Assembly (NCBI RefSeq): GCF_017592825.1
Contig: NZ_JAGFMD010000007.1
Span: 124,001-188,000, forward strand
From: Roseivirga sp. E12
GTDB taxonomy: Bacteria > Bacteroidota > Bacteroidia > Cytophagales > Cyclobacteriaceae
Reading direction: 5' to 3'
Length of the DNA: 64,000 bases
Positions 1 to 64,000 of this stretch are shown piece by piece. A program made the translations under genes and the position numbers. Each line of letters starts with the position of its first letter. Position 1 is the stretch's first letter. A model generated the notes under the pieces. It searched no databases and was not told where the DNA came from. It was given only the letters and a program-made list of their open reading frames with translations.

Positions 1-1133
1 ACTATTAACTCACTATTGCCGTCCAAATCGACTTTGTACACTTGATTTGATGCCCTGGCTACCACATACAAATTGTCTTGATAGAATGTTAAGTGCCCAT
101 TGTTGCCCCCTGGGAATCCTACTAGCACGGATGATGTTCCTTGAGGGTCAATCTTGACCACGTTAGCACTACTAAAATTGGCCACGTACAAATTCCCATC
201 ATTGTCTATTGTGATTCCGTTTGGACAGGCGAATAGATTTCCACTAGCAAAAACGCTTACCTCACCTCCAGGTGTGACTTTCTTGACTGTATTGTCACCA
301 CAGTTGGCCACATACAAATTTCCAGCATTGTCGAATACGACACCTACTGGAGATGACATTCCTGAAACGAAAGGAGATACTTGTCCCGAAGAATTAATCG
401 TACTCACGCTGCCTCCTTGAATGTTTGATTGGTAGAGTAGAGAGCCATCAGCATTGAAGGTATTGCCAGAAGCGCCTACTAGACCATTAGCAAATACACT
501 GGCTTCACCTTCAGGAGTAATTTTGTAAACCAACGTACCTGGAGGACTGCCGAGTGATTGCCCAAAATCTGCACAATAGATATTGCCTTCGCTATCTACC
601 TCTAAACCACCTGTACCTATGGGCAATTCAGCCATTATTTCTAGCACATCTGCATTTTCAAGCGTAACGGGATTTGATTGGTTACTCAGCTTGTTGGCTG
701 TCACATTAGTGCCGTCTCCAATGGCCAAGACGAACACACTGTATGTCTCTCCTTCAACAATTTCATTTCCTTCTACGTCTAATAACCCAGCATTTAGGTT
801 TGTACTAATATTACCTCCTGTCTTTGAAATCCGGAAGTAGCTGCTCGCAGGTAATGCTTCAATCGAGGCTAGAGATAGGTTACTAATAGCAGATTGCTTG
901 GTGATAATTGCCCGGTATTCTTGAACAAAACCTTCATTGACTGAAACGTCAAATGATACTCTGAAATCTGAGGCATTGGCGTTATTATTAAGGTCTGTGA
1001 TGACTAGGCTGGCCACTGCTATTGAGGGTTCAGGAGTTCCTCCATCATCGCCACCTTCATCACTTCCACATGAAAAAGATGAGATCAAGATTACTATTAA
1101 GCAAAGGATTGAGGTTATGGTTGGTTTTAGCAT
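1..1133 (-). CDS. NHL-repeat lipoprotein, C-terminus outside window
   Basis: Reading the minus strand from an ATG at 1133 gives an open frame of 377 codons that runs off the left edge, so the protein is incomplete at its C-terminus. The start codes for a signal peptide ending in a lipobox (SSFSC, Cys22) followed by an acidic, glycine-rich linker (GSDEGGDDGG). The middle resembles an Ig-like domain. The second half carries NHL/SMP-30-type beta-propeller repeats with the recurring pattern GVVFDNAGNLYVAN and GITIDNDGNLYVAN. Such proteins are anchored in the outer membrane or periplasm; the propeller may bind ligand or act as a lactonase, and the sequence does not say which. Three plus-strand open frames over this stretch are shadows. 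No operon partner is visible. Confidence 0.82.
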   Translation of the reverse strand, partial: MLKPTITSILCLIVILISSFSCGSDEGGDDGGTPEPSIAVASLVITDLNNNANASDFRVSFDVSVNEGFVQEYRAIITKQSAISNLSLASIEALPASSYFRISKTGGNISTNLNAGLLDVEGNEIVEGETYSVFVLAIGDGTNVTANKLSNQSNPVTLENADVLEIMAELPIGTGGLEVDSEGNIYCADFGQSLGSPPGTLVYKITPEGEASVFANGLVGASGNTFNADGSLLYQSNIQGGSVSTINSSGQVSPFVSGMSSPVGVVFDNAGNLYVANCGDNTVKKVTPGGEVSVFASGNLFACPNGITIDNDGNLYVANFSSANVVKIDPQGTSSVLVGFPGGNNGHLTFYQDNLYVVARASNQVYKVDLDGNSELI

Positions 1134-1306
1134 CAGTAAGTATTTGCAGCTAAAACGAGATCAAGGAGAAAAGCAGCGTCAATTTTGCAAAAACCACATG
1201 TTTATGTAGGTTCCAATAAAAATGGAGATTGAAAGAATTGTGTTTAACAGGACTACCAATGAATGTATAAAAATCGATAAGTTTGAATCAGACTTTAACC
1301 AGACCT

Positions 1307-2254
1307 ATGGAGTTTCCTGTTTCACTTCAAGATATTCAAACAGCTCATCAAAGAATAGTGCCTTATGTACACCGAACGCCTATCTTGACATCAGAAAGTG
1401 TCAATGAAATAGCGGGTTGCGAGCTCTATTTTAAGTGTGAGAACTTTCAGAAAGTTGGAGCTTTTAAAGCTAGAGGAGGGGTAAATGCAGTGCTGTCATT
1501 ACCTGAGGAACAAAGGAAAAAGGGAGTTGTTACCCATAGCTCTGGAAATCACGCTCAGGCCATTGCGATGGCTGCGAAAATGGCTGGAATTCCTGCGTAT
1601 ATCGTTATGCCCAAAACTGCACCCGAAGTAAAAAGGAAGGCTGTGGCTGGTTATGGTGCTCAAATCACACTTTGCGAACCCACTCAACAGTCAAGGGAAG
1701 AAAATGCCGTTCGCATCCAAGATGAAACAGGGGCTACTTTCATTTCACCTTACAATGACTATTCGGTAATCACAGGTCAGGCCAGTTGTGCTAAGGAGCT
1801 GATGGAAGATCAGCCTGGCTTGGATGCAATTATTGCTCCGGTTGGTGGTGGAGGTTTAATGGCTGGCACCCTGCTATCAGTCCACTATATGGACAATAAA
1901 ATTGATGTTTATGCCGGTGAGCCGGAAGGAGCTAAGGACACCTACCTCTCGATGCAGACAGGAGAGATTACAAAAGTAGATCACCCGAATTCTATTGCAG
2001 ATGGCCTTTTGGCGAGTATGGGAGAAAAGAACTTCGGTATAATTAAGCCTTTAATAAAAGATGTTTTCCTAGTCACTGATCAAGAAATCATTGAAGCCAT
2101 GCGCTTGATTTGGGAACGTATGAAAATCATTATCGAGCCTTCCTGTGCAGTTCCAATGGCAGCTTTGCTTAAGAACAAAGAAGTCTTTGCTGGCAGAAAA
2201 GTCGGAATGATTTTAACAGGAGGAAATGTTGATTTGGCAAAACTTCCATTTTGA
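1307..2254 (+). CDS. PLP-dependent threonine/serine dehydratase (catabolic type)
   Basis: The 315-residue protein belongs to the fold-type II PLP enzymes. Lys54 in GAFKARG is the Schiff-base lysine, SSGNHAQ (79-84) is the substrate loop and GGGGLMAG (180-187) binds the cofactor phosphate. There is no C-terminal ACT domain, so it is the short catabolic form like TdcB or eukaryotic serine racemase rather than biosynthetic IlvA. It should deaminate L-threonine to 2-oxobutyrate or L-serine to pyruvate; serine racemase activity is an alternative. An in-frame TTG lies at 1283, but the ATG at 1307 gives the usual family N-terminus. A tiny membrane ORF starts one base after the stop codon. Confidence 0.93.
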   Translation: MEFPVSLQDIQTAHQRIVPYVHRTPILTSESVNEIAGCELYFKCENFQKVGAFKARGGVNAVLSLPEEQRKKGVVTHSSGNHAQAIAMAAKMAGIPAYIVMPKTAPEVKRKAVAGYGAQITLCEPTQQSREENAVRIQDETGATFISPYNDYSVITGQASCAKELMEDQPGLDAIIAPVGGGGLMAGTLLSVHYMDNKIDVYAGEPEGAKDTYLSMQTGEITKVDHPNSIADGLLASMGEKNFGIIKPLIKDVFLVTDQEIIEAMRLIWERMKIIIEPSCAVPMAALLKNKEVFAGRKVGMILTGGNVDLAKLPF

Positions 2255-2255
2255 T

Positions 2256-2342
2256 ATGCCTACCGTCCCATGGAATAAATTGCCCTGGTGGTATTACTTA
2301 ATGGCTTTTGCCGTTTTAATGCTTCTGCTTTTGTTGGCCTAA
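2256..2342 (+). CDS. putative 28-residue single-pass membrane peptide
   Basis: An ATG one base after the dehydratase stop opens a 28-codon frame ending in TAA. The peptide has a short tryptophan- and proline-containing head (MPTVPWNKLPWWYY) and then an uninterrupted hydrophobic stretch rich in Leu, Ala and Phe that could span the membrane once. The tight spacing suggests translational coupling with the dehydratase. I do not recognise a family. It could be chance, but the head plus membrane segment is typical of genuine small membrane proteins. Confidence 0.4.
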   Translation: MPTVPWNKLPWWYYLMAFAVLMLLLLLA

Positions 2343-2394
2343 AGCCCTCCTGTCTTGCGCCTTCGCTGGAGCTTCAGCGTAAACGTTCGATCAT

Positions 2395-2484
2395 CTCCCC
2401 TTTAAAAGGGAGGAGTAGACTAGAGTCTTCAATAACCAAGGTGAATAAGTTCCCCTCCTTTTAAAGGAGGGGTTAGGGGTGGTT
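2395..2484. repeat. REP-like intergenic palindromes (pair)
   Basis: Two related GC-box palindromes lie about 45 bases apart. The right one (2452-2472) has perfect 10-base arms, CCCCTCCTTT and AAAGGAGGGG, around one base and is followed by GGTTAGGGGTGGTT. The left one (about 2395-2413) is a weaker version with CCCTTT/AAAGGG arms. I know this motif from memory as a common dispersed intergenic element in Bacteroidota genomes. It is non-coding and fills the gap between two convergent genes. Confidence 0.6.
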
Positions 2485-2530
2485 AACCCACTCAACTATT
2501 TGGTAGATGCCAAGGGATTAATCCTCCGTC

Positions 2531-2554
2531 CTTGTTGGTGTTGTCACCAACAAG
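2531..2554. repeat. perfect hairpin, 10-bp arms
   Basis: CTTGTTGGTG and CACCAACAAG form a perfect 10-base-pair stem around the loop TTGT. No T-run follows on either strand, so it is not a standard intrinsic terminator. It lies just beyond the REP-like palindromes in the same convergent gap and may belong to that element. Confidence 0.55.
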
Positions 2555-2624
2555 TTGATGAACATAATCTAAAAGCTAGGATCATTTCACTACCTGATAT
2601 GCCTTATAAGTTTTCTTGTGAGAT

Positions 2625-3080
2625 TTAATTAGTATTAACAGGAGCATGGGGATTAATCTCGCGCAGCTTTTCTTCAAGAGCTCTCAGGTCTTTCAGCTTC
2701 ATCCAGCTCACCTTTATCTTGTGTTGCAGCATTTCTTCTTCGGTGTTCAAAATATTAAGCCCAATGTGGAGATGATCAGTTTCGAAATAGCTGTCAAAGT
2801 TGTACTTGTTGATCAACAAAGAGTCCTGTTTTTTGGAGAATAAACGTTGAGAATTGATGACCATTCCGCCATCTGCTTCGGTCGCATGGATATATACCGG
2901 CCAATTGATGACCGAAGACATAAAACCAAAGATTGGAGCGAAAGCTGCTAGGAGTATTAGCCCTGGTAGTTCGGGCGCTATGATGAATTTATATATGAAT
3001 ATAAAGACGACAAATAACCCGTAGAAGTAGAGTAGAAACTTGAATCGATTGACCTTGCCTTTGTTGTTGATATCTTTCAT
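2625..3080 (-). CDS. hypothetical membrane protein, two N-terminal helices
   Basis: The 151-residue protein begins with a short basic cytoplasmic head (MKDINNKGKVNRFKF), then two hydrophobic segments at about 14-34 and 37-60. A soluble tail of about 90 residues follows, rich in charged residues and ending in a likely helix (KDLRALEEKLREI). I do not recognise the family. The arrangement (two helices and a PH-like cytosolic tail) is seen in small membrane-anchored proteins of unknown role. It lies about 43 bases downstream of the RNA methyltransferase on the same strand, so the two may share a transcript. Confidence 0.75.
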   Translation of the reverse strand: MKDINNKGKVNRFKFLLYFYGLFVVFIFIYKFIIAPELPGLILLAAFAPIFGFMSSVINWPVYIHATEADGGMVINSQRLFSKKQDSLLINKYNFDSYFETDHLHIGLNILNTEEEMLQHKIKVSWMKLKDLRALEEKLREINPHAPVNTN

Positions 3081-3123
3081 GTTGACCTATTATTCTAATG
3101 GTGAATTTACACGATTTGAATAA

Positions 3124-3657
3124 CTATCCGAACTTCATTTTCGAAACTAGATCCCAAAGCACTACACCTATGCTCACTGAGATATTTAAAGAGTGTTTTG
3201 TACCGAACTGGGGGATTTCTATGCAGCCATCAGCATAAGCGACAATTTCCTCTTCGACTCCAAAGACCTCGTTGCCGAAAACTATCGCTAACTTTTGATT
3301 TGCGACTGGCTCGAAAGCTTCAAGAGAAATGGAATCTTCTACCTGCTCCACGGCCATTAGAGTATAACCTTGAGTTCTTAAAGCCTTACAAGCCTGCATA
3401 GTATTTTCGTAATGGGTCCACTCTACAGACTCGGTGGCTCCTAATGCCGTTTTATGAATCTCTCTATGTGGCGGTTGGGCAGTGATGCCACAAAGTGCAA
3501 TACTTTCAATGGCAAAGGCATCCGCAGTGCGGAAGGCTGACCCCACATTATGCATACTTCGTACGTTATCGAGTATCAAAACGATGGGTGTCTTTTCAGA
3601 TTCCTTGAATTGATTAAGGTCTGGTCTGTTTAGTTCTTCGTTTTTGAGTTTCCGCAT
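3124..3657 (-). CDS. SpoU/TrmH-family RNA 2'-O-methyltransferase
   Basis: This 177-residue protein shows the three SpoU motifs. Motif 1 is near residues 32-45 (NVRSMHNVGSAFRTAD) with the catalytic-type Arg, motif 2 is FGNEVFGVEEE and motif 3 is IPQFGTKHSLNISVS. The enzyme would transfer a methyl group from SAM to the 2'-hydroxyl of a tRNA or rRNA nucleotide. It is the short SPOUT form without the long extensions of TrmH proper or the rRNA-binding domain of RlmB, so the target nucleotide cannot be named. A strong terminator hairpin separates it from the upstream coiled-coil gene, so it probably has its own promoter. Confidence 0.9.
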   Translation of the reverse strand: MRKLKNEELNRPDLNQFKESEKTPIVLILDNVRSMHNVGSAFRTADAFAIESIALCGITAQPPHREIHKTALGATESVEWTHYENTMQACKALRTQGYTLMAVEQVEDSISLEAFEPVANQKLAIVFGNEVFGVEEEIVAYADGCIEIPQFGTKHSLNISVSIGVVLWDLVSKMKFG

Positions 3658-3671
3658 CTAAGGCAAAAATA

Positions 3672-3702
3672 TAAAAACTGCCCACTCCTTGCGAGTGGAC
3701 AG
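3672..3702 (-). terminator. intrinsic terminator of the coiled-coil gene
   Basis: Read on the minus strand, CTGTCCACTC, loop GCAAG and GAGTGGGCAG make a 10-base-pair stem with one G-U pair, followed directly by TTTTTA. It sits just past the stop of the gene at 3743-4666. Confidence 0.8.
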
Positions 3703-3742
3703 CCCAAAACAACACCAATCAATAATTTTGTCAAATGATGTA

Positions 3743-4666
3743 TTAGCGAGCAGCTCGGCTGTTCTTGGAAATCACCAGGTATTTAGAGATTTGCCAGAAT
3801 GATTCTGGATCTGTGATTTCGAGGATCTTTGTACTCTCATTTTCTCCCGGAAGGATTTGATATGATCCACTAGGGTGATTGCTGACCAAAGAGAGCGTGC
3901 TAGCCTGAATCTTGAGTTGGCTGACTCTGCGCCTGTCAAGCTCCATGAACTGCGTTTTATCGGCATCATCTTGAAGAGCAACGCTGCGACCTATGAACCC
4001 GAGGAATCCACCTTCCTTGTCTACTACTCCTTTGGCCTGTAAGTCTTCGAAGGTACCAACGGCCAAGTAGCTTTTGTTCAACTCATCATTAAGCGCGGTG
4101 AGCTGTGTTACTTCAAGCTCTTTTTCACCGATTATTTCCACTTTGGCATTGAGCGTAGTGTTCAATGAATCTTTTTGGCTGGCTAATAATGCCAGAGCCT
4201 CGTCTTTGTTAACCAATTCAGTTTTGAGATTACCAATAATGGTTTGTCTATCACTTAAGTCGGCTTGAAGTGCGTTGATTCTTTTTTGGAATACACCCAG
4301 TTTTAAGTCTGTACTTTTAACCTTATCAGAGAGAGTTTTGATATTCTCATTCGATCGTAAAATCAAGTCATCAATCATGGCGATTTCTCTCATGATGTTT
4401 TCTTTCTTTCCACTATTCAGTGGCTCTTGACTCTGTCCGTGGACTAGGTTTTCTTTTTCGACAATGGTCCCGATTTGGTCTTCGACTTCTGTGATAAGCC
4501 CCATGACTTCTTCAAATGCTGACTCCTTGCGAATGACTTCTTTTTCCAGCTTCGCAAACTGACCTTCCAGCACCTCTTTTTCTTTGTTGGTGGAGGAAAT
4601 TCCGAACCACATGGCGATAGTTAATGCTCCGAGCAATACCATGCTCACTTTTAATGTTTGTTTCAT
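3743..4666 (-). CDS. membrane-anchored coiled-coil protein, conserved hypothetical
   Basis: The 307-residue protein starts with a hydrophobic segment (about residues 5-24) that acts as an anchor or signal. Residues 28-195 form a long, heptad-like coiled coil rich in Glu, Lys and Leu. A compact C-terminal region of about 105 residues follows, starting near YLAVGTFEDLQAKG and containing GGFLGFIGR, ELDRRR and VSNHPSGSY. A similar coiled-coil plus tail layout occurs in Bacteroidota proteins annotated as Cbp1-type adhesins; that resemblance is recalled and not tested. It is probably periplasmic, and its function is unknown. It is monocistronic: a terminator follows and 275 bases without a gene precede it. 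Confidence 0.78.
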   Translation of the reverse strand: MKQTLKVSMVLLGALTIAMWFGISSTNKEKEVLEGQFAKLEKEVIRKESAFEEVMGLITEVEDQIGTIVEKENLVHGQSQEPLNSGKKENIMREIAMIDDLILRSNENIKTLSDKVKSTDLKLGVFQKRINALQADLSDRQTIIGNLKTELVNKDEALALLASQKDSLNTTLNAKVEIIGEKELEVTQLTALNDELNKSYLAVGTFEDLQAKGVVDKEGGFLGFIGRSVALQDDADKTQFMELDRRRVSQLKIQASTLSLVSNHPSGSYQILPGENESTKILEITDPESFWQISKYLVISKNSRAAR

Positions 4667-4868
4667 CTTCCTTAGGTTTTAATGTTAAAAATTCGATTAA
4701 AAAATATGCTGAATCAGACCCGTGAGGACGGATTCTTGTGACGCATAGCGGAAGGTTTAGATCGGTGGTTTTGAGAATAGGTTTGTGATGATTCTCGACT
4801 TTATAACGAGAAGTTTAGTTGATATTGTACGAGTGAACGAAAAAATTAGTTAAAACTTTTTACACAAA

Positions 4869-4894
4869 GAAAAAGGGACCAAAAATAGCCCCTT
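4869..4894 (-). terminator. probable terminator of the TonB receptor gene
   Basis: On the minus strand AAGGGGC, an 8-base loop and GTCCCTT form a 7-base-pair stem with one G-U pair, followed by TTTTC. It lies about 50 bases beyond the receptor's stop codon. Confidence 0.6.
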
Positions 4895-4911
4895 CCTCTT
4901 GTAATATCTTC

Positions 4912-4926
4912 ATGGCAAATTGCCAT
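4912..4926. repeat. 15-bp inverted repeat
   Basis: ATGGCAA and TTGCCAT flank a single A, giving perfect 7-base arms. It lies between the receptor stop at 4942 and the terminator, so it may be a transcript-end structure. The single-base spacing also fits a protein-binding site. Confidence 0.35.
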
Positions 4927-4941
4927 CAAAGCGTTGTATGC

Positions 4942-7356
4942 TTAAAGAGTCCAATCAATTCCCAAACTTGTAAACCTAGTCAAGCCAACTCTTATTCCTT
5001 GTGGCCTTCTTGATGAAATATATCGCTCATTGGAAAGGTTCTTTATAGACAAATTAATCGACAGATTCTCGACTTTTGGGAAGTCGTAGATCAATTGAAG
5101 GTCTGTTAAGAAGTAGCTGTCAAGCTTACCTATTCTACCATTGGCAGAAGGCACCACCGTATTCAAAGGATCAGTGAATTGTTCTCCTACAAAAGTATTA
5201 GTCACTCTTGCCGTTAGGCCAAAAGGTGAGGCAATGGTAAGAGCAGACGAAAGTAGGGTTTGAGGAGCATAGGGAGTTTGGTTGCCGGATAGGTTTACAG
5301 ATTCAGTGCCAATATTTTGGAATCTATCGGCAGCAAAGGTGGCATTTTGAAAAGTCGCTGTTACATCAAGCAAGACATTATATTGCACATCACGAATTTC
5401 TGATAAGTCAAAGCTTAAGCCGACTTCAATACCCTCATGAGTGGTTTCACCACCATTGATCAAACCAGACCCAGTGCCTCCGGCAGACTCAGATACAGGA
5501 ATTATCTGATTCGAGAAGTCAAGGTAGAAGCCAGTGACTTCAGCATAAAGTCCTTTCGTAAGTGACGTTCTAAGGCCTAATTCATAATTCCAGCTAAGTT
5601 CAGCATCCAATTGCTGTACAACACCAGCAGATGTGATGGCGTCTTTCACGCGTGGAGGGGCGAATCCTCTATGAATACCACCAAAGAGGTTAATATCTCT
5701 ATTCAGTTGATAATTGAAGCCTAAACCCGGGATAATTTCCGATACGCTCGATCCGTTTACAATACTCGTGTCTCTTACCTCTCCGCCAAATTTATTTCTA
5801 AATACATGGCGTTCGAAATCATAGAACTCGGCTCTCAAGCCAGCATCAATGCTAAACTTTGAACTCAGCTTGAATTTGTTTTGTACAAAGGCACTGATTG
5901 CATTGCCAGTTCTGTCTTCATCAGTAATTAGGTCACCAGAATCCGAAGTCGGGAAACTACCATTGACCCTTTGTTCATACCCTTTTTCATAGATATAACG
6001 GTATCCGGCAGTTAGCTCGTTGTTGATGGAACCGAGGTTGTACTCTAGGTTTATGCGTTGCTCGAAGCCAGCTACCTCGAACTGCCTGTTTCTGTTACCA
6101 GTGCCGTTTCTCATATAAATGGCTCCTCCTGGTATAGATGTATCTCCCCAAACTACGCCTGATAGGTTGCTAGCCGTTGGACTATATGAGAAATCTTGCC
6201 TTCTCCAGTTACGCGTTGTGCTATAGGCGTAGGCCATGGTTTGAAGGTTAAGCCTATCGTTTATACGATAATTATGCGTAAGGCTAATAGAGTTTCTATT
6301 CACATTTAGTCTATCATCTGGAGCAACATTAGTAAAGTCATTTCCCCCTTGATCGTACATGACCTGAGTAATGCCGACATATGTAGAATTAGAAGTCTCT
6401 CGGTATAAACCAAACTTCAATCCGAGCTGAGAGCGATCAGACATACGGAAGTTGATTTTGCCTGTAAAATCATTGATGTCGAATGTAGAAACCCCAAGTC
6501 CGTCAGCTTGTTTTCTTAATAGGTTGAATTGTACACCAGTATTTCCGAAGGTGTTTCCATAGCCCAAAAGGCCACTGAAATAACCATTTTGTCCACCTCG
6601 CAACTTTAGGCTCACAGTTTCATCCTCAGATGGATTTGCTGTAATGTAATTGACTACTCCTCCTATGGTTCTAGGACCATAAAGGATTTGACCACTACCT
6701 TTTAGTACCTCAACCCCTGCCATTCGATCGATCGAAGGCGTGTAGTAGGCATCGGGTTCTCCATAGGGGTTTAAGGCCACTGGAATTCCATCCTCAAGTA
6801 CAAGAACATTTCTACTCCTGTCTGGGTCAAGGCCTCGAATACCAATGTTTGCTCTAAGGCCAAGTCCTTCTTCTTCTACCACGTGAACCCCAGAAACTCG
6901 CCTAAACGCCTCATTACCACTTATGGGACTGAGTAACTTCAGCTCAGCCTGACTGAGGTAGTCTGCAGAACCCGGAATCTTTGTGAATAATTGATCACGA
7001 GAAGCGATGATTGTAAGTTGAGGCACTTCATAAACACTTTCTTCAAACTCGAAGCTTAGTGTAAGGAGGTCCCCTGCATCAACTTTGATGTTTTGTCTAA
7101 TGGTGATAAAGCCTACAGATGAAATTTTGAGTATGTATTCTCCAGGCTTCACTCCAGCAAGTTTGAAGGAGCCATTCTCATTTGTAGCTTTCCCTAGGGG
7201 TGTGTTTTCTAGTATCACAGAAGCGTAGGGAATGGCGACTCCATCTTTGCCTTTTACTTTGCCCCTAATTGTAGCCGAATTTTGAGCTAGAATTGAGGTA
7301 CCCGCCAGTGCCAAAAAGACAAGGGATATAGTTAGTTTTCTGAGGTGACTGTTCAT
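4942..7356 (-). CDS. TonB-dependent outer-membrane receptor, FecA/siderophore type
   Basis: The 804-residue protein has a signal peptide ending near ILAQ, then a carboxypeptidase-regulatory-like beta-sandwich (about 25-105, GKVKGKDGVAIPYASV). The plug follows (about 120-235, with FRRVSGVHVVEEEGLG and GIRGLDPDRSRNVLVLEDG), then a 22-strand-type barrel that ends in an aromatic-rich strand (FTSLGIDWTL). The length and plug match iron-chelate receptors of the FecA type. SusC proteins are about 1000 residues and pair with SusD, which is absent here. I start it at 7356 because the ATG 30 bases upstream would add ten residues before the signal peptide. A Fur-like inverted repeat lies just upstream, so iron regulation is likely. 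Confidence 0.9.
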   Translation of the reverse strand: MNSHLRKLTISLVFLALAGTSILAQNSATIRGKVKGKDGVAIPYASVILENTPLGKATNENGSFKLAGVKPGEYILKISSVGFITIRQNIKVDAGDLLTLSFEFEESVYEVPQLTIIASRDQLFTKIPGSADYLSQAELKLLSPISGNEAFRRVSGVHVVEEEGLGLRANIGIRGLDPDRSRNVLVLEDGIPVALNPYGEPDAYYTPSIDRMAGVEVLKGSGQILYGPRTIGGVVNYITANPSEDETVSLKLRGGQNGYFSGLLGYGNTFGNTGVQFNLLRKQADGLGVSTFDINDFTGKINFRMSDRSQLGLKFGLYRETSNSTYVGITQVMYDQGGNDFTNVAPDDRLNVNRNSISLTHNYRINDRLNLQTMAYAYSTTRNWRRQDFSYSPTASNLSGVVWGDTSIPGGAIYMRNGTGNRNRQFEVAGFEQRINLEYNLGSINNELTAGYRYIYEKGYEQRVNGSFPTSDSGDLITDEDRTGNAISAFVQNKFKLSSKFSIDAGLRAEFYDFERHVFRNKFGGEVRDTSIVNGSSVSEIIPGLGFNYQLNRDINLFGGIHRGFAPPRVKDAITSAGVVQQLDAELSWNYELGLRTSLTKGLYAEVTGFYLDFSNQIIPVSESAGGTGSGLINGGETTHEGIEVGLSFDLSEIRDVQYNVLLDVTATFQNATFAADRFQNIGTESVNLSGNQTPYAPQTLLSSALTIASPFGLTARVTNTFVGEQFTDPLNTVVPSANGRIGKLDSYFLTDLQLIYDFPKVENLSINLSIKNLSNERYISSRRPQGIRVGLTRFTSLGIDWTL

Positions 7357-7397
7357 CTTTTCTTTGTTTTTATAATCTGAGGGCACAAAAGTCTTTC

Positions 7398-7420
7398 TTA
7401 TTTAGAATAAATCCAAATAA
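7398..7420 (-). promoter_or_regulatory. Fur-like inverted repeat upstream of the TonB receptor
   Basis: TTATTTAGA, five bases, then TCCAAATAA form a 9-5-9 inverted repeat with one mismatch. It lies about 42 bases upstream of the receptor ATG, where a repressor would block transcription. The AT-rich TTATTTAGA/TCTAAATAA shape resembles Fur-type sites. A wider repeat (TTCTTATTT at 7395, AAATAAGAA at 7421) overlaps it. Confidence 0.45.
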
Positions 7421-7487
7421 AAATAAGAACATATTCTTAGGCCCTCTTATTCTGAGAGTTACTGAAGAAAACCAATCAATTATTTAC

Positions 7488-7495
7488 TATTTTTG
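7488..7495 (+). promoter_or_regulatory. probable -7 element of mutS
   Basis: TATTTTTG matches the Bacteroidota TAnnTTTG consensus and ends 37 bases before the mutS ATG. No good TTG is seen at the expected -33 distance, so the assignment is tentative. Confidence 0.4.
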
Positions 7496-7532
7496 ACCCT
7501 AATAGAAATCGAACTCCCATCATTTTTTGACT

Positions 7533-10139
7533 ATGGCCAAGACGAAAGAGGCGAAGGAAACTCCATTGATGAAGCAGTACAATGCCATCAAGGCAAAGCA
7601 CCCAGGAGCACTGCTTTTGTTCAGGGTAGGGGATTTCTATGAAACCTTTGGAGAGGATGCCATCAAGGCCAGTAATGTACTCAACATTGTACTTACTAAA
7701 AGGGCCAATGGAGCAGCAAGTCATATCGAATTAGCTGGGTTTCCACACCACTCTTTAGATACCTATCTACCAAAACTGGTTAGGGCCGGAAATAGGGTGG
7801 CTATCTGCGATCAGTTAGAAGATCCGAAGTCAGTAAAAGGTATTGTCAAACGTGGAGTAACCGAGCTGGTAACCCCGGGTCTGTCATTCAACGACAATGT
7901 ACTAGACCAAAAGAGAAATAATTACCTCGCTTCGCTCAGCTTTGGTAAAGACGAAATTGGAGCTGCTTTTCTAGATCTTTCTACTGGAGAGTTTCTCACT
8001 GCCCAGGGTAAGCCAGGCTACATCGATAAGCTTGTACAAGGTCTCAACCCTTCTGAATTCATTTTTTCGCGTGCCCAAAAAGAGCAATTTGAAGCGCAAT
8101 TCGAGGATAACTTCAACACCTATCACCTTGATGATTGGGTGTATGCTTTCGACTATGGTTATGAAAAACTGACCAACCATTTCTCAACCAAGTCGCTTAA
8201 GGGTTTTGGTATAGAGGAGATGAACTTGGCCATTGCTGCGGCAGGCGCTGTTCTCTATTACCTAGAAGATACGGAGCACAAAGAAATTGGTCATATAGCT
8301 GCCATCAGCCGACTGGAGGAGGACAAATACGTATGGCTTGATAAGTTTACCATTCGAAACCTGGAACTGGTTTATCCTCAGCAAGAGGGTGGAATTCCAT
8401 TAATTCAGATTCTCGATAAAACCCTAACTCCAATGGGTTCGAGAATGCTAAAGCGCTGGATGGTATTACCTCTTAAAGAGCGTAAGAAGATTGAGGAACG
8501 CCTGTCTATTGTCGATGCTTTTCATACTAATAATGACTTGACGGAGAGTGTCGCTGAGGCCATGGATGGAATTGGCGATCTGGAAAGGCTGATTTCGAAA
8601 GTCGCGGTAGGAAGAATTAATCCTAGAGAACTTAATCAGCTGAAGAATGCTGTTCAACGCATCGGACCTATCAAGGAGGCGATGGCTAATTCTTCGCAAA
8701 AGTCACTTCAGGCCCTGTCGAAGCAATTGGATAAATGTGACAAGCTTCTTGAAAGGATTGAACTGCAATTGAAGGAAGACGCCCCAATGCTTGTGCATCA
8801 GGGAGGAATAATTGCAGAGGGAGTGGATGCGGAATTGGATGAGCTTAGATCCATTGCATTCAGCGGGAAAGATTACTTGGTTCAAATTCAGCAGCGCGAA
8901 TGTGAGGCTACCGGTATTACTTCTCTTAAGATTGCCTATAACAAAGTCTTCGGTTACTATTTGGAAGTGAGTAATGCTCACAAAGACAAGGTGCCCGAAG
9001 AATGGATTAGAAAGCAGACTTTGGTGAATGCCGAGAGATACATAACTCAGGAGCTCAAGACTTACGAGGAAAAAATTATCAATGCGGAAGATCAGTATAA
9101 GGTCATTGAGCAACGCTTGTTTGCAGACTTGGTGGCTTTCGCTGCCGAATTTACTGCTCAGATTCAGCGCAATGCAGGTGTCATAGCCACCATTGATTGC
9201 TTGATTTCATTTGCTAACATCGCGAAAGAGTTCGATTACTGCAGACCTGAGTTAAATGACAAAATGCTAATCGATATCGAGAACGGGAGGCACCCGGTTA
9301 TTGAACAGCAGTTGCCAGTTGGTGAAAGTTATGTTCCCAATGATGTGTTGCTTGACGATCATACCCACCAGATATTAATCATCACTGGCCCTAATATGGC
9401 TGGTAAATCGGCTTTATTGCGACAGACCGCCCTAATTGTATTGATGGCGCAAATGGGCAGCTATGTTCCTGCTTCAAAAGCTAAGTTGGGCATTACCGAT
9501 AAGGTGTTTACCCGTGTAGGAGCTTCCGATAACCTTTCGAAGGGCGAATCTACTTTTATGGTGGAAATGACTGAGACTGCGAGTATTCTCAATAATCTTT
9601 CGGAAAGAAGCTTGATCCTAATGGACGAGATTGGAAGAGGAACGAGTACCTATGACGGTATTTCCATTGCTTGGTCTATCGTGGAATACTTACACAACCA
9701 TGACAAGTTCAAGGCAAAGACCTTATTCGCGACACATTACCATGAATTGAATCAATTGGAGGAAGACTTCCCTGCCATCAAAAACTTTAATGTCTCGGTG
9801 AAAGAGGTAGGCAACAAGGTGATCTTTATGCGCAAGCTGAAAGAGGGCGGCAGTGAGCATAGCTTCGGTATACACGTGGCGCAAATGGCAGGAATGCCAA
9901 ATCCAGTAGTTATTCGTGCAGCCGAAATCATGAGTCATCTCGAAAAAGATAAGATTCGAAATCAGACAGAGGATAAACTCAGGGATGTTCCTAAGAACAA
10001 TTTCCAGCTCAATCTATTTGAGGCGGATCCTACCTTCAATGAAATCAAGGAGATTTTGGAGAACCTTGATATCAATACTATTTCTCCTGTGGAAGCACTC
10101 TTGAAACTGAATGAAATTAAGGGTAAACTTAAAGAGTAA
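7533..10139 (+). CDS. mutS: DNA mismatch repair protein MutS
   Basis: At 868 residues this is full-length MutS1. The N-terminal mismatch-recognition motif is visible as [17 protein letters not shown], which contains the Phe-x-Glu that stacks on the mismatch. The connector, lever and clamp regions follow. The ATPase has Walker A GPNMAGKS (619-626), the Walker B region [16 protein letters not shown] (from 694) and THYHEL. It recognises mispaired bases and recruits MutL in the cytoplasm. I prefer the ATG at 7533 to the TTG at 7527. It is divergent from the TonB receptor and followed by two tRNA genes. Confidence 0.98.
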
Positions 10140-10155
10140 ATTTTTTCAAAAGCCG

Positions 10156-10185
10156 TTGCAAATTAAAAGGCCTTCACTAAATTTG
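10156..10185 (+). promoter_or_regulatory. promoter of the tRNA genes
   Basis: A TTG at 10156-10158 and TAAATTTG at 10178-10185 are separated by 19 bases. This is an exact match to the Bacteroidota -33/-7 promoter pattern, ending 44 bases before tRNA-Gly. The 11-base string AAATTTGCAGT at 10179 recurs at 10209. Confidence 0.72.
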
Positions 10186-10229
10186 CAGTCCGTTTCGCAA
10201 CAAGCGCGAAATTTGCAGTACTGAAATAA

Positions 10230-10302
<73 letters not shown>

Positions 10303-10314
10303 CATAAATGAAGA

Positions 10315-10339
10315 AGCGTGATCGCGATCACGCTTTTTT
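10315..10339 (+). terminator. intrinsic terminator after tRNA-Gly
   Basis: AGCGTGAT and ATCACGCT pair perfectly around CGCG, and a run of T follows. It begins 13 bases after tRNA-Gly. Confidence 0.9.
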
Positions 10340-10380
10340 AGTTTAGAGCCATTTAAGATAAGGACTACCTAGTAGTCAAT

Positions 10381-10464
10381 GCCGGAGTGGTGGAATTGGT
10401 AGACACGCAAGACTTAAAATCTTGTGCTCTTCTGAGCGTATGGGTTCAAGTCCCATCTCTGGTA
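10381..10464 (+). tRNA. tRNA-Leu (anticodon TAA)
   Basis: An 84-base class II tRNA with anticodon TAA (loop ACTTAAAAT), D-arm containing GGAATTGGTAGACAC, a long variable arm (TGCTCTTCTGAGCG region) and T-loop TTCAAGT. The acceptor GCCGGAG pairs with CTCTGGT through two G-U pairs; the discriminator is A. CCA is not encoded. A protein frame that overlaps it is spurious. Confidence 0.95.
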
Positions 10465-10471
10465 CATAAAA

Positions 10472-10496
10472 AGCCCCGACATGTCGGGGCTTTTTT
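10472..10496 (+). terminator. intrinsic terminator after tRNA-Leu
   Basis: AGCCCCGAC and GTCGGGGCT form a 9-base-pair GC-rich stem with a two-base centre, followed by six T. It starts 8 bases after the tRNA. Confidence 0.92.
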
Positions 10497-10518
10497 CGTT
10501 TTACATCAATTTAGATTC

Positions 10519-10557
10519 TTACTCATCTCGCAAAGAGTCCACTGGGTTCATCTTCTA
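10519..10557 (-). pseudogene. relic of an FtsX-type ABC permease C-terminus
   Basis: On the minus strand the last codons before a TAA read KMNPVDSLRDE. That is the usual C-terminal tail of MacB/FtsX-type permeases; the intact permease at 56043-58721 ends in NPIKSLRSE. A stop codon lies directly upstream in frame and nothing else of the family is visible, so this is a decayed remnant of a gene otherwise lost. Confidence 0.45.
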
Positions 10558-10677
10558 AATCATCCTCAATTTCATTGCCAAAAGTATTTTATACAAATCG
10601 AAGTTTTTATATACCTGCCATAGGCATTGGCTTTTTTCATATCTTCAAAGAGCACTTTTAGAATCACCTGAGACAAG

Positions 10678-12141
10678 ATGAAGACAAAGACCTTAATATT
10701 GATTTTTTGTATGACAGCAGCCATTGCATGCGAAAAGGCAGAGCTACCACCAGCACCAATAGGACCACTTCCGAGCCCTCAACAAATTACCTGGCATGAA
10801 ATGGAATACTATGCCTTCGTGCATTTCAATATGAATACATTTACCGATCTCGAATGGGGACTAGGAGGTGAGTCTCCAAGCCTCTTTAATCCCTCAGAAC
10901 TCGATACGCGACAATGGGCGAGGGTGGCGAAGGAAGCAGGAATGAAGGCTATAATCCTTACGGCCAAACATCATGACGGCTTTTGCCTCTGGCCGTCAGC
11001 ATTTACAGAGCACTCTGTTAAGAACAGTCCTTGGAAGGATGGAAAAGGGGACGTAATAAGAGAGTTGGCTGCAGCCTGCAAAGAATATGGTCTAAAAATG
11101 GGGCTTTATCTCTCCCCTTGGGATAGAAACCATTCAGACTATGGAAGCCCAGAATACCTTACTTACTACCGAAACCAGATGCAAGAGATTTTGACCAACT
11201 ACGGTGAGGTCTTTGAGTTTTGGGTGGACGGGGCTAATGGTGGTGACGGTTACTATGGTGGAGCAAACGAAACGCGGAATGTTGATCGAACTACCTATTA
11301 TGATTGGGACAGTACCTTTGCTTTGGCAAGGTCATATCAACCCGAAATCGTGTCGTTTAGTGATGGCGGTCCTGAAGTACGTTGGGTAGGGAATGAACGA
11401 GGTATTGCTTCCGAAACGAATTGGGCTTTGTTAAAACGAGCCGATTTTGCCCCGGGAGTGGCAGATAGCAAGCTTTTGGGCACGGGCCAAATAGATGGTA
11501 CACATTGGGTTGCTGCTGAGTGCGATGTATCCATTCGACCGGGTTGGTACTATCATGAAAGCCAAGATGATCAGGTAAAATTACTGAGCCACCTTTTGGA
11601 TATCTACTATAAATCTGTAGGCCGAAATGCCAATTTGCTTTTGAATTTGCCTGTCGATCGCAGAGGACGGGTTCATGAAAATGATGTGAAAGCCCTTAAG
11701 GAACTGAGAAAGGCATTGGATCAAACTTTTGCCGAAAACGTTGCATTACAAGCGAAAGTCATTGCCTCAAATTCACGTGGGAAGAATTTCTCACCATCAC
11801 TGGTTACTGACGCTGAAAAGTCCACTTATTGGGCAACCGAAGATGATATAATTGAAAGTTGGATAGAGCTTGATTTTGGAAAGGAGATCGATTTGAACAG
11901 GCTTGTCTTGCAAGAACATATTGCACTGGGTCAGCGAGTAATTTCCTTCAAAGTTGAAGCTTATGTTGATGGAGGTTACAATGAAATTGCCCGTCAGTCC
12001 ACAATTGGATACAAGCGAATTCTGAGACTTCCGGATACAAAAACGGACAAGCTTAAGGTCACCATTCTTGACGCGAAAGCCTGTCCGACAATTTCAAATA
12101 TTGAAGTTTACATGGCAACTACTGAGCCTTCTTATCCTTAG
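10678..12141 (+). CDS. GH29 alpha-L-fucosidase lipoprotein with F5/8-type C-terminal domain
   Basis: The 487-residue protein has a lipobox (AAIAC, Cys18), then a GH29 (beta/alpha)8 barrel at about 35-345. Family marks are AKHHDGF (97-102) and the nucleophile Asp184 in FWVDG. Residues 350-483 form a discoidin (F5/8 type C) beta-sandwich that probably binds sugar. It would release terminal alpha-L-fucose from glycans in the periplasm or at the cell surface, and is closest in style to the GH29-B (alpha-1,3/4-specific) group; that subgroup call is an inference. It stands apart from the main fucose locus and overlaps the 3' end of the convergent acyltransferase gene by 23 bases. Confidence 0.9.
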   Translation: MKTKTLILIFCMTAAIACEKAELPPAPIGPLPSPQQITWHEMEYYAFVHFNMNTFTDLEWGLGGESPSLFNPSELDTRQWARVAKEAGMKAIILTAKHHDGFCLWPSAFTEHSVKNSPWKDGKGDVIRELAAACKEYGLKMGLYLSPWDRNHSDYGSPEYLTYYRNQMQEILTNYGEVFEFWVDGANGGDGYYGGANETRNVDRTTYYDWDSTFALARSYQPEIVSFSDGGPEVRWVGNERGIASETNWALLKRADFAPGVADSKLLGTGQIDGTHWVAAECDVSIRPGWYYHESQDDQVKLLSHLLDIYYKSVGRNANLLLNLPVDRRGRVHENDVKALKELRKALDQTFAENVALQAKVIASNSRGKNFSPSLVTDAEKSTYWATEDDIIESWIELDFGKEIDLNRLVLQEHIALGQRVISFKVEAYVDGGYNEIARQSTIGYKRILRLPDTKTDKLKVTILDAKACPTISNIEVYMATTEPSYP

Positions 12142-13210
12142 GCCTTTTATTATTCTTCAACCCAAAAAGCGGTCTCAAAAACCACACCCGTCTAATTATG
12201 AACTCATAGGTGAGTAAGCAACTAATTCCCGTGAAGAGAATCAATAAGATGAATTGGGCAAAAGCCGGTATGTCCAATGGAAAAATCAGCAATGAGCCAA
12301 GGTATAGCGCGGCCATATGTATGATATAAATAGGGTAGACTGCCTGACTTAAATATGTCAGTGCCTTACTCGGTCTGTTCAGATAAGTAAATCCAATTCC
12401 TAGCACGGCAAATACCCATAAATTAGACTCAATTGATTTCAGGTAGTTGGGTCCCAAAAGCTCAAAATTGAATAGTCTGTAGAGATACATACCAAAAGCC
12501 ACGGCCAGTAAAGCCCACTTCCATTTAATTACCGTTTTTGTAAAAGTCTCTCCTGCGTAGATAAAGCAGTAGCCAAAAAAGAAGGCCAGAAACCCGATAA
12601 AGTAGCCGTGAGTGGTCATAGCATAAGTTTCAAAACTAGCCGGTTTGACAACCATTGATTCAATAACAAAGGGTATGATTACTATCAACAAGCCAAACGG
12701 ATTTTTGAAAAGTGAGACCAAAAGTTTGTGAAACCTGCCTTGCTCGTTTCTTTTTAGGTAGTAGAAGAGTGGTGAAAGAACCACTACGTAAATCAAGATG
12801 TTACCTAAGAACCAGAGGTGTGCTGGGTTAGACACATAAGAGGGTGGAATGTCATAGTAACTTTGCCAGACTAGAAAATGTAACGGTACGATCGCAAAAA
12901 TCCCAAATGCATAAGGGATTAGAATTCGCTGTCCTCTTTCTTTCATCAATTGACCCCAGCCGCGCTTACGCATGGCAAAAGCAACTCCCATTCCCGATAC
13001 GAAAAAGAGTAGAGGAATGCGCCAAATATTGAGGGCTGACATAGGAACCCAAATAGATTCCATTGGTTCGTTGCTCAGAATAAAGCCGATAAAGCCACCC
13101 CAGGGTTGAAAACCAATCGCTATATGGTAAATGAGTAGAAGGCCAATGGCGATGACTCTTAGCCAATCAATATCATACCTTCGCTGATCTATGGAGTTAT
13201 TGGATTCCAT
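12119..13210 (-). CDS. acyltransferase 3 family membrane protein
   Basis: The 363-residue protein has about ten hydrophobic helices. The N-terminal motif RRYDIDWLRVIAIGLLLIYH carries the conserved Arg and the catalytic-type His of the OafA/MdoC acyltransferase 3 family, and the LFFVSGMG and R-rich loop (MRKRGWGQLMKERGQRIL) follow. These proteins transfer acetyl or succinyl groups to extracytoplasmic sugars or lipids. The acceptor here is not known; proximity to fucosidases does not prove a link. It is two bases downstream of the ankyrin lipoprotein gene on the same strand, so those two are probably co-transcribed. Confidence 0.88.
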   Translation of the reverse strand: MESNNSIDQRRYDIDWLRVIAIGLLLIYHIAIGFQPWGGFIGFILSNEPMESIWVPMSALNIWRIPLLFFVSGMGVAFAMRKRGWGQLMKERGQRILIPYAFGIFAIVPLHFLVWQSYYDIPPSYVSNPAHLWFLGNILIYVVVLSPLFYYLKRNEQGRFHKLLVSLFKNPFGLLIVIIPFVIESMVVKPASFETYAMTTHGYFIGFLAFFFGYCFIYAGETFTKTVIKWKWALLAVAFGMYLYRLFNFELLGPNYLKSIESNLWVFAVLGIGFTYLNRPSKALTYLSQAVYPIYIIHMAALYLGSLLIFPLDIPAFAQFILLILFTGISCLLTYEFIIRRVWFLRPLFGLKNNKRPKDKKAQ

Positions 13211-13212
13211 TA

Positions 13213-13797
13213 TTACTGTTTTTGGCTGATGAGTGCGGCTATGGCCTCACGTTGCTTAGCAAGGTCTTCATAGTCAAATTTCAACCCGAGTGGTGCCAAA
13301 TCTCTTTTTATTTGATCGTATATAGCTTTAACATCTTTGAACGGTGCCTGTACTGATTCCAAAGCTGTAGAACCAAAGCTGTTGCGGGCATTTGTGTTAG
13401 CACCTTTTGCAAGAAGCGCCTTCACAATTTCTGTTCTACCGAAGAATGCAGCTGAATGTAGAGCGGTTGATCCATCAGCACTGGTAGCCTCAATGTCTGC
13501 ACCCCCTTCTATAAGGGCTTTCGCGGCTTCAGTTTTATCGAATGTAATGGCAATGGTTAATGCTGTAGAACCGAAATCGTCTTTTTGATTGAGTTCTGTT
13601 CCCGCTGCAATGTGTTGTTTGACCAAATCAGTCTTTCCTAAAAAGGCAGATTCGAATAGTGTTTGCGTAGGGGCTTTTGCCGATTTATCTTCACTGTTTT
13701 CCTTTTTTTCAGCATTGCATGACTGAAGAGAAAAACCAATTGTCAATAGTAAGATGGCTACTCCGACTTTTAAAAAATTTGTCTTTTTGTATTTCAT
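13213..13797 (-). CDS. ankyrin-repeat lipoprotein
   Basis: A 194-residue protein with a signal peptide and lipobox (SLQSC, Cys27), an acidic/lysine linker and then ankyrin repeats from about residue 47 to 150. The repeats are visible as LFESAFLGKTDLVKQHIAAG, GSTALTIAITFDKTEAAKAL, GSTALHSAAFFGRTEIVKAL and GSTALESV. A short helical tail closes it. It would sit in the periplasm or on the outer membrane as a binding module; the partner is unknown. It precedes the acyltransferase by two bases and is divergent from the AraC-TPR regulator. Confidence 0.88.
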   Translation of the reverse strand: MKYKKTNFLKVGVAILLLTIGFSLQSCNAEKKENSEDKSAKAPTQTLFESAFLGKTDLVKQHIAAGTELNQKDDFGSTALTIAITFDKTEAAKALIEGGADIEATSADGSTALHSAAFFGRTEIVKALLAKGANTNARNSFGSTALESVQAPFKDVKAIYDQIKRDLAPLGLKFDYEDLAKQREAIAALISQKQ

Positions 13798-13912
13798 GAT
13801 AATGGTATTTGAGTTTTACTTTTTTCTGATAATACAAAGGTCCTCAAATGTTTTAGGCCATCGCATATAGGAATGTTGCGGATTATATCAGCTATGCTAA
13901 AAACTTTGAAAT

Positions 13913-13972
13913 TATGACTTATGACTATAAACTATGACGCAAACCCCTGTTTAAATCAAATTTAAAGGGTTT
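13913..13972. promoter_or_regulatory. TATGAC repeats and long imperfect hairpin in the divergent region
   Basis: TATGAC occurs at 13913, 13920 and 13933. Right after it, AAACCC + TTTAAAT (13941-13946 and 13950-13956) pairs with ATTTAAA + GGGTTT (13960-13972) as a 13-base stem with a three-base bulge. The block lies about 60-120 bases before the AraC-TPR gene and could hold its operators. Confidence 0.4.
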
Positions 13973-14030
13973 GGAATTGGTAACTATCCTGCCCTTTTTT
14001 GTAACAATATTAAATGTGCAAACTGACTAG

Positions 14031-16118
14031 ATGTCGAACTTCTTGAACATAGAAAGTGACTTCCTTGATAAGACAATCTTGAAGATTCAAGAGAATCTGT
14101 CGGATGAAGGCTTTGGTGTTTCTGAATTGGCCGAAAGTTTGGATATGAGTAGATCTAATCTGCTTAGGAAGGTTCAGAAACTGACGGACATGTCGGTGAG
14201 TGTTTTGATTAGACAGACACGACTTCATCACGCACAGGAGTTCTTGCGGAGTGATGAGCTGACGGTTTCAGAAGTTTCCTACAAGGTAGGTTTCAATAGC
14301 GTTTCCTACTTTACAAAATGCTACCGAGAGCATTATGGTTATCCCCCTGGGGAAGAAAGACCAAAGTTTTTGGAGTCCAAGTCAAACCCTCCAAAGGACG
14401 ATAGCCATAATGTAGTTTCGAAAAGATGGCTTGTACCAATAGCGGTGATGTTAGTTATCGTTTTAGCAATTATTTTCTTTCCCAAGCAAGAGCAATCGAG
14501 GAATCCAAGTCTTGAGAAATCCATAGCCGTTCTGCCATTTAAAAATGACAGTAATGACTCCAGCAATATTTACATAGTCAACGGCCTGATGGAAGCCGTT
14601 CTAAACAACCTGCAAAAGATTGAAAACTTAAGAGTAGTCAGCAGGACTTCTGTAGAGAGTTATCGTGATAATGCCAAGTCAATTGGTGAAATAGCCGAGG
14701 AGCTTAATGCTGACTATATAGTAGAGGGCAGTGGCCAAAAGGTCGGAGATCAAATCTTGTTGACAATTCAATTGATTGAGGCACCTAAAGATGATCACTT
14801 GTGGTCCGAGCAGTACCAAAGATCTTCAAGCAATATTTTTGAGCTTCAGGCTGAGGTTGCTAAAGACATTGCGCAAAGGATCGAGGTTTATATTTCTCCA
14901 GATGAAATCAGGCGAATTGAAAAATTACCGACAGAAAATGCATTGGCCTACGATTACTTTCTTAGAGGGCTGACTATTCTGAATGAGATTTTTGGCTCAG
15001 ATCTCGATCAAGCACTGGACTACTTCAAAAAGTCAGTAGAGGAGGATCCTAACTTTGCACTGGGCTATGCGCATATGGCCATCTGTTACTACTATTTAGA
15101 CCTCTATGCTGCTGAAAAGCAATTTGCTAGAGAGATAAGCGAGCTTTCTGACAGAGCCCTCTTCCTAGACCCTGAACTATTTGCTAGCCAGGTGGCGAAA
15201 GGGCTTTTTTATATGCAGGATCGCCAATATACCCTAGCCATAGAATACTTCGAAAAGGCACTGAATTTCAGCCCTAACGCTGTAAGCGCCCACAATTTCC
15301 TGTCAGAAATTTACAATGTTTATTTGCCGAATACGAGAAGGTATTTGACGCATGCACTCAAGGCCATCAGGTTGGATAATACCAATATAGATTCTACCCT
15401 CACAAGTATATCCTTTCTACATCTGAGTAATGCGCTGGCTCAAACTGGCTTTTTTGATGAAGCTGAAGCATTTGCCGAAAAGTCAATCGCCCTCGACTCA
15501 ACAAACCTGTTTTCACAATACCTGTATCCATACATTAAAATGGCTCAAGGTAACGACCTGCAAACAACAGTGGGTCTAGTAAAGGAAGTTTTGAATAAAG
15601 ACACTACACGCCTGGATATCATTCAAGAGGTGGCAAAGCTCTATTATACGATGGAAAGGTATGAGGAGGCTGCATTTTATTACGATGTTTTCAACACCAT
15701 AAAGGCCCAGTATGGGCTAAACATATTTGATGGTGAGTCAATAAAGATTGCTTATATCTATGACCAATTGGGTAGAGAAGAGGAGGCAAAAGAGCAAATG
15801 AAAATATATTACGCATACGCTCAAAATGACAATTCTATCTATAAGGACCTCATGTTCTCGAGCTACTATGCTTATATGGGTGATATTGAAGAGGCCATTG
15901 AATACTTAAAGAAATTCTCAGAGCAAAGGGACTACTTTTATTGGTTGGTAATGATGATGAAGGATGATCCTATTATGAAACCACTTCAGGTTCATCCTGA
16001 TTATGCACCAACGATGAAGAAAATTGACGATCAGTTTTGGGAAGATCATAAAGCGACAAGAAAAATGCTTGAGGAAGAGGGGCTAATTCAAAGTACTTTT
16101 AGACAAAGTAGATTTTGA
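14031..16118 (+). CDS. AraC-type HTH regulator fused through a membrane helix to a TolB-like/TPR sensor
   Basis: The 695-residue protein has an AraC/XylS DNA-binding domain at its N-terminus (about 10-105, with VSELAESLDMSRSNLLRKV and the second helix pair VSEVSYKVGFNSVSYFTKCY). A membrane helix lies at 133-150. Beyond it is a FlgO/TolB-like domain (SIAVLPFKNDS, 164-265) and TPR repeats (about 310-650, e.g. ALDYFKKSVEEDPNFALGYA and AIEYFEKALNFSPNAVSAHN). This predicts a membrane-bound one-component regulator: DNA binding in the cytoplasm, sensing outside. Its 3' end faces the second AraC gene ten bases away. It may control the fucose locus, but that is only positional. Confidence 0.85.
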   Translation: MSNFLNIESDFLDKTILKIQENLSDEGFGVSELAESLDMSRSNLLRKVQKLTDMSVSVLIRQTRLHHAQEFLRSDELTVSEVSYKVGFNSVSYFTKCYREHYGYPPGEERPKFLESKSNPPKDDSHNVVSKRWLVPIAVMLVIVLAIIFFPKQEQSRNPSLEKSIAVLPFKNDSNDSSNIYIVNGLMEAVLNNLQKIENLRVVSRTSVESYRDNAKSIGEIAEELNADYIVEGSGQKVGDQILLTIQLIEAPKDDHLWSEQYQRSSSNIFELQAEVAKDIAQRIEVYISPDEIRRIEKLPTENALAYDYFLRGLTILNEIFGSDLDQALDYFKKSVEEDPNFALGYAHMAICYYYLDLYAAEKQFAREISELSDRALFLDPELFASQVAKGLFYMQDRQYTLAIEYFEKALNFSPNAVSAHNFLSEIYNVYLPNTRRYLTHALKAIRLDNTNIDSTLTSISFLHLSNALAQTGFFDEAEAFAEKSIALDSTNLFSQYLYPYIKMAQGNDLQTTVGLVKEVLNKDTTRLDIIQEVAKLYYTMERYEEAAFYYDVFNTIKAQYGLNIFDGESIKIAYIYDQLGREEEAKEQMKIYYAYAQNDNSIYKDLMFSSYYAYMGDIEEAIEYLKKFSEQRDYFYWLVMMMKDDPIMKPLQVHPDYAPTMKKIDDQFWEDHKATRKMLEEEGLIQSTFRQSRF

Positions 16119-16128
16119 TATTCTACTA

Positions 16129-17001
16129 TTAGGCCTTCCGTGATAATAGGTAGGCCGAAGGCGACAAACCCATTTTCTTTTTAAACTGCCTGTTGAAATG
16201 CGAAATATTATTGTAGCCGCAGTAATAGCTTATTTCTAGAATTCCCATCTGCCTTTCCACAAGCATTTTGCAAGCAAAACCAATCCTTATTTCGTTTAAA
16301 AATTCCGTGAAAGTTTTCTGCGTGGTTCGTTTAAAATACCTGCAAAACGAAGACTTATTCATGCTTACTAAATCAGCAATATCATCTACATTAATGTCCT
16401 CTTGAAAATGATGCATTACATAATCATACACCTTGTCAAGCTTAAGATCTCCAGCCTGCTCAAAATGATTTACAAAACCAGAGCTAGCGATTGTTTTCGC
16501 ATCACCGTCTTTACATAAGTCCGCCAGAATGGCCAAGAAGCCCAGCATACGGGATAGGTCATCAACTTTATCAAGAGCTTCTATCTTAGGCCCCACCAAT
16601 TCAACAGTCCTGGCAGAGAATTTCAACCCAAGTTTTGCCTTCTCCATCAACGTGTGGAATTCAACTAGTTCTGGAATGTCCGAGAAAGTAGTGTTCAGGA
16701 AAGTCGGGTTGAAGTGTATAGCATGAGCCTCAGCCCGCTTTTTAGAGTCAGGCTCAAAATAAGCATTATCGTTTTGATACATATGAGGCAGATTACTGCC
16801 TATAAGAATCAATTCACCTGCCTGAAACCGGTCAATATTGTCTCCAATAAAACGTGTACCCTCACTCCTAACGATATAAACCAATTCAAGCTCAACATGA
16901 TAATGCCACACCTTAAGAAAGTATGGGAAGTCATGACGTGCTACGGAAAATGAGTGGTCAGGAGTGGCACCTCTTTTTAGTAATGTTGCTTTCACTGACA
17001 T
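16129..17001 (-). CDS. AraC-family regulator with cupin sensor, probable regulator of the fucose locus
   Basis: This 290-residue protein has an N-terminal cupin-like sugar-sensing domain (about 15-130, HYHVELELVYIVRSEG and GELILIGSNLPH) and a C-terminal AraC HTH pair (about 190-288, VDDIADLVSMNKSSFCRYFK and LEISYYCGYNNISHFNRQFK). The layout is that of RhaS/RhaR- or XylS-like activators that respond to a sugar. It is transcribed divergently from the fuconate dehydratase gene across 105 bases, which is the usual position of a local regulator. An L-fucose-derived inducer is therefore likely but not shown. Confidence 0.88.
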   Translation of the reverse strand: MSVKATLLKRGATPDHSFSVARHDFPYFLKVWHYHVELELVYIVRSEGTRFIGDNIDRFQAGELILIGSNLPHMYQNDNAYFEPDSKKRAEAHAIHFNPTFLNTTFSDIPELVEFHTLMEKAKLGLKFSARTVELVGPKIEALDKVDDLSRMLGFLAILADLCKDGDAKTIASSGFVNHFEQAGDLKLDKVYDYVMHHFQEDINVDDIADLVSMNKSSFCRYFKRTTQKTFTEFLNEIRIGFACKMLVERQMGILEISYYCGYNNISHFNRQFKKKMGLSPSAYLLSRKA

Positions 17002-17106
17002 TAATTTAGCAAGAAGAACAAGAATTCATTACTCTATCGCAAAAATAGTGTAAGTAAGGGGATACTTCATCGTAGTATTGAAGACCTTAATTTGAGAGAT
17101 TGCTTT

Positions 17107-18453
17107 ATGTTCAAAAATGGCATCGACTCCGTATGCACCATTGTAAGCTATGAGGTGAAAGATATTCGTTTTCCCACTAGTAAAACCCAAGATGGGTCGG
17201 ATGCTATGAATCCTGACCCCGACTATTCTGCTGCTTATTTAATGCTTAAAACGAATATTCCAGGGTTGGAAGGACATGGACTCACCTTCACTATAGGCAG
17301 AGGCAATGAAATATGCGTGCAAGCCATCAGAGCATTTATGCCACTGGTTATTGGGAAAAATCTCACTGATATTACAACTGATATGGGAGGCTTTTGGAAG
17401 TCTCTTAATGGCGATAGCCAACTCCGGTGGCTAGGGCCGGAAAAAGGAGTAATACACATTTCAATGGGTGCTGTCATTAACGCTGTTTGGGACCTATGGG
17501 CGAAATATGAGGAAAAACCATTATGGAAATTAGTAGCCGACATGAGTCCCCAGCAACTGGTTTCATGTGTAGACTTCACATATATCACTGATGTAATTAC
17601 ACCTGAAAAAGCATTACAAAACTTAACCGAACTAGCCGAGACTAAGTCCAATCGAATTGATAACCTCAAACATAATGGATACCCAGCCTACACCACATCC
17701 GCTGGATGGCTAGGGTACTCAGATGATAAAATCAGACGATTGTGTAGAGAAGCAGTAGCAGAAGGTTGGAACCATGTAAAAATGAAAGTGGGGAGTAACC
17801 TGGAAGATGATGTCAGAAGAGCCACTATCATCCGCGAAGAAATAGGTGATGAGCGAAGCCTCATGATGGATGCCAATCAGAAATGGGATGTGAACGAAGC
17901 CATTCAGAATATGGAAACACTTAGGCAATTCAACCCACTTTGGATAGAAGAGCCAACCAGTCCTGACGATATTCTTGGGCATAAAACTATAGGCGACACA
18001 CTCGAATCGGTCAAAATAGCCACAGGCGAACATTGTCAGAACCGAGTTATGTTCAAGCAATTTATGACATCAGGTGCCATGGATATTTGCCAAATAGATA
18101 GTTGTCGATTGGCAGGTGTAAACGAGGTGCTAGCTGTCTTAATGATGGCGCATGAATTAGATATTCCGGTCTGCCCTCATGCAGGAGGAGTTGGGTTATG
18201 TGAGTATGTTCAGCATTTAGCCATGATAGACTACATCTGCATTAGCGGCACACTCGAAAATCGGGTTGTGGAATATGTAGACCATCTTCATGAACACTTT
18301 GAAGCACCAGTGAAAATTAAGAATGCGGCATACAGTATTCCGATGGACCATGGATATAGCATAACGATGAAAGAAGAATCAATTTCGACATATTCTTACC
18401 CAAGGGGAGAATATTGGGAAAACGAAAGGATCAAGGAATATGAGCAGGTTTAG
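17107..18453 (+). CDS. L-fuconate dehydratase (enolase superfamily)
   Basis: The 448-residue protein carries the family start RFPTSKTQDGSDAMNPDPDY and the full mandelate-racemase-type active site: Lys225/Lys227 in KMKVG, metal ligands Asp255 (MMDANQ), Glu281 (WIEEP) and Glu308 (TGEH), and His358 (CPHAGG). Each is displaced by seven from my memory of the numbering in Xanthomonas FucD. It removes water from L-fuconate to give 2-keto-3-deoxy-L-fuconate in the cytoplasm. It is the first gene of the plus-strand locus; the next gene overlaps it by 14 bases. The ATG at 17107 is chosen over a TTG at 17092. Confidence 0.94.
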   Translation: MFKNGIDSVCTIVSYEVKDIRFPTSKTQDGSDAMNPDPDYSAAYLMLKTNIPGLEGHGLTFTIGRGNEICVQAIRAFMPLVIGKNLTDITTDMGGFWKSLNGDSQLRWLGPEKGVIHISMGAVINAVWDLWAKYEEKPLWKLVADMSPQQLVSCVDFTYITDVITPEKALQNLTELAETKSNRIDNLKHNGYPAYTTSAGWLGYSDDKIRRLCREAVAEGWNHVKMKVGSNLEDDVRRATIIREEIGDERSLMMDANQKWDVNEAIQNMETLRQFNPLWIEEPTSPDDILGHKTIGDTLESVKIATGEHCQNRVMFKQFMTSGAMDICQIDSCRLAGVNEVLAVLMMAHELDIPVCPHAGGVGLCEYVQHLAMIDYICISGTLENRVVEYVDHLHEHFEAPVKIKNAAYSIPMDHGYSITMKEESISTYSYPRGEYWENERIKEYEQV

Positions 18454-19201
18454 TTTATCAGGAAAAACAGCCATTATCACAGGAGGAGGTAGCGGTATTG
18501 GAAAGGCAATGGCCCTTGCATTTGCAGAGTCAGGTGCCAAAGTACACGTACTTGATTCCAACAAAGAAGCAATCGAAGAAGTAACTCAGGTAAATGGCAT
18601 AGAAGGACAACGATGTGATGTTTCAAATCAGAATGAAATGAAACAAATTATTGATCAAATAGCCTCAAGTAAAGGAGTTGATATTATGATCAATAATGCC
18701 GGTATCGCACATATCGGGAATCTTGAAAACACTTCGGAAGAGGATCTTGATAAAATTTATGCCGTCAACGTAAAAGGAGTCTACAATGGCATGAAGGCCG
18801 CCATATCGCATATGAAGAGCCGAGGAGGAGTTATTCTCAACCTGGCCTCCGTAGCTTCTTCCGTAGGTATATCAGACAGGTTTGCCTACTCTATGAGTAA
18901 AGGAGCTGTACTAACCATGACGCTCTCCGTGGCCAAAGATTATGTAAAAGATAACATTCGCTGCAACTGTATTTCTCCAGGTAGAGTACATACCCCCTTT
19001 GTCGATGGATTCATTGCTAAAAATTACCCAGGAAAAGAGGCCGAAATGTTTGAGAAGCTTTCGGCTACACAGCCCATTGGCCGCATGGGAAAGCCTGAAG
19101 AAATTGCCAATTTGGCTATATTTCTGTGTTCTGATGAAGCAGCGTTTATTACCGGAACAGACTATCCAATTGATGGTGGATTTATAAAATTGAATACATG
19201 A
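18440..19201 (+). CDS. SDR, probable 2-keto-3-deoxy-L-fuconate 4-dehydrogenase
   Basis: A 253-residue classical short-chain dehydrogenase with cofactor motif TGGGSGIG (14-21), NNAG (85-88) and catalytic Ser137, Tyr150 and Lys154. It overlaps the fuconate dehydratase by 14 bases and the FAH-type hydrolase by 4, so translation is probably coupled. In the known non-phosphorylative fucose route this position is filled by the NAD-dependent oxidation of 2-keto-3-deoxy-L-fuconate to the 2,4-diketo acid. Sequence alone gives only the SDR family; the exact substrate comes from its two neighbours. Confidence 0.88.
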   Translation: MSRFSLSGKTAIITGGGSGIGKAMALAFAESGAKVHVLDSNKEAIEEVTQVNGIEGQRCDVSNQNEMKQIIDQIASSKGVDIMINNAGIAHIGNLENTSEEDLDKIYAVNVKGVYNGMKAAISHMKSRGGVILNLASVASSVGISDRFAYSMSKGAVLTMTLSVAKDYVKDNIRCNCISPGRVHTPFVDGFIAKNYPGKEAEMFEKLSATQPIGRMGKPEEIANLAIFLCSDEAAFITGTDYPIDGGFIKLNT

Positions 19202-20052
19202 AACTCATACGTTTTGGCCAATCAGGTCAGGAAAAACCAGGAATAATAGATGGTAATGGCGACCGCATAGACGTCAGTAGCTTTGGTGAGGATTTTACCG
19301 AAGAGTTCTTCGAAACGGATGGCATCAGTCGATTACGCACTTGGCTATCAAAATCGGCAAACAATTGCCCGAAAGTGTCAAAGGAAACTCGCTTAGGTCC
19401 TCCACTATGTAGACCTTCTAAAATTATATGTGTTGGTTTAAACTATGCCAAGCACGCCAAAGAAAGTGGTATGCAATTGCCAACTGAACCAGTCCTTTTC
19501 TTCAAAGCAACGAGCGCAATCTGTGGGCCAAATGACGATGTAATTATTCCTAAAAACAGTGTAAAAACAGATTGGGAGGTAGAATTGGCAGTGGTGATTG
19601 GAAAAAGGGCTTCTTACGTTTTAGAATCTGAAGCCATGGACTTTGTTGCTGGCTATACAATTCATAATGATGTCAGCGAGCGCGAATTCCAATTAGAAAG
19701 AGAAGGCCAATGGGTAAAAGGAAAGAGTAATGACACTTTTGCTCCACTAGGGCCTTGGATTTTAACGGCAGATGAAATTGATAATCCAAGCAACCTCAAT
19801 CTTTGGCTTAAACTCAATGGGGAAACCATGCAGAATAGCAATACCTCCGATATGGTTTTCAAAATCCCAGAACTCATAAGCTATATAAGTCAATTTATGA
19901 CCTTACTCCCAGGTGATGTAATCTCAACTGGAACACCCTTTGGAGTGGGGCTTGGGTTGGATCCACAACGTTATTTGGTTCCAGGAGATGTAATGGAACT
20001 AGGCATTGATGGTATGGGAGTTGGCAAGCAAAAAGTAATTGCCTACCAATGA
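19198..20052 (+). CDS. FAH-family 2,4-diketo-3-deoxy-L-fuconate hydrolase
   Basis: The 284-residue protein has a C-terminal fumarylacetoacetase fold from about residue 70. Visible marks are KIICVGLNYAKHAKE, FFKATSA, the metal-ligand strand WEVELAVVIG (two Glu) and GDVISTGTPFGVG. In this pathway the enzyme cleaves 2,4-diketo-3-deoxy-L-fuconate to pyruvate and L-lactate. Support comes from its place directly after the SDR (4-base overlap) and before the lactonase (4-base overlap), and from the L-lactate dehydrogenase gene later in the locus. Acylpyruvase activity on other substrates is the alternative. Confidence 0.9.
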   Translation: MKLIRFGQSGQEKPGIIDGNGDRIDVSSFGEDFTEEFFETDGISRLRTWLSKSANNCPKVSKETRLGPPLCRPSKIICVGLNYAKHAKESGMQLPTEPVLFFKATSAICGPNDDVIIPKNSVKTDWEVELAVVIGKRASYVLESEAMDFVAGYTIHNDVSEREFQLEREGQWVKGKSNDTFAPLGPWILTADEIDNPSNLNLWLKLNGETMQNSNTSDMVFKIPELISYISQFMTLLPGDVISTGTPFGVGLGLDPQRYLVPGDVMELGIDGMGVGKQKVIAYQ

Positions 20053-20876
20053 GACTAGACGCACATCAACATTTTTGGCAATATGATGCTGGGCGGGACA
20101 CCTGGATAGATAAATCCATGGTCGTTCTTAAGCGGAACTTTTTACCGGATGAATTGGAAAAAGAGCTGAAAAATTCCGGTATTGATGGATGCATAGTTGT
20201 TCAGGCTGACCAGTCAGAGGAAGAAACAGACTATTTGTTAGAACTGGCTTCTCAAAACCAATTTATCAAAGGAGTTGTGGGTTGGGTAGATCTTCAAGCC
20301 GATAATATAAAAGATCGATTGGCTCATTACGTGCAGAACAAAAAGCTCAAAGGAGTCAGGCATATTTTGCAGGCCGAGACTCCTGATTTTATGCTCGGAG
20401 ATAATTTTACGAGAGGTATAAAGGCACTATCAGCATTTAATTTGACATATGACATTTTGATTTTACCTAAACACTTGGGTGCTGTTTTGGAGCTGGTTCA
20501 CCGGTTTCCAAGACAGCGCTTTGTGTTAGATCATTTGGCAAAACCCGAAATCAAAGATCAAATCTTTTCGCCTTGGAAGGAGGAACTCATGATGCTGGCA
20601 GAAATGCCGAATGTCTACTGCAAGGTGTCAGGGTTGACCACCGAAGCTGATTGGCATAGATGGAAACCTCAAGACGTTCATAGTTATTTGGACATAGCAT
20701 TTGAAGCTTTTGGAACAGACAGACTCATGTATGGGTCTGACTGGCCTGTATGTCTTCTCGCAGGAGGATATACAACGGCTTATGAGCTATTATCTAACTA
20801 CATGCAGTCATTTGCAGAGGAGGACAAAGAGAAGGTCTTTGGGCTTAACGCGCAAAAATTCTATAACTTGGAATAA
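20049..20876 (+). CDS. amidohydrolase-2 family L-fucono-1,5-lactonase
   Basis: A 275-residue TIM-barrel metal hydrolase. The N-terminal DAHQHFWQY gives the metal-binding HxH, RFVLDHLAKP lies in mid-sequence and the C-terminal YGSDWPVC holds the catalytic-type Asp. These features match the cog3618 lactonases that open L-fucono-1,5-lactone to L-fuconate. It overlaps the FAH hydrolase by an ATGA. The cytoplasmic lactonase fits between L-fucose dehydrogenase and fuconate dehydratase in the route. The lactone ring size preferred cannot be told from sequence. Confidence 0.9.
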   Translation: MRLDAHQHFWQYDAGRDTWIDKSMVVLKRNFLPDELEKELKNSGIDGCIVVQADQSEEETDYLLELASQNQFIKGVVGWVDLQADNIKDRLAHYVQNKKLKGVRHILQAETPDFMLGDNFTRGIKALSAFNLTYDILILPKHLGAVLELVHRFPRQRFVLDHLAKPEIKDQIFSPWKEELMMLAEMPNVYCKVSGLTTEADWHRWKPQDVHSYLDIAFEAFGTDRLMYGSDWPVCLLAGGYTTAYELLSNYMQSFAEEDKEKVFGLNAQKFYNLE

Positions 20877-20885
20877 GACATCGAC

Positions 20886-21722
20886 ATGAAAAGCGGCTTT
20901 CCATATCTCGTTCTTGTTCTGTTACTCTTTCTCTTACCAGGGTGTAAATCAGCAACCGATGTACAAGTACCGGAGGGTATGGTGTATGTGCCCAAAGGTG
21001 CTGAGGTGAATGCGTATTTCATGGATGAAACTCCCGTCACCGTAGCGCAATTTAGAGCTTTTGTACAGGCAACTGACTATGCGACTGAAGCGGAGATGTT
21101 CGGAAACGCAGGAGTATTTACTGTAGAAGCGAATTGGTTTTTAAAAGAAGGAGCCTATTGGGAGTATCCTATGGGGCCGGACTTTCCAAAAGCCCTAGAC
21201 GATCATCCTGTGACACAAATATCATATAACGATGCGGAGGCCTATGCCCTTTGGGCCGGTAAGCGTCTGCCTTCGGCCGCGGAATGGGAACATGCCGCAA
21301 AGGATGGTGAAGACGTCAATACCATTTACAATTGGGGGAATACCCTTGTCGTAAATGATCAGTATAAGGCAAATGTATGGCAAGGATCCTTCCCCTTTGT
21401 AAACACATTAAAAGATGGTTTTGAGTACACCTCGCCCGTTGGCCTATTTGGTAAAACCAAACTCGGCCTGACCGATATCTCAGGTAATGTTTGGGAATGG
21501 ACCACCGACTGGGATATACCCAAAGGCACCTCTCAAAAAGATTATCAAGTCAATCAGATGAGTCAAAAAGTGCTCAGAGGAGGATCATTTCTCTGTGAAC
21601 CCTCATTTTGCCATGGATACCAAATCACGGGAAAAAGTGAATCCACTCCAGAGACCAGTCTAATGCACACCGGTTTTAGATGTGTAAGAGATATTAAAGA
21701 ATCAGATTACAAAAAACTATAA
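20886..21722 (+). CDS. formylglycine-generating enzyme, predicted lipoprotein
   Basis: The 278-residue protein has a signal peptide and lipobox (LLPGC, Cys19), then a complete SUMF1/FGE fold: YFMDETPVTVAQFRAFV, the WAGKRLPSAAEWEHAA motif, NVWQGSFP, GNVWEWTTDW and a C-terminal RGGSFLCEPSFC. Cys237 and Cys242 match the C-x4-C pair (Cys336/Cys341) that binds copper in human FGE. It would oxidise the sulfatase motif cysteine to formylglycine using oxygen. The signal places it outside the cytoplasm, so sulfatases would be matured after export, as in the eukaryotic ER. It lies between the lactonase and a GH29 gene and abuts the latter. Confidence 0.92.
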   Translation: MKSGFPYLVLVLLLFLLPGCKSATDVQVPEGMVYVPKGAEVNAYFMDETPVTVAQFRAFVQATDYATEAEMFGNAGVFTVEANWFLKEGAYWEYPMGPDFPKALDDHPVTQISYNDAEAYALWAGKRLPSAAEWEHAAKDGEDVNTIYNWGNTLVVNDQYKANVWQGSFPFVNTLKDGFEYTSPVGLFGKTKLGLTDISGNVWEWTTDWDIPKGTSQKDYQVNQMSQKVLRGGSFLCEPSFCHGYQITGKSESTPETSLMHTGFRCVRDIKESDYKKL

Positions 21723-23200
21723 TGAAGAAACTTCTACCAATCATATGCCTGATCCTTTTGTCAGGGCCTGCTTTTTCGCAGGCAGTCTACGAAGAAGAGC
21801 GCTATGTTGCCGAAACCGACCCTTTAGCACTAGCCAAAATCAAACAGTGGCAGGGGTTGAAATTTGGACTCTTGATGCACTGGGGAGCCTATAGTCAATG
21901 GGGTATCGTAGAGTCTTGGTCCCTTTGTCCAGAAGAATACGGTTGGTGTGAAAGAACAAAAGGGTCTAACCCTCAAGACTACAACACCTACAAACAAGAA
22001 TATGAAAACCTAGCCCTTACATTTAACCCCGTAAAGTTCAATCCCGAAAAATGGGCCAAAGCGGCCAGGGCAGCAGGCATGCGATACATGGTTTTCACAA
22101 CCAAGCATCACGATGGCTTCACGATGTTCGATTCGAAATACACCGACTACAAAGTCACTGGAAGTAAAAGCCTATTTGCAAACCATCCGAAGGCCAACAT
22201 TACTAAGGAAATATTCGATGCCTTTAGACAACAAGACTTATGGACTGGTGCCTATTTTTCTAAACCAGACTGGCATTCAGAATATTACTGGGACCCATAT
22301 TATCCGCCAAGAGATAGAAATGTAAACTATGAGCCAGAGGCCAACCCTGAAAAATGGCAGAAGTTCACAGACTACACCCACAATCAAATCTTGGAACTGA
22401 TGACCGACTATGGCAAAGTAGATATCCTTTGGTTAGACGGGGGTTGGGTGGCTAAAACCCCTAAGGGGGAAATTACGGACTGGTATAGCGGCCAACTTGG
22501 TGATAATAATAAGAACGGCTATATCAAGCACCGCATAGTCAACCAAGACATTAAGATGGACGAGTTGGTAGAAAAGGCCAGAAAGAAACAACCCGGTCTT
22601 ATCGTAGTCGATCGTGCAGTACACGGTAAAAACCAAAACTACTTAACACCTGAAAATAGGGTGCCAGAAAAGCCACTTCCGTTCCCATGGGAGTCCCCAA
22701 TGATTTCTGGAGGAGGCTGGTCTCACACCTTCAATGCTAAATACATGAGTGGACACAAAGCCATTCATTTGCTAGTGGACATAGTCACAAAAGGAGGAAA
22801 CCTTCTCCTCAATATTGCTCCTGGTCCTGATGGCACATGGCAACAAGGCGCCTATGATTTACTTGAAGAGTACGCTAACTGGATGGAAGTAAATAGCGAA
22901 GGTATTTATGAAACGCACGCCTTGGCACCTTACAAAGAAGATAAGGTCGCCATTACTCAGAAGCCAGACGGAACGACATACTTCTTTTATATGGCAGACG
23001 AAAATGAAAAGGTGATGCCATCAGAAATCACAGTCAAGTCACTCCAACCAGATGCAAAGGCATCTGTCAGCCTCCTAGGAAAAGGGAAGCTTAAATGGAG
23101 AAAAAGTGACAAAGGCTTTGTGGTGACCATTCCAGAAAAATGGAGAAAAGACCCACCTGCCGATTATGTGTGGACCATTAAAGTGAGCGCGCTTAAATAG
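21722..23200 (+). CDS. GH29 alpha-L-fucosidase, secreted
   Basis: A 492-residue protein with a Sec signal (cut after AFSQ) and a GH29 barrel from about 35 to 390. Marks are KFGLLMHWGAYSQWG, TTKHHDGFTMF and the nucleophile Asp239 in ILWLDGG; a beta-sandwich of about 90 residues closes it. It removes terminal alpha-L-fucose in the periplasm or outside. The region after the nucleophile contains an extra loop (SGQLGDNNKNGYIKH) that is not in the other GH29 proteins here and may shape the acceptor site. Its ATG overlaps the FGE stop codon by one base. Confidence 0.92.
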   Translation: MKKLLPIICLILLSGPAFSQAVYEEERYVAETDPLALAKIKQWQGLKFGLLMHWGAYSQWGIVESWSLCPEEYGWCERTKGSNPQDYNTYKQEYENLALTFNPVKFNPEKWAKAARAAGMRYMVFTTKHHDGFTMFDSKYTDYKVTGSKSLFANHPKANITKEIFDAFRQQDLWTGAYFSKPDWHSEYYWDPYYPPRDRNVNYEPEANPEKWQKFTDYTHNQILELMTDYGKVDILWLDGGWVAKTPKGEITDWYSGQLGDNNKNGYIKHRIVNQDIKMDELVEKARKKQPGLIVVDRAVHGKNQNYLTPENRVPEKPLPFPWESPMISGGGWSHTFNAKYMSGHKAIHLLVDIVTKGGNLLLNIAPGPDGTWQQGAYDLLEEYANWMEVNSEGIYETHALAPYKEDKVAITQKPDGTTYFFYMADENEKVMPSEITVKSLQPDAKASVSLLGKGKLKWRKSDKGFVVTIPEKWRKDPPADYVWTIKVSALK

Positions 23201-23206
23201 AAAACG

Positions 23207-24115
23207 ATGACGAAATCCATTTTTTCGAGCCTCTTTATAGTGATTTTACTCCTCGGGTGCACAACCAATGAACAGGAAGAAACCAGAAAAGCGAAGCATG
23301 TAATACTTATAGGATCAGACGGACTAGGTGCATATGCCTTCGATAAAGCTAAGATTCCAAATATTAGAAGAATGATGTCCGAAGGGAGTTATTCACTTCA
23401 GGCCAGAGCCGTGCTGCCGTCCTCCAGTGCCGTGAATTGGGCATCTATGATTATGGGTTCCGGTTCAGAACTGCATGGGTATACCGAATGGGGGAGTAAA
23501 ACGCCCGAATTACCATCCCGAATTGTCGGAGAAGAAGGAATCTATCCGTCTATTTTTAGCCTGATTGATGAGCAATTACCAGAAGAGAAAATGGGTGTCT
23601 CCTATACTTGGGGAGGCATTGGATACCTGTTTGAAAAGCAATTGGTAGACCTCGATTATAATGGAAAGACAGATGAAGAAACGGCTGAAACAGCGATTGA
23701 CTTCTTTGTAGAGAAAAAGCCAGCCCTAACTTTTATTCACTTTGATCAACCAGATGGTGCCGGGCACGGAATTGGACATGACACCCCTGAATATTATGAA
23801 GCAGTAGAAGAAATAGATCGTCTGGTAGGCTTAGTAATGGATGCAGTGGAGAAAGCAGGCATGATGGATGATACCATAATCATTTTAAGCTCCGACCATG
23901 GTGGAGTAGATAAAGGTCATGGAGGAAAGTCACTGCTGGAAGTAGAAATTCCCTGGATAATTTATGGAAAAGCTGTATCAGCAAACGGTGCACTTTCGTC
24001 AAGCATAGTTACCTATGATACGGGATCAACGATTGCATATTTACTTGGTCTTAACCAACCGCAATTCTGGACAGGGAGACCGGTGATGGAAGTCTTTCAA
24101 GGAAATAAAGAATGA
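23207..24115 (+). CDS. alkaline-phosphatase-superfamily phosphodiesterase-like lipoprotein
   Basis: The 302-residue protein has a lipobox (LLLGC, Cys18) and the type I phosphodiesterase/nucleotide pyrophosphatase core: metal site VILIGSDGLGAYAF, a serine-rich nucleophile region PSSSAVNWASMIMG, FIHFDQPDGAGHGIGHD and SSDHGGVDKGHGG. The nucleophile is Ser rather than the sulfatase cysteine, so it does not need formylglycine. It could hydrolyse phosphate esters or diesters, or be a Ser-dependent variant acting on sulfate esters; neither is shown. It overlaps the next sulfatase by an ATGA, so both are made together. Confidence 0.82.
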   Translation: MTKSIFSSLFIVILLLGCTTNEQEETRKAKHVILIGSDGLGAYAFDKAKIPNIRRMMSEGSYSLQARAVLPSSSAVNWASMIMGSGSELHGYTEWGSKTPELPSRIVGEEGIYPSIFSLIDEQLPEEKMGVSYTWGGIGYLFEKQLVDLDYNGKTDEETAETAIDFFVEKKPALTFIHFDQPDGAGHGIGHDTPEYYEAVEEIDRLVGLVMDAVEKAGMMDDTIIILSSDHGGVDKGHGGKSLLEVEIPWIIYGKAVSANGALSSSIVTYDTGSTIAYLLGLNQPQFWTGRPVMEVFQGNKE

Positions 24116-25644
24116 AGAATTTAAAAGGTTTATTGGTGACAGTGTTGCTGCTGCTTTCTGTTGGCTGTCAAAGTATCAAACAGAAAGAAAAACTCAATAT
24201 CATTGTTTTTCTTGTTGATGACATGGGTTGGCAAGATACTTCTGTGCCATTTTGGAACGAACGAACCCCCTATAATAACGTTTATCAAACACCAAATATG
24301 GAGCGTCTGGCTTCGGCAGGAATGAAGTTCACACAAGCCTATGCCTGTGCAGTTTGTTCACCAACTCGCGTGAGCTTAATGACTGGAATGAATGCGGCAC
24401 ATCATCGAGTGACTAATTGGACATTGAGAAAAGACGTGCAGCCAGTGGCTGATGATGATAAACTGGCGCAACCCGATTGGAATGTAAATGGTATGAGTCC
24501 CGATGAAGGTATTCCCAATACCATTTATGCCACCCCATTACCTCAACTACTCAAGGACGCAGGCTACTTCACTATTCATAGCGGAAAAGCGCACTTGGGT
24601 GCTATTGGGACACCAGGGTCAGACCCACTAAACCTCGGATTTGATGTGAATATTGCCGGTCATGCTGCAGGAGCACCAGGTAGTTACTATGGAACAGAGT
24701 CTTTTGGAAATGATGATCCCAATAGAACAACATGGGCCGTGCCAGGTCTTGAGAAGTATCACGGAAAAGACATTTATCTCTCAGAAGCCATTACCCGCGA
24801 AGCAGCCCATGCCATGGATAGTGCTGTAAATAATGACCAGCCATTTTTCCTTTATATGGCGCACTACGCAGTGCATACCCCTATTCAAGGTGATGATAGG
24901 TTTGTTCAGAAATACCTAGATCAAGGGCTTTTGCCTACAGAGGCAAAATATGCATCAATGGTAGAAGGAATGGACAAAAGCTTAGGCGACATCATGGATT
25001 TTTTGATCGAAAAGCAGATTGAAGAAAACACGGTAATTCTCTTTATGTCTGACAATGGTGGGCTGAGTGCCGTTGCACGCGGTGGCGAAAAACACACGCA
25101 CAACAAACCCCTAAGTAGTGGCAAAGGATCAGCCCATGAAGGAGGGATTCGGGAACCAATGATTGTAAAATGGCCAGGGAAAGTAAAACCAAATAGTGTA
25201 ACACATGACTACCTCATTATTGAAGATTTCTTTCCCTCAATATTAGAGATTGCGTCAATAACAGATTACCAAACAGTACAACCCATTGACGGGGTTAGTT
25301 TCGTTCCATTGCTAACACATCAAAATGTATCTTCTTCAAAAGACCGGCCACTTTTTTGGCATTACCCTAATCGTTGGGGGCCATTGGGTCCGGGAATTGG
25401 TGCCAGTAGCACGGTACGTTTAGGCGACTGGAAGCTAATCTATTACCACAGCGATCGAAGTTTTGAACTCTTTAACCTTCGAGATGATATTGGAGAAACT
25501 AGAAACAGAGCATCAGACAGCAGGGAAAAGCTTAAAGAACTTGCCCTCGTCCTGACCAATTACCTAAAACAAGTAAATGCTCAAATGCCATTAGATAAGC
25601 AAACCGGGCAGGTGGTCGAGTACCCTTCAGATCTATTGGACTGA
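24112..25644 (+). CDS. S1 family sulfatase lipoprotein (CSPTR)
   Basis: The 510-residue protein has a lipobox (LSVGC, Cys19) and a type I sulfatase fold. The formylglycine motif is CSPTR with Cys82, followed by VSLMTG. Metal ligands are Asp36/Asp37 in FLVDDMGW and FMSDNGG; SGKAHLG holds the catalytic Lys/His region. It should remove a sulfate ester from a sugar outside the cytoplasm after the cysteine is converted by FGE. The subfamily and sulfate position cannot be named. It overlaps the AP-superfamily gene by four bases and ends the first run of the operon; a 94-base gap follows. Confidence 0.93.
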   Translation: MKNLKGLLVTVLLLLSVGCQSIKQKEKLNIIVFLVDDMGWQDTSVPFWNERTPYNNVYQTPNMERLASAGMKFTQAYACAVCSPTRVSLMTGMNAAHHRVTNWTLRKDVQPVADDDKLAQPDWNVNGMSPDEGIPNTIYATPLPQLLKDAGYFTIHSGKAHLGAIGTPGSDPLNLGFDVNIAGHAAGAPGSYYGTESFGNDDPNRTTWAVPGLEKYHGKDIYLSEAITREAAHAMDSAVNNDQPFFLYMAHYAVHTPIQGDDRFVQKYLDQGLLPTEAKYASMVEGMDKSLGDIMDFLIEKQIEENTVILFMSDNGGLSAVARGGEKHTHNKPLSSGKGSAHEGGIREPMIVKWPGKVKPNSVTHDYLIIEDFFPSILEIASITDYQTVQPIDGVSFVPLLTHQNVSSSKDRPLFWHYPNRWGPLGPGIGASSTVRLGDWKLIYYHSDRSFELFNLRDDIGETRNRASDSREKLKELALVLTNYLKQVNAQMPLDKQTGQVVEYPSDLLD

Positions 25645-25738
25645 TAGATTGTTTTGATAAAAATTCTTATCTTCTGCTTGAATACCAGCACATTACAGCT
25701 AGTATTCAAGTTATTATCAACCTTAACTAAATTAAAAG

Positions 25739-26158
25739 ATGAGCAATTTGAAAATCAACCACGGAGCCGTGTGGGTGTCCGTAATTTTACTTACAGGTTT
25801 AGGATTTCTCTGGTATGGTGCCCTTTTTGGTGAAAAATGGATGGCCTTGGTGGGACTAGATCCAGTAGCCGTAGAAGCTGATCCTCCAGGAGCAGGCGTT
25901 TGGATTACTAACATTGTCGCAACAGTAATACCAATGTATGTGCTGGCATGGCTTTTCACGAAACTAAATGTAGACTCAGCACTGAAAGGAGCAAAAATAG
26001 GATTGATTATCGCCTTCTCCTTCGTGTTCTTAAGCAAGATGACAAGCGATATGTTTGCCCAAAACCCTTACGAACTTTCCTGGATTGTTGGTGGCTTTGA
26101 TATGGCGGCCTTGACAATTGCTGGTATAATACTGGGCGCTTGGACAAAGGAAAAGTAG
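25739..26158 (+). CDS. DUF1761 membrane protein
   Basis: The 139-residue protein has four hydrophobic helices (about 9-28, 55-73, 83-100 and 113-133). The motif GFLWYGALFGEKWM near residues 21-34 is typical of DUF1761 proteins, whose function is unknown. It sits between two sulfatase genes but has its own 94-base upstream gap and a clear terminator behind it, so it behaves as a separate unit inserted in the locus. No link to fucose use is visible. Confidence 0.82.
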   Translation: MSNLKINHGAVWVSVILLTGLGFLWYGALFGEKWMALVGLDPVAVEADPPGAGVWITNIVATVIPMYVLAWLFTKLNVDSALKGAKIGLIIAFSFVFLSKMTSDMFAQNPYELSWIVGGFDMAALTIAGIILGAWTKEK

Positions 26159-26188
26159 AAAGAGAAAAGTATAGAAAATTAAGAGAAA

Positions 26189-26219
26189 AGGAGTCAGGAA
26201 ATAACCCTGGCTCCTTTTT
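26189..26219 (+). terminator. intrinsic terminator after DUF1761 gene
   Basis: AGGAGTCAGG and CCTGGCTCCT pair along 10 bases with one G-U, around a 7-base loop, and end in TTTTT. It splits the locus into two transcripts unless read through. Confidence 0.85.
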
Positions 26220-26268
26220 GATTTGTTATCTTATAAGGTGTTAACCAGAACCTCCAAATCATTCTAAA

Positions 26269-27636
26269 ATGAAAAGAATAAGCTATGCAATTTTAATTTT
26301 GCTAGTGCTTCAATCCTGTGCTCAGGAGAATGAATCCCAACCCAACATTATCGTAATCTTTGCTGACGATGCAGGCTATGCAGACTTTAGCCTCAATGGT
26401 AACAAACAGATTCAAACACCAAATATTGATGCCATAGCAACCAATGGCGTAAAGTTCATGAATGCTTATGTAAGTGGCCCAGTTTGTAGCCCATCAAGGG
26501 CAGGTTTATTAACTGGAAGGTACCAGCAACGTTTTGGCCATGAGTATAATATTGGAGGAAACTTCACAAATACAGACCCCGATTCCATTGGCTTGGCAGT
26601 TGGCGAAAAAACCATAGCCGATTATTTAAAGAATGATGGCTATCGTACCGCCCTAATTGGAAAATGGCATTTAGGAGAGAAGCCCCAGTTCCATCCAAAT
26701 CAAAGAGGTTTCGATGAGTTCTTTGGAATGCTCAAAGGAAGTAGTGCATATACATCTGGAAAGGCTAAAAATATTGAAAGGAATGGAGTGCCAGTGGAGG
26801 CAATGAGCCTGCCCTATCTAACTGATGCCTTTGGAGACGAGGCGGTGAACTTTATTGAAAGCAAAGGAGAAAAACCATTCTTCCTCTTTTTGTCATTCAA
26901 TGCACCTCACACACCAATGCACGCTAGAGATGATTACTTGGCGGAGGCGCGAGGGCAATTTGAAACGGAATCTCGGGCTATCAATGCTGCTATGACAAGG
27001 TCTTTGGATGAAAATGTTGGTAAAGTAATGCAAGCACTTCGAGAACAAGGCCTAGAAGAAAATACACTTGTCATATTTACAAATGACAACGGTGGAGCAA
27101 TGCCTTATAATGCCTCTGACAACTCTCCTTTTTCTGGCACAAAAGGCACTTTTTTGGAAGGAGGTATTCACATACCCTTTGTGGCACAATGGCCGGGTAA
27201 AATAGAAAAAGGATCGAGCTATAACGCACCCATTATCACATTGGATATTCTGCCCACCGTACTTTCTGCAGCGGGCGGTCAGGTCCCCAATAATTTAGAC
27301 GGGGTAGATTTTATGCCATACCTTGGACAGTCGAGTAATGTGCCTCATGAAGAACTGTTTTGGAGGCTGGGACATCATGGAGCAGTGCGAAAAGGAGACT
27401 GGAAATTAATATGGTTTGATGATATGCCTCCCCGTTTACACAATTTGTCGAGTGATATAGCAGAGCAAATTGACTTAAGTAGGGAAGAACCTGAACTTAC
27501 CCAAGCCATGCTGGAATCATACCATCAATGGGAGTCTGAATTGATCAGGCCTGTTTGGCGAACTGATACCATATGGAAAGCACATTCCAGAAAGCGCTAT
27601 GATCAGTCATTTGTCAACTCTCTTAGTAGAAACTAA
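26269..27636 (+). CDS. S1 family sulfatase lipoprotein (CSPSR)
   Basis: A 455-residue sulfatase with lipobox (VLQSC, Cys17) and the motif CSPSR at Cys73 followed by AGLLTG. Metal-binding Asp residues are in IFADDAGYAD and FTNDNGG, and GKWHLGEK is the catalytic Lys/His strand. The general shape is that of compact S1 arylsulfatase-like enzymes. It should desulfate exported sugars after formylglycine formation. It follows the DUF1761 terminator and therefore probably starts a new transcript; an imperfect AT-rich leader is visible but no clear promoter. Confidence 0.92.
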   Translation: MKRISYAILILLVLQSCAQENESQPNIIVIFADDAGYADFSLNGNKQIQTPNIDAIATNGVKFMNAYVSGPVCSPSRAGLLTGRYQQRFGHEYNIGGNFTNTDPDSIGLAVGEKTIADYLKNDGYRTALIGKWHLGEKPQFHPNQRGFDEFFGMLKGSSAYTSGKAKNIERNGVPVEAMSLPYLTDAFGDEAVNFIESKGEKPFFLFLSFNAPHTPMHARDDYLAEARGQFETESRAINAAMTRSLDENVGKVMQALREQGLEENTLVIFTNDNGGAMPYNASDNSPFSGTKGTFLEGGIHIPFVAQWPGKIEKGSSYNAPIITLDILPTVLSAAGGQVPNNLDGVDFMPYLGQSSNVPHEELFWRLGHHGAVRKGDWKLIWFDDMPPRLHNLSSDIAEQIDLSREEPELTQAMLESYHQWESELIRPVWRTDTIWKAHSRKRYDQSFVNSLSRN

Positions 27637-27696
27637 ATGATTACGTGTCAATTAATTATAGTAAATTATTACCCAGTTATTCAACCTTAATCTAGC

Positions 27697-29241
27697 ATGA
27701 AGAGAGTTTCCATTTTCCTATTACTAACATTCATCTTTGTTAGCTGTTCGGACACTGAAAAAACGGCTGAAAAGCCCAATATTATCTATATAATGGCCGA
27801 TGACCTAGGTTATGGTGAACTAGGTATTTACGGACAGACCAAGATTCAAACGCCTAACATAGATGCCCTTGCCAGATCTGGAATGATGTTTACCCAGCAT
27901 TATTCAGGAGCGCCAGTTTGTGCCCCTGCACGCTACATGCTAATGACTGGAAAACACCCTGGTAATGCACACATTAGAGGGAACGATGAATGGGCATCTC
28001 GCGGTGAAGTTTGGAATTACGAGAAAGCAGTTAACGACCCAAACTTGGAAGGGCAACGACCCATTCCAAATGGCACAATGACTGTAGGTAACGTACTACA
28101 AAATGCAGGCTATAAGACAGGTGTTGTTGGTAAATGGGGCCTAGGAGCTCCACTCACTGAAGGAATACCCAATAATAGAGGGTTTGACTTTTTCTATGGG
28201 TACAACTGTCAGCGTCAGGCACATCAATTGTATCCACGGCATCTTTGGAAAAATGAAGAGAAAGTTTGGACCCAAAATGAACTGGTAGCACCAAGACAAA
28301 AGCTAGAAGAAGGTGCTGACCCTATGGACCCAGCCAGTTATGACAAGTTCAATAAGCAACCCGATTACGCACCAGCCCTCATGCAAATAGAAGCCCTCAA
28401 CTTCATAGAAGAAAACCAAAACGATCCATTCTTTCTCTATTACGCCACTCCAATTCCTCATTTACCCATTCAAGTGCCACAAGAATATACCGATCGGTAT
28501 ATAGAGCTCTGGGGCGAAGAAGAACCATATATTGGTAACAGAGGATATTTCCCACATAGATATCCGAAAGCAGCCTATGCCGGCATGATTACCTATTTGG
28601 ACGATCAGGTAGGAGAGCTGATCGCTAAACTCAAAGAACTTGGACTGTATGAGAATACGCTCATCATTTTTACGAGCGATAATGGCCCGACCTATACAGG
28701 CGGGGTGGATGCACCTTACTTTAACAGTGCCGGACCTTTTGAAACGGCCTATGGACGTACTAAAGGGTTTACGTATGAAGGAGGTATTCGCGTACCGATG
28801 ATTGCCGCGTGGCCTGGTAAAATAGAAGCAGGTTCTAAAACAGATCACATCTCAGTTTTCTGGGACTTTATGGCGACTGCTGGCGAAATAGCAAAGACTG
28901 AAATTCCAGACAATACGGATGGAGTCAGCTATTTACCGACTCTACTAAACCAAGGAAAGCAGCAAGACAGGGAATACCTCTATTGGGAATTCCCTGAATA
29001 TCAAGGTCAACAAGCTGTGAGAATGGGCGATTGGAAAGGCATTCGTAAAGAGATTAAGAAAGGCAATATGACCCTAGAGCTCTATAACCTCAAAGACGAT
29101 CCAGCAGAACAAAACGACATTGCCTCGGCTCATCCAGACATCATTAAAAAGATGGAAGATATCATGGTAAAGGAGCACACCTCTGCAACCCTTGATCGAT
29201 TTAAAATGACCCAACTGGGGGATGTAATGACCGGTAATTGA
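27697..29241 (+). CDS. S1 family sulfatase lipoprotein (CAPAR)
   Basis: The 514-residue protein has lipobox (IFVSC, Cys17), an acidic linker SDTEK that may favour surface display, and the motif CAPAR at Cys75 followed by YMLMTG. The GKHPGNAHIRGN loop just after it, MADDLGYGELG, GKWGLG and FTSDNGPTYTG complete the active site. The unusual Gly for His in GKWGLG (most have GKWHLG) may mark a particular S1 subfamily. It is an exported sugar sulfatase; the sulfate position is not known. The sialidase gene begins two bases after its stop codon. Confidence 0.92.
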   Translation: MKRVSIFLLLTFIFVSCSDTEKTAEKPNIIYIMADDLGYGELGIYGQTKIQTPNIDALARSGMMFTQHYSGAPVCAPARYMLMTGKHPGNAHIRGNDEWASRGEVWNYEKAVNDPNLEGQRPIPNGTMTVGNVLQNAGYKTGVVGKWGLGAPLTEGIPNNRGFDFFYGYNCQRQAHQLYPRHLWKNEEKVWTQNELVAPRQKLEEGADPMDPASYDKFNKQPDYAPALMQIEALNFIEENQNDPFFLYYATPIPHLPIQVPQEYTDRYIELWGEEEPYIGNRGYFPHRYPKAAYAGMITYLDDQVGELIAKLKELGLYENTLIIFTSDNGPTYTGGVDAPYFNSAGPFETAYGRTKGFTYEGGIRVPMIAAWPGKIEAGSKTDHISVFWDFMATAGEIAKTEIPDNTDGVSYLPTLLNQGKQQDREYLYWEFPEYQGQQAVRMGDWKGIRKEIKKGNMTLELYNLKDDPAEQNDIASAHPDIIKKMEDIMVKEHTSATLDRFKMTQLGDVMTGN

Positions 29242-29242
29242 T

Positions 29243-30406
29243 TTGTTAAAACTCTTCACCAAAGCAAAAATTATTAGAGACTCAATTCTACTTGGGCTAC
29301 TCCTTTTATTGTCCTGCTGCAAGGCTGCCCCTGACGAAAAATATCAAGCTGTTATAGTTCGAAATCATGGGGATAGTGAAGTAGATACCTATCGAATTCC
29401 TGGCTTGGTCACCTCCAAAAAAGGTACCCTGATTGCGGTGTACGACATGCGTAGAAATGGGGCAGTCGATCTACAGGAAGATGTAGACATCGGTATGAGC
29501 AGAAGTACCGATAAAGGAGATAGTTGGGAGCCAATGAAGGTAATTATGGATATGGGCGAATGGGGAGGCTTGCCAGAAAATCAAAATGGTATTGGAGATC
29601 CATCTGTTCTGGTAGATGAGCAAACAGGTACTATCTGGGTGGCAGCCGTCTGGGCGCATGGGCATCCGGGAGAAAGAAACTGGTGGGCATCAAAACCGGG
29701 CATGTCACCTAAAACTACCAGTCAGTTTATGCTTACCAAGAGTGAAGATGATGGCCTTACCTGGTCTCAGCCAATTAACATAACAAGCCAAGTAAAAGAG
29801 CCCAAGTGGCATTTATTATTGCAAGGTCCGGGTAAAGGCATTACCATGAGTAATGGCATGCTAGTTTTTCCTGCGCAGTTCAAAGACGAAAACGAAATGC
29901 CACACTCCACCATCATTTATAGCCAAGACAGAGGAGAAACATGGGAGATTGGGACAGGAGCAAAACCGAATACAACTGAATCTCAAGTGGTAGAGTTAGA
30001 AGACGGAAGCCTAATGCTCAACATGAGAGATAATCGCGGAGGGTCCAGATCTGTTTATACAACCCAAGATATGGGTAAAACGTGGACCGAACACCCCACC
30101 TCCAGGAGTGCGCTTGTAGAGCCCGTCTGTATGGCCAGCCTTATCAAACATAACTATAGAGGTAAAGAATATTTGCTCTTTTCCAACCCAAATTCAGTAG
30201 AGAAAAGAGAAAATATGACCATCAAGCTAAGCAGTGATATGGGAAGCACATGGCCTGAAGCACATCAACTCCTTTTAGACAAAGGCATTGGCCGTGGATA
30301 TTCCTGTATGACATCCATAAATGAAGAAACCATAGGTATTCTGTATGAAAGCAGTTTTGCCGATTTGGTTTTTCAGAAAGTCAGGATTTCGGATTTATTG
30401 AATTAA
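29243..30406 (+). CDS. nanH: GH33 exo-alpha-sialidase (NanH-like), lipoprotein
   Basis: The 387-residue protein has a lipobox-like signal (LLLSCC), the sialidase RIP motif in DTYRIPGLV and five Asp-boxes (STDKGDSW, SEDDGLTW, SQDRGETW, TQDMGKTW, SSDMGSTW). The stretches MLNMRDNRGGSR, EPVCMASLI and GILYESS closely match Bacteroides NanH as I recall it. It would cleave terminal sialic acids (or the related Kdn). The start is a TTG at 29243, because no ATG lies before the signal peptide; it follows the sulfatase stop by one base, which suggests coupling. No sialic acid catabolic genes are present in the window. Confidence 0.9.
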   Translation: MLKLFTKAKIIRDSILLGLLLLLSCCKAAPDEKYQAVIVRNHGDSEVDTYRIPGLVTSKKGTLIAVYDMRRNGAVDLQEDVDIGMSRSTDKGDSWEPMKVIMDMGEWGGLPENQNGIGDPSVLVDEQTGTIWVAAVWAHGHPGERNWWASKPGMSPKTTSQFMLTKSEDDGLTWSQPINITSQVKEPKWHLLLQGPGKGITMSNGMLVFPAQFKDENEMPHSTIIYSQDRGETWEIGTGAKPNTTESQVVELEDGSLMLNMRDNRGGSRSVYTTQDMGKTWTEHPTSRSALVEPVCMASLIKHNYRGKEYLLFSNPNSVEKRENMTIKLSSDMGSTWPEAHQLLLDKGIGRGYSCMTSINEETIGILYESSFADLVFQKVRISDLLN

Positions 30407-30409
30407 AAA

Positions 30410-33034
30410 ATGAGACTTAGAACCTATTTGAAGATTCTTATAGCAACAGCTGTTTTCATAACCGCTTCTTGTACTAATAAAGAACCGGCCGTATTTGAAT
30501 TTTCGAATGCAGATCGTACTTGGATTGGGCCCGATTTCTGGGCAAACCGGCTTCAAGACTGGAAATTGGAAGGTGGGCAATTGGTTTGCCTAAATGAAAC
30601 CAATCCAATGCGCACAGTTCATCTATTGACACACAATCTATCCGATAGACAAGGCAATGTTGACTTAGCAGTAGAGCTAAACATGGTTGACTTGGTAAAG
30701 GGAAAAGCCAGTGCAGGCATTCTAATTGGAGCAGGTGCTGGTCAAGATTACCGGCAGGCAGCCTTAATACATCATAGCTATGGTAAAAACGGAGGACTGT
30801 ATGTAGGTATTAGGAGTGACGGCCACCTTTTCCTTCGCGATTTTGAGACTGAAGACACTCACATAGCAGAGGTGACGCTCGTGTCAGAGGTTTTTGAAAG
30901 TAAAGTCAACTTGACAATACAAATTAACGAAGAAGGTAGGCTCACGGCAATCGCCAAATCGGAAAGTCAAGAACTTGGAAGACTTGAGAAAATTCCAATT
31001 AAAGCGGACCGATTGATAGGTAGTATTGCCCTCGTTTCTAACCCAGACCCCGAAACAAAGAAAGGTCGATTCTCATTTGACAACTGGAGCGTTTCCGGAG
31101 ATAAAATTGATTTTCATGAAGACCGAATTAATGGGCCAATCATAGGGACTCAGCATACACTTCATGATAATACCGTGAAACTAACAGCCCAACTGATGCC
31201 ACTAGCCATTACTAACAAGGGTAAAGCCTGGATGGAATTAAAACAGGGAAAAGACTGGAAGAGAATTCAGGAAACGGAAGTGATCAGACCAGGGTATACA
31301 GCCCACTTCAGATCTGAGAATTGGGATGATTCTGAAAATCAGATCTACAGGATTGGCTATCATCTAGAGGGTAAAGACTACTATTCGGAAGGTGTCATCA
31401 AAAAGAACCCGACTAACAAGGAAGAAGTTGTCGTTGCGGCCTTTACCGGAAATCATAATAACGTCAGGCCAAACCCAACCCGTTGGGGAGGGGTAGATAC
31501 GGGCAAATTCCCTTGGGATTGGGGACTGTGGTTTCCCCATACCGATCTGATAAATAATTTCATGCAGCACCAACCCGATGTTCTGTTCTTTAGTGGTGAC
31601 CAGGTATATGAAGGTGCCAGCCCCACCTGGGCCGATAGAAAAAATGGAGAACTCGACTATCTATACAAATGGTATCTCTGGTATTGGGCATTTGGAGAAT
31701 TAACCGCAGAAATTCCAACTATAACTATCCCAGACGATCATGATGTATACCACGGTAACATTTGGGGAGCTGGAGGAAGGCTCGCCAAACCAGGGGCTCT
31801 GGGAGGTACAGCACAAGATGGTGGCGGATATAGAATGCCTGCTGATTGGGTTAAAATGGTAGAACGAACTCAGACCAGTCACATGCCCGACTCCTTCGAC
31901 CCAACTCCTGTGGAACAAGGGATAGGGGTTTACTATACAGACTTTACCTACGGAGGGGTGAGTTTCGCTGTGCTAGAAGATCGAAAGTTTAAATCTGCCC
32001 CAAGAGCACTTCTTCCCAAAGCCAATGTTGGCAACGGATGGGCTAGAAATAAGGACTTTAATCCAAAAAAGAGCGCAGATGTTGATGGCGCGATATTGCT
32101 AGGAGAAAGACAATTAGACTTTTTAGAAAACTGGGCAGCCGACTGGTCAGAAAAAACCGAAATGAAAGCAGTACTCTCTCAAACCATTTTTGCTGATGTG
32201 GTCACTTTGCCTTCGACTGAGATTAATGACGCCAATTTTCCAGGATTAGAGATTTATGAAAAAGGAGATTATGCACCGGACGATGTGCCTGCTGCTGACA
32301 TGGATTCCAATGGTTGGCCACAAACAGGAAGGAACAAAGCAGTCAAGAAATTGAGAAAAGCCTTTGCCGTACATATTGCTGGAGATCAGCACCTGGGAAG
32401 CACGATCCAGTATGGTGTAGATGAATATAATGATGCTGGGTTTGCACTTTGCGTCCCTTCAATTGCTAATTTCTATCCTAGAAGATGGTTTCCAAAGGAA
32501 CCTGGAAGTAACCGAGTGGAAGGTTCACCTATATATACCGGAGATCACGAGGATGGATTTGGGAATAAAATGACAGTGCATGCAGTTTCTAATCCCTATA
32601 TCAGCAATAAACCCCCAGCTGAACTTCATGACAGAGCAGCAGGCTATGGCGTTGCACGGTTTAATAAAACGGCCAGGACCATCACATTTGAGAACTGGCC
32701 GCGCTGGGCCGACCCATCAAAAGGAGACAAACCATATGAAGGGTGGCCAGTAATTATTAACCAAGAAGATAACTATGGTCGCGAGGCACAAGGTCACCTA
32801 CCAGAAGTTCGAGTTTCAGGCATAGTTGATCCGGTGATTCAGGTCTATGACGAAACAGATCAGGAGATAATCTATACGCTGAGAATTAAAGGAAATAGAT
32901 TTGTGCCGAAGGTTTTTGAAACCACCCATAAGTACACTGTAACTATCAGTGATTATTCGGGAAGTGCGGTAGTGCAATCATTCCGAGGGTTGGATGTCCA
33001 GAATATCGAAACTCTCAAAGTGGACTTTAATTAG
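30410..33034 (+). CDS. PhoD-like metallophosphoesterase with N-terminal ConA-like domain, lipoprotein
   Basis: The 874-residue protein has a lipobox (ITASC, Cys21), a concanavalin-like beta-sandwich (about 30-235), a fibronectin-like PhoD N domain (to about 345) and a calcineurin-type metallophosphoesterase. Metal motifs are FFSGDQVYEG, IPDDHDVYHGN and IAGDQHLGS. The family includes PhoD phosphatase/phosphodiesterases, but here it lies in a sulfatase and glycosidase operon and has no Tat signal. It may remove phosphate, or possibly sulfate, from sugars; that is an inference. The N-terminal domain may bind glycan. It starts three bases after the sialidase stop. Confidence 0.85.
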   Translation: MRLRTYLKILIATAVFITASCTNKEPAVFEFSNADRTWIGPDFWANRLQDWKLEGGQLVCLNETNPMRTVHLLTHNLSDRQGNVDLAVELNMVDLVKGKASAGILIGAGAGQDYRQAALIHHSYGKNGGLYVGIRSDGHLFLRDFETEDTHIAEVTLVSEVFESKVNLTIQINEEGRLTAIAKSESQELGRLEKIPIKADRLIGSIALVSNPDPETKKGRFSFDNWSVSGDKIDFHEDRINGPIIGTQHTLHDNTVKLTAQLMPLAITNKGKAWMELKQGKDWKRIQETEVIRPGYTAHFRSENWDDSENQIYRIGYHLEGKDYYSEGVIKKNPTNKEEVVVAAFTGNHNNVRPNPTRWGGVDTGKFPWDWGLWFPHTDLINNFMQHQPDVLFFSGDQVYEGASPTWADRKNGELDYLYKWYLWYWAFGELTAEIPTITIPDDHDVYHGNIWGAGGRLAKPGALGGTAQDGGGYRMPADWVKMVERTQTSHMPDSFDPTPVEQGIGVYYTDFTYGGVSFAVLEDRKFKSAPRALLPKANVGNGWARNKDFNPKKSADVDGAILLGERQLDFLENWAADWSEKTEMKAVLSQTIFADVVTLPSTEINDANFPGLEIYEKGDYAPDDVPAADMDSNGWPQTGRNKAVKKLRKAFAVHIAGDQHLGSTIQYGVDEYNDAGFALCVPSIANFYPRRWFPKEPGSNRVEGSPIYTGDHEDGFGNKMTVHAVSNPYISNKPPAELHDRAAGYGVARFNKTARTITFENWPRWADPSKGDKPYEGWPVIINQEDNYGREAQGHLPEVRVSGIVDPVIQVYDETDQEIIYTLRIKGNRFVPKVFETTHKYTVTISDYSGSAVVQSFRGLDVQNIETLKVDFN

Positions 33035-33190
33035 AGATAAACAGATATTTTATTTACACTATTCTGTCCTGATTATTTGATTAAGGCAAATATAGTGTCT
33101 ATTGAGGCGAATGTCTTACTAGAATGTTTTGACCAATAGAAGTAGTTTTATTTCCATTGCTCAACCATTGAAATTTAGATAAGTCCGATC

Positions 33191-35566
33191 ATGAGAATAC
33201 GCTTATTTGTGCAGAGGATTTTTGCTTTTTCAATCATCTTTTTGGCCCTTTGTGGCTGTCAATCAGCCGAAGAATCTGGTAGCGGAATGGTGCTCTGGTA
33301 CAATTCACCAGCCACAGATTGGTCCACTGAAGCTTTGCCTATAGGCAATGGAAGGCTCGGAGCAATGGTTTTTGGAGACCCAGCACATGAAAGAATTCAG
33401 TTAAACGAGGATTCCATGTGGCCAGGAGGGCCAGATTGGGGTAACGCTCAGGGAAATCGAGCCGATCTTGAGAAGGTAAGAGCACTTTTGGTTGCAGGAA
33501 AGGCACATGAAGCCGATAAAGCCTGGGTTGGTCAATTCTCCCACAAAAGTATCATCAGGTCTCATCAGACTATGGGTGATTTGTTCCTAGATTTTGGCGA
33601 TAGGGAGATCAGTGAATATAGACGTCAGTTAGACCTAGATTCTTCACTCGTTACCGTGTCATACAATACCGGAGCAGGACGTTTTACGGAACGGATATTC
33701 GCCAGTTCTCCTCATAATGCCATGGTTTTGGAACTCGCTACCACTGATGCAACTGGAATTGATTTGAGTCTTCATTTGAGCAGGCCAGAAGACGATGGAA
33801 GGCCAACGGTAGTTGTAACTACACCATCGAACAACGAGATTTTAATGGAAGGTGAGGTAACTCAGTACAAAGGGAAACACTTTTCAAAAGCAGAGCCAAT
33901 AGATTATGGAGTAAAATTTCAAACCAGATTAAAAGTCAACAATGAGGGAGGAACAGTTTCCGCTTCAGAAGGAAGGTTGGCACTGAAAGGGGTTAAAAAA
34001 GCAACGATATACATTGTCGCAGCAACCTCCTATTATCACGATGATTTTAAAGCCAAGAATGAAGCTGACTTGCAAAGCGTTTCGAATGTGTCGTTTAATG
34101 AAATACTCAAGGCACATGTAGATGACTACCAAGAATTGTTTAAAAGAGTCGACTTGGATTTGGGAGGGCATGAGTTAGACAGCTTGCCCACCAACGTTAG
34201 GCTTGAGAGAATAAAAAGCGGTCAATCAGACCCCGACTTCGTTGCTAAGCAGTTTCAATTTGGCCGCTACCTGCTCATCTCAAGTTCCAGGCCAGGCACT
34301 AATGCGGCAAACCTGCAAGGTATTTGGAATGAGTACTTGCAAGCCCCCTGGAATGCAGATTATCATTTGAACATTAACCTACAAATGAACTATTGGCCTG
34401 CTGAAGTGACCAACCTCAGTGAGCTGCATGAACCCCTGTTCGACTTTACCGAAAGATTGATGGACAGAGGCAAAATCACTGCAAAAGAGCAATATGAAAT
34501 GCGAGGATTTGTAGCACATCAGGCTACTGATTTCTGGGCTCCAGCATGGATGCGAGCGGAGCAGCCATACTGGGGTGCATGGGTTGGTGGAGGTGGATGG
34601 CTAATGCAGCATTTTTGGGACCACTATCAGTTCACAAAGGACGAATCATTTTTGCGAAATCGGGCATATCCCGCCATCAAGGAATCGGCACTTTTCTACT
34701 TAGATTGGTTAATGAAAGACCCGCGTGATGGGAAATGGATTTCGGCACCTGCTACATCGCCAGAAAACTCCTACATAGCCGCAGATGGTAAATCTGCGGC
34801 TACTGTTTTAGGAACAGCGATAGACCAACAGATTATTGAAGAGGTGTTTACTAATGCCCTTGCGGCAGCAAGTATTTTGAATATTGAAGACGAGTTCGTT
34901 AAGGAGGTACGTGAGAAACTAGTAGATCTCCGCCCGGGTATTGTGATAGGTCCTGATGGTAGAATATTAGAGTGGGATAGGCCATATGATGAAGCAGAAA
35001 AAGGCCATAGACATATGTCTCATCTGTATGCCATTTATCCTGGTAATACAATTACCAGGGAAGGGACTCCCGATTGGTTTGATGCAGCTAAGAAGTCGAC
35101 CGAATACCGTCTGGCCAATGGCGGGGCAGGTACAGGATGGAGTCGTGCGTGGCTCATCAATCTTTCCGCGAGACTTCAGGATGCTGATGAAGTAGAAAAG
35201 CATGTGGATTTACACCTGCAAAAATCCATAGTCCCAAATCTATTTGATATGCACCCACCTTTTCAAATTGACGGAAATTTTGGGTTTACGGCAGGCATTG
35301 CTGAAGCACTGCTGCAGTCACACACTGACAATATTCACTTACTACCTGCATTGCCAAAGAACTGGCCATCAGGCAGCGTAAACGGGTTAAAGGCAAGAGG
35401 GAATCTGACCATAGATATCTATTGGAAAGATGGCCTTTTGGAAAAAATAAAAGTGCTGCCTAAGATATCTGGCAGCTATAAGTTCAAATACAAAAACAGT
35501 GTGAAAACAATTGACCTCAATGAGGATGAATCATATGTAATCACAAAAAAAGAGATTGAGGAATAA
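33191..35566 (+). CDS. GH95 alpha-L-fucosidase, lipoprotein
   Basis: The 791-residue protein has a lipobox (LCGC, Cys23) and a full GH95 layout: N-terminal beta-sandwich (PIGNGRLGAMVFG), (alpha/alpha)6 barrel and C-terminal sandwich. Asn394 and Asn396 in NINLQMNYWP, Glu525 in SPENSY and Asp694 in IDGNFGFTAG probably correspond to the catalytic Asn/Asn/Glu/Asp set of Bifidobacterium AfcA. The inverting enzyme removes alpha-1,2-linked L-fucose (some members take L-galactose). It follows a 156-base gap, the largest within the locus proper, so an internal promoter is possible. Confidence 0.93.
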   Translation: MRIRLFVQRIFAFSIIFLALCGCQSAEESGSGMVLWYNSPATDWSTEALPIGNGRLGAMVFGDPAHERIQLNEDSMWPGGPDWGNAQGNRADLEKVRALLVAGKAHEADKAWVGQFSHKSIIRSHQTMGDLFLDFGDREISEYRRQLDLDSSLVTVSYNTGAGRFTERIFASSPHNAMVLELATTDATGIDLSLHLSRPEDDGRPTVVVTTPSNNEILMEGEVTQYKGKHFSKAEPIDYGVKFQTRLKVNNEGGTVSASEGRLALKGVKKATIYIVAATSYYHDDFKAKNEADLQSVSNVSFNEILKAHVDDYQELFKRVDLDLGGHELDSLPTNVRLERIKSGQSDPDFVAKQFQFGRYLLISSSRPGTNAANLQGIWNEYLQAPWNADYHLNINLQMNYWPAEVTNLSELHEPLFDFTERLMDRGKITAKEQYEMRGFVAHQATDFWAPAWMRAEQPYWGAWVGGGGWLMQHFWDHYQFTKDESFLRNRAYPAIKESALFYLDWLMKDPRDGKWISAPATSPENSYIAADGKSAATVLGTAIDQQIIEEVFTNALAAASILNIEDEFVKEVREKLVDLRPGIVIGPDGRILEWDRPYDEAEKGHRHMSHLYAIYPGNTITREGTPDWFDAAKKSTEYRLANGGAGTGWSRAWLINLSARLQDADEVEKHVDLHLQKSIVPNLFDMHPPFQIDGNFGFTAGIAEALLQSHTDNIHLLPALPKNWPSGSVNGLKARGNLTIDIYWKDGLLEKIKVLPKISGSYKFKYKNSVKTIDLNEDESYVITKKEIEE

Positions 35567-35596
35567 ATGCTAATTTGAATAACAAAGATTGGCTAG

Positions 35597-36376
<780 letters not shown>

Positions 36377-36384
36377 CCTGAAAC

Positions 36385-37710
36385 ATGAATTCTAACACTC
36401 AGACTAGACCCAAATTAATTGAACGGAAAGCCCTGATTCCATTCATTCTGATTACATCACTTTTCGCCCTATGGGGTTTTGCAAATGCCGTTACAGATCC
36501 TATGGTTCAGGCATTCAAAAAAGTACTTGAGTTATCTAACTCACAAGCAGCTTGGGTTCAAATGGCCTTTTATGGAGGCTATTTCTGCATGGCACTACCG
36601 GCCGCTCTATTTGTAAGGAAATACTCCTATAAAGTAGGTGTTCTGATTGGTCTAGCCCTTTACGCAGTAGGAGCCCTTTTATTCTACCCTGCAGCTATTA
36701 CCGAGCAGTTCTGGTTTTTCTGTTTAGGTCTGTATGTACTCACATTCGGCCTGGCCTTTTTGGAGACAACCGCCAACCCCTATATTCTGGCTATGGGAGC
36801 CAGAGAAACGGCTACTCAACGTCTCAACCTAGCACAAGCCTTCAATCCGGTGGGCCTCCTTGGTGGTCTTCTGGTCGCCCAACAATTTGTATTAAGAAAC
36901 CTACAATCAGATGACATCGCAGATTACGCCACACTAGATGAGGCCAAGAAAATCTTGATCCGGACTTCCGACCTGTTAGTCATCCGCAATCCCTACGTTA
37001 TCCTTGGCTTGGTACTTATAGGTGTCTTCATTTTAATTGCTGTTAGCAAAATGCCCCAGGCCAAAGGAGATGGGAAGATGCCGAGCTTAAAGGCAACCTT
37101 TGACTCTCTGGTAAAGAACAAAAAGTATGTCCTTGGAGTGTTGGCACAAGTATTCTATGTAGGGGCACAAATCATGTGCTGGACTTATATTTATCAATAT
37201 GCCGAAGCCATTGGAATATCAAGCACAGTTGCTGCCAATTACCAGTTTGCCGCTTTTATTGTATTCCTAATCGGTAGGGCGGTTGGCACCTACTTGCTTA
37301 GGTTTATTAACGCAGGAAAGTTACTCATGTACTTTGCTAATCTGGCCGGTATAAGTACCCTTCTGGCCATTTATATGGAAGGAACTAACGGCTTATATGC
37401 CCTTGTTGCCATCTCCTTTTTTATGTCCGTAATGTTTCCGACTATCTATGGCATTGCTTTAAATGGGCTTAATGAAGAACAGTCAAAAATCGGAGCGGCC
37501 GGATTGGTAATGGCCATTGTGGGAGGTGCCTTAATGCCCAAGTGGCAAGGCATGATTATCGACATGGGTGGAGCAGCCGTTAATGACACTCAGATCACAG
37601 GCGTTTCGGAGGTCAACTTCTCGTTTGTCCTTCCATTCATCTGTTTTGTGTACATAGCATGGTATGGGCATCAGGTATATAAAAAACATCAATCAACAGA
37701 AGTCTTGTAA
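36385..37710 (+). CDS. fucP: L-fucose:H+ symporter, MFS
   Basis: The 441-residue protein has 12 hydrophobic helices and the FucP-family marks FALWGFANAVTDPMVQAFK in helix 1, FYGGYFCMALPAALFVRKYSYK, FLETTANPYILAMG and AQAFNPVG. In E. coli FucP the equivalent helix-1 Asp is protonated during sugar uptake. It should carry L-fucose across the inner membrane with protons. It is the only transporter in the locus. It starts 8 bases after the L-fucose dehydrogenase stop and is followed by the mutarotase. Confidence 0.94.
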   Translation: MNSNTQTRPKLIERKALIPFILITSLFALWGFANAVTDPMVQAFKKVLELSNSQAAWVQMAFYGGYFCMALPAALFVRKYSYKVGVLIGLALYAVGALLFYPAAITEQFWFFCLGLYVLTFGLAFLETTANPYILAMGARETATQRLNLAQAFNPVGLLGGLLVAQQFVLRNLQSDDIADYATLDEAKKILIRTSDLLVIRNPYVILGLVLIGVFILIAVSKMPQAKGDGKMPSLKATFDSLVKNKKYVLGVLAQVFYVGAQIMCWTYIYQYAEAIGISSTVAANYQFAAFIVFLIGRAVGTYLLRFINAGKLLMYFANLAGISTLLAIYMEGTNGLYALVAISFFMSVMFPTIYGIALNGLNEEQSKIGAAGLVMAIVGGALMPKWQGMIIDMGGAAVNDTQITGVSEVNFSFVLPFICFVYIAWYGHQVYKKHQSTEVL

Positions 37711-37719
37711 CCGTTTTCT

Positions 37720-38067
37720 ATGAAGAAGTACTGCCTTACATTAGACTTAAAAGACGACCCTCAGTTAATAGCAGAGTATAAAGCACATCATGAAAGAGTA
37801 TGGCCTGAAGTTATTCAGAGCATTCAGAATGCAGGTATCTTAAATATGGATATCTATCTCCTAGGCAACAGGCTTTGCATGACCTTAGAAGCGGAAGATA
37901 CTTTCTCATTTGAGATGAAAAATCAGAAGGACGCAGGAAATACTAAGGTACAAGCGTGGGAAGCACTGATGTGGCAATATCAGCAAGCATTACCGTTAGC
38001 GAAACCTGGTGAAAAGTGGCTGGTGATGGAAAAGATTTTCGAACTTAATGGTATTCAACCATCATGA
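37720..38067 (+). CDS. RhaM-family sugar mutarotase (L-fucose/L-rhamnose)
   Basis: A 115-residue ferredoxin-like protein of the L-rhamnose mutarotase family. LDLKDDPQLIAEYKAHHERVWPEV carries the conserved Tyr and His of the active site, and WEALMWQYQQALP lies near the end. It interconverts alpha and beta anomers of a 6-deoxy-L-hexose. In a fucose locus the substrate is probably L-fucose, feeding the dehydrogenase. It lies nine bases after fucP and overlaps the lactate dehydrogenase gene by four bases. Confidence 0.9.
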   Translation: MKKYCLTLDLKDDPQLIAEYKAHHERVWPEVIQSIQNAGILNMDIYLLGNRLCMTLEAEDTFSFEMKNQKDAGNTKVQAWEALMWQYQQALPLAKPGEKWLVMEKIFELNGIQPS

Positions 38068-39230
38068 GCTGGCCGTATAACAGAAATTATCCATCAATGG
38101 ACGACCTCCGAAAAAGGGCAAAGAAGAAGATGCCCGGGTTTGCCTTTGAGTACCTTGATGGTGGCTGCAATGAGGATGTCAACTTACACCGCAATACCTC
38201 AGAAATAAGAGATGTAAGCCTAATTCCACAGTATTTGGCTCCATATAAGAAAAGCAGCCTTAAAACAGAATTATTCGGCCATACCTATGACGCTCCATTT
38301 GGCATTGCCCCTGTAGGTTTGCAAGGCCTCATGTGGCCTAATTCGCCTGAAATTTTAGCAAAAGCTGCATCTGCCCATAACATACCATTTGTTCTAAGTA
38401 CGGTTACCACTAGTAGTATCGAACGCATTTCAGAAATCACAGAAGGTAATGCTTGGTTCCAATTATATCACCCTGCAAAAGAGGAATACAGAGACGATAT
38501 ACTGGCAAGAGCTCAAAGTGCCGGCTGTCAGGTTTTAGTACTGCTTTGTGACGTACCCACTTTCGGCTTTCGCCCACGTGATATAAGGAATGGACTCTCT
38601 ATGCCGCCAAGAATGACTTTGAGAAATGTTGGTCAAGTTCTAACAAGTCCCCATTGGGCATTACAAACGCTCAAACATGGGCAGCCCAATTTTGAAACGC
38701 TTAAGCCTTACATGTCGGAAAAACTAGGGCTGAGTGGTTTGGGAGCCTTTATGGATCAAATGTTCTCTGGACGGCTGGATAAAGATAAAATTGCCCGTAT
38801 TCGCGACCAGTGGAAGGGGAAAATTGTACTGAAAGGAGTGGCGAGTGAAGAAGACACCCAAAAGGCAATCGCTTTAGGACTTGATGGCGTTATCGTCTCG
38901 AATCATGGAGGTAGGCAGCTGGATGCAGGAGAATCGACCATTAAACCATTAAGCAGAATCGCTGCCAAGTATGGCGATCAGATAAAAGTGATGATGGATG
39001 GAGGCATGCGTTCTGGGCCAGATATTGCCAGATCTGTTGCCAGTGGAGCTGCGTTTACATTTATGGGACGGAGCTTTATGTATGGGGTTGGGGCCCTAGG
39101 AAAAAGAGGAGGAGAGCATACCATAGGCCTACTAAAGACACAATTGAAACAAGTGATGGAGCAAGTTTGCTGTGAACGGATTACGGATTTGCCGAATCAT
39201 CTTTATAGAGAAATTGACAATAAGCATTGA
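38064..39230 (+). CDS. lldD: FMN-dependent L-lactate dehydrogenase
   Basis: A 388-residue alpha-hydroxy-acid oxidase family barrel. FAFEYLDGGCNEDVNL, FGIAPVGLQGLMWP, FQLYHPAKEE, VLKGVASEED and VSNHGGRQLD with the active-site His and Arg are all present, as is MMDGGMRSGPDI for FMN phosphate. It oxidises L-lactate to pyruvate at the membrane and passes electrons to quinone. In this locus it deals with the L-lactate released when the diketo acid is split, so fucose ends as two pyruvates. It overlaps the mutarotase by four bases. Confidence 0.92.
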   Translation: MSWPYNRNYPSMDDLRKRAKKKMPGFAFEYLDGGCNEDVNLHRNTSEIRDVSLIPQYLAPYKKSSLKTELFGHTYDAPFGIAPVGLQGLMWPNSPEILAKAASAHNIPFVLSTVTTSSIERISEITEGNAWFQLYHPAKEEYRDDILARAQSAGCQVLVLLCDVPTFGFRPRDIRNGLSMPPRMTLRNVGQVLTSPHWALQTLKHGQPNFETLKPYMSEKLGLSGLGAFMDQMFSGRLDKDKIARIRDQWKGKIVLKGVASEEDTQKAIALGLDGVIVSNHGGRQLDAGESTIKPLSRIAAKYGDQIKVMMDGGMRSGPDIARSVASGAAFTFMGRSFMYGVGALGKRGGEHTIGLLKTQLKQVMEQVCCERITDLPNHLYREIDNKH

Positions 39231-39234
39231 AGGT

Positions 39235-40209
39235 ATGAGCAGTAGAAAAAGAGCCCTTCTTATGATAATATCAATCGCTCTCTCAATGGCTATGAGTTCC
39301 GATCGACCGGAAACACAAAATTTTGTGGCCTATAGTCAGGAAATTCCTGGGTCAGATCTATCATTTGACTTTGTTCCCATTGCGGGAGGTAAGTTCAACA
39401 TGGGAAGCCCTGAATCAGAAGCAGGAAGGAACCCAGATGAGGGGCCTCAACATGAAGTAGTCGTTAGCGATTTCTGGATGAGTACACTCGAAGTTACTTG
39501 GGACCAGTTCGAACTTTTCCTTTACCGTGAAACGGATGGAGAGGTTGTAAAAGAGAATAGAGAACTCACCTTGGAAGTAGATGGCATTGCAGGAGCCACC
39601 ATGCCCTATGTGAATTTCAATAAGCCAGGTTATCCTTTGGTAAACGTAACGCAATATGCGGCCTCAACTTTCTGCAAATGGCTGAGTGCAAAAACAGGTC
39701 ATTTTTATCGCTTGCCCACAGAGGCAGAGTGGGAATATGCCAGTAAGGCTGGAGGGGATGCACCATTCTCATTTGATAAAAAGCATATTGACGACTTTGC
39801 CTGGTATGGTGGAAATAGTAACGGTAAATCGCAAAAAGGAGGTAAGAAGAAAGCAAATGCATGGGGCTTGTATGACATGCATGGAAATGTAGCAGAATGG
39901 GTGTTAGATGCCTATAGCGACATGACCTATGGCCAAAGAGAGATCGTTGAAAATCCGGTTTATACCACTGAAGAACTATATCCACGAGTCGTGCGCGGAG
40001 GATCGTTTAATGACCCACTGAAAAATATAAGAGCAACAGCAAGGCAGTTTTCTGATAAGAGCTGGAAAAAAAGAGATCCCCAAATACCAAAGAGTCTCTG
40101 GTGGCTCACGGATGCATTGCATGTCGGGTTTAGAGTTGTTAGACCTGTACAAGTACCGCCAAAATCTGAATGGGAAAAATACTGGGGTAAACCAATTAGA
40201 GAATATTAA
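39235..40209 (+). CDS. SUMF1/FGE-fold protein lacking the catalytic cysteines
   Basis: The 324-residue protein has a signal-like N-terminus (RALLMIISIALSMAM) and a clear FGE-sulfatase domain: FVPIAGGKFNMGSPESE, VTQYAASTFCKWLS, YRLPTEAEWEYA, HGNVAEWVLDAY and VVRGGSFNDPLKNIR. The two cysteines needed for formylglycine formation are absent (Asn-Asp-Pro and Ile stand there). It is therefore unlikely to oxidise sulfatases and may be a binding or structural relative, like GldK-type proteins. I use the ATG at 39235, five bases after lldD; an upstream ATG at 39172 lies inside lldD and would add a non-signal extension. Its neighbour downstream is the exported oxidoreductase. Confidence 0.88.
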   Translation: MSSRKRALLMIISIALSMAMSSDRPETQNFVAYSQEIPGSDLSFDFVPIAGGKFNMGSPESEAGRNPDEGPQHEVVVSDFWMSTLEVTWDQFELFLYRETDGEVVKENRELTLEVDGIAGATMPYVNFNKPGYPLVNVTQYAASTFCKWLSAKTGHFYRLPTEAEWEYASKAGGDAPFSFDKKHIDDFAWYGGNSNGKSQKGGKKKANAWGLYDMHGNVAEWVLDAYSDMTYGQREIVENPVYTTEELYPRVVRGGSFNDPLKNIRATARQFSDKSWKKRDPQIPKSLWWLTDALHVGFRVVRPVQVPPKSEWEKYWGKPIREY

Positions 40210-40220
40210 AACCAAAGTCT

Positions 40221-41561
40221 ATGAAACCTTCAAACGATACTAATCCAAAAACAAGACGTAAGTTTTTAGAAACTACAGCAAAGGTTGCTGGAACAGGCGC
40301 GCTTTTAAGTGCTTTCCCAATCCCGATAAGCGCATATGCTGGAGCCGCGGGTGAAATAAAAGTGGCTTTGGTAGGCTGCGGAGGTCGAGGAACGGGAGCT
40401 GCTGCCCAGGCAATCGAGGCCGATCCAGATGTAAGGTTAGTCGCTATGGCTGATGTCTTTGCCGATAGACTGGAAGACAGTTTTAAGAACTTGTCCACCA
40501 AGTATGAAGGAAAGGGGAAAGTGTTGGTAAAGGAGGATTCCAAGTTCACTGATTTCGATGGGTATAAAAAAGCCATTGATATGGCAGATGTAGTTATACT
40601 CACAACACCTCCAGGTTTTAGACCACTTCATTTTGAATATGCCGTGCAGCAGGGTAAGCATGTGTTTATGGAAAAACCCGTAGCTACGGATGTTGCCGGT
40701 ATCAAGCGAGTTTTGGAGGCTGGGAAGATGGCACGTCAGAAGAAATTGAATGTTGTTGTTGGTTTACAAAGACACTATCAAAAGAACTATCGAGAAGTTG
40801 AGACACTACTTCAAAATGGTAGTCTAGGAAACATAGTTTCTGGTCAAGTCTATTGGAACAGTGCAGGCGTTTGGGTTCGTCCAAGAAAACCGGCACATAC
40901 AGAACTAGAATATCAAATGCTGAATTGGTATTACTTCACATGGATTTGTGGAGACCATATCCTTGAGCAGCACATTCATAATATTGACGTAGCCAATTGG
41001 TATATAGGATCAAGACCAGTTTCTGCACAAGGAATGGGAGGTCGCGAGACAAGAAAAGGTAAAGATCACGGTCATATTTTCGACCATCATTTTGTAGAGT
41101 TTGTCTACCCAGAAGGTCAGGTCATTTCCAGTCAATGTAGGCACCAAAGAGGATGTATGAATCGAGTAGAGGAAGTATTCCAAACCACAAAAGGAAGCAT
41201 TAAAGTAAATAGTGGAAATAGGAGTCTTGTCAAGGGATATGATGGTCAATCAATCTTGGATTATAAAGGGCAAAACGACATAAACCCATATCAGCAAGAG
41301 CATAATGAGCTGTTTGCCGCTATAAAAGCTGGAGAACATCGACTAGACAATACTGAATATGGCGCTGAAAGTACTATGACTGCCATTTTGGGTCGAATGG
41401 CAACCTATTCAGGTCAGCAAATTACCTGGGATGAAGCAATGGCAAGCAACTTGAAATTGGTGCCGGATAATCTCACATCATTTAAGGATCAAGCGCCAAT
41501 TCTACCAGATTCAGAAGGCAACTATGAAGTAGCTATTCCAGGGAAGACAAGGTTCTTTTAA
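40221..41561 (+). CDS. Tat-exported Gfo/Idh/MocA-family oxidoreductase-like protein
   Basis: The 446-residue protein begins with a twin-arginine signal (TRRKFLETTAKVAG). The Rossmann domain shows VALVGCGGRGTGAAA and VFMEKPVAT with the catalytic-type Lys. The C-terminal alpha/beta domain holds WICGDHILEQHIHNIDVANW. Such exported proteins bind NAD(P) tightly; some (GH109-like) are glycosidases that work by transient oxidation. It may be an NAD-dependent glycosidase or sugar oxidoreductase. Family GH109 is not proven. It lies 11 bases after the FGE-like gene; a hairpin overlaps its stop codon. Confidence 0.88.
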   Translation: MKPSNDTNPKTRRKFLETTAKVAGTGALLSAFPIPISAYAGAAGEIKVALVGCGGRGTGAAAQAIEADPDVRLVAMADVFADRLEDSFKNLSTKYEGKGKVLVKEDSKFTDFDGYKKAIDMADVVILTTPPGFRPLHFEYAVQQGKHVFMEKPVATDVAGIKRVLEAGKMARQKKLNVVVGLQRHYQKNYREVETLLQNGSLGNIVSGQVYWNSAGVWVRPRKPAHTELEYQMLNWYYFTWICGDHILEQHIHNIDVANWYIGSRPVSAQGMGGRETRKGKDHGHIFDHHFVEFVYPEGQVISSQCRHQRGCMNRVEEVFQTTKGSIKVNSGNRSLVKGYDGQSILDYKGQNDINPYQQEHNELFAAIKAGEHRLDNTEYGAESTMTAILGRMATYSGQQITWDEAMASNLKLVPDNLTSFKDQAPILPDSEGNYEVAIPGKTRFF

Positions 41562-41578
41562 TAGCTGCTATTAAAAGA
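41554..41578 (+). repeat. perfect 11-bp inverted repeat over a stop codon
   Basis: TCTTTTAATAG and CTATTAAAAGA pair perfectly around CTG, and the stem includes the TAA at 41559-41561. No T-run follows, so it may stabilise or process the mRNA rather than end it. The string TTTTAATAGCTG recurs at the last gene of the locus (54837). Confidence 0.55.
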
Positions 41579-41611
41579 CCGAGTGATTACATCGAATTTT
41601 AATAACGGGAA

Positions 41612-43231
41612 ATGGTTGCTAGTAGGCGAATATTAAAACGCACATTTATCAATTTGATAGGCTGCATCTTATGTTTGTCCTTATCTAATATTTCGGTCGG
41701 GCAAGAATCCGTGGCCATTATTCCTAAGCCAGTTTTATCGGTTTCGAGTAATGGTCAGTTTGTCCTTTCTGACCGTGCCTCCATTATCCATGATAATCTC
41801 ACAAAGGCCACCGCCAATTTTCTTAAAAAGTCTCTGAAAGAAGATCTGGATATTACTCTATCACTGAGTAAACGGAAGAAAAGCGGGATTCACCTGAGTT
41901 TGAATACTGACCTGGTTGAAGAAGAGGGTTATTTACTCAAAATTACGGATAGAGGGATAGATGTTTCTGCCCGCACGGAGGCAGGGCTTTTTTATGGTGT
42001 TCAATCGCTTAGGCAAATGATCCTTTTTGGTGAAAGAAATGGTAATCAAGTGACCCTAAAAGCTACCACCATAGAAGATTACCCAAGGTTTGGATGGCGT
42101 GCCTTCATGTTGGACGAGTCTAGACATTTTAAGGGAGGGGATCAGGTTAAGAAGCTATTGGATCAAATGGCACTCTTAAAAATGAATGTATTTCATTGGC
42201 ATCTCACTGATGATCAAGGTTGGCGGATTGAGATAAAAAAATACCCCAAACTTACCGAGGTAGGAGCTTTTCGTAGTGATACCCAAGTCGGAGGATGGAA
42301 TAGCGAAAAGCGCTCAAACGAATCACATGGGGGGTTTTATACTCAGAAACAAATCAAAGAAATAGTGGCCTATGCCACCGCGAGACATATTACTGTCATT
42401 CCTGAAATAGAAATGCCAGGGCATGCGAGTGCTGCCATAGCAGCCTACCCTTGGTTAGGTACCTCTGGAGAGTCAATTGATGTACCGGTTGTCTTCGGGA
42501 AGATGCCCGATTCTTATAAAGTGACGGATCAAAGAGTATTGACTTTTTTACACCATGTGCTTGACGAAGTAATGACTCTTTTTCCTTCAGAGATCATTCA
42601 TATAGGCGGTGATGAAGTGAAATATGATCAATGGAAAGAATCTACCGATGTACAAGCTTTCATGAATAAGAATGACTTGAGTAGTCCAGCGGACTTACAA
42701 ATCTATTTCACAAATCAAATCTCTCAATACCTAGATTCAAAGGAAAAGAGAATGATGGGCTGGAATGAGATATTAGGACACAATGTACACGCCTATCAAA
42801 AATCTGAGGATACTGAAGTAAAGGAAGAATTGGCAGTTAGTTCTATTATTCACTTTTGGAAAGGGGAACTTAAACTGGCTAAAACTGCGCTAGAAAAAGG
42901 GTATGACATAGTCAATTCGCTTCATTCAAAAACGTACCTGGACTATGGTTATAAAAACATTTCTGTTCAAGCAGCTTATGAGTTCGACCCCATACCTGAA
43001 GGCCTAGAGACCAAATATCATAGTCAGGTTTTGGGAACGGGAGCACAGATGTGGGGAGAGTGGATTCCTACCGTTGAGCGAATGGATTTTCAAGTTTTCC
43101 CAAGATTGGCAGCCTATGCTGAAGTAGGATGGACGCAATTGAAACAAAAAGATTTCGATCACTTTGATTTCGTTTTGACTAAATTAAAGAACTACTGGAG
43201 CCAAAAAGGAATTGCTTATGGCAAAGAATAA
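41612..43231 (+). CDS. GH20 beta-N-acetylhexosaminidase
   Basis: The 539-residue protein has a signal peptide (cut near SVGQ), a GH20b beta/alpha domain and a TIM barrel from about 160. FGWRAFMLDESRHF, FHWHLTDDQGWRIEI and the catalytic pair Asp334-Glu335 in HIGGDEVKYDQW are intact. It removes terminal beta-linked GlcNAc or GalNAc by substrate-assisted catalysis in the periplasm. It overlaps the following sulfatase by 14 bases, a pairing that fits consecutive removal of a 6-sulfate and the amino sugar. It is the only clear hexosaminidase of the window. Confidence 0.94.
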   Translation: MVASRRILKRTFINLIGCILCLSLSNISVGQESVAIIPKPVLSVSSNGQFVLSDRASIIHDNLTKATANFLKKSLKEDLDITLSLSKRKKSGIHLSLNTDLVEEEGYLLKITDRGIDVSARTEAGLFYGVQSLRQMILFGERNGNQVTLKATTIEDYPRFGWRAFMLDESRHFKGGDQVKKLLDQMALLKMNVFHWHLTDDQGWRIEIKKYPKLTEVGAFRSDTQVGGWNSEKRSNESHGGFYTQKQIKEIVAYATARHITVIPEIEMPGHASAAIAAYPWLGTSGESIDVPVVFGKMPDSYKVTDQRVLTFLHHVLDEVMTLFPSEIIHIGGDEVKYDQWKESTDVQAFMNKNDLSSPADLQIYFTNQISQYLDSKEKRMMGWNEILGHNVHAYQKSEDTEVKEELAVSSIIHFWKGELKLAKTALEKGYDIVNSLHSKTYLDYGYKNISVQAAYEFDPIPEGLETKYHSQVLGTGAQMWGEWIPTVERMDFQVFPRLAAYAEVGWTQLKQKDFDHFDFVLTKLKNYWSQKGIAYGKE

Positions 43232-44804
43232 AATCATAATTAATGCCCTTGTGTTATTGCTTATTATGAACCTGTTCATGATGAGTTGTGCTCAATCGAG
43301 TGAGACTGCAGAAAGGCCTAACATCATTTTTATTATGACCGATGATCATACCATACAGGCAATGAGTGCCTATGGTAGCATCATCAACAAGACCCCAAAC
43401 ATGGATCGGATTGCCAATGCTGGGATTCGGTTTAGCAATGCTTTTGTCACCAATTCGATTTGTGCACCAAGCAGAGCTGTTATTCTCACAGGTAAATACA
43501 GTCACCTCAATGGGGTATTGGACAATGCCCAACGCTTTGACGGCTCACAGCAAACATTCCCCAAATTACTTCAAGGAGCAGGTTATCAAACCGCAATGGT
43601 AGGAAAATGGCATTTGAAGTCAGACCCAACAGGTTTTGATTATTGGAACGTTCTGCCCGGCCAAGGACTTTATTATAACCCAGATTTTATTGAGATGGGC
43701 GAGAGAAAAAATCACGAAGGGTATGTAACAGATTTAACGACTGATTTTGCACTGGATTGGTTGGATCGAAGGGAACAGGAAAAACCGTTCTATTTAATGC
43801 TTCATCACAAGGCACCACATCGTAATTGGATGCCCGGTCCAGACCATTTAGATCTTTATAATGATCAGGAGATACCCATTCCAGATAACTTCTTTGATAA
43901 TTATGAGAACAGAGGTACAGCCGCAAAAACTCAGGAGATGTCCATATCCGAAATCATGTTTCCGGTATATGACCTTAAAATATTGGATGCAACGCCTACA
44001 AATGGTAATGATGAGTTTATGCTGAAGCGATTAGAAAGGATGACACCAGAGCAGCGGGAAAACTTCATAAACGCCTACAAGGATGAAAACGCTGCCTTTC
44101 ACAAGGCCAATCTGCAAGGGGACGAACTGGCGAAGTGGAAATATCAAAGATATATTAAAGACTACTTACGATGTGTTGCTTCCGTGGATGATAATATAGG
44201 ACGAGTCTTGGATTACTTGGAAAAAGAAGGACTGACTGAAAACACGTTGATTGTTTATACTTCAGACCAAGGCTTTTATTTAGGTGAGCACGGATGGTTC
44301 GACAAGCGCTTTATGTACGAAGAGTCTTACAAAACACCAATGGTAGTTAGCTATCCAAAATCTATTAAGAAAGGCCTTACAACTGAGGCGATGACTATGA
44401 ATTTGGATATTGCTCCTACGCTACTTGAATACGCTGGAGTTGATGTTCCTGAAGATATGCAAGGAGCATCTCTTAAGTCCATTATGAACAACAATGGAAA
44501 AGAGCCAAGTGATTGGAGGCAATCTACTTACTATCATTACTTCGAATACCCTGGAGTTCATGCTGTGAAAAGGCATTATGGGGTTCGAACGAAACAGTAC
44601 AAACTAATTCACTTCTATAATGACATAGATGAATGGGAATTGTATGACCTCGAGAAAGATCCCAAAGAGATGAAGAACCTGATTGAAGATGAAACCTATG
44701 CATCAGTTAAAAGCACACTGATGAAAGAACTCAGAGAACTTCAGAAGCAATATGGTGATAGTATTCAAAACCAAAGCTCAGTAGACGTATCAAGAATTCC
44801 TTAG
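43218..44804 (+). CDS. S1 family sulfatase lipoprotein (CAPSR), possible GlcNAc-6-sulfatase type
   Basis: The 528-residue protein has a lipobox (FMMSC, Cys24) and the motif CAPSR at Cys82 followed by AVILTGKYSHLNGV, which resembles the human GNS loop. IMTDDHTIQAMSAYG, GKWHLKSDP, YTSDQGFYLGEHGW and HHKAPHRNW complete the site. The resemblance to N-acetylglucosamine-6-sulfatases and iduronate sulfatases is recalled, not computed. Its coding overlap with GH20 supports action on sulfated HexNAc. The ATG at 43218 is used rather than a TTG at 43212. It ends one base before the next sulfatase start. Confidence 0.92.
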   Translation: MAKNKIIINALVLLLIMNLFMMSCAQSSETAERPNIIFIMTDDHTIQAMSAYGSIINKTPNMDRIANAGIRFSNAFVTNSICAPSRAVILTGKYSHLNGVLDNAQRFDGSQQTFPKLLQGAGYQTAMVGKWHLKSDPTGFDYWNVLPGQGLYYNPDFIEMGERKNHEGYVTDLTTDFALDWLDRREQEKPFYLMLHHKAPHRNWMPGPDHLDLYNDQEIPIPDNFFDNYENRGTAAKTQEMSISEIMFPVYDLKILDATPTNGNDEFMLKRLERMTPEQRENFINAYKDENAAFHKANLQGDELAKWKYQRYIKDYLRCVASVDDNIGRVLDYLEKEGLTENTLIVYTSDQGFYLGEHGWFDKRFMYEESYKTPMVVSYPKSIKKGLTTEAMTMNLDIAPTLLEYAGVDVPEDMQGASLKSIMNNNGKEPSDWRQSTYYHYFEYPGVHAVKRHYGVRTKQYKLIHFYNDIDEWELYDLEKDPKEMKNLIEDETYASVKSTLMKELRELQKQYGDSIQNQSSVDVSRIP

Positions 44805-46637
44805 ATGCGAAAAACCAGGTTCATATCGTTAGTTTGTCTTTGCCTCACATTTCAGTTGGTAAGAGCCCAACAGAAACCGAATGTTATCATCATTCTAACC
44901 GATGACCAAGGTTCAATCGATTTGAACAGCTACGGCTCTAAAGACCTGTATACCCCCAATATTGATGAATTGGCCAGTAAAGGGGTGAAGTTCACTCAGT
45001 TTTATGCCGCAGCACCACTTTGTTCTCCTTCTAGAGCATCTATGCTTACCGGCTTAAACCCTCATGCCGCTGGTTTACCGGGTAATGCATCTTCCATGAG
45101 AGGAACTCGCGGTATGCCAACCGAGAAGTTCACTATTGCAGAAGCAATGAAAGAAGTTGGTTATACAACCGGACATATAGGGAAATGGCATTTGGGCTTT
45201 ACTCCTGAAACCATGCCAAATGGTCAAGGTTTCGACTATTCATTTGGCCATATGGGTGGCTGTATCGACAATTACTCACATTTCTTTTACTGGAACGGAC
45301 CAAATCGCCATGACCTCTTTGAAAATGGTCAAGAAGTATGGGAGGACGGGCACTACTTTCCTGACCTAATGACGGAGAAAGCTGATGAGTTTATAGCCCA
45401 AAATCAAGACACACCCTTTTTTTTATACTATGCTATAAACCTTCCTCATTATCCATTGCAACCAACTGCCAAATGGAGAGAGTACTATGCTGATTTATCT
45501 AAGCCAAGAAAGGACTATGCTGCCTTTGTTTCAACTATAGATGAGCGCGTAGGGCACTTAATGAATACACTTGACTCACTGAATTTGAGAGAGAACACTA
45601 TCATAGTTTTCCAATCCGATCATGGGCATTCGGTAGAAGATAGAGCCTTCCGGGGTGGAGGAAATTCTGGGCCATATCGAGGAGCCAAGATGTCACTTTT
45701 TGAGGGAGGAATTAGAGTTCCTGCCATTATTAGTTATCCAAAACAAATCCCAGTAAATGAGGAACGAAACCAAGTGGCACTCAACATAGATTGGTTCCCA
45801 ACCATCATGGATTATGTGGGAGAAGAATCTAAAAATCTAGAAGGGAAAAGTCTGAGGCCTTTAATTGAAAATCCATCTATTGAAACGGAACATCAAGTAT
45901 TCAGGTGGAAACAGGGTGTAAGTTGGGCCGTTAGGAAAGGAGATTGGAAACTCATTGGCTTTCCTCAAGACCCTACCAAAAAAGCAGTATTAGATCCCGA
46001 AAATGATGTGCTCTTTCTAAGTAACCTTGCGGAGGATGTAAGAGAAGTCGAAAACCTAGCGAGTCAGTACCCGGAAAAAGTAAAGGAGTTACTTGGAGAG
46101 TATATGAAATGGGAATTTGCCAGTACAGAAGACATTCCTAAAGAGAGGGAATGGTTAGCCTCGATCGCTAGATCTGCTGAATTAAGCCTAGCAGAAAAAC
46201 CCAGTAACAAATATCCAGCACAGGGCGCAAAGAGCCTGCATGATGAGAAACTTGGAAGCCGTCAATTCAATGATGGATTTTGGATGGGTTTCGAAGAGGA
46301 CAATCTAACTGCAACCATCGACTTGGGTGAGGTACAACAGATAGAACGGGTAGTAATAGGAACTTTGCAGGATGCGGCATCATGGATATTCTTTCCTGAA
46401 TATGTTGAAGTGTCATGGTCCGTTGATGGCAAGAACTATTCTCAACCCAAAAGAATCGAAGTAGGCGCTTTGAAAGATGCTGGGAGAAAACTAATTAAAC
46501 GAATAAGTGTGGAGCAGGAAAATGTTCATAGCAGATTCATTAAAGTATTGGTAAAGAATACTGGAAAATGCCCCACATGGCACATGGGAGCTGGTCAAAA
46601 AGCCTGGCTCTTTGTAGATGAAATTACAGTTCAATAA
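44805..46637 (+). CDS. S1 family sulfatase with C-terminal F5/8-like binding domain (CSPSR)
   Basis: At 610 residues this is the longest sulfatase here. It has a Sec signal (cut near VRAQ), CSPSR at Cys73 followed by ASMLTG, ILTDDQGSIDLNSYG, GKWHLGF and FQSDHGHS. Residues about 465-610 form a discoidin-like domain (from KPSNKYPAQGAKSLHDE to LFVDEITV) that is also present, clearly related, in the next gene. The domain probably holds both enzymes to the same glycan. It starts directly after the previous sulfatase's stop codon and precedes the esterase by 12 bases. Confidence 0.92.
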   Translation: MRKTRFISLVCLCLTFQLVRAQQKPNVIIILTDDQGSIDLNSYGSKDLYTPNIDELASKGVKFTQFYAAAPLCSPSRASMLTGLNPHAAGLPGNASSMRGTRGMPTEKFTIAEAMKEVGYTTGHIGKWHLGFTPETMPNGQGFDYSFGHMGGCIDNYSHFFYWNGPNRHDLFENGQEVWEDGHYFPDLMTEKADEFIAQNQDTPFFLYYAINLPHYPLQPTAKWREYYADLSKPRKDYAAFVSTIDERVGHLMNTLDSLNLRENTIIVFQSDHGHSVEDRAFRGGGNSGPYRGAKMSLFEGGIRVPAIISYPKQIPVNEERNQVALNIDWFPTIMDYVGEESKNLEGKSLRPLIENPSIETEHQVFRWKQGVSWAVRKGDWKLIGFPQDPTKKAVLDPENDVLFLSNLAEDVREVENLASQYPEKVKELLGEYMKWEFASTEDIPKEREWLASIARSAELSLAEKPSNKYPAQGAKSLHDEKLGSRQFNDGFWMGFEEDNLTATIDLGEVQQIERVVIGTLQDAASWIFFPEYVEVSWSVDGKNYSQPKRIEVGALKDAGRKLIKRISVEQENVHSRFIKVLVKNTGKCPTWHMGAGQKAWLFVDEITVQ

Positions 46638-46649
46638 ACTACAAGAAAG

Positions 46650-48044
46650 ATGACAAGGTTACTAGTCATATGCTTAGTCCTGTTTCTACCTGAGATGATA
46701 TTTTCTCAAGAGAGGAAGGTGGATACTGTGAGAGTATTTTACCTAGGAGGACAGTCTAATATGGATGGCTTTGGTTTTAATAAAGACCTACCAGACGATT
46801 TAAATAAGGAGCTCAATGATGTCTGGATTTTTCACGGGAACCCGGCTCCAGATGATTCTGAAAAAGGAGGAAAGGGACTTTGGAAAAAAATGAGCCCTGG
46901 ACATGGTATAGGCTTTAGTTCTAATGACCCGATAAACAAGTTGTCTGAAAGGTTTGGTGCGGAGCTCTCCTTTGCCCGTAAGATGCAATCCTTATATCCC
47001 GATGAAAAAATTGCCATTATAAAATATTCTTTGGGGGGAACATCGATAGATACAGCCGCCACTAGCGCAGGCACTTGGGATGTTGATTACCTAGGAAAGA
47101 ATGGTATAAACCAATATGATCACTTTTTAAATACAGTGAGAAATGCATTCAGTAAAAAGGACATTGATAATGACGGAACTGAAGACTTCTTGGTCCCTTC
47201 CGGAATTGTTTGGATGCAAGGAGAAAGTGATGCGCAAAGAGAGGATGTCGCCATGCGATATTATGAGAACCTAAAGAAACTGATGGGCCTAATTCGAGCA
47301 ACGTTTAGGTCCAGCGATTTGCCTGTGGTAATCGGAAAAATATCAGATTCGGGGCAATCACGAAGCGGTAAAGTTTGGGCTTTTGGAGAATTGGTTCAGT
47401 ATGGGCAAGAGAAGTTTGTGAGGCTAGATGACCACGCTGCGATAGTCCGACAAACCAAGCATTACAAGCATTCCGATGCAGCACACTATAATAGCGAGGC
47501 CTACATCGATCTAGGGGAACGATTTGCACAGGCGATTTTTGATATGAACGCCCCAGAGGTGAGGTTGCTTTCTAAAGCAACTAAGGGTAAAATCAGTATT
47601 ACCCATAAGCCAAGTGATAAGTACAGGGCAAAAGGTGCTAGAAGCCTTATTGACCAGAAACCAGGAAGTAAATATTTTGATGATGAGTCTTGGCTGGGTT
47701 TTGAAGAGACAGATTTGGCTGCAACAATAGATTTGGGCAGTTCTCAGCGGTTAGAAAATATTTCCATCGGGCTATTACAGGATGTGGGTGTTTGGATATT
47801 CTTTCCCGAATATGTGGAGATATCATGGTCAGAAGACGGAAAGTCATTCAATAAGCCACAGCGCATGGAACATGGTGTTTCTCAAAGAGAATTCGGACAA
47901 TTGATGAAACGTTTGAGACTGGAAAAAAAGATTCAGGCTCGATATATTAAAGTATATGCTAAGAATGTAGGAAAGTGCCCTGATTGGCACGTTGGGGCAG
48001 GAGAAAAGGCTTGGCTCTTTGTGGATGAAATAACCGTCAAGTAA
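46650..48044 (+). CDS. SASA/CE6-like carbohydrate acetylesterase with the same C-terminal domain
   Basis: A 464-residue protein with a Sec signal (cut near IFSQ). Residues 25-295 are a SGNH hydrolase of the sialate O-acetylesterase/CE6 group: nucleophile Ser in LGGQSNMDGFG, KYSLGGTSID, WMQGESDAQ and a C-terminal SDAAHYN His. Residues about 318-464 match the preceding sulfatase's end domain, sharing WIFFPEYVE, GKCP.WH and KAWLFVDEITV. It would remove O-acetyl groups from sugars in the periplasm or outside. Sialate or fucose/xylan-type acetyl esters are both possible; the sialidase in the locus favours the first. Confidence 0.88.
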   Translation: MTRLLVICLVLFLPEMIFSQERKVDTVRVFYLGGQSNMDGFGFNKDLPDDLNKELNDVWIFHGNPAPDDSEKGGKGLWKKMSPGHGIGFSSNDPINKLSERFGAELSFARKMQSLYPDEKIAIIKYSLGGTSIDTAATSAGTWDVDYLGKNGINQYDHFLNTVRNAFSKKDIDNDGTEDFLVPSGIVWMQGESDAQREDVAMRYYENLKKLMGLIRATFRSSDLPVVIGKISDSGQSRSGKVWAFGELVQYGQEKFVRLDDHAAIVRQTKHYKHSDAAHYNSEAYIDLGERFAQAIFDMNAPEVRLLSKATKGKISITHKPSDKYRAKGARSLIDQKPGSKYFDDESWLGFEETDLAATIDLGSSQRLENISIGLLQDVGVWIFFPEYVEISWSEDGKSFNKPQRMEHGVSQREFGQLMKRLRLEKKIQARYIKVYAKNVGKCPDWHVGAGEKAWLFVDEITVK

Positions 48045-48046
48045 CT

Positions 48047-49456
48047 ATGAAAAACTTCTTTGTCCTTTGCCTAGCCCTTATTTCTATTCTTACACAATCA
48101 TCTAACGCTCAAGAATGGGAAGGCTCAAGACCCAACATTGTCTTTATTCTAGCCGATGATATGGGGTGGAAAGATCCGGGGTTTATGGGCAATACATATC
48201 ATGAAACACCCAACCTCGATAGGTTGTCTAAGATGGGAACGATGTTTACCAATGCTTATGCAAACGCTCCGAACTGTGCCCCCACTCGAGCGAGTCTAAT
48301 GACGGGCCAGTACACGCCTAGACATGGCATTTTCACGGTAGCGACAGCTGAAAGAGGAAAAAGTGAAAACAGGAAATTAATACCTCCCATCAACAAGCAC
48401 GTTTTAGCTCCGGCCTTTGTCACTTTCCCTGAATTGCTACAAAAAGAAGGCTATGCTACTGCTAGTATGGGTAAATGGCACCTTGGAGGCAGTCCAAGAA
48501 CCAACCCTTTAGCCCAGGGGTTTGATGTCAATATCGGTGGAGATCAAAGAGGCAGTCCAAGAAGCTATTTTAGCCCATATAAGAATGAACAACTACCCGA
48601 TGGGCCGGAGGGAGAATACCTCACTGATAGACTAACCGATGAGGCATTGTCTTTCATTGATGACAATAAAGAAAAACCATTTTTTCTTTACCTCACCCAC
48701 TTCGCGGTGCATACCCCCCTTCAAGGAAAAAAGGAGTTGGTTGATAAGTATGACAAAAAACCTCGGCCAGACGGCATTCATAACCCTAAATATGGAGCCA
48801 TGGTCGAAAGCCTAGATGAAAGTGTCGGAAGGGTAATGGATAAGCTCTCAGAACTTGGGCTGGAGGAAAATACCATAGTAGTTTTCTTTTCCGATAATGG
48901 TCCATACTTCCGCGCTTCTGAAGCGACACCATTAAGAGGCTCAAAGGGCATGCTGTACGAAGGAGGGATCCGAGAACCATTAGTAATCTACTGGAAAGGG
49001 CATACAACTGCGGGTAAGGTGATTGACGAACCAGTTATTGGTACGGACTTTTATCCTACATTTTTAGATTTGGCTGGTATAAAGAAAGACAAGCAACTTA
49101 CCCTCGATGGAGAAAGTCTTTTACCCCTTTTGGAAGCCGGCAAAAGCCTTGAAAGAGAAGCTTTATACTGGCACTTCCCGGCCTACCTAGAGCCCTACGG
49201 TGGAATGAAGGAAAAGTGGAGACAAGTTCCGGCTTCGGCCATTCGTATGGGTGATTGGAAGTTGATTGAAAATTTCGAAACGGGAGCACTTGCCTTATAC
49301 AACCTTAAAACAGACATGAGTGAGTCAATCAATCTGGCCGAAAGAGAACCAGAGAAAAGGGAAGAGCTTTTTAAGGCATTGACCAAATGGAGATTGGAAG
49401 TGAATGCGCCAATACCAGTTGAACTGAACCCGGAATACAAAGAATCTAACAAATGA
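48047..49456 (+). CDS. S1 family sulfatase, secreted (CAPTR)
   Basis: The 469-residue protein has a Sec signal (cut near SSNAQ) and no lipobox. The motif is CAPTR at Cys77 followed by ASLMTGQY. ILADDMGWKDPGFMG, GKWHLGGSP, FFSDNGPYF and HFAVHTPLQG are typical of S1 enzymes acting on sugars. It should desulfate a glycan after formylglycine formation. It begins two bases after the esterase stop and overlaps the next sulfatase by an ATGA, so these sulfatases are translated in series. Confidence 0.93.
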   Translation: MKNFFVLCLALISILTQSSNAQEWEGSRPNIVFILADDMGWKDPGFMGNTYHETPNLDRLSKMGTMFTNAYANAPNCAPTRASLMTGQYTPRHGIFTVATAERGKSENRKLIPPINKHVLAPAFVTFPELLQKEGYATASMGKWHLGGSPRTNPLAQGFDVNIGGDQRGSPRSYFSPYKNEQLPDGPEGEYLTDRLTDEALSFIDDNKEKPFFLYLTHFAVHTPLQGKKELVDKYDKKPRPDGIHNPKYGAMVESLDESVGRVMDKLSELGLEENTIVVFFSDNGPYFRASEATPLRGSKGMLYEGGIREPLVIYWKGHTTAGKVIDEPVIGTDFYPTFLDLAGIKKDKQLTLDGESLLPLLEAGKSLEREALYWHFPAYLEPYGGMKEKWRQVPASAIRMGDWKLIENFETGALALYNLKTDMSESINLAEREPEKREELFKALTKWRLEVNAPIPVELNPEYKESNK

Positions 49457-50796
49457 GTCGAAACAATCTAAAAGGTATATTTTTTATCACCTCATTGTTT
49501 GTGCTCTTTGGATGTGGTGAACCTAAAGTTGAAAAAGCTGAGAAACCCAACATTGTCATCATATTTTGCGATGATTTGGGCTATGGAGATTTAACCAGCT
49601 ACGGGCACCCAACTATTAAGACACCCAACTTAGATAGAATGGCCTCTGAGGGAATGAAATTCACTAATTTCTATTCAGGGTCACCAGCCTGTACCGCAAG
49701 CAGGTATGCCCTGTTGACAGGGCGTTATCCTGTTCGTTCAGGCTTCGGTTGGGTACTGTCACCTAGATCGCCCAGAGGAATGCATCCTGAAGAGATCACC
49801 TTGGCTGAAGGGATGAAAAATGCAAGCTACAGTACCGCGATGTTTGGGAAGTGGCATTTGGGTGTTACGAAGACAGAGTATTTACCCCTCCAAAATGGGT
49901 TCGATGAATTTCTTGGATTGCCCTATAGCAATGATATGATTCCACCAAAGTGGAAAGACATTCCGTTGATTGATGGGAATGACACATTAGAGCATAACCC
50001 GGATCAAACGAAACTCACTAAAATGTATACAGAAAGGGCTGTAGACTTTATAGAAAGAAAGAGCGATGAGCCCTTCTTTCTCTATGTGCCTTATGCCATG
50101 CCCCATGTGCCATTAATGCCGGGGGCTGAATTTAATGATTCAGAAAGAGGAGCCTATGGAGATGTAGTAGAAGAAATTGATTGGGGAGTGGGAGAAATTA
50201 TGAAGTCACTAAAGGCCCAAGGGATTGCTGAGAACACTTTGGTCTTTTTTACCAGTGATAATGGGCCATGGATTATAAAAGATGAAAAAGGAGGTTCTTC
50301 AGGCCTGCTCAGAGATGGAAAAGGGAGTACTTGGGAAGGAGGCATGCGCGTACCAGGAATTGCTTGGTGGCCAGGTACCGTAGAGGCAGGGACCATACAA
50401 ACCCAGCGAGCCAGTACCCTAGATTTATACCATACGGCTTTCAGTCTTACAGGTCAAGAGGTTCCGAAAGATAGGCCCGTGGATGGGCGAAATATTTCAG
50501 ATCTACTCCAAAATGCATCAATGCAAAAAGATGAGGCTTATTTCTACTATGGTTTAAACAATAGGCTGATGGCAGTGAGAAAAGGACCTTGGAAACTGCA
50601 CTCTGTCACTTATAGCCAAACAGGTAAAGACTATTTTGAAGGGAAGCTACCACTGCTTTTCAATTTGAGCATAGATCCTTCTGAGAAGTATGAAGTTTCT
50701 GATGATAACCCACAAGTAGTTGCCGAATTGCAACAGCTGATAACGGCTCATCAAAAACAGCTAGAAAGCGAACCAACATTCTTTGATCAGCAATAG
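49453..50796 (+). CDS. S1 family sulfatase lipoprotein with CxAxR motif (CTASR)
   Basis: A 447-residue sulfatase with lipobox (VLFGC, Cys21). The motif is CTASR at Cys80, so the usual Pro is replaced by Ala; YALLTGRYPVRSGF follows. IFCDDLGYGDLTSYG, GKWHLGVT and FTSDNGPW complete an arylsulfatase-A-like site. C-x-A-x-R is accepted by radical SAM sulfatase-maturing enzymes and less well documented for FGE. It may therefore be less well converted by the local FGE, or be a subfamily trait. The last of the seven sulfatases, it is followed by a 166-base gap. Confidence 0.92.
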   Translation: MSRNNLKGIFFITSLFVLFGCGEPKVEKAEKPNIVIIFCDDLGYGDLTSYGHPTIKTPNLDRMASEGMKFTNFYSGSPACTASRYALLTGRYPVRSGFGWVLSPRSPRGMHPEEITLAEGMKNASYSTAMFGKWHLGVTKTEYLPLQNGFDEFLGLPYSNDMIPPKWKDIPLIDGNDTLEHNPDQTKLTKMYTERAVDFIERKSDEPFFLYVPYAMPHVPLMPGAEFNDSERGAYGDVVEEIDWGVGEIMKSLKAQGIAENTLVFFTSDNGPWIIKDEKGGSSGLLRDGKGSTWEGGMRVPGIAWWPGTVEAGTIQTQRASTLDLYHTAFSLTGQEVPKDRPVDGRNISDLLQNASMQKDEAYFYYGLNNRLMAVRKGPWKLHSVTYSQTGKDYFEGKLPLLFNLSIDPSEKYEVSDDNPQVVAELQQLITAHQKQLESEPTFFDQQ

Positions 50797-50962
50797 CCAG
50801 TCACTCTTGACAGCGTAATTTTCTCACAATTAAGACACGTTATTTGCATTCATTCTCTTCCAAATTCAATTAACTGCAATTATAGTGTTGGACTAGGTGA
50901 ACGAACTGATAGAAATAAGAGTGAATCTGCGATACCTTAGAGGAAGATTAAACCTTAAATAA

Positions 50963-53020
50963 ATGCGTTTGAAAAGGTCGACAGCCTACTTCCTAGTAGT
51001 GATGCTTTTGGGCACCCTAATGTCCTGTAGCGTTCAAGATCAAATAGAAAGCACCGTTCAGAGTGAGGACGCTCGAATGGAATGGTGGCGCGAAGCCAGA
51101 TTTGGGATGTTTATTCATTGGGGCCTATATGCCATTCCTGCCGGAGAGTGGAATGGACAAACAAACCACGCAGAATGGATAAGAACGACTGCTGAAATCC
51201 CTCTAGATACTTATGATGAGTTCTTACCAGAATTTAACCCAGTAAAATTTGATGCTGATGCCTGGGTAAGCATGGCTAAGGAGGCCGGCATGAAGTACAT
51301 CACCATTACCAGTAAACATCATGATGGCTTTGCGCTCTATGACTCCAAAGTGTCGGACTATGACGTCATGTCAACCCCATTTCAACGAGATATTCTGAAA
51401 GAGTTGGCAGAAGCCTGCAGAAAAGCGGATATCAAACTGTGCTTTTATCATTCTATAATGGACTGGCATCATCCAGATTATTTACCAAGAAGAAATTGGG
51501 AAAAAGAGAGATCTGCGGAAGGTGCGGAATTCCCTCGTTTTGTAGACTATATGAAAAGCCAACTGAAGGAACTTTTAACTGAATATGGAGACATAGGGGT
51601 CCTTTGGTTCGATGGAGAATGGGAAGACACTTGGACACATGAAGATGGTGTAGAGTTATACGATTATGTAAGAAGCTTTCAGTCAGATATTATCATAAAT
51701 AATAGGGTTGATAAAGGACGTCAGGGCATGCAAGGGCTAACGGCTGAAGGAGATTTTAAAGGAGATTTTGGTACACCAGAACAAGAAATTCCAGACATGG
51801 GACTACCAGGAATCGATTGGGAAAGCTGTATGACCATGAACGATCATTGGGGGTATAACAAGAATGATGATAATTGGAAGTCTGCGAAAGATCTAATTCA
51901 AAAACTATCAGATATAGCCTCTAAAGGAGGTAACTTTTTACTCAACATTGGACCAAAAGCCGATGGTACATTCCCGCAAGAAAGCATAGATCGGCTCAAG
52001 GCCATAGGCAGCTGGATGAAAGTAAATAGTGGGTCAATTTATGGTACAAGTGCAAGTCCATTTGAACATCTGTCATGGGGTAGAGTAACGCAGAAAGCAT
52101 TGCCAAGTGGCACTCGGCTTTATTTGCATGTGTTTGATTGGCCAACGGATGGTAAACTTAGACTAAGCGGCATTAGAAATAATGGCCTCAGGGCTGGACT
52201 TCTATCGAGCCCTTCAACCATGCTTGAGATCGAAAGAGATAATGATGCCTTGGTAATTACTGTTCCAGAAACATCTCCCGACCCAATTAATGCAGTAGTT
52301 TTTGTAGACATTGAGGGAACACCAGAAGTAGTATTACCACCTCAGATTATATTTGAAGAAGAGCATTTTGTGGATGAAATATCAGTTGAACTTAGACATG
52401 ACAAGGACTTGACCATCAGATATACACTTGATGGAAGCCTTCCGACCTTGGAATCACCAGCCTATTCAGAAAAGCTTTCAATAGACAGGAGTGTCACTAT
52501 AAATGCAAGGCTTTTTGAAAATAGCTTAGCACTCAGTGGTGTCTCAGGTCAGCAACTCACTAAAGTTGAAATGCAAAAGAGTAGTAGTCCAAGGAACCTT
52601 AAACAAGGCCTTGCTTACAGGTACTATGAAGGTGATTGGAATCAATTACCCAATTTTAAAACCCTAAAGACTAAGAAACAGGGAACCTTACCAGACTTTG
52701 ATTTCAGTCCAAGAATTGAAGACGAGCATTTTGGTTTTGAATATAATGGATATATAAATATTCCTGAGAATGGGGCATACCGCTTTTATACCTCTTCGGA
52801 TGACGGAAGCCAACTTTTTATAAACGATCAGTTGGTGGTTGATAATGACGGTTTACACGGAATGGTGGAAGAAAATGGATTAACGGCACTGTCCAAAGGT
52901 TATCATAAGATCCGTGTAACTTTCTTTGAAAAAAGCGGAGGAGATGGTTTAATTGTTAGCTGGAAAGGCCCAAATATCCCGAAGAATGAAGTTCCTTCTG
53001 AAGTACTTTTTAAACAATAG
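50963..53020 (+). CDS. GH29 alpha-L-fucosidase with C-terminal PA14 domain, lipoprotein
   Basis: The 685-residue protein has a lipobox (LMSC, Cys22) and a GH29 barrel with RFGMFIHWGLYAIPAGEW, SKHHDGF and nucleophile Asp217 in LWFDGEW. The GH29 beta-sandwich ends near 455, a chitobiase-C-like domain (TIRYTLDGSLPT) follows, and a PA14 domain fills about 546-685 (FYTSSDDGSQLFINDQLVVDN). PA14 probably binds sugar. It frees alpha-L-fucose at the cell surface or in the periplasm. It follows a 166-base gap and thus may start a transcript; the next GH29 begins one base after its stop. Confidence 0.92.
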   Translation: MRLKRSTAYFLVVMLLGTLMSCSVQDQIESTVQSEDARMEWWREARFGMFIHWGLYAIPAGEWNGQTNHAEWIRTTAEIPLDTYDEFLPEFNPVKFDADAWVSMAKEAGMKYITITSKHHDGFALYDSKVSDYDVMSTPFQRDILKELAEACRKADIKLCFYHSIMDWHHPDYLPRRNWEKERSAEGAEFPRFVDYMKSQLKELLTEYGDIGVLWFDGEWEDTWTHEDGVELYDYVRSFQSDIIINNRVDKGRQGMQGLTAEGDFKGDFGTPEQEIPDMGLPGIDWESCMTMNDHWGYNKNDDNWKSAKDLIQKLSDIASKGGNFLLNIGPKADGTFPQESIDRLKAIGSWMKVNSGSIYGTSASPFEHLSWGRVTQKALPSGTRLYLHVFDWPTDGKLRLSGIRNNGLRAGLLSSPSTMLEIERDNDALVITVPETSPDPINAVVFVDIEGTPEVVLPPQIIFEEEHFVDEISVELRHDKDLTIRYTLDGSLPTLESPAYSEKLSIDRSVTINARLFENSLALSGVSGQQLTKVEMQKSSSPRNLKQGLAYRYYEGDWNQLPNFKTLKTKKQGTLPDFDFSPRIEDEHFGFEYNGYINIPENGAYRFYTSSDDGSQLFINDQLVVDNDGLHGMVEENGLTALSKGYHKIRVTFFEKSGGDGLIVSWKGPNIPKNEVPSEVLFKQ

Positions 53021-53021
53021 A

Positions 53022-54842
53022 ATGGCAATGAAGAGAGGGTTGTTTACGACACTTGTAAGCATTGTTTTAGCAATGTTGTTTAGCTTTTCGCTAAGCGCTC
53101 AGAAGCAATATGCAGCAGATTGGGACGACTTAAAATCAAGACCCTATCCACAATGGTTCAAGGACGCCAAGCTCGGTGTTTTTATTCATTGGGGTGTTTA
53201 TTCAGTGCCCGCATATAGCAACAAAGAAGACTATGGTGAATGGTACTTGAGAGGACTTATGCTCGGTGATTCTCTCAGAACATCTTATATGCGTACCCAC
53301 TACGGAGAAGAATTCACCTACAGAGATTTTGCCCCTTTATTTAAAGCTCGGCTCTTTTACCCTGATGAGTGGGCCGACCTGTTCAAACGCGCAGGCGCGA
53401 AATATGTGGTAATGGTATCAAAGCATCACGATGGATATGCACTCTGGTCGAGTAAGTACGCTCCAAAATGGAACAGCATGGAGGTGGGACCCAAGCGCGA
53501 TTTGGTAGGAGAATTAACAACATCAGTAAAAAAAGCTGGCTTGCATATGGGGCTCTACTATTCATTGCCTGAATGGAATAACCCACTGCACAGGTGGGAT
53601 ACCGACCCAGATAGAAATATTGGTCCGTATGTGGAAAAACACATGATTCCGCAATTCAAAGAACTGATTTCAACTTACAAACCAGACTTGATTTTTGCCG
53701 ATGGTGAGTGGAATAACACGGCCAAAGAATGGCATTCGGCCGAACTGATATCATGGTATTTCAATCTCATGGGTGACAATGCTGTGGTCAACGATCGCTG
53801 GGGTGCTGGTAGCCAAGGAATGGGATTTCTGACACCGGAATACAGTGCAGGAATAAAAGCAACAGATAGACCTTGGGCCGAGGTAAGGGGACTTGGGCGC
53901 TCCTTTGGACTCAATCGGTTTGAGAAGCTCGATGCATACATGACGAGCGAAGAATTGATCCACTTCTTTATAAAAGCCGTGGCCAATGGCGGTGGTGTAA
54001 CTATTAATGTAGGACCTACAGCTGACGGCCAAATACCATTGCTTCAACAAGATAGACTTGTACAACTGGGAAATTGGATCCAGATAAATGATGAAGCCAT
54101 ATATGGCTCTACAGTTTGGAAGAAAACTGGTGAAGAGAAGCGCGTAAACTTATCGCGAGTAGACCCAAACATCGATTTTAACTGGGTTCGTAATGGCCCT
54201 GGAAATCCCATCAAAGAAGACGATTTCACGGCAATATGGACAGGGTTCATTGCCCCGGAATTCTCAGAAACTTATCAATTTGAAGTTCAGGCTGACGATG
54301 GCATTCGCGTTTGGATTAATGACCAACTAATCATTAATAGTTGGAAGAATGCACCCGAAGGTGCTAATGGTTTTGTCATGGGAAGCAATACGACCTCTTC
54401 AGTCACCAACTCCATAGAATTAAAAGCAGGCGAGCGATATCAGATCAGGGTGGAGTATTTCGAGGGAAAACAAAACGCCAGTGCCCGATTATTTTGGTCG
54501 AGTGCCAGTCTGGAAAAGCAAATCGTCCGCTCTTCTAGACTTTACACCACTGCCGAAGGAGAGGTTCATGGCTTAAATGCTATTTACAGTTCTATGCAAC
54601 AGCATATTGCCTATACCCTGAATAATGAAAATGTGTATGCTATCACCATGGAGTGGCCTGATGATGAGCTTGTCTTGAATATTGACCAACCCAATAGAGC
54701 GGCAAAAGTGAACCTTTTAGGCTATGAAGGGGAACTGGATTGGAGCTATGCGAATGGAAAAATGAAAATCAATACTGATGACATCAAATTCAGTCAATTG
54801 AAGAGTAAGGATGCTTGGGTATTTAAAATCACTAATTTTTAA
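53022..54842 (+). CDS. GH29 alpha-L-fucosidase with PA14 domain inserted before the C-terminal sandwich
   Basis: A 606-residue protein with a Sec signal (cut near LSAQ), LGVFIHWGVYSVPAYSN, SKHHDGYALW and nucleophile Asp227 in IFADGEW. A PA14-like module (about 390-525, VQADDGIRVWINDQLI and VEYFEGKQNASARLFW) lies between the barrel and a last beta-sandwich of about 75 residues (AYTLNNENVYAITMEWP), so the module is inserted rather than appended. It removes terminal alpha-L-fucose. I use the ATG at 53022, one base after the previous stop; an upstream start inside the previous gene would bury the signal. It is the last gene of the locus. Confidence 0.9.
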   Translation: MAMKRGLFTTLVSIVLAMLFSFSLSAQKQYAADWDDLKSRPYPQWFKDAKLGVFIHWGVYSVPAYSNKEDYGEWYLRGLMLGDSLRTSYMRTHYGEEFTYRDFAPLFKARLFYPDEWADLFKRAGAKYVVMVSKHHDGYALWSSKYAPKWNSMEVGPKRDLVGELTTSVKKAGLHMGLYYSLPEWNNPLHRWDTDPDRNIGPYVEKHMIPQFKELISTYKPDLIFADGEWNNTAKEWHSAELISWYFNLMGDNAVVNDRWGAGSQGMGFLTPEYSAGIKATDRPWAEVRGLGRSFGLNRFEKLDAYMTSEELIHFFIKAVANGGGVTINVGPTADGQIPLLQQDRLVQLGNWIQINDEAIYGSTVWKKTGEEKRVNLSRVDPNIDFNWVRNGPGNPIKEDDFTAIWTGFIAPEFSETYQFEVQADDGIRVWINDQLIINSWKNAPEGANGFVMGSNTTSSVTNSIELKAGERYQIRVEYFEGKQNASARLFWSSASLEKQIVRSSRLYTTAEGEVHGLNAIYSSMQQHIAYTLNNENVYAITMEWPDDELVLNIDQPNRAAKVNLLGYEGELDWSYANGKMKINTDDIKFSQLKSKDAWVFKITNF

Positions 54843-54919
54843 TAGCTGTTTAAAAGAGAAATGCTTCGTGTCGGCAATTATTTAAGGACACTTTTTCATA
54901 CAATCAATCGATGGGAATA

Positions 54920-54940
54920 GCCCCTGAACAGGTCAGGGGC
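54920..54940 (+). terminator. probable terminator at the end of the locus
   Basis: GCCCCTGA and TCAGGGGC pair perfectly around ACAGG, about 78 bases after the last fucosidase. The following CTCCCTTTTCTC is only moderately T-rich, so the terminator may be weak. Confidence 0.6.
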
Positions 54941-55089
54941 CTCCCTTTTCTCTAATGTCATCATGCTTGAAATAACTGACCACCTGAGGAGCGAGGAAGG
55001 TCGAGAATATTCTTAAAGAATAGCCCGAAATCATCTAAGAATGAGCAATAGTTAATATCACAAAGCTCAACAATTGTTAACTTGCCCAT

Positions 55090-55620
55090 ATGGAATACGA
55101 GAAGATCTTGGAGAGTATTGAATTATGGTTTAGTACCCATGTATTGAGTATGCTTATTTCTTTGGGCATTGTTATTCTTTATTTGATAAGTAGAAAGGTA
55201 ATTAAGAGCCTTGTCAAAAAGCATGGTACAAAACATGACTTTGATAAATCCAGAATGCTTTACATCTCGAAGATTACCGGCTTAGGCAACAGTATCGTCT
55301 TTGGTGCGCTACTAGGATTTACTTGGGAGATTTCCCTTTCGGGACTATCGTTCTATTTCGCCAGTATTTTCACTGTGGTTGGTGTGGCTCTATTTGCACA
55401 TTGGTCAATATTGAGCAATCTAACAGCTTCAGTCATCTTGTTCTTTTTTTTTCCGTACAGAATAGGCTCTCATATCAAAATTCAAGACGGAGATAACTCG
55501 ATTGAGGGATTAATACTCGATATCAAAATGTTCTATATCGAAATTGAATTAGAAGATGGCCGAATTGCCTCTTACCCAAACAACTTAGCTATCCAAAAGG
55601 CCTCCATTCAGAAGAAATAG
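55090..55620 (+). CDS. short MscS-like membrane protein
   Basis: The 176-residue protein has three hydrophobic helices (about 17-37, 70-85 and 88-105) and a stretch SNLTASVILFFFFPYRIGSHI that matches the pore helix and beta-domain entry of MscS. The beta domain (IEGLILDIKMFYIEIELEDG..ASYPNN) is present, but the C-terminal alpha/beta domain of full MscS (about 286 residues in E. coli) is absent. Whether it gates mechanosensitively is uncertain. It lies alone between the locus terminator and the PadR unit, with a palindrome AACAATTGTT just before it. Confidence 0.82.
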   Translation: MEYEKILESIELWFSTHVLSMLISLGIVILYLISRKVIKSLVKKHGTKHDFDKSRMLYISKITGLGNSIVFGALLGFTWEISLSGLSFYFASIFTVVGVALFAHWSILSNLTASVILFFFFPYRIGSHIKIQDGDNSIEGLILDIKMFYIEIELEDGRIASYPNNLAIQKASIQKK

Positions 55621-55666
55621 GTCCTGTTCAGGCAGATTTTATCAATTTTTTTTCATTTACTCAACA

Positions 55667-55695
55667 AAAGTGAAAATAATTATTACTTTTACTTT
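55667..55695 (+). promoter_or_regulatory. 29-bp imperfect palindrome, likely PadR operator
   Basis: AAAGTGAAAATAAT, one T, then ATTACTTTTACTTT form an inverted repeat with 12 of 14 arm positions matching. It ends 21 bases before the PadR ATG and overlaps a near-consensus -7 box (TACTTTCG, 55690-55697). Autoregulation by PadR is therefore likely. Confidence 0.55.
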
Positions 55696-55716
55696 CGTTA
55701 AGTAAATAAATCACTT

Positions 55717-56046
55717 ATGTCTGATCACTCACTGGGGGAATTTGAAGAGCTCATCTTGCTTATGGTAGCAGCTCATAATCGGCAAGCTTATGGTGTTCTG
55801 ATCCTGGAGAACCTTGAGGAAAAGCTCAATAAAAAAGTAAACATCAGCGCTGTACATATGGCTTTGAAACGAATCGAGGCCAAAGGCTTTGTCGAATCGA
55901 GTTATGGAGGAATCACCAACGAAAGGGGAGGGCGAAGAAAGAAATACTATGCCATAACAGCGCTTGGCAAGAAGGTATTGGATCGGCAATACGAATTGCG
56001 AACAAGTATTTATAAGCAGATACCCAACATTTCATTTGGTCAATGA
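55717..56046 (+). CDS. PadR-family transcriptional regulator
   Basis: A 109-residue winged-helix protein: LGEFEELILLMVAAHNRQAYG is the first helix pair, SAVHMALKRIEAKGFVES the recognition helix, and GGRRKKYYAITALGKKVL the wing. PadR proteins repress nearby genes and respond to small hydrophobic molecules or cell-envelope stress. It overlaps the ABC permease gene by an ATGA, so the two are translated together. It lacks the long C-terminal dimer helix of full PadR and is thus the short subtype that usually precedes these permeases. Confidence 0.92.
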   Translation: MSDHSLGEFEELILLMVAAHNRQAYGVLILENLEEKLNKKVNISAVHMALKRIEAKGFVESSYGGITNERGGRRKKYYAITALGKKVLDRQYELRTSIYKQIPNISFGQ

Positions 56047-58721
56047 AAATTCAGCCACCAAAGCGCTCACTTAAGTTTCTGCGATGGTTTTGCAGAGAGG
56101 ATTTCATAGAGGAGATAGAAGGCGATTTAGTCGAGCTCTTTGAAAAAAGGTATGAATGGTCTCCTGCAAAGGCAAAAAGGTCATTTACCTGGAGTGTTCT
56201 CAAATATTTCAGGCCAGCGTTTATCAAATCATTTCAAAAAATCAACAACTCAAATACAACAGCCATGTTCAAAAACTATCTCAAGGTTTCTTGGAGAAAC
56301 CTCAAAAGACAACCCTTTTTTACTGCACTAAATACCTTCGGCCTTGCCATCGGTATGACGGGTGCATTACTCATTTCACTCTTTCTCTATGACGAGCTCA
56401 CTTATGACAAAATGTTCGCTGATGCTGATCGGATTTACAGGGTTAACATTGATAATAAGATTGCGGGTGAGGCTAATAAATATGCTGCCGTCTCTGGTCC
56501 CTTAGCTGAGATAATGAGAAGGGATTATCCTCATTTGGAAAATTTAACCCGTTTTAAGCATACTGGAAGTAGACTTATCAGGCAGTTGGAAGCAGATCAA
56601 AATGTGAAAGAAGACAATGTGGTTGGAGCAGACCCGGCCTTCTTCAGCATGTTTGGTTTTGACTTGATCTTAGGAGACAAGAATTCAGCCTTAAGTGAAG
56701 CAAAATCACTGGTAATGACCCGATCTGCAGCAGAGAAACACTTTGGTCTGAACGATGCTCTCGGACAGCAAATGTTGCTCGACAATGACGAAGTATTTCT
56801 GGTAACGGGCATAATTGAAGATCTGCCTGACAATTCTTTTCTTAAAGATTATAGCCTCTTTCTTTCGATAACGAGTTTTGCAGATCATGATAGTCCGGCA
56901 TGGAATAACTGGAATTTCCCAACTTTCATCAAGCTGAAAGACGGGGCTAGTGTACCAGACCTTCAAGATTATCTCGCCTCTGTCAAAGACAGGTACCTGT
57001 TGCCTTGGGCTATGAAGTCATTTCCAGGGCTTACCATGGAAAGTGTTAAAGAACAGGAGGCTTCAGGAAATTACATGGTATTTGATGCTATTCCACTGAC
57101 AGATATTCACTTGTATTCGCCAAACCTTTCAGGAGACTTCAATCTCAATGGTGACATACAGGATGTATATATATTGTCGTTCATAGGAATTTTTCTGGTG
57201 CTCTTAGCGAGTGTAAATTTCATGAACCTTTCTACTGCCAGGTCTTTAAAAAGGTCTAAGGAAGTGGGTATAAGAAAAACACTGGGTTCAGTACGGTCTG
57301 CTATAATTGGGCAATTCTTGACAGAAGGAATTCTGGTCACTTTTCTCTCTTTGGTTTTAGCTATTGGTTTGGCGTCACTAGCAATGCCTTACTTCAATGT
57401 GCTCGCAGGAAAGTCAATGACTTTACCATTTGATCGGCCCTCGTTTTGGTTGATTGTATTGGGTGCTTCATTGCTTCTAGGTCTTTTTTCTGGAAGTTAC
57501 CCGGCTTTTTTGATGTCCAAGTTTTCTCCTTTGAAAGGGCTAAGAGGTGGCGAACAAACCGTAGGTGGAGCAAAAACACGTAGTCTATTGGTCATCATTC
57601 AGTTTGCAGTATCGGTTTTTCTCATTGCCAGTACTTTGGTGGTGTTTAGACAGCTGAACTTTATCCAAGGAAAGGACCTTGGGTTCCAGAAAGATCAGAT
57701 CCTAGTGCTCAATGACGTTAGTGCTGTTGGCGAACAGATTGAGACCTTTAAGCAAGAGATCGATCGGCTGGCCAAAGTGGAGCACACTTCATTAAGTAGT
57801 TATCTGCCTACGCCTTCGGACCGTAGTGGGGTTACCTATTTCCCAGAGGGGGAAGTTTTCCAAGCTAGTTCTGCTATTATTATCGATCAGTGGCATGTTG
57901 ATTTTGATTATGTACCAACACTCAATATTAACCTTGTATCTGGTCGGAATTTCGATAGGGATTTAACAACTGACTCCTTAGGAGTAATACTCAATGAGTC
58001 GGCAATCAAAATGCTTGGGAAGACTCCCGAAGAGGTTTTAGGAATGAGGATCACAGATGATTTCAGAAATCCAGACGAGGCTAAAATGAAGTTTTATACC
58101 GTGATCGGAGTGGTGAAGAACTTTCATTTTGAAACAATGAGAAATAATATTGATGCCCTGAGTTTGATCATCGGCAGGAGAGAAGCTAATCTCATGATGA
58201 TCAAATTAAATGCCTCCGATTTCTCTGAGACCATAGATCAAATCGATGCCCTATGGGGTGAATTAGCACCTGGACAACCTTTTGATTACTACTTCATGGA
58301 CGATTCTTTCAATGAGGTCTATAAAGCCGAACAACGATTGGGCAGTATCTTTATCACATTTACCACGCTCTCCATTTTTATAGCTTGCCTCGGACTCTTT
58401 GGTTTAGCTGCCTTCAATGCTGAGAGACGAGCAAAGGAAATAGGTATTCGAAAAGTATTAGGGGCAACGGTTACTCAAATTACCCTAAGGCTTTCTTCGG
58501 ACTTTCTAAAGTTGGTGGTCATCGGGATCATCATTTCGCTGCCACTCGCATGGTTTGCCATGGACAGATGGTTGCAAGATTTTTCATATAGAATAGAGAT
58601 AGGTTGGCTGGTCTTCGCGATGGCAGCAGCCGTAGCAGTACTGATATCGATTCTTACAGTGAGCCATCAGAGTATGAAGGCAGCCCTGAGTAACCCAATC
58701 AAATCTTTAAGGTCTGAGTAA
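56043..58721 (+). CDS. FtsX/MacB-type ABC transporter permease with N-terminal prefix domain
   Basis: The 892-residue protein opens with the Bacteroidota permease-prefix domain (about 1-75, DFIEEIEGDLVELFEKR). The MacB layout follows twice: a helix near 95-115, a large periplasmic domain (about 130-370), three helices (about 370-395, 425-455 and 470-490), then a second copy with periplasmic domain and three helices (790-885). Tail NPIKSLRSE is typical. Such permeases act with a MacB-like ATPase in efflux or lipoprotein traffic; no ATPase gene is in the window. Coupled to PadR. Confidence 0.9.
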   Translation: MKIQPPKRSLKFLRWFCREDFIEEIEGDLVELFEKRYEWSPAKAKRSFTWSVLKYFRPAFIKSFQKINNSNTTAMFKNYLKVSWRNLKRQPFFTALNTFGLAIGMTGALLISLFLYDELTYDKMFADADRIYRVNIDNKIAGEANKYAAVSGPLAEIMRRDYPHLENLTRFKHTGSRLIRQLEADQNVKEDNVVGADPAFFSMFGFDLILGDKNSALSEAKSLVMTRSAAEKHFGLNDALGQQMLLDNDEVFLVTGIIEDLPDNSFLKDYSLFLSITSFADHDSPAWNNWNFPTFIKLKDGASVPDLQDYLASVKDRYLLPWAMKSFPGLTMESVKEQEASGNYMVFDAIPLTDIHLYSPNLSGDFNLNGDIQDVYILSFIGIFLVLLASVNFMNLSTARSLKRSKEVGIRKTLGSVRSAIIGQFLTEGILVTFLSLVLAIGLASLAMPYFNVLAGKSMTLPFDRPSFWLIVLGASLLLGLFSGSYPAFLMSKFSPLKGLRGGEQTVGGAKTRSLLVIIQFAVSVFLIASTLVVFRQLNFIQGKDLGFQKDQILVLNDVSAVGEQIETFKQEIDRLAKVEHTSLSSYLPTPSDRSGVTYFPEGEVFQASSAIIIDQWHVDFDYVPTLNINLVSGRNFDRDLTTDSLGVILNESAIKMLGKTPEEVLGMRITDDFRNPDEAKMKFYTVIGVVKNFHFETMRNNIDALSLIIGRREANLMMIKLNASDFSETIDQIDALWGELAPGQPFDYYFMDDSFNEVYKAEQRLGSIFITFTTLSIFIACLGLFGLAAFNAERRAKEIGIRKVLGATVTQITLRLSSDFLKLVVIGIIISLPLAWFAMDRWLQDFSYRIEIGWLVFAMAAAVAVLISILTVSHQSMKAALSNPIKSLRSE

Positions 58722-58732
58722 ATTGGATAGTA

Positions 58733-58755
58733 GGAGCTTCTGATCAAGAAGCTCC
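58733..58755. terminator. hairpin between convergent genes
   Basis: GGAGCTTC and GAAGCTCC pair perfectly around TGATCAA. It lies in the 40-base gap between the permease and the convergent lipoprotein gene and may act for both. No long T-run follows on either side. Confidence 0.55.
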
Positions 58756-58761
58756 CGCTTT

Positions 58762-59694
58762 CTACTGACAACCTGTTGTTCCTGGAAAGGTATCCAGACT
58801 TATGTTTTCATATATCACGCGTAAATCTGCCAGACTTCCTGACTCAGCGGTATATATATTAAAACCTACTTGCAATGTCGGAGGAAGATCAGGTCGGTCA
58901 TAAGTGGCAGCAAGGTTCCATGCATTAGCACCTATAGCTCTTTGATAGAGTCGGAAGGTAGATCCATCACGACAGATTCTAAGCTCATGGTCTGTAATGC
59001 CATCTGAGATGGGTTCGAAAGGAGAAGAGCTATTATTGGTGTTTTTTGTCTCGTATCCCAATCCCTGTGGCGTATTGCCTGAAACAATATGGACATAGTC
59101 TTCTCCCGACCTATTGTCAGCACTTCGGGCCATAAGGCCTCCCAAACAAATATTGCAATCAACAGCGGCATTGGCGTCACTGGTCTTTCGAACGGAGACG
59201 GTAGCGGTGAAAGTGAAATTGCCTGTCACATTTTGATAAGCGAGTCCTCCCCGATTGCCCTCAAACCACAGAGCATTTTGTGCCATGGTGAGGTTGAGTC
59301 TTGTATCAGAGTTTTCTGAAATAGCTATGGATGTAGGGTTGAATAAATCCCAACTGTTGGAAAATGCAGTTGTGGTTTGTGTAGCCGTGCCCGCAAAATC
59401 AATGTTATTCTGTGCTGAGCCATTGACATTCACCGTACTACCTACCGGGTTAAAAGAGAAGCCATTCTTAGAAGGGATCACTGTATAGGAACCGTTGTCA
59501 ACTTCTAAAGTATAGCTACCACTTTGAGAAGTATTGATGGTAGTAGAACCAATATCCACCGTTGCAACGCTTTGGATTCCAGACAAGGTACCTGAAATGA
59601 CTATTGGGTCTGGATCAGGAGTTGTAGAATCATCGCCACCGCTAGAACAGGCAACAAATAGGACAGCTAGAAATAAATAGGCGCTCTTTTTCAT
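58762..59694 (-). CDS. lipoprotein with DUF1349-like ConA domain
   Basis: A 310-residue protein with lipobox (LFVAC, Cys16), the low-complexity linker SSGGDDSTTPDPDP and a repeat-like Ig/carboxypeptidase-regulatory module (about 35-105, SGTLSGIQSVATVDIGSTTI). The last 200 residues form a concanavalin-like sandwich of the DUF1349 type (QNALWFEGNRGGLAYQNVTG, LRICRDGSTFRLY). It is exported and perhaps binds a sugar. The function is unknown. It stands alone on the minus strand; a 9-base-spaced repeat AGTTGG/CCAACT lies upstream at 59730-59750. Confidence 0.82.
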   Translation of the reverse strand: MKKSAYLFLAVLFVACSSGGDDSTTPDPDPIVISGTLSGIQSVATVDIGSTTINTSQSGSYTLEVDNGSYTVIPSKNGFSFNPVGSTVNVNGSAQNNIDFAGTATQTTTAFSNSWDLFNPTSIAISENSDTRLNLTMAQNALWFEGNRGGLAYQNVTGNFTFTATVSVRKTSDANAAVDCNICLGGLMARSADNRSGEDYVHIVSGNTPQGLGYETKNTNNSSSPFEPISDGITDHELRICRDGSTFRLYQRAIGANAWNLAATYDRPDLPPTLQVGFNIYTAESGSLADLRVIYENISLDTFPGTTGCQ

Positions 59695-59788
59695 GTCAGA
59701 TGAAGTTTAAAAGTCAAATGATACATTAAAGTTGGTAAAAATTTCCAACTCCCTTGGATTGCGAAAACACCGGTGACGATTCTGTGAG

Positions 59789-60427
59789 TTAGAGTGCCTG
59801 AAAACGGCACTTAGGCTTTTCCCCATAAGTACAGCATCGTTCGAACTTCAAATCCGTTAAGTCTTCTAATAGCATTTGTGCCAAGAAACAAATTTCAGGA
59901 TGAGTTTTGGTCGCTTCAGACAGGGGACAACTATACCCCTGAATGAAATATTTATTGTCTTCTTCAGAGATTTCCGCTAATCCTCCCAATTCATTTAACA
60001 CATCAACACCAGTCTGTATTTGATTGACTTTGTTACCGGTGGCCTTTGGCCAATTTCTTGCTAACCTAAGGGCTGTGGAAGTCAGAAGCTTATGAAAGTC
60101 TGAATCGTCTAGAGAAGACCTTATTTCCGTGAGCATGTGAGAAAGCAATACACCATACGCTTTTGGAAAGAAGAGTTCGGCTTCTCCGGTCAATTCAAAA
60201 ATGTGTGCTGGTTGGCCTCCACTGAGCTTGACACCAACTTGACGCACCAAATTATCTCTTTCCAATGATGCTAGGTGGGGTCTAATACCATTTGGAGTCA
60301 TTCCCAACTCTGAGGAGAGTTCCTTGACACCCATGGATTTTTTTCTTAGGAGAGAAATAATGTGCCAGCGAGATTGGCCAAATAAATTCTTGTTACGATC
60401 AACACTCATTAATCTAGTGGATTTCAA
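59789..60427 (-). CDS. SufR-like HTH regulator with C-terminal cysteine cluster
   Basis: The 212-residue protein has an N-terminal ArsR/DeoR-like winged helix (about 15-80, LRKKSMGVKELSSELGMTPNGIR). The C-terminus has Cys167, Cys180, Cys198, Cys199 and Cys207. The Cys-x12-Cys spacing is the one I recall for Fe-S binding SufR proteins. It probably senses an iron-sulfur or redox signal. It is divergent from the DUF4142 and cupredoxin genes across 133 bases that hold a 15-base inverted repeat, so it likely controls them. Confidence 0.78.
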   Translation of the reverse strand: MKSTRLMSVDRNKNLFGQSRWHIISLLRKKSMGVKELSSELGMTPNGIRPHLASLERDNLVRQVGVKLSGGQPAHIFELTGEAELFFPKAYGVLLSHMLTEIRSSLDDSDFHKLLTSTALRLARNWPKATGNKVNQIQTGVDVLNELGGLAEISEEDNKYFIQGYSCPLSEATKTHPEICFLAQMLLEDLTDLKFERCCTYGEKPKCRFQAL

Positions 60428-60465
60428 GGTTTTTGAGACGAAATAAAAGTAAGAAGAAAAATTGA

Positions 60466-60480
60466 TTGTTTATTAAACAA
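60466..60480. promoter_or_regulatory. inverted repeat, candidate operator
   Basis: TTGTTTA, one T, then TAAACAA form perfect 7-base arms. It lies 39 bases from the regulator start and just upstream of the -33 box of the DUF4142 promoter, so it could serve both directions. Confidence 0.5.
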
Positions 60481-60489
60481 AGTAAATAC

Positions 60490-60521
60490 TTGGTTTAATG
60501 TTTTTAAATTCTTTACATTTG
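60490..60521 (+). promoter_or_regulatory. promoter of DUF4142/cupredoxin pair
   Basis: TTG at 60490-60492 and TACATTTG at 60514-60521 are 21 bases apart, matching the Bacteroidota -33/-7 pattern. It ends 39 bases before the DUF4142 ATG. Confidence 0.65.
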
Positions 60522-60560
60522 AAAAAACAGTTTTAAAAGACTCACCATTAAGTAAAAAAA

Positions 60561-61100
60561 ATGAAAACCGTAAAAAATCAAATGAAGAGAGGGGTATTGA
60601 CCCTAGTTGGGATTGTGTTAGGTGCCAACATAGCAATGACTCAGACTAAGCTATCAGATGCTGAAGTAGCAATGGTGGCAGTAGTAGCGAATCAGATTGA
60701 CATTAGTTATGCAGAAATCGCTAAGAAAAAGGCGAGAAATCAAGAAGTGAAGAAGTTTGCCGAGACCATGCTTAGCGATCATAATTCTGTGCTGGGTTTG
60801 GCTGGCGATCTAGCGAAAAAACTGGGAGTAACTCCTAAGGAAAACTCAGTTAGTAAATCACTACTTGAACAGGCCGAAAAAATCGAGAAGAGTCTGAACT
60901 CTAAGAGAGGTAAGGATTTTGATAGTTTCTATATAGATAATGAGGTGGCTTATCATGAGGCAGTTATAGCGGCTGTAGAGGACTTGCTTATACCCGAAAC
61001 GGAGAACAAGGAATTGAGGGATTTGTTAAAAACTGCAGTGCCAATTTTTAAAACGCACTTAGCTCATGCCAAATCTGTGCAAGCAAAAGTATCCAAGTGA
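60561..61100 (+). CDS. DUF4142 exported protein
   Basis: A 179-residue protein with a signal peptide (cut near IAMTQ) and the DUF4142 helical bundle: ANQIDISYAEIAKKKARNQEVKKFAE and MLSDHN in the first part, YIDNEVAYHEAVIAAVEDLL and FKTHLAHAK in the second. His and Glu residues spaced as in ferritin-like bundles suggest metal binding, but this is not shown. It is periplasmic. It overlaps the cupredoxin gene by a GTGA and is divergent from the cysteine-rich regulator. Confidence 0.87.
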   Translation: MKTVKNQMKRGVLTLVGIVLGANIAMTQTKLSDAEVAMVAVVANQIDISYAEIAKKKARNQEVKKFAETMLSDHNSVLGLAGDLAKKLGVTPKENSVSKSLLEQAEKIEKSLNSKRGKDFDSFYIDNEVAYHEAVIAAVEDLLIPETENKELRDLLKTAVPIFKTHLAHAKSVQAKVSK

Positions 61101-61444
61101 TTAGCACAAAAGTGAAACTAAGGTCAGTTTTCCTGGGCTCATTTATTGTATTATTCGGCATACTAGGAACTAATGCTTGCGGGTCTTCGCATAGCCCTGA
61201 AACTCATGTCATTGTAATTAAGGGCTTGAAATTTCTTCCGAATGAATTAACTGTTCGTAAAGGAGATACGGTAAAATGGATTAATAAAGACCTTTTAGAT
61301 CATGATGTTACCGAAGAAGTGGGTAGGGAATGGTCATCAGGAGTTATGAAAAATGAAGCAATTTATAAAATGGCTATTGAAGAGAATACGGATTATTTCT
61401 GTAGCCTCCATGTTGTTATGAAAGGAAAGGTTTTTGTGAAGTAG
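61097..61444 (+). CDS. plastocyanin-like cupredoxin lipoprotein
   Basis: A 115-residue protein with lipobox (GTNAC, Cys28) and a blue-copper fold: HVIVIKGLKFLPNELTVRKGDTVKW, His69, and the copper loop Cys102-x2-His105-x2-Met108. It should bind copper and shuttle electrons or hold copper in the periplasm. The start is a GTG at 61097 that overlaps the previous stop by four bases; a GTG at 61112 is possible. The pair with DUF4142 and a redox-type regulator suggests an oxidative or copper response. Confidence 0.88.
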   Translation: MISTKVKLRSVFLGSFIVLFGILGTNACGSSHSPETHVIVIKGLKFLPNELTVRKGDTVKWINKDLLDHDVTEEVGREWSSGVMKNEAIYKMAIEENTDYFCSLHVVMKGKVFVK

Positions 61445-61510
61445 GCTTTTTGAAAAGCCCTAGGACGGAAACCCCCCATAAGTCTAAATTTAAGTGTCCG
61501 TTTCAAATTG

Positions 61511-61543
61511 ATGGCATAGTCTGAGTCTAGGCTATGCCATTTT
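61511..61543 (+). terminator. intrinsic terminator after cupredoxin gene
   Basis: ATGGCATAGTCT and AGGCTATGCCAT pair over 12 bases with one G-U around GAGTCT, followed by TTT. It lies 66 bases after the cupredoxin stop. Confidence 0.75.
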
Positions 61544-61596
61544 GATACATCTTAAGTTTTTGTACCTTAAAAACACTCGTACCATGAGAGTGATTA

Positions 61597-62976
61597 ATGA
61601 CAGAGACAAGTAGTGATATTATCAGAAACAGATTAACTGCGCAAAATGCGTTTTTCAAAAAGGGAACTACCAGATCTGTTGATGGCAGAAGAAGTTCTTT
61701 AAAGAAGTTACGAGCTACAATTTTAGCGAATCAAGAGAAGATTACGTCAGCTCTCCATACGGATTTGGGCAAGTCACCCGAAGAGGCCTTCATCACTGAA
61801 ATCGGTCTTGTCATCAAAGAAATCGACCTGCATATAAAAAATGTTGGTCGGTGGTCGAAGACTAAAAGAGTACATACGCCCATTTATCTGTTGCCATCAT
61901 CTAGTCATTTGAAGTACGAACCTAGGGGTACGGTTCTGATAGTAGCGCCATGGAATTACCCTTTTCAACTGATAATGACACCACTTATTGGTGCTATATC
62001 AGCTGGAAACTGTGCCATGCTCAAACCATCTGAATTCTCGCCTCACATAAATGCCGTGATGGATGAGATCATTCAGGATGTCTTTGAACCTGATCATGTA
62101 AGTATGGTTCATGGAGGTAAACCAACCAATCAAGCCCTATTCGCGGAAAAATTCGACATGATATTTTTTACGGGGAGTACTATGCTTGGAAAAGTTGTCG
62201 CTAAGGCCGCTGCTGAGAGACTGACTCCGACTGTTCTGGAGTTAGGAGGTAAAAGTCCTTGTATTATAGATGAAAGTGCCGATTTGGAAACAACAGCGAG
62301 AAAAATCGCTTGGGGAAAAACTGTCAATCTTGGGCAAACTTGCATTGCTCCTGATTACTTACTTGTTCACACAAATATAAAAGAAGAACTACAAGCCAAA
62401 ATCATAGGTTATTGGAAAACTTTTTACGGAGATGATCCTCAAAAGAGTGAATTTTTACCCCGAATGGTTACTGAGCAAGCATTTGATCGCGTAACGAATT
62501 ATCTAAGTCAGGGCAGGGTAGTCCATGGAGGACAAATCAATAGAGAGGACAAGTACATTGCTCCGACACTAATGGATGATGTAGACCTAGGTGGATCAAT
62601 TATGGATGAGGAAATCTTCGGACCGATCTTACCTCTGATCACCTATGAGAACATTGAAGAGGCCATCAAGTTTGTCAACGGTAAAGAGAAACCACTGGCT
62701 TATTATTACTTCGGTAAAAGCACCAAAGCCAAAAGACTTCTGGAAGAAAACACTTCAGGAGGTGTCTGTATTAATGATACCCTAATTCATATTTCTAACC
62801 ATGCCCTTCCTTTTGGTGGAGTTGGGTCCAGTGGAATGGGCAGGTATCATGGCAAGCATAGTTTTGAAGCCTTTTCCAATGCTCGGGCTATCATGAAGTC
62901 TCCCACATGGATTGATGTTCCTTTCCGTTATCCTCCATTTAAGTATTTCTCAATTGTGAAAAAGATTCTGTCATAG
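61597..62976 (+). CDS. NAD(P)-dependent aldehyde dehydrogenase (class 3 type)
   Basis: The 459-residue enzyme lacks the extended N-terminus of class 1/2 proteins and has a hydrophobic C-terminal tail (FRYPPFKYFSIVKK), as in fatty-aldehyde dehydrogenases. APWNYPF (118-123) is the cofactor entry, Glu215 in LELGGKSP the base and Cys249 in GQTCIAPDY the nucleophile. It oxidises medium- or long-chain aldehydes. It is monocistronic; terminators or gaps separate it from the cupredoxin and tpiA genes. Confidence 0.93.
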   Translation: MTETSSDIIRNRLTAQNAFFKKGTTRSVDGRRSSLKKLRATILANQEKITSALHTDLGKSPEEAFITEIGLVIKEIDLHIKNVGRWSKTKRVHTPIYLLPSSSHLKYEPRGTVLIVAPWNYPFQLIMTPLIGAISAGNCAMLKPSEFSPHINAVMDEIIQDVFEPDHVSMVHGGKPTNQALFAEKFDMIFFTGSTMLGKVVAKAAAERLTPTVLELGGKSPCIIDESADLETTARKIAWGKTVNLGQTCIAPDYLLVHTNIKEELQAKIIGYWKTFYGDDPQKSEFLPRMVTEQAFDRVTNYLSQGRVVHGGQINREDKYIAPTLMDDVDLGGSIMDEEIFGPILPLITYENIEEAIKFVNGKEKPLAYYYFGKSTKAKRLLEENTSGGVCINDTLIHISNHALPFGGVGSSGMGRYHGKHSFEAFSNARAIMKSPTWIDVPFRYPPFKYFSIVKKILS

Positions 62977-63071
62977 TAATCCAAACTCACGTATTGAATA
63001 TTGAATTTTCCCTTTTGTTCTAAGGCTTATCTTTTCAACTCAAGTATATTTGAGCCCCAACACAAAATGAC

Positions 63072-63833
63072 ATGAGAAAAAAGATAATCGCAGGTAACTG
63101 GAAAATGAATAAGTCTTTGGAAGATGGCTTGGCGCTAGCTTCTGAGGTCACCAATATGGCTTCCGATGAAGTTTCTTCTGAAGTGACCATGATTATGTGC
63201 ACGCCAGACATTCATCTATCAGCCGTCTCAGGCATAGCTAAGGATGCTACGAATGTCACTGTAGGAGCTCAGAATATGAGTGAGCATGAATCAGGCGCAT
63301 ATACTGGCGATTTATCAGCTGAGATGATAATATCGGCAGGTGCTTCATTTGTGATTATTGGGCATAGTGAGCGGAGAGAGTATCATTTTGAAACTAATCA
63401 GCAACTTGCTGATCGTGTAAAACTGGCGATAGCGAAAGGCCTTACACCAATCTTCTGCTGTGGTGAATCTTTGGAAACGCGCGAGGCGAACGAACATGTG
63501 GGTTTCGTGAATAACCAGCTGAAGGAAAGTCTTTTTGATCTTTCCGCAGAAGATATGAAGAAAGTTGTGATCGCTTATGAGCCTATTTGGGCGATTGGTA
63601 CAGGTGTAACCGCAAGTTCTGATCAGGCACAAGAAATGCACTTAAGCATTAGAAACTCCTTGGCAGGGCAGTTTGGTCAGGAAGTGGCCGATGAGATCTC
63701 AATTCTTTATGGCGGTAGCATGAAGCCAGCGAATGCTCAAGAATTGTTAGCCCAACCGGATGTAGACGGTGGTCTAATCGGAGGCGCTTCTCTAAAAGCC
63801 CGAGACTTTATAGATATCGCAAAATCCTACTAA
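63072..63833 (+). CDS. tpiA: triosephosphate isomerase
   Basis: A 253-residue TIM barrel with every catalytic residue: Lys11 in GNWKMNK, His98 in IIGHSERR and Glu170 in YEPIWAIGTG, plus the phosphate loop ILYGGSMKP. It interconverts dihydroxyacetone phosphate and glyceraldehyde 3-phosphate in glycolysis. The next gene, prmA, begins inside its stop codon (TAATG), so the two are co-transcribed. Confidence 0.98.
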   Translation: MRKKIIAGNWKMNKSLEDGLALASEVTNMASDEVSSEVTMIMCTPDIHLSAVSGIAKDATNVTVGAQNMSEHESGAYTGDLSAEMIISAGASFVIIGHSERREYHFETNQQLADRVKLAIAKGLTPIFCCGESLETREANEHVGFVNNQLKESLFDLSAEDMKKVVIAYEPIWAIGTGVTASSDQAQEMHLSIRNSLAGQFGQEVADEISILYGGSMKPANAQELLAQPDVDGGLIGGASLKARDFIDIAKSY

Positions 63834-64000
63834 TGGATTTTATTGAGATCAATGTTCATTGCGATCCTCCGTTCAGAGATATTCTAATGGCCGAAATGGG
63901 CTATCTGGAATTTGATTCCTTTGTTGAAACCGAGGTGGGCTTTGAGGCCTACATTTCTGAAGAAAAGTTTAGCCATCCTGCTTTACAAACGCTTTTCAAT
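63833..64000 (+). CDS. prmA: ribosomal protein L11 methyltransferase, N-terminus only
   Basis: The first 56 codons are present before the window ends. MDFIEINVHCDPPFRDILMA and GYLEFDSFVETEVGFEAYI are typical of the substrate-binding N-terminal domain of Bacteroidota PrmA, which methylates L11 with SAM. The catalytic domain lies outside the window. It overlaps tpiA by one base. I am fairly, not fully, sure because the SAM site is not visible. Confidence 0.75.
   Translation, partial: MDFIEINVHCDPPFRDILMAEMGYLEFDSFVETEVGFEAYISEEKFSHPALQTLFN

Follow-up and report, generated by a model that had tools for sequence, protein, structure and literature searches.

Where in the cell is the active-site cysteine of a bacterial sulfatase converted to formylglycine? 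Sulfatases determine which gut and marine bacteria feed on mucins, glycosaminoglycans and algal polysaccharides. The human formylglycine-generating enzyme (FGE, SUMF1) acts in the lumen of the endoplasmic reticulum (ER), on sulfatases that are entering the export route. A second enzyme, anSME (TIGR03942), forms formylglycine on the same motif but is an unrelated radical SAM protein, and it is cytoplasmic and oxygen independent. Prokaryotic FGE is placed in the cytosol in a passage of PMC4505483. The stretch of 64,000 nucleotides from Roseivirga sp. E12 that was analyzed here, termed the window, raises the question anew with a gene for an FGE that appears to carry a lipoprotein signal. A first-pass annotation of the window had proposed that this protein matures sulfatases after their export.

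The gene occupies positions 20886 to 21722 of the forward strand, begins with ATG, and encodes a predicted lipoprotein of 278 residues whose N-terminus reads MKSGFPYLVLVLLLFLLPGC. Its assignment draws on a PF03781 match (187.9 bits against a cut-off of 23.3, residues 37-268), on PDB matches and on a fold model. The best PDB match is human FGE, followed by the FGEs of S. coelicolor and T. curvata. An AlphaFold2 model based on 53 sequences (mean pLDDT 90.9, pTM 0.87) likewise has FGEs as its top fold matches (human, S. coelicolor, T. curvata). The two bacterial enzymes (PDB 2q17, 6muj, 6s07) share their domain, cysteine pair and fold with the window FGE, at 35-37% identity in structural alignments. 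By sequence score (SUMF1, 185 bits; SUMF2, 134; CalU17, 110; PorK, OvsA, EgtB and PvdO, 47 or fewer) and by fold rank, the window protein is nearer to catalytic FGE than to other FGE-fold proteins. It does not reach the NCBIfam equivalog cut-offs for PorK, GldK or GldJ: its GldK score is 76.4 bits versus a cut-off of 350, and GldJ is not among the matches listed. PvdO of Pseudomonas, a fold match with an FGE-like fold, is periplasmic and carries out a chemistry other than that of FGE; the window FGE scores 45.6 bits with the PvdO model, for which the cut-off is 500. Homologues in phage records (19 records) are distant only, all with less than 60% identity.

Alignment with characterized FGEs places the active-site Cys-x4-Cys (GGSFLCEPSFCHGY) at positions 21594 to 21611 of the forward strand. 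C237 and C242 match up with both catalytic cysteines of human FGE, as the first-pass annotation had claimed, and W203, S234, C237 and C242 are among the invariant positions in an alignment of 37 FGEs. By family, cysteines and fold model, the open reading frame is confirmed as a true-type FGE. The residue that follows the CHGY motif is Q in the window FGE, versus R in most FGEs. An N-terminal hairpin of ~18 residues (GGxxxIGSExGLxxExPxF in kin), which most FGEs keep, is missing, and activity of the window FGE is for this reason not assured. The hairpin is altered or shortened also in three of the four nearest family relatives (L205, L206, L207); thus, the change runs in a subclade.

Upstream of the domain, the N-terminus (MKSGFPYLVLVLLLFLLPG, followed by C20) combines a charged n-region, a hydrophobic core and a lipobox, as judged by motif rules and not by a trained signal-peptide predictor. 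The same rules place a type II signal peptide (residues 1-19) at positions 20886 to 20942 and the codon of the lipobox cysteine (LLPG-C-KSATD) at 20943 to 20945, both on the forward strand, and so uphold the lipobox noted earlier. A like classifier calls an export signal in 53% of 535 ORFs around the FGEs of relatives and a lipobox in 92 of them (17%); 253 (47%) have no export signal under a like rule. A lipobox alone is therefore no rarity, and the real evidence is conservation throughout the family. A mis-called start codon for the window FGE was considered and ruled out, because the relatives share the export signal.

An acidic signal just after the lipidated cysteine marks surface lipoproteins of Bacteroidota. 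Such a signal is absent after C20 of the window FGE (C20-KSATDVQ), so a surface location is less likely than a periplasm-facing one. The earlier proposal of a periplasmic or surface enzyme thus stands in its first half and is weakened in its second. Lipidation, the final membrane and the side on which the protein resides are predicted features.

The occurrence of FGE in the phylum was assessed in a draw of 395 Bacteroidota genomes, with FGE counted at E<=1e-35 and anSME at E<=1e-70. FGE is present in 60 of the 395 genomes (Roseivirga sp. E12 included), a lower bound because at least two FGEs (G387, G025) escaped this threshold, and anSME is present in 20. Many Bacteroidota had been said to use radical SAM maturases, but FGE is the commoner enzyme in this draw. 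The Cys-x4-Cys pair occurs in 57 of the 59 other FGE genomes. Two FGE homologues, L055 and L068, have Cys-x2-Cys instead (GGSFQCEECHGY, GGSFICNECGGY). The N-termini of 55 of the 57 pair-bearing proteins are readable and, when classed from profile-based FGE domain starts, comprise 40 with a strict lipobox, 15 with a signal peptide or anchor, and none that is cytoplasmic. Because the missing hairpin shifts the computed domain start, the window protein was misread by the classifier and was labelled as exported by hand.

A set of named loci was obtained by an alignment-based scan of the genome collection (a scan with the single protein gave no matches). Among the best 80 matches listed, 75 carry the cysteine pair, 20 of them from Bacteroidota; 19 of these 20 are called exported, and the remaining one is cut at a contig edge with its lipobox visible. 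Predicted export is the rule among the sampled Bacteroidota. The export signal reported earlier for the window protein is therefore confirmed, but it is no peculiarity of that protein, given that 55 of 55 readable relatives share it; the feature is wider than the first-pass annotation held.

Some homologues depart from this pattern. For the FGE of L109, encoded on a plasmid of Hymenobacter, the annotated frame contains no signal; around positions 3700-4100 of that locus, the gene is annotated from an internal start, and a lipobox-like stretch lies just upstream in another frame. Four homologues (L110, L122, L209, L210), two of them on Persicobacter plasmids, lack the cysteine pair, and all but one of them begin with a lipobox-like sequence.

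The genome of Roseivirga sp. E12 (4.7 Mb, 99.9% complete) contains eight PF03781 proteins that could be found, and the cysteine pair is present in the window FGE only. Three of the other seven pass the cut-offs for GldK, GldJ and EgtB, whereas three more that were scanned and the seventh, which lies in the window, pass none. This last protein, at positions 39172-40209, scores 114 bits with the PvdO model, for which the cut-off is 500; it is flanked on one side by an FMN-dependent dehydrogenase and on the other by a Gfo/Idh-type oxidoreductase. A genome-wide search for anSME, a check that the first-pass annotation had suggested, produced no candidate: the best TIGR03942 score is 20.8 bits, versus a cut-off of 349.45. 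As judged from these profile searches, the window FGE is the only recognizable sulfatase maturase of the genome.

Ten PF00884 matches are found in the genome. The formylglycine motif is present in eight; all eight motifs have cysteine, and each N-terminus carries an export signal. The window encodes seven of these proteins, in agreement with the earlier description of seven local sulfatases as cysteine-type proteins with export signals; the eighth (L016), outside the window, is also of the cysteine type and has a lipobox-like N-terminus. All seven are encoded on the forward strand. A strict lipobox is present in four of them, at 24112-25644 (CSPTR), 27697-29241 (CAPAR), 43212-44804 (CAPSR) and 49453-50796 (CTASR). 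The sulfatase at 26269-27636 (CSPSR) has a signal peptide with a looser lipobox (LQSC), and those at 44805-46637 (CSPSR) and 48047-49456 (CAPTR) have signal peptides without a lipobox. The two matches without the formylglycine motif are L019 and the product of 23207-24115, a phosphodiesterase/sulfatase-like lipoprotein encoded between a GH29 gene and the first sulfatase.

The surrounding cluster (14031-54842) encodes several GH29 proteins (fucosidases), GH95 and GH20 enzymes, a BNR-repeat protein, an acetylesterase, the sulfatases, sugar-acid-type enzymes and an MFS transporter. No SusC or SusD family member is among its scanned proteins. The cluster plausibly serves for the use of sulfated, fucose-rich glycans.

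The predicted compartment of FGE was compared with that of neighboring sulfatases. Among readable Cys-type sulfatases, 65 of 67 beside exported FGEs (that of the window included) are exported, versus 6 of 29 beside cytoplasmic FGEs (Fisher p about 1e-14, not corrected for kinship); because FGE location changed only twice, as described below, this correlation is weakly independent. The first group consists of 68 sulfatases at 46 loci, with 54 of the 68 in Bacteroidota, and the second of 30 sulfatases at 26 loci; one row in each is cut at an edge. The loci L064, L106, L109, L161, L168, L172 and L183 were set aside as uncertain; every readable sulfatase next to L064, L106, L109, L168 and L172 (five in all) looks exported. 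At L054 and L196, where a sulfatase near an exported FGE was called cytoplasmic, the N-termini look by eye like signal peptides that start unusually. L179, called cytoplasmic, has a twin-arginine-like N-terminus, and L146 seems to have been called exported in error. Because 6 of 29 sulfatases beside cytoplasmic FGEs are exported, sulfatases could in principle also be matured before they are exported.

The genomes of 11 relatives with FGE, of which G410, G417, G465 and G488 are the closest, contain 100 PF00884 matches at E<=1e-30. At the best 30 of these 100 loci, 29 of 29 readable motif-bearing sulfatases are exported, nine of which also enter the compartment count; one row is cut at an edge, and in five ORFs the rule detects no motif in the stretch that it covers. 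Among these five, L231 is a full-length sulfatase with CAPTR outside that stretch. In 40 further chosen stretches, 36 of 36 motif-bearing sulfatases are exported, one of which also occurs at the 30 loci. Ten ORFs of this set have no motif under the rule and were left unclassed; three of the ten (L252, L256, L266) are full length with a variant motif. Taken together, the single Cys-pair FGE, the failure to find anSME in the genome, the exported Cys-type substrates and the match of compartments support the first-pass proposal that an exported FGE matures sulfatases.

Exported FGEs are present in other phyla as well; thus, export is not unique to Bacteroidota. Among the best 80 named matches listed, exported or anchored FGEs are found in Planctomycetota, Verrucomicrobiota, Acinetobacter, Cyanobacteriota and others, and cytoplasmic ones in Actinomycetota, Bacillota, Chloroflexota, several Proteobacteria and others. 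Of 12 pair-bearing FGEs on plasmids outside Bacteroidota, all are cytoplasmic (11) except one from Azospirillum, which is anchored. All FGEs classed here as cytoplasmic come from outside Bacteroidota and fall into two clades, most of whose members have no export signal.

The history of FGE location was traced on quick trees made without bootstrap. The first holds 147 sequences, of which 144 are labelled, a few of them by hand (the window FGE, L161, L168 and L172 as exported, L181 as cytoplasmic); L109, L183 and L195 are unlabelled. L064, L106 and L199 are excluded from both trees, and the second also excludes L193, L194 and L196, as long or doubtful rows. Location requires two changes on the first tree, whereas 500 shuffles of the labels average 34.5 changes, with none as low. 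The second tree, to which human and T. curvata FGE were added and from which the three doubtful rows were removed (141 labelled), still requires two changes, or three when human FGE is counted as extracytoplasmic and T. curvata FGE as cytoplasmic.

The window FGE falls in a set of 23 rows, 22 of them exported and one unlabelled (SH-aLRT 99). Human FGE, which is the top sequence and fold match of the window FGE and acts outside the cytosol, groups with T. curvata FGE in a set of 28 rows, in which the other 26 are all cytoplasmic (SH-aLRT 98). T. curvata FGE thus belongs to a clade without signal peptides, and the window FGE to another, with a lipobox. S. coelicolor FGE was not placed on the tree; it is close to L117, a member of the clade of T. 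curvata FGE. Because the human and T. curvata enzymes both fall with one of the two cytoplasmic clades, bacterial export and ER location appear to have arisen independently. On these trees, the ER-lumen and bacterial exported topologies look like convergence and not common descent.

The distribution of sulfatases relative to maturases was examined in 60 genomes of the draw. PF00884 at E<=1e-48 is found in 19 of 20 genomes with FGE, 19 of 20 with anSME and, at first, 5 of 20 with neither (taken simply as listed), a contrast that is softer than it appears because motif checks were confined to the group with neither maturase. A sensitive model detects FGE in two of the five PF00884-positive genomes initially assigned to neither group, with the cysteine pair and, by eye, an exported N-terminus; the same model detects no FGE in the 20 anSME genomes. 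The overlap between FGE and anSME in the 395-genome draw is zero, versus about three expected, a difference that is weak alone (Fisher p = 0.054).

In two of the remaining three genomes, the PF00884 matches at the examined loci lack the motif. The third, G088 (estimated 100% complete), encodes four exported Cys-type sulfatases (loci examined: L289, L292, L296, L300, L303). Neither a Cys-pair FGE nor an anSME was found in it, and its FGE-profile matches all lack the cysteine pair. G088 is the one clear exception in this comparison, and therefore another maturation route may exist.

Our preferred reading, to which we assign a probability of about 0.7, is that the window gene encodes a catalytically competent, periplasm-facing FGE lipoprotein that matures Sec-exported sulfatases after their translocation. 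Sec would export FGE, C20 would become lipidated, and the protein would then face the periplasm from a membrane that is probably the outer one. In that position FGE would meet sulfatases as they emerge unfolded from Sec, and would use copper(I) and oxygen to oxidize the cysteine of the C-x-[PA]-x-R motif to formylglycine before the sulfatase folds. The use of copper and oxygen is carried over from characterized FGEs, which a passage of PMC4505483 describes as dependent on both. Catalysis by the window FGE, maturation after export and the timing relative to folding are presumed.

An exported FGE-fold lipoprotein might instead lack formylglycine activity and serve as a binding or docking part. 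PorK/GldK and GldJ, which act in type IX secretion and gliding, are exported lipoproteins of this kind in the same phylum; as described in a passage of PMC12421860, the FGE fold is repurposed in PorK, and these proteins have a structural role. GldK and GldJ exceed their cut-offs in the Roseivirga genome, the window FGE lacks the N-terminal hairpin, and both cysteines are lost in the homologues on Persicobacter plasmids. However, PorK/GldK and GldJ are without active-site cysteines, whereas the window FGE keeps these and other invariant positions, its model folds as FGE with high confidence, and a docking role would leave the eight Cys-type sulfatases of the genome without a recognizable maturase. 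A noncatalytic role is thus unlikely.

If the protein is catalytic, its substrate could still be a different one, with the sulfatases matured by another, undescribed system, as the four exported sulfatases of G088 might suggest. This arrangement seems improbable to us, because the FGE gene is part of the sulfatase cluster in this genome and has sulfatase genes nearby in many relatives, and because PF00884 accompanies FGE or anSME far more often than neither, even with the motif unchecked in the first two groups; among the five apparent exceptions, two proved to bear FGE and two had motif-less matches only. Formylglycine could also be made in the cytoplasm, by FGE before its export or by a shorter product starting at M32, with the lipoprotein form being incidental. 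The cytosol is the site described for prokaryotic FGE (PMC4505483), and exported sulfatases adjoin some cytoplasmic FGEs. Against this, all 55 readable relatives in the phylum keep the export signal; in the two cytoplasmic clades, FGEs mostly lack such a signal; and M32 (PEGMV) is common to most relatives inside the domain and so need not be a start. We consider cytoplasmic maturation very improbable.

The preferred reading, maturation by a periplasm-facing FGE, may extend well beyond this locus. It seems rather probable that extracytoplasmic maturation is usual in FGE-bearing Bacteroidota and widespread in other diderm phyla, and that the cytosolic bacterial FGE of the literature represents two clades, one of which includes the human enzyme. 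Bacteria would then have reached an ER-like arrangement independently, with FGE kept where its sulfatases fold. The exported FGE is conserved and apparently little noticed: the compartment and the clade are new, but the enzyme is known, and no new kind of system is involved. If this is true, oxygen, periplasmic copper and the kinetics of folding after Sec would be controls on the use of sulfated glycans by Bacteroidota, and there may be a simple reason why some species have FGE and others anSME. The common statement on where bacterial FGE works would also need revision, and the ER system would have a bacterial counterpart.

The catalytic FGEs with solved structures met here are those of human, S. 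coelicolor and T. curvata, none of them from an exported bacterial clade. By title or the opening of the abstract, no paper on an exported bacterial FGE was among the matches listed in a literature search whose scope mostly leaves out subscription journals. Passages of PMC6388578, PMC10880615 and PMC9723792 predict sulfatase export and count FGE genes; neither these passages nor those of PMC10154612 and PMC6315715 give the location of FGE. A passage of PMC12452194 describes a protein that joins a bufferin-type peptide, a cytochrome c and an FGE domain.
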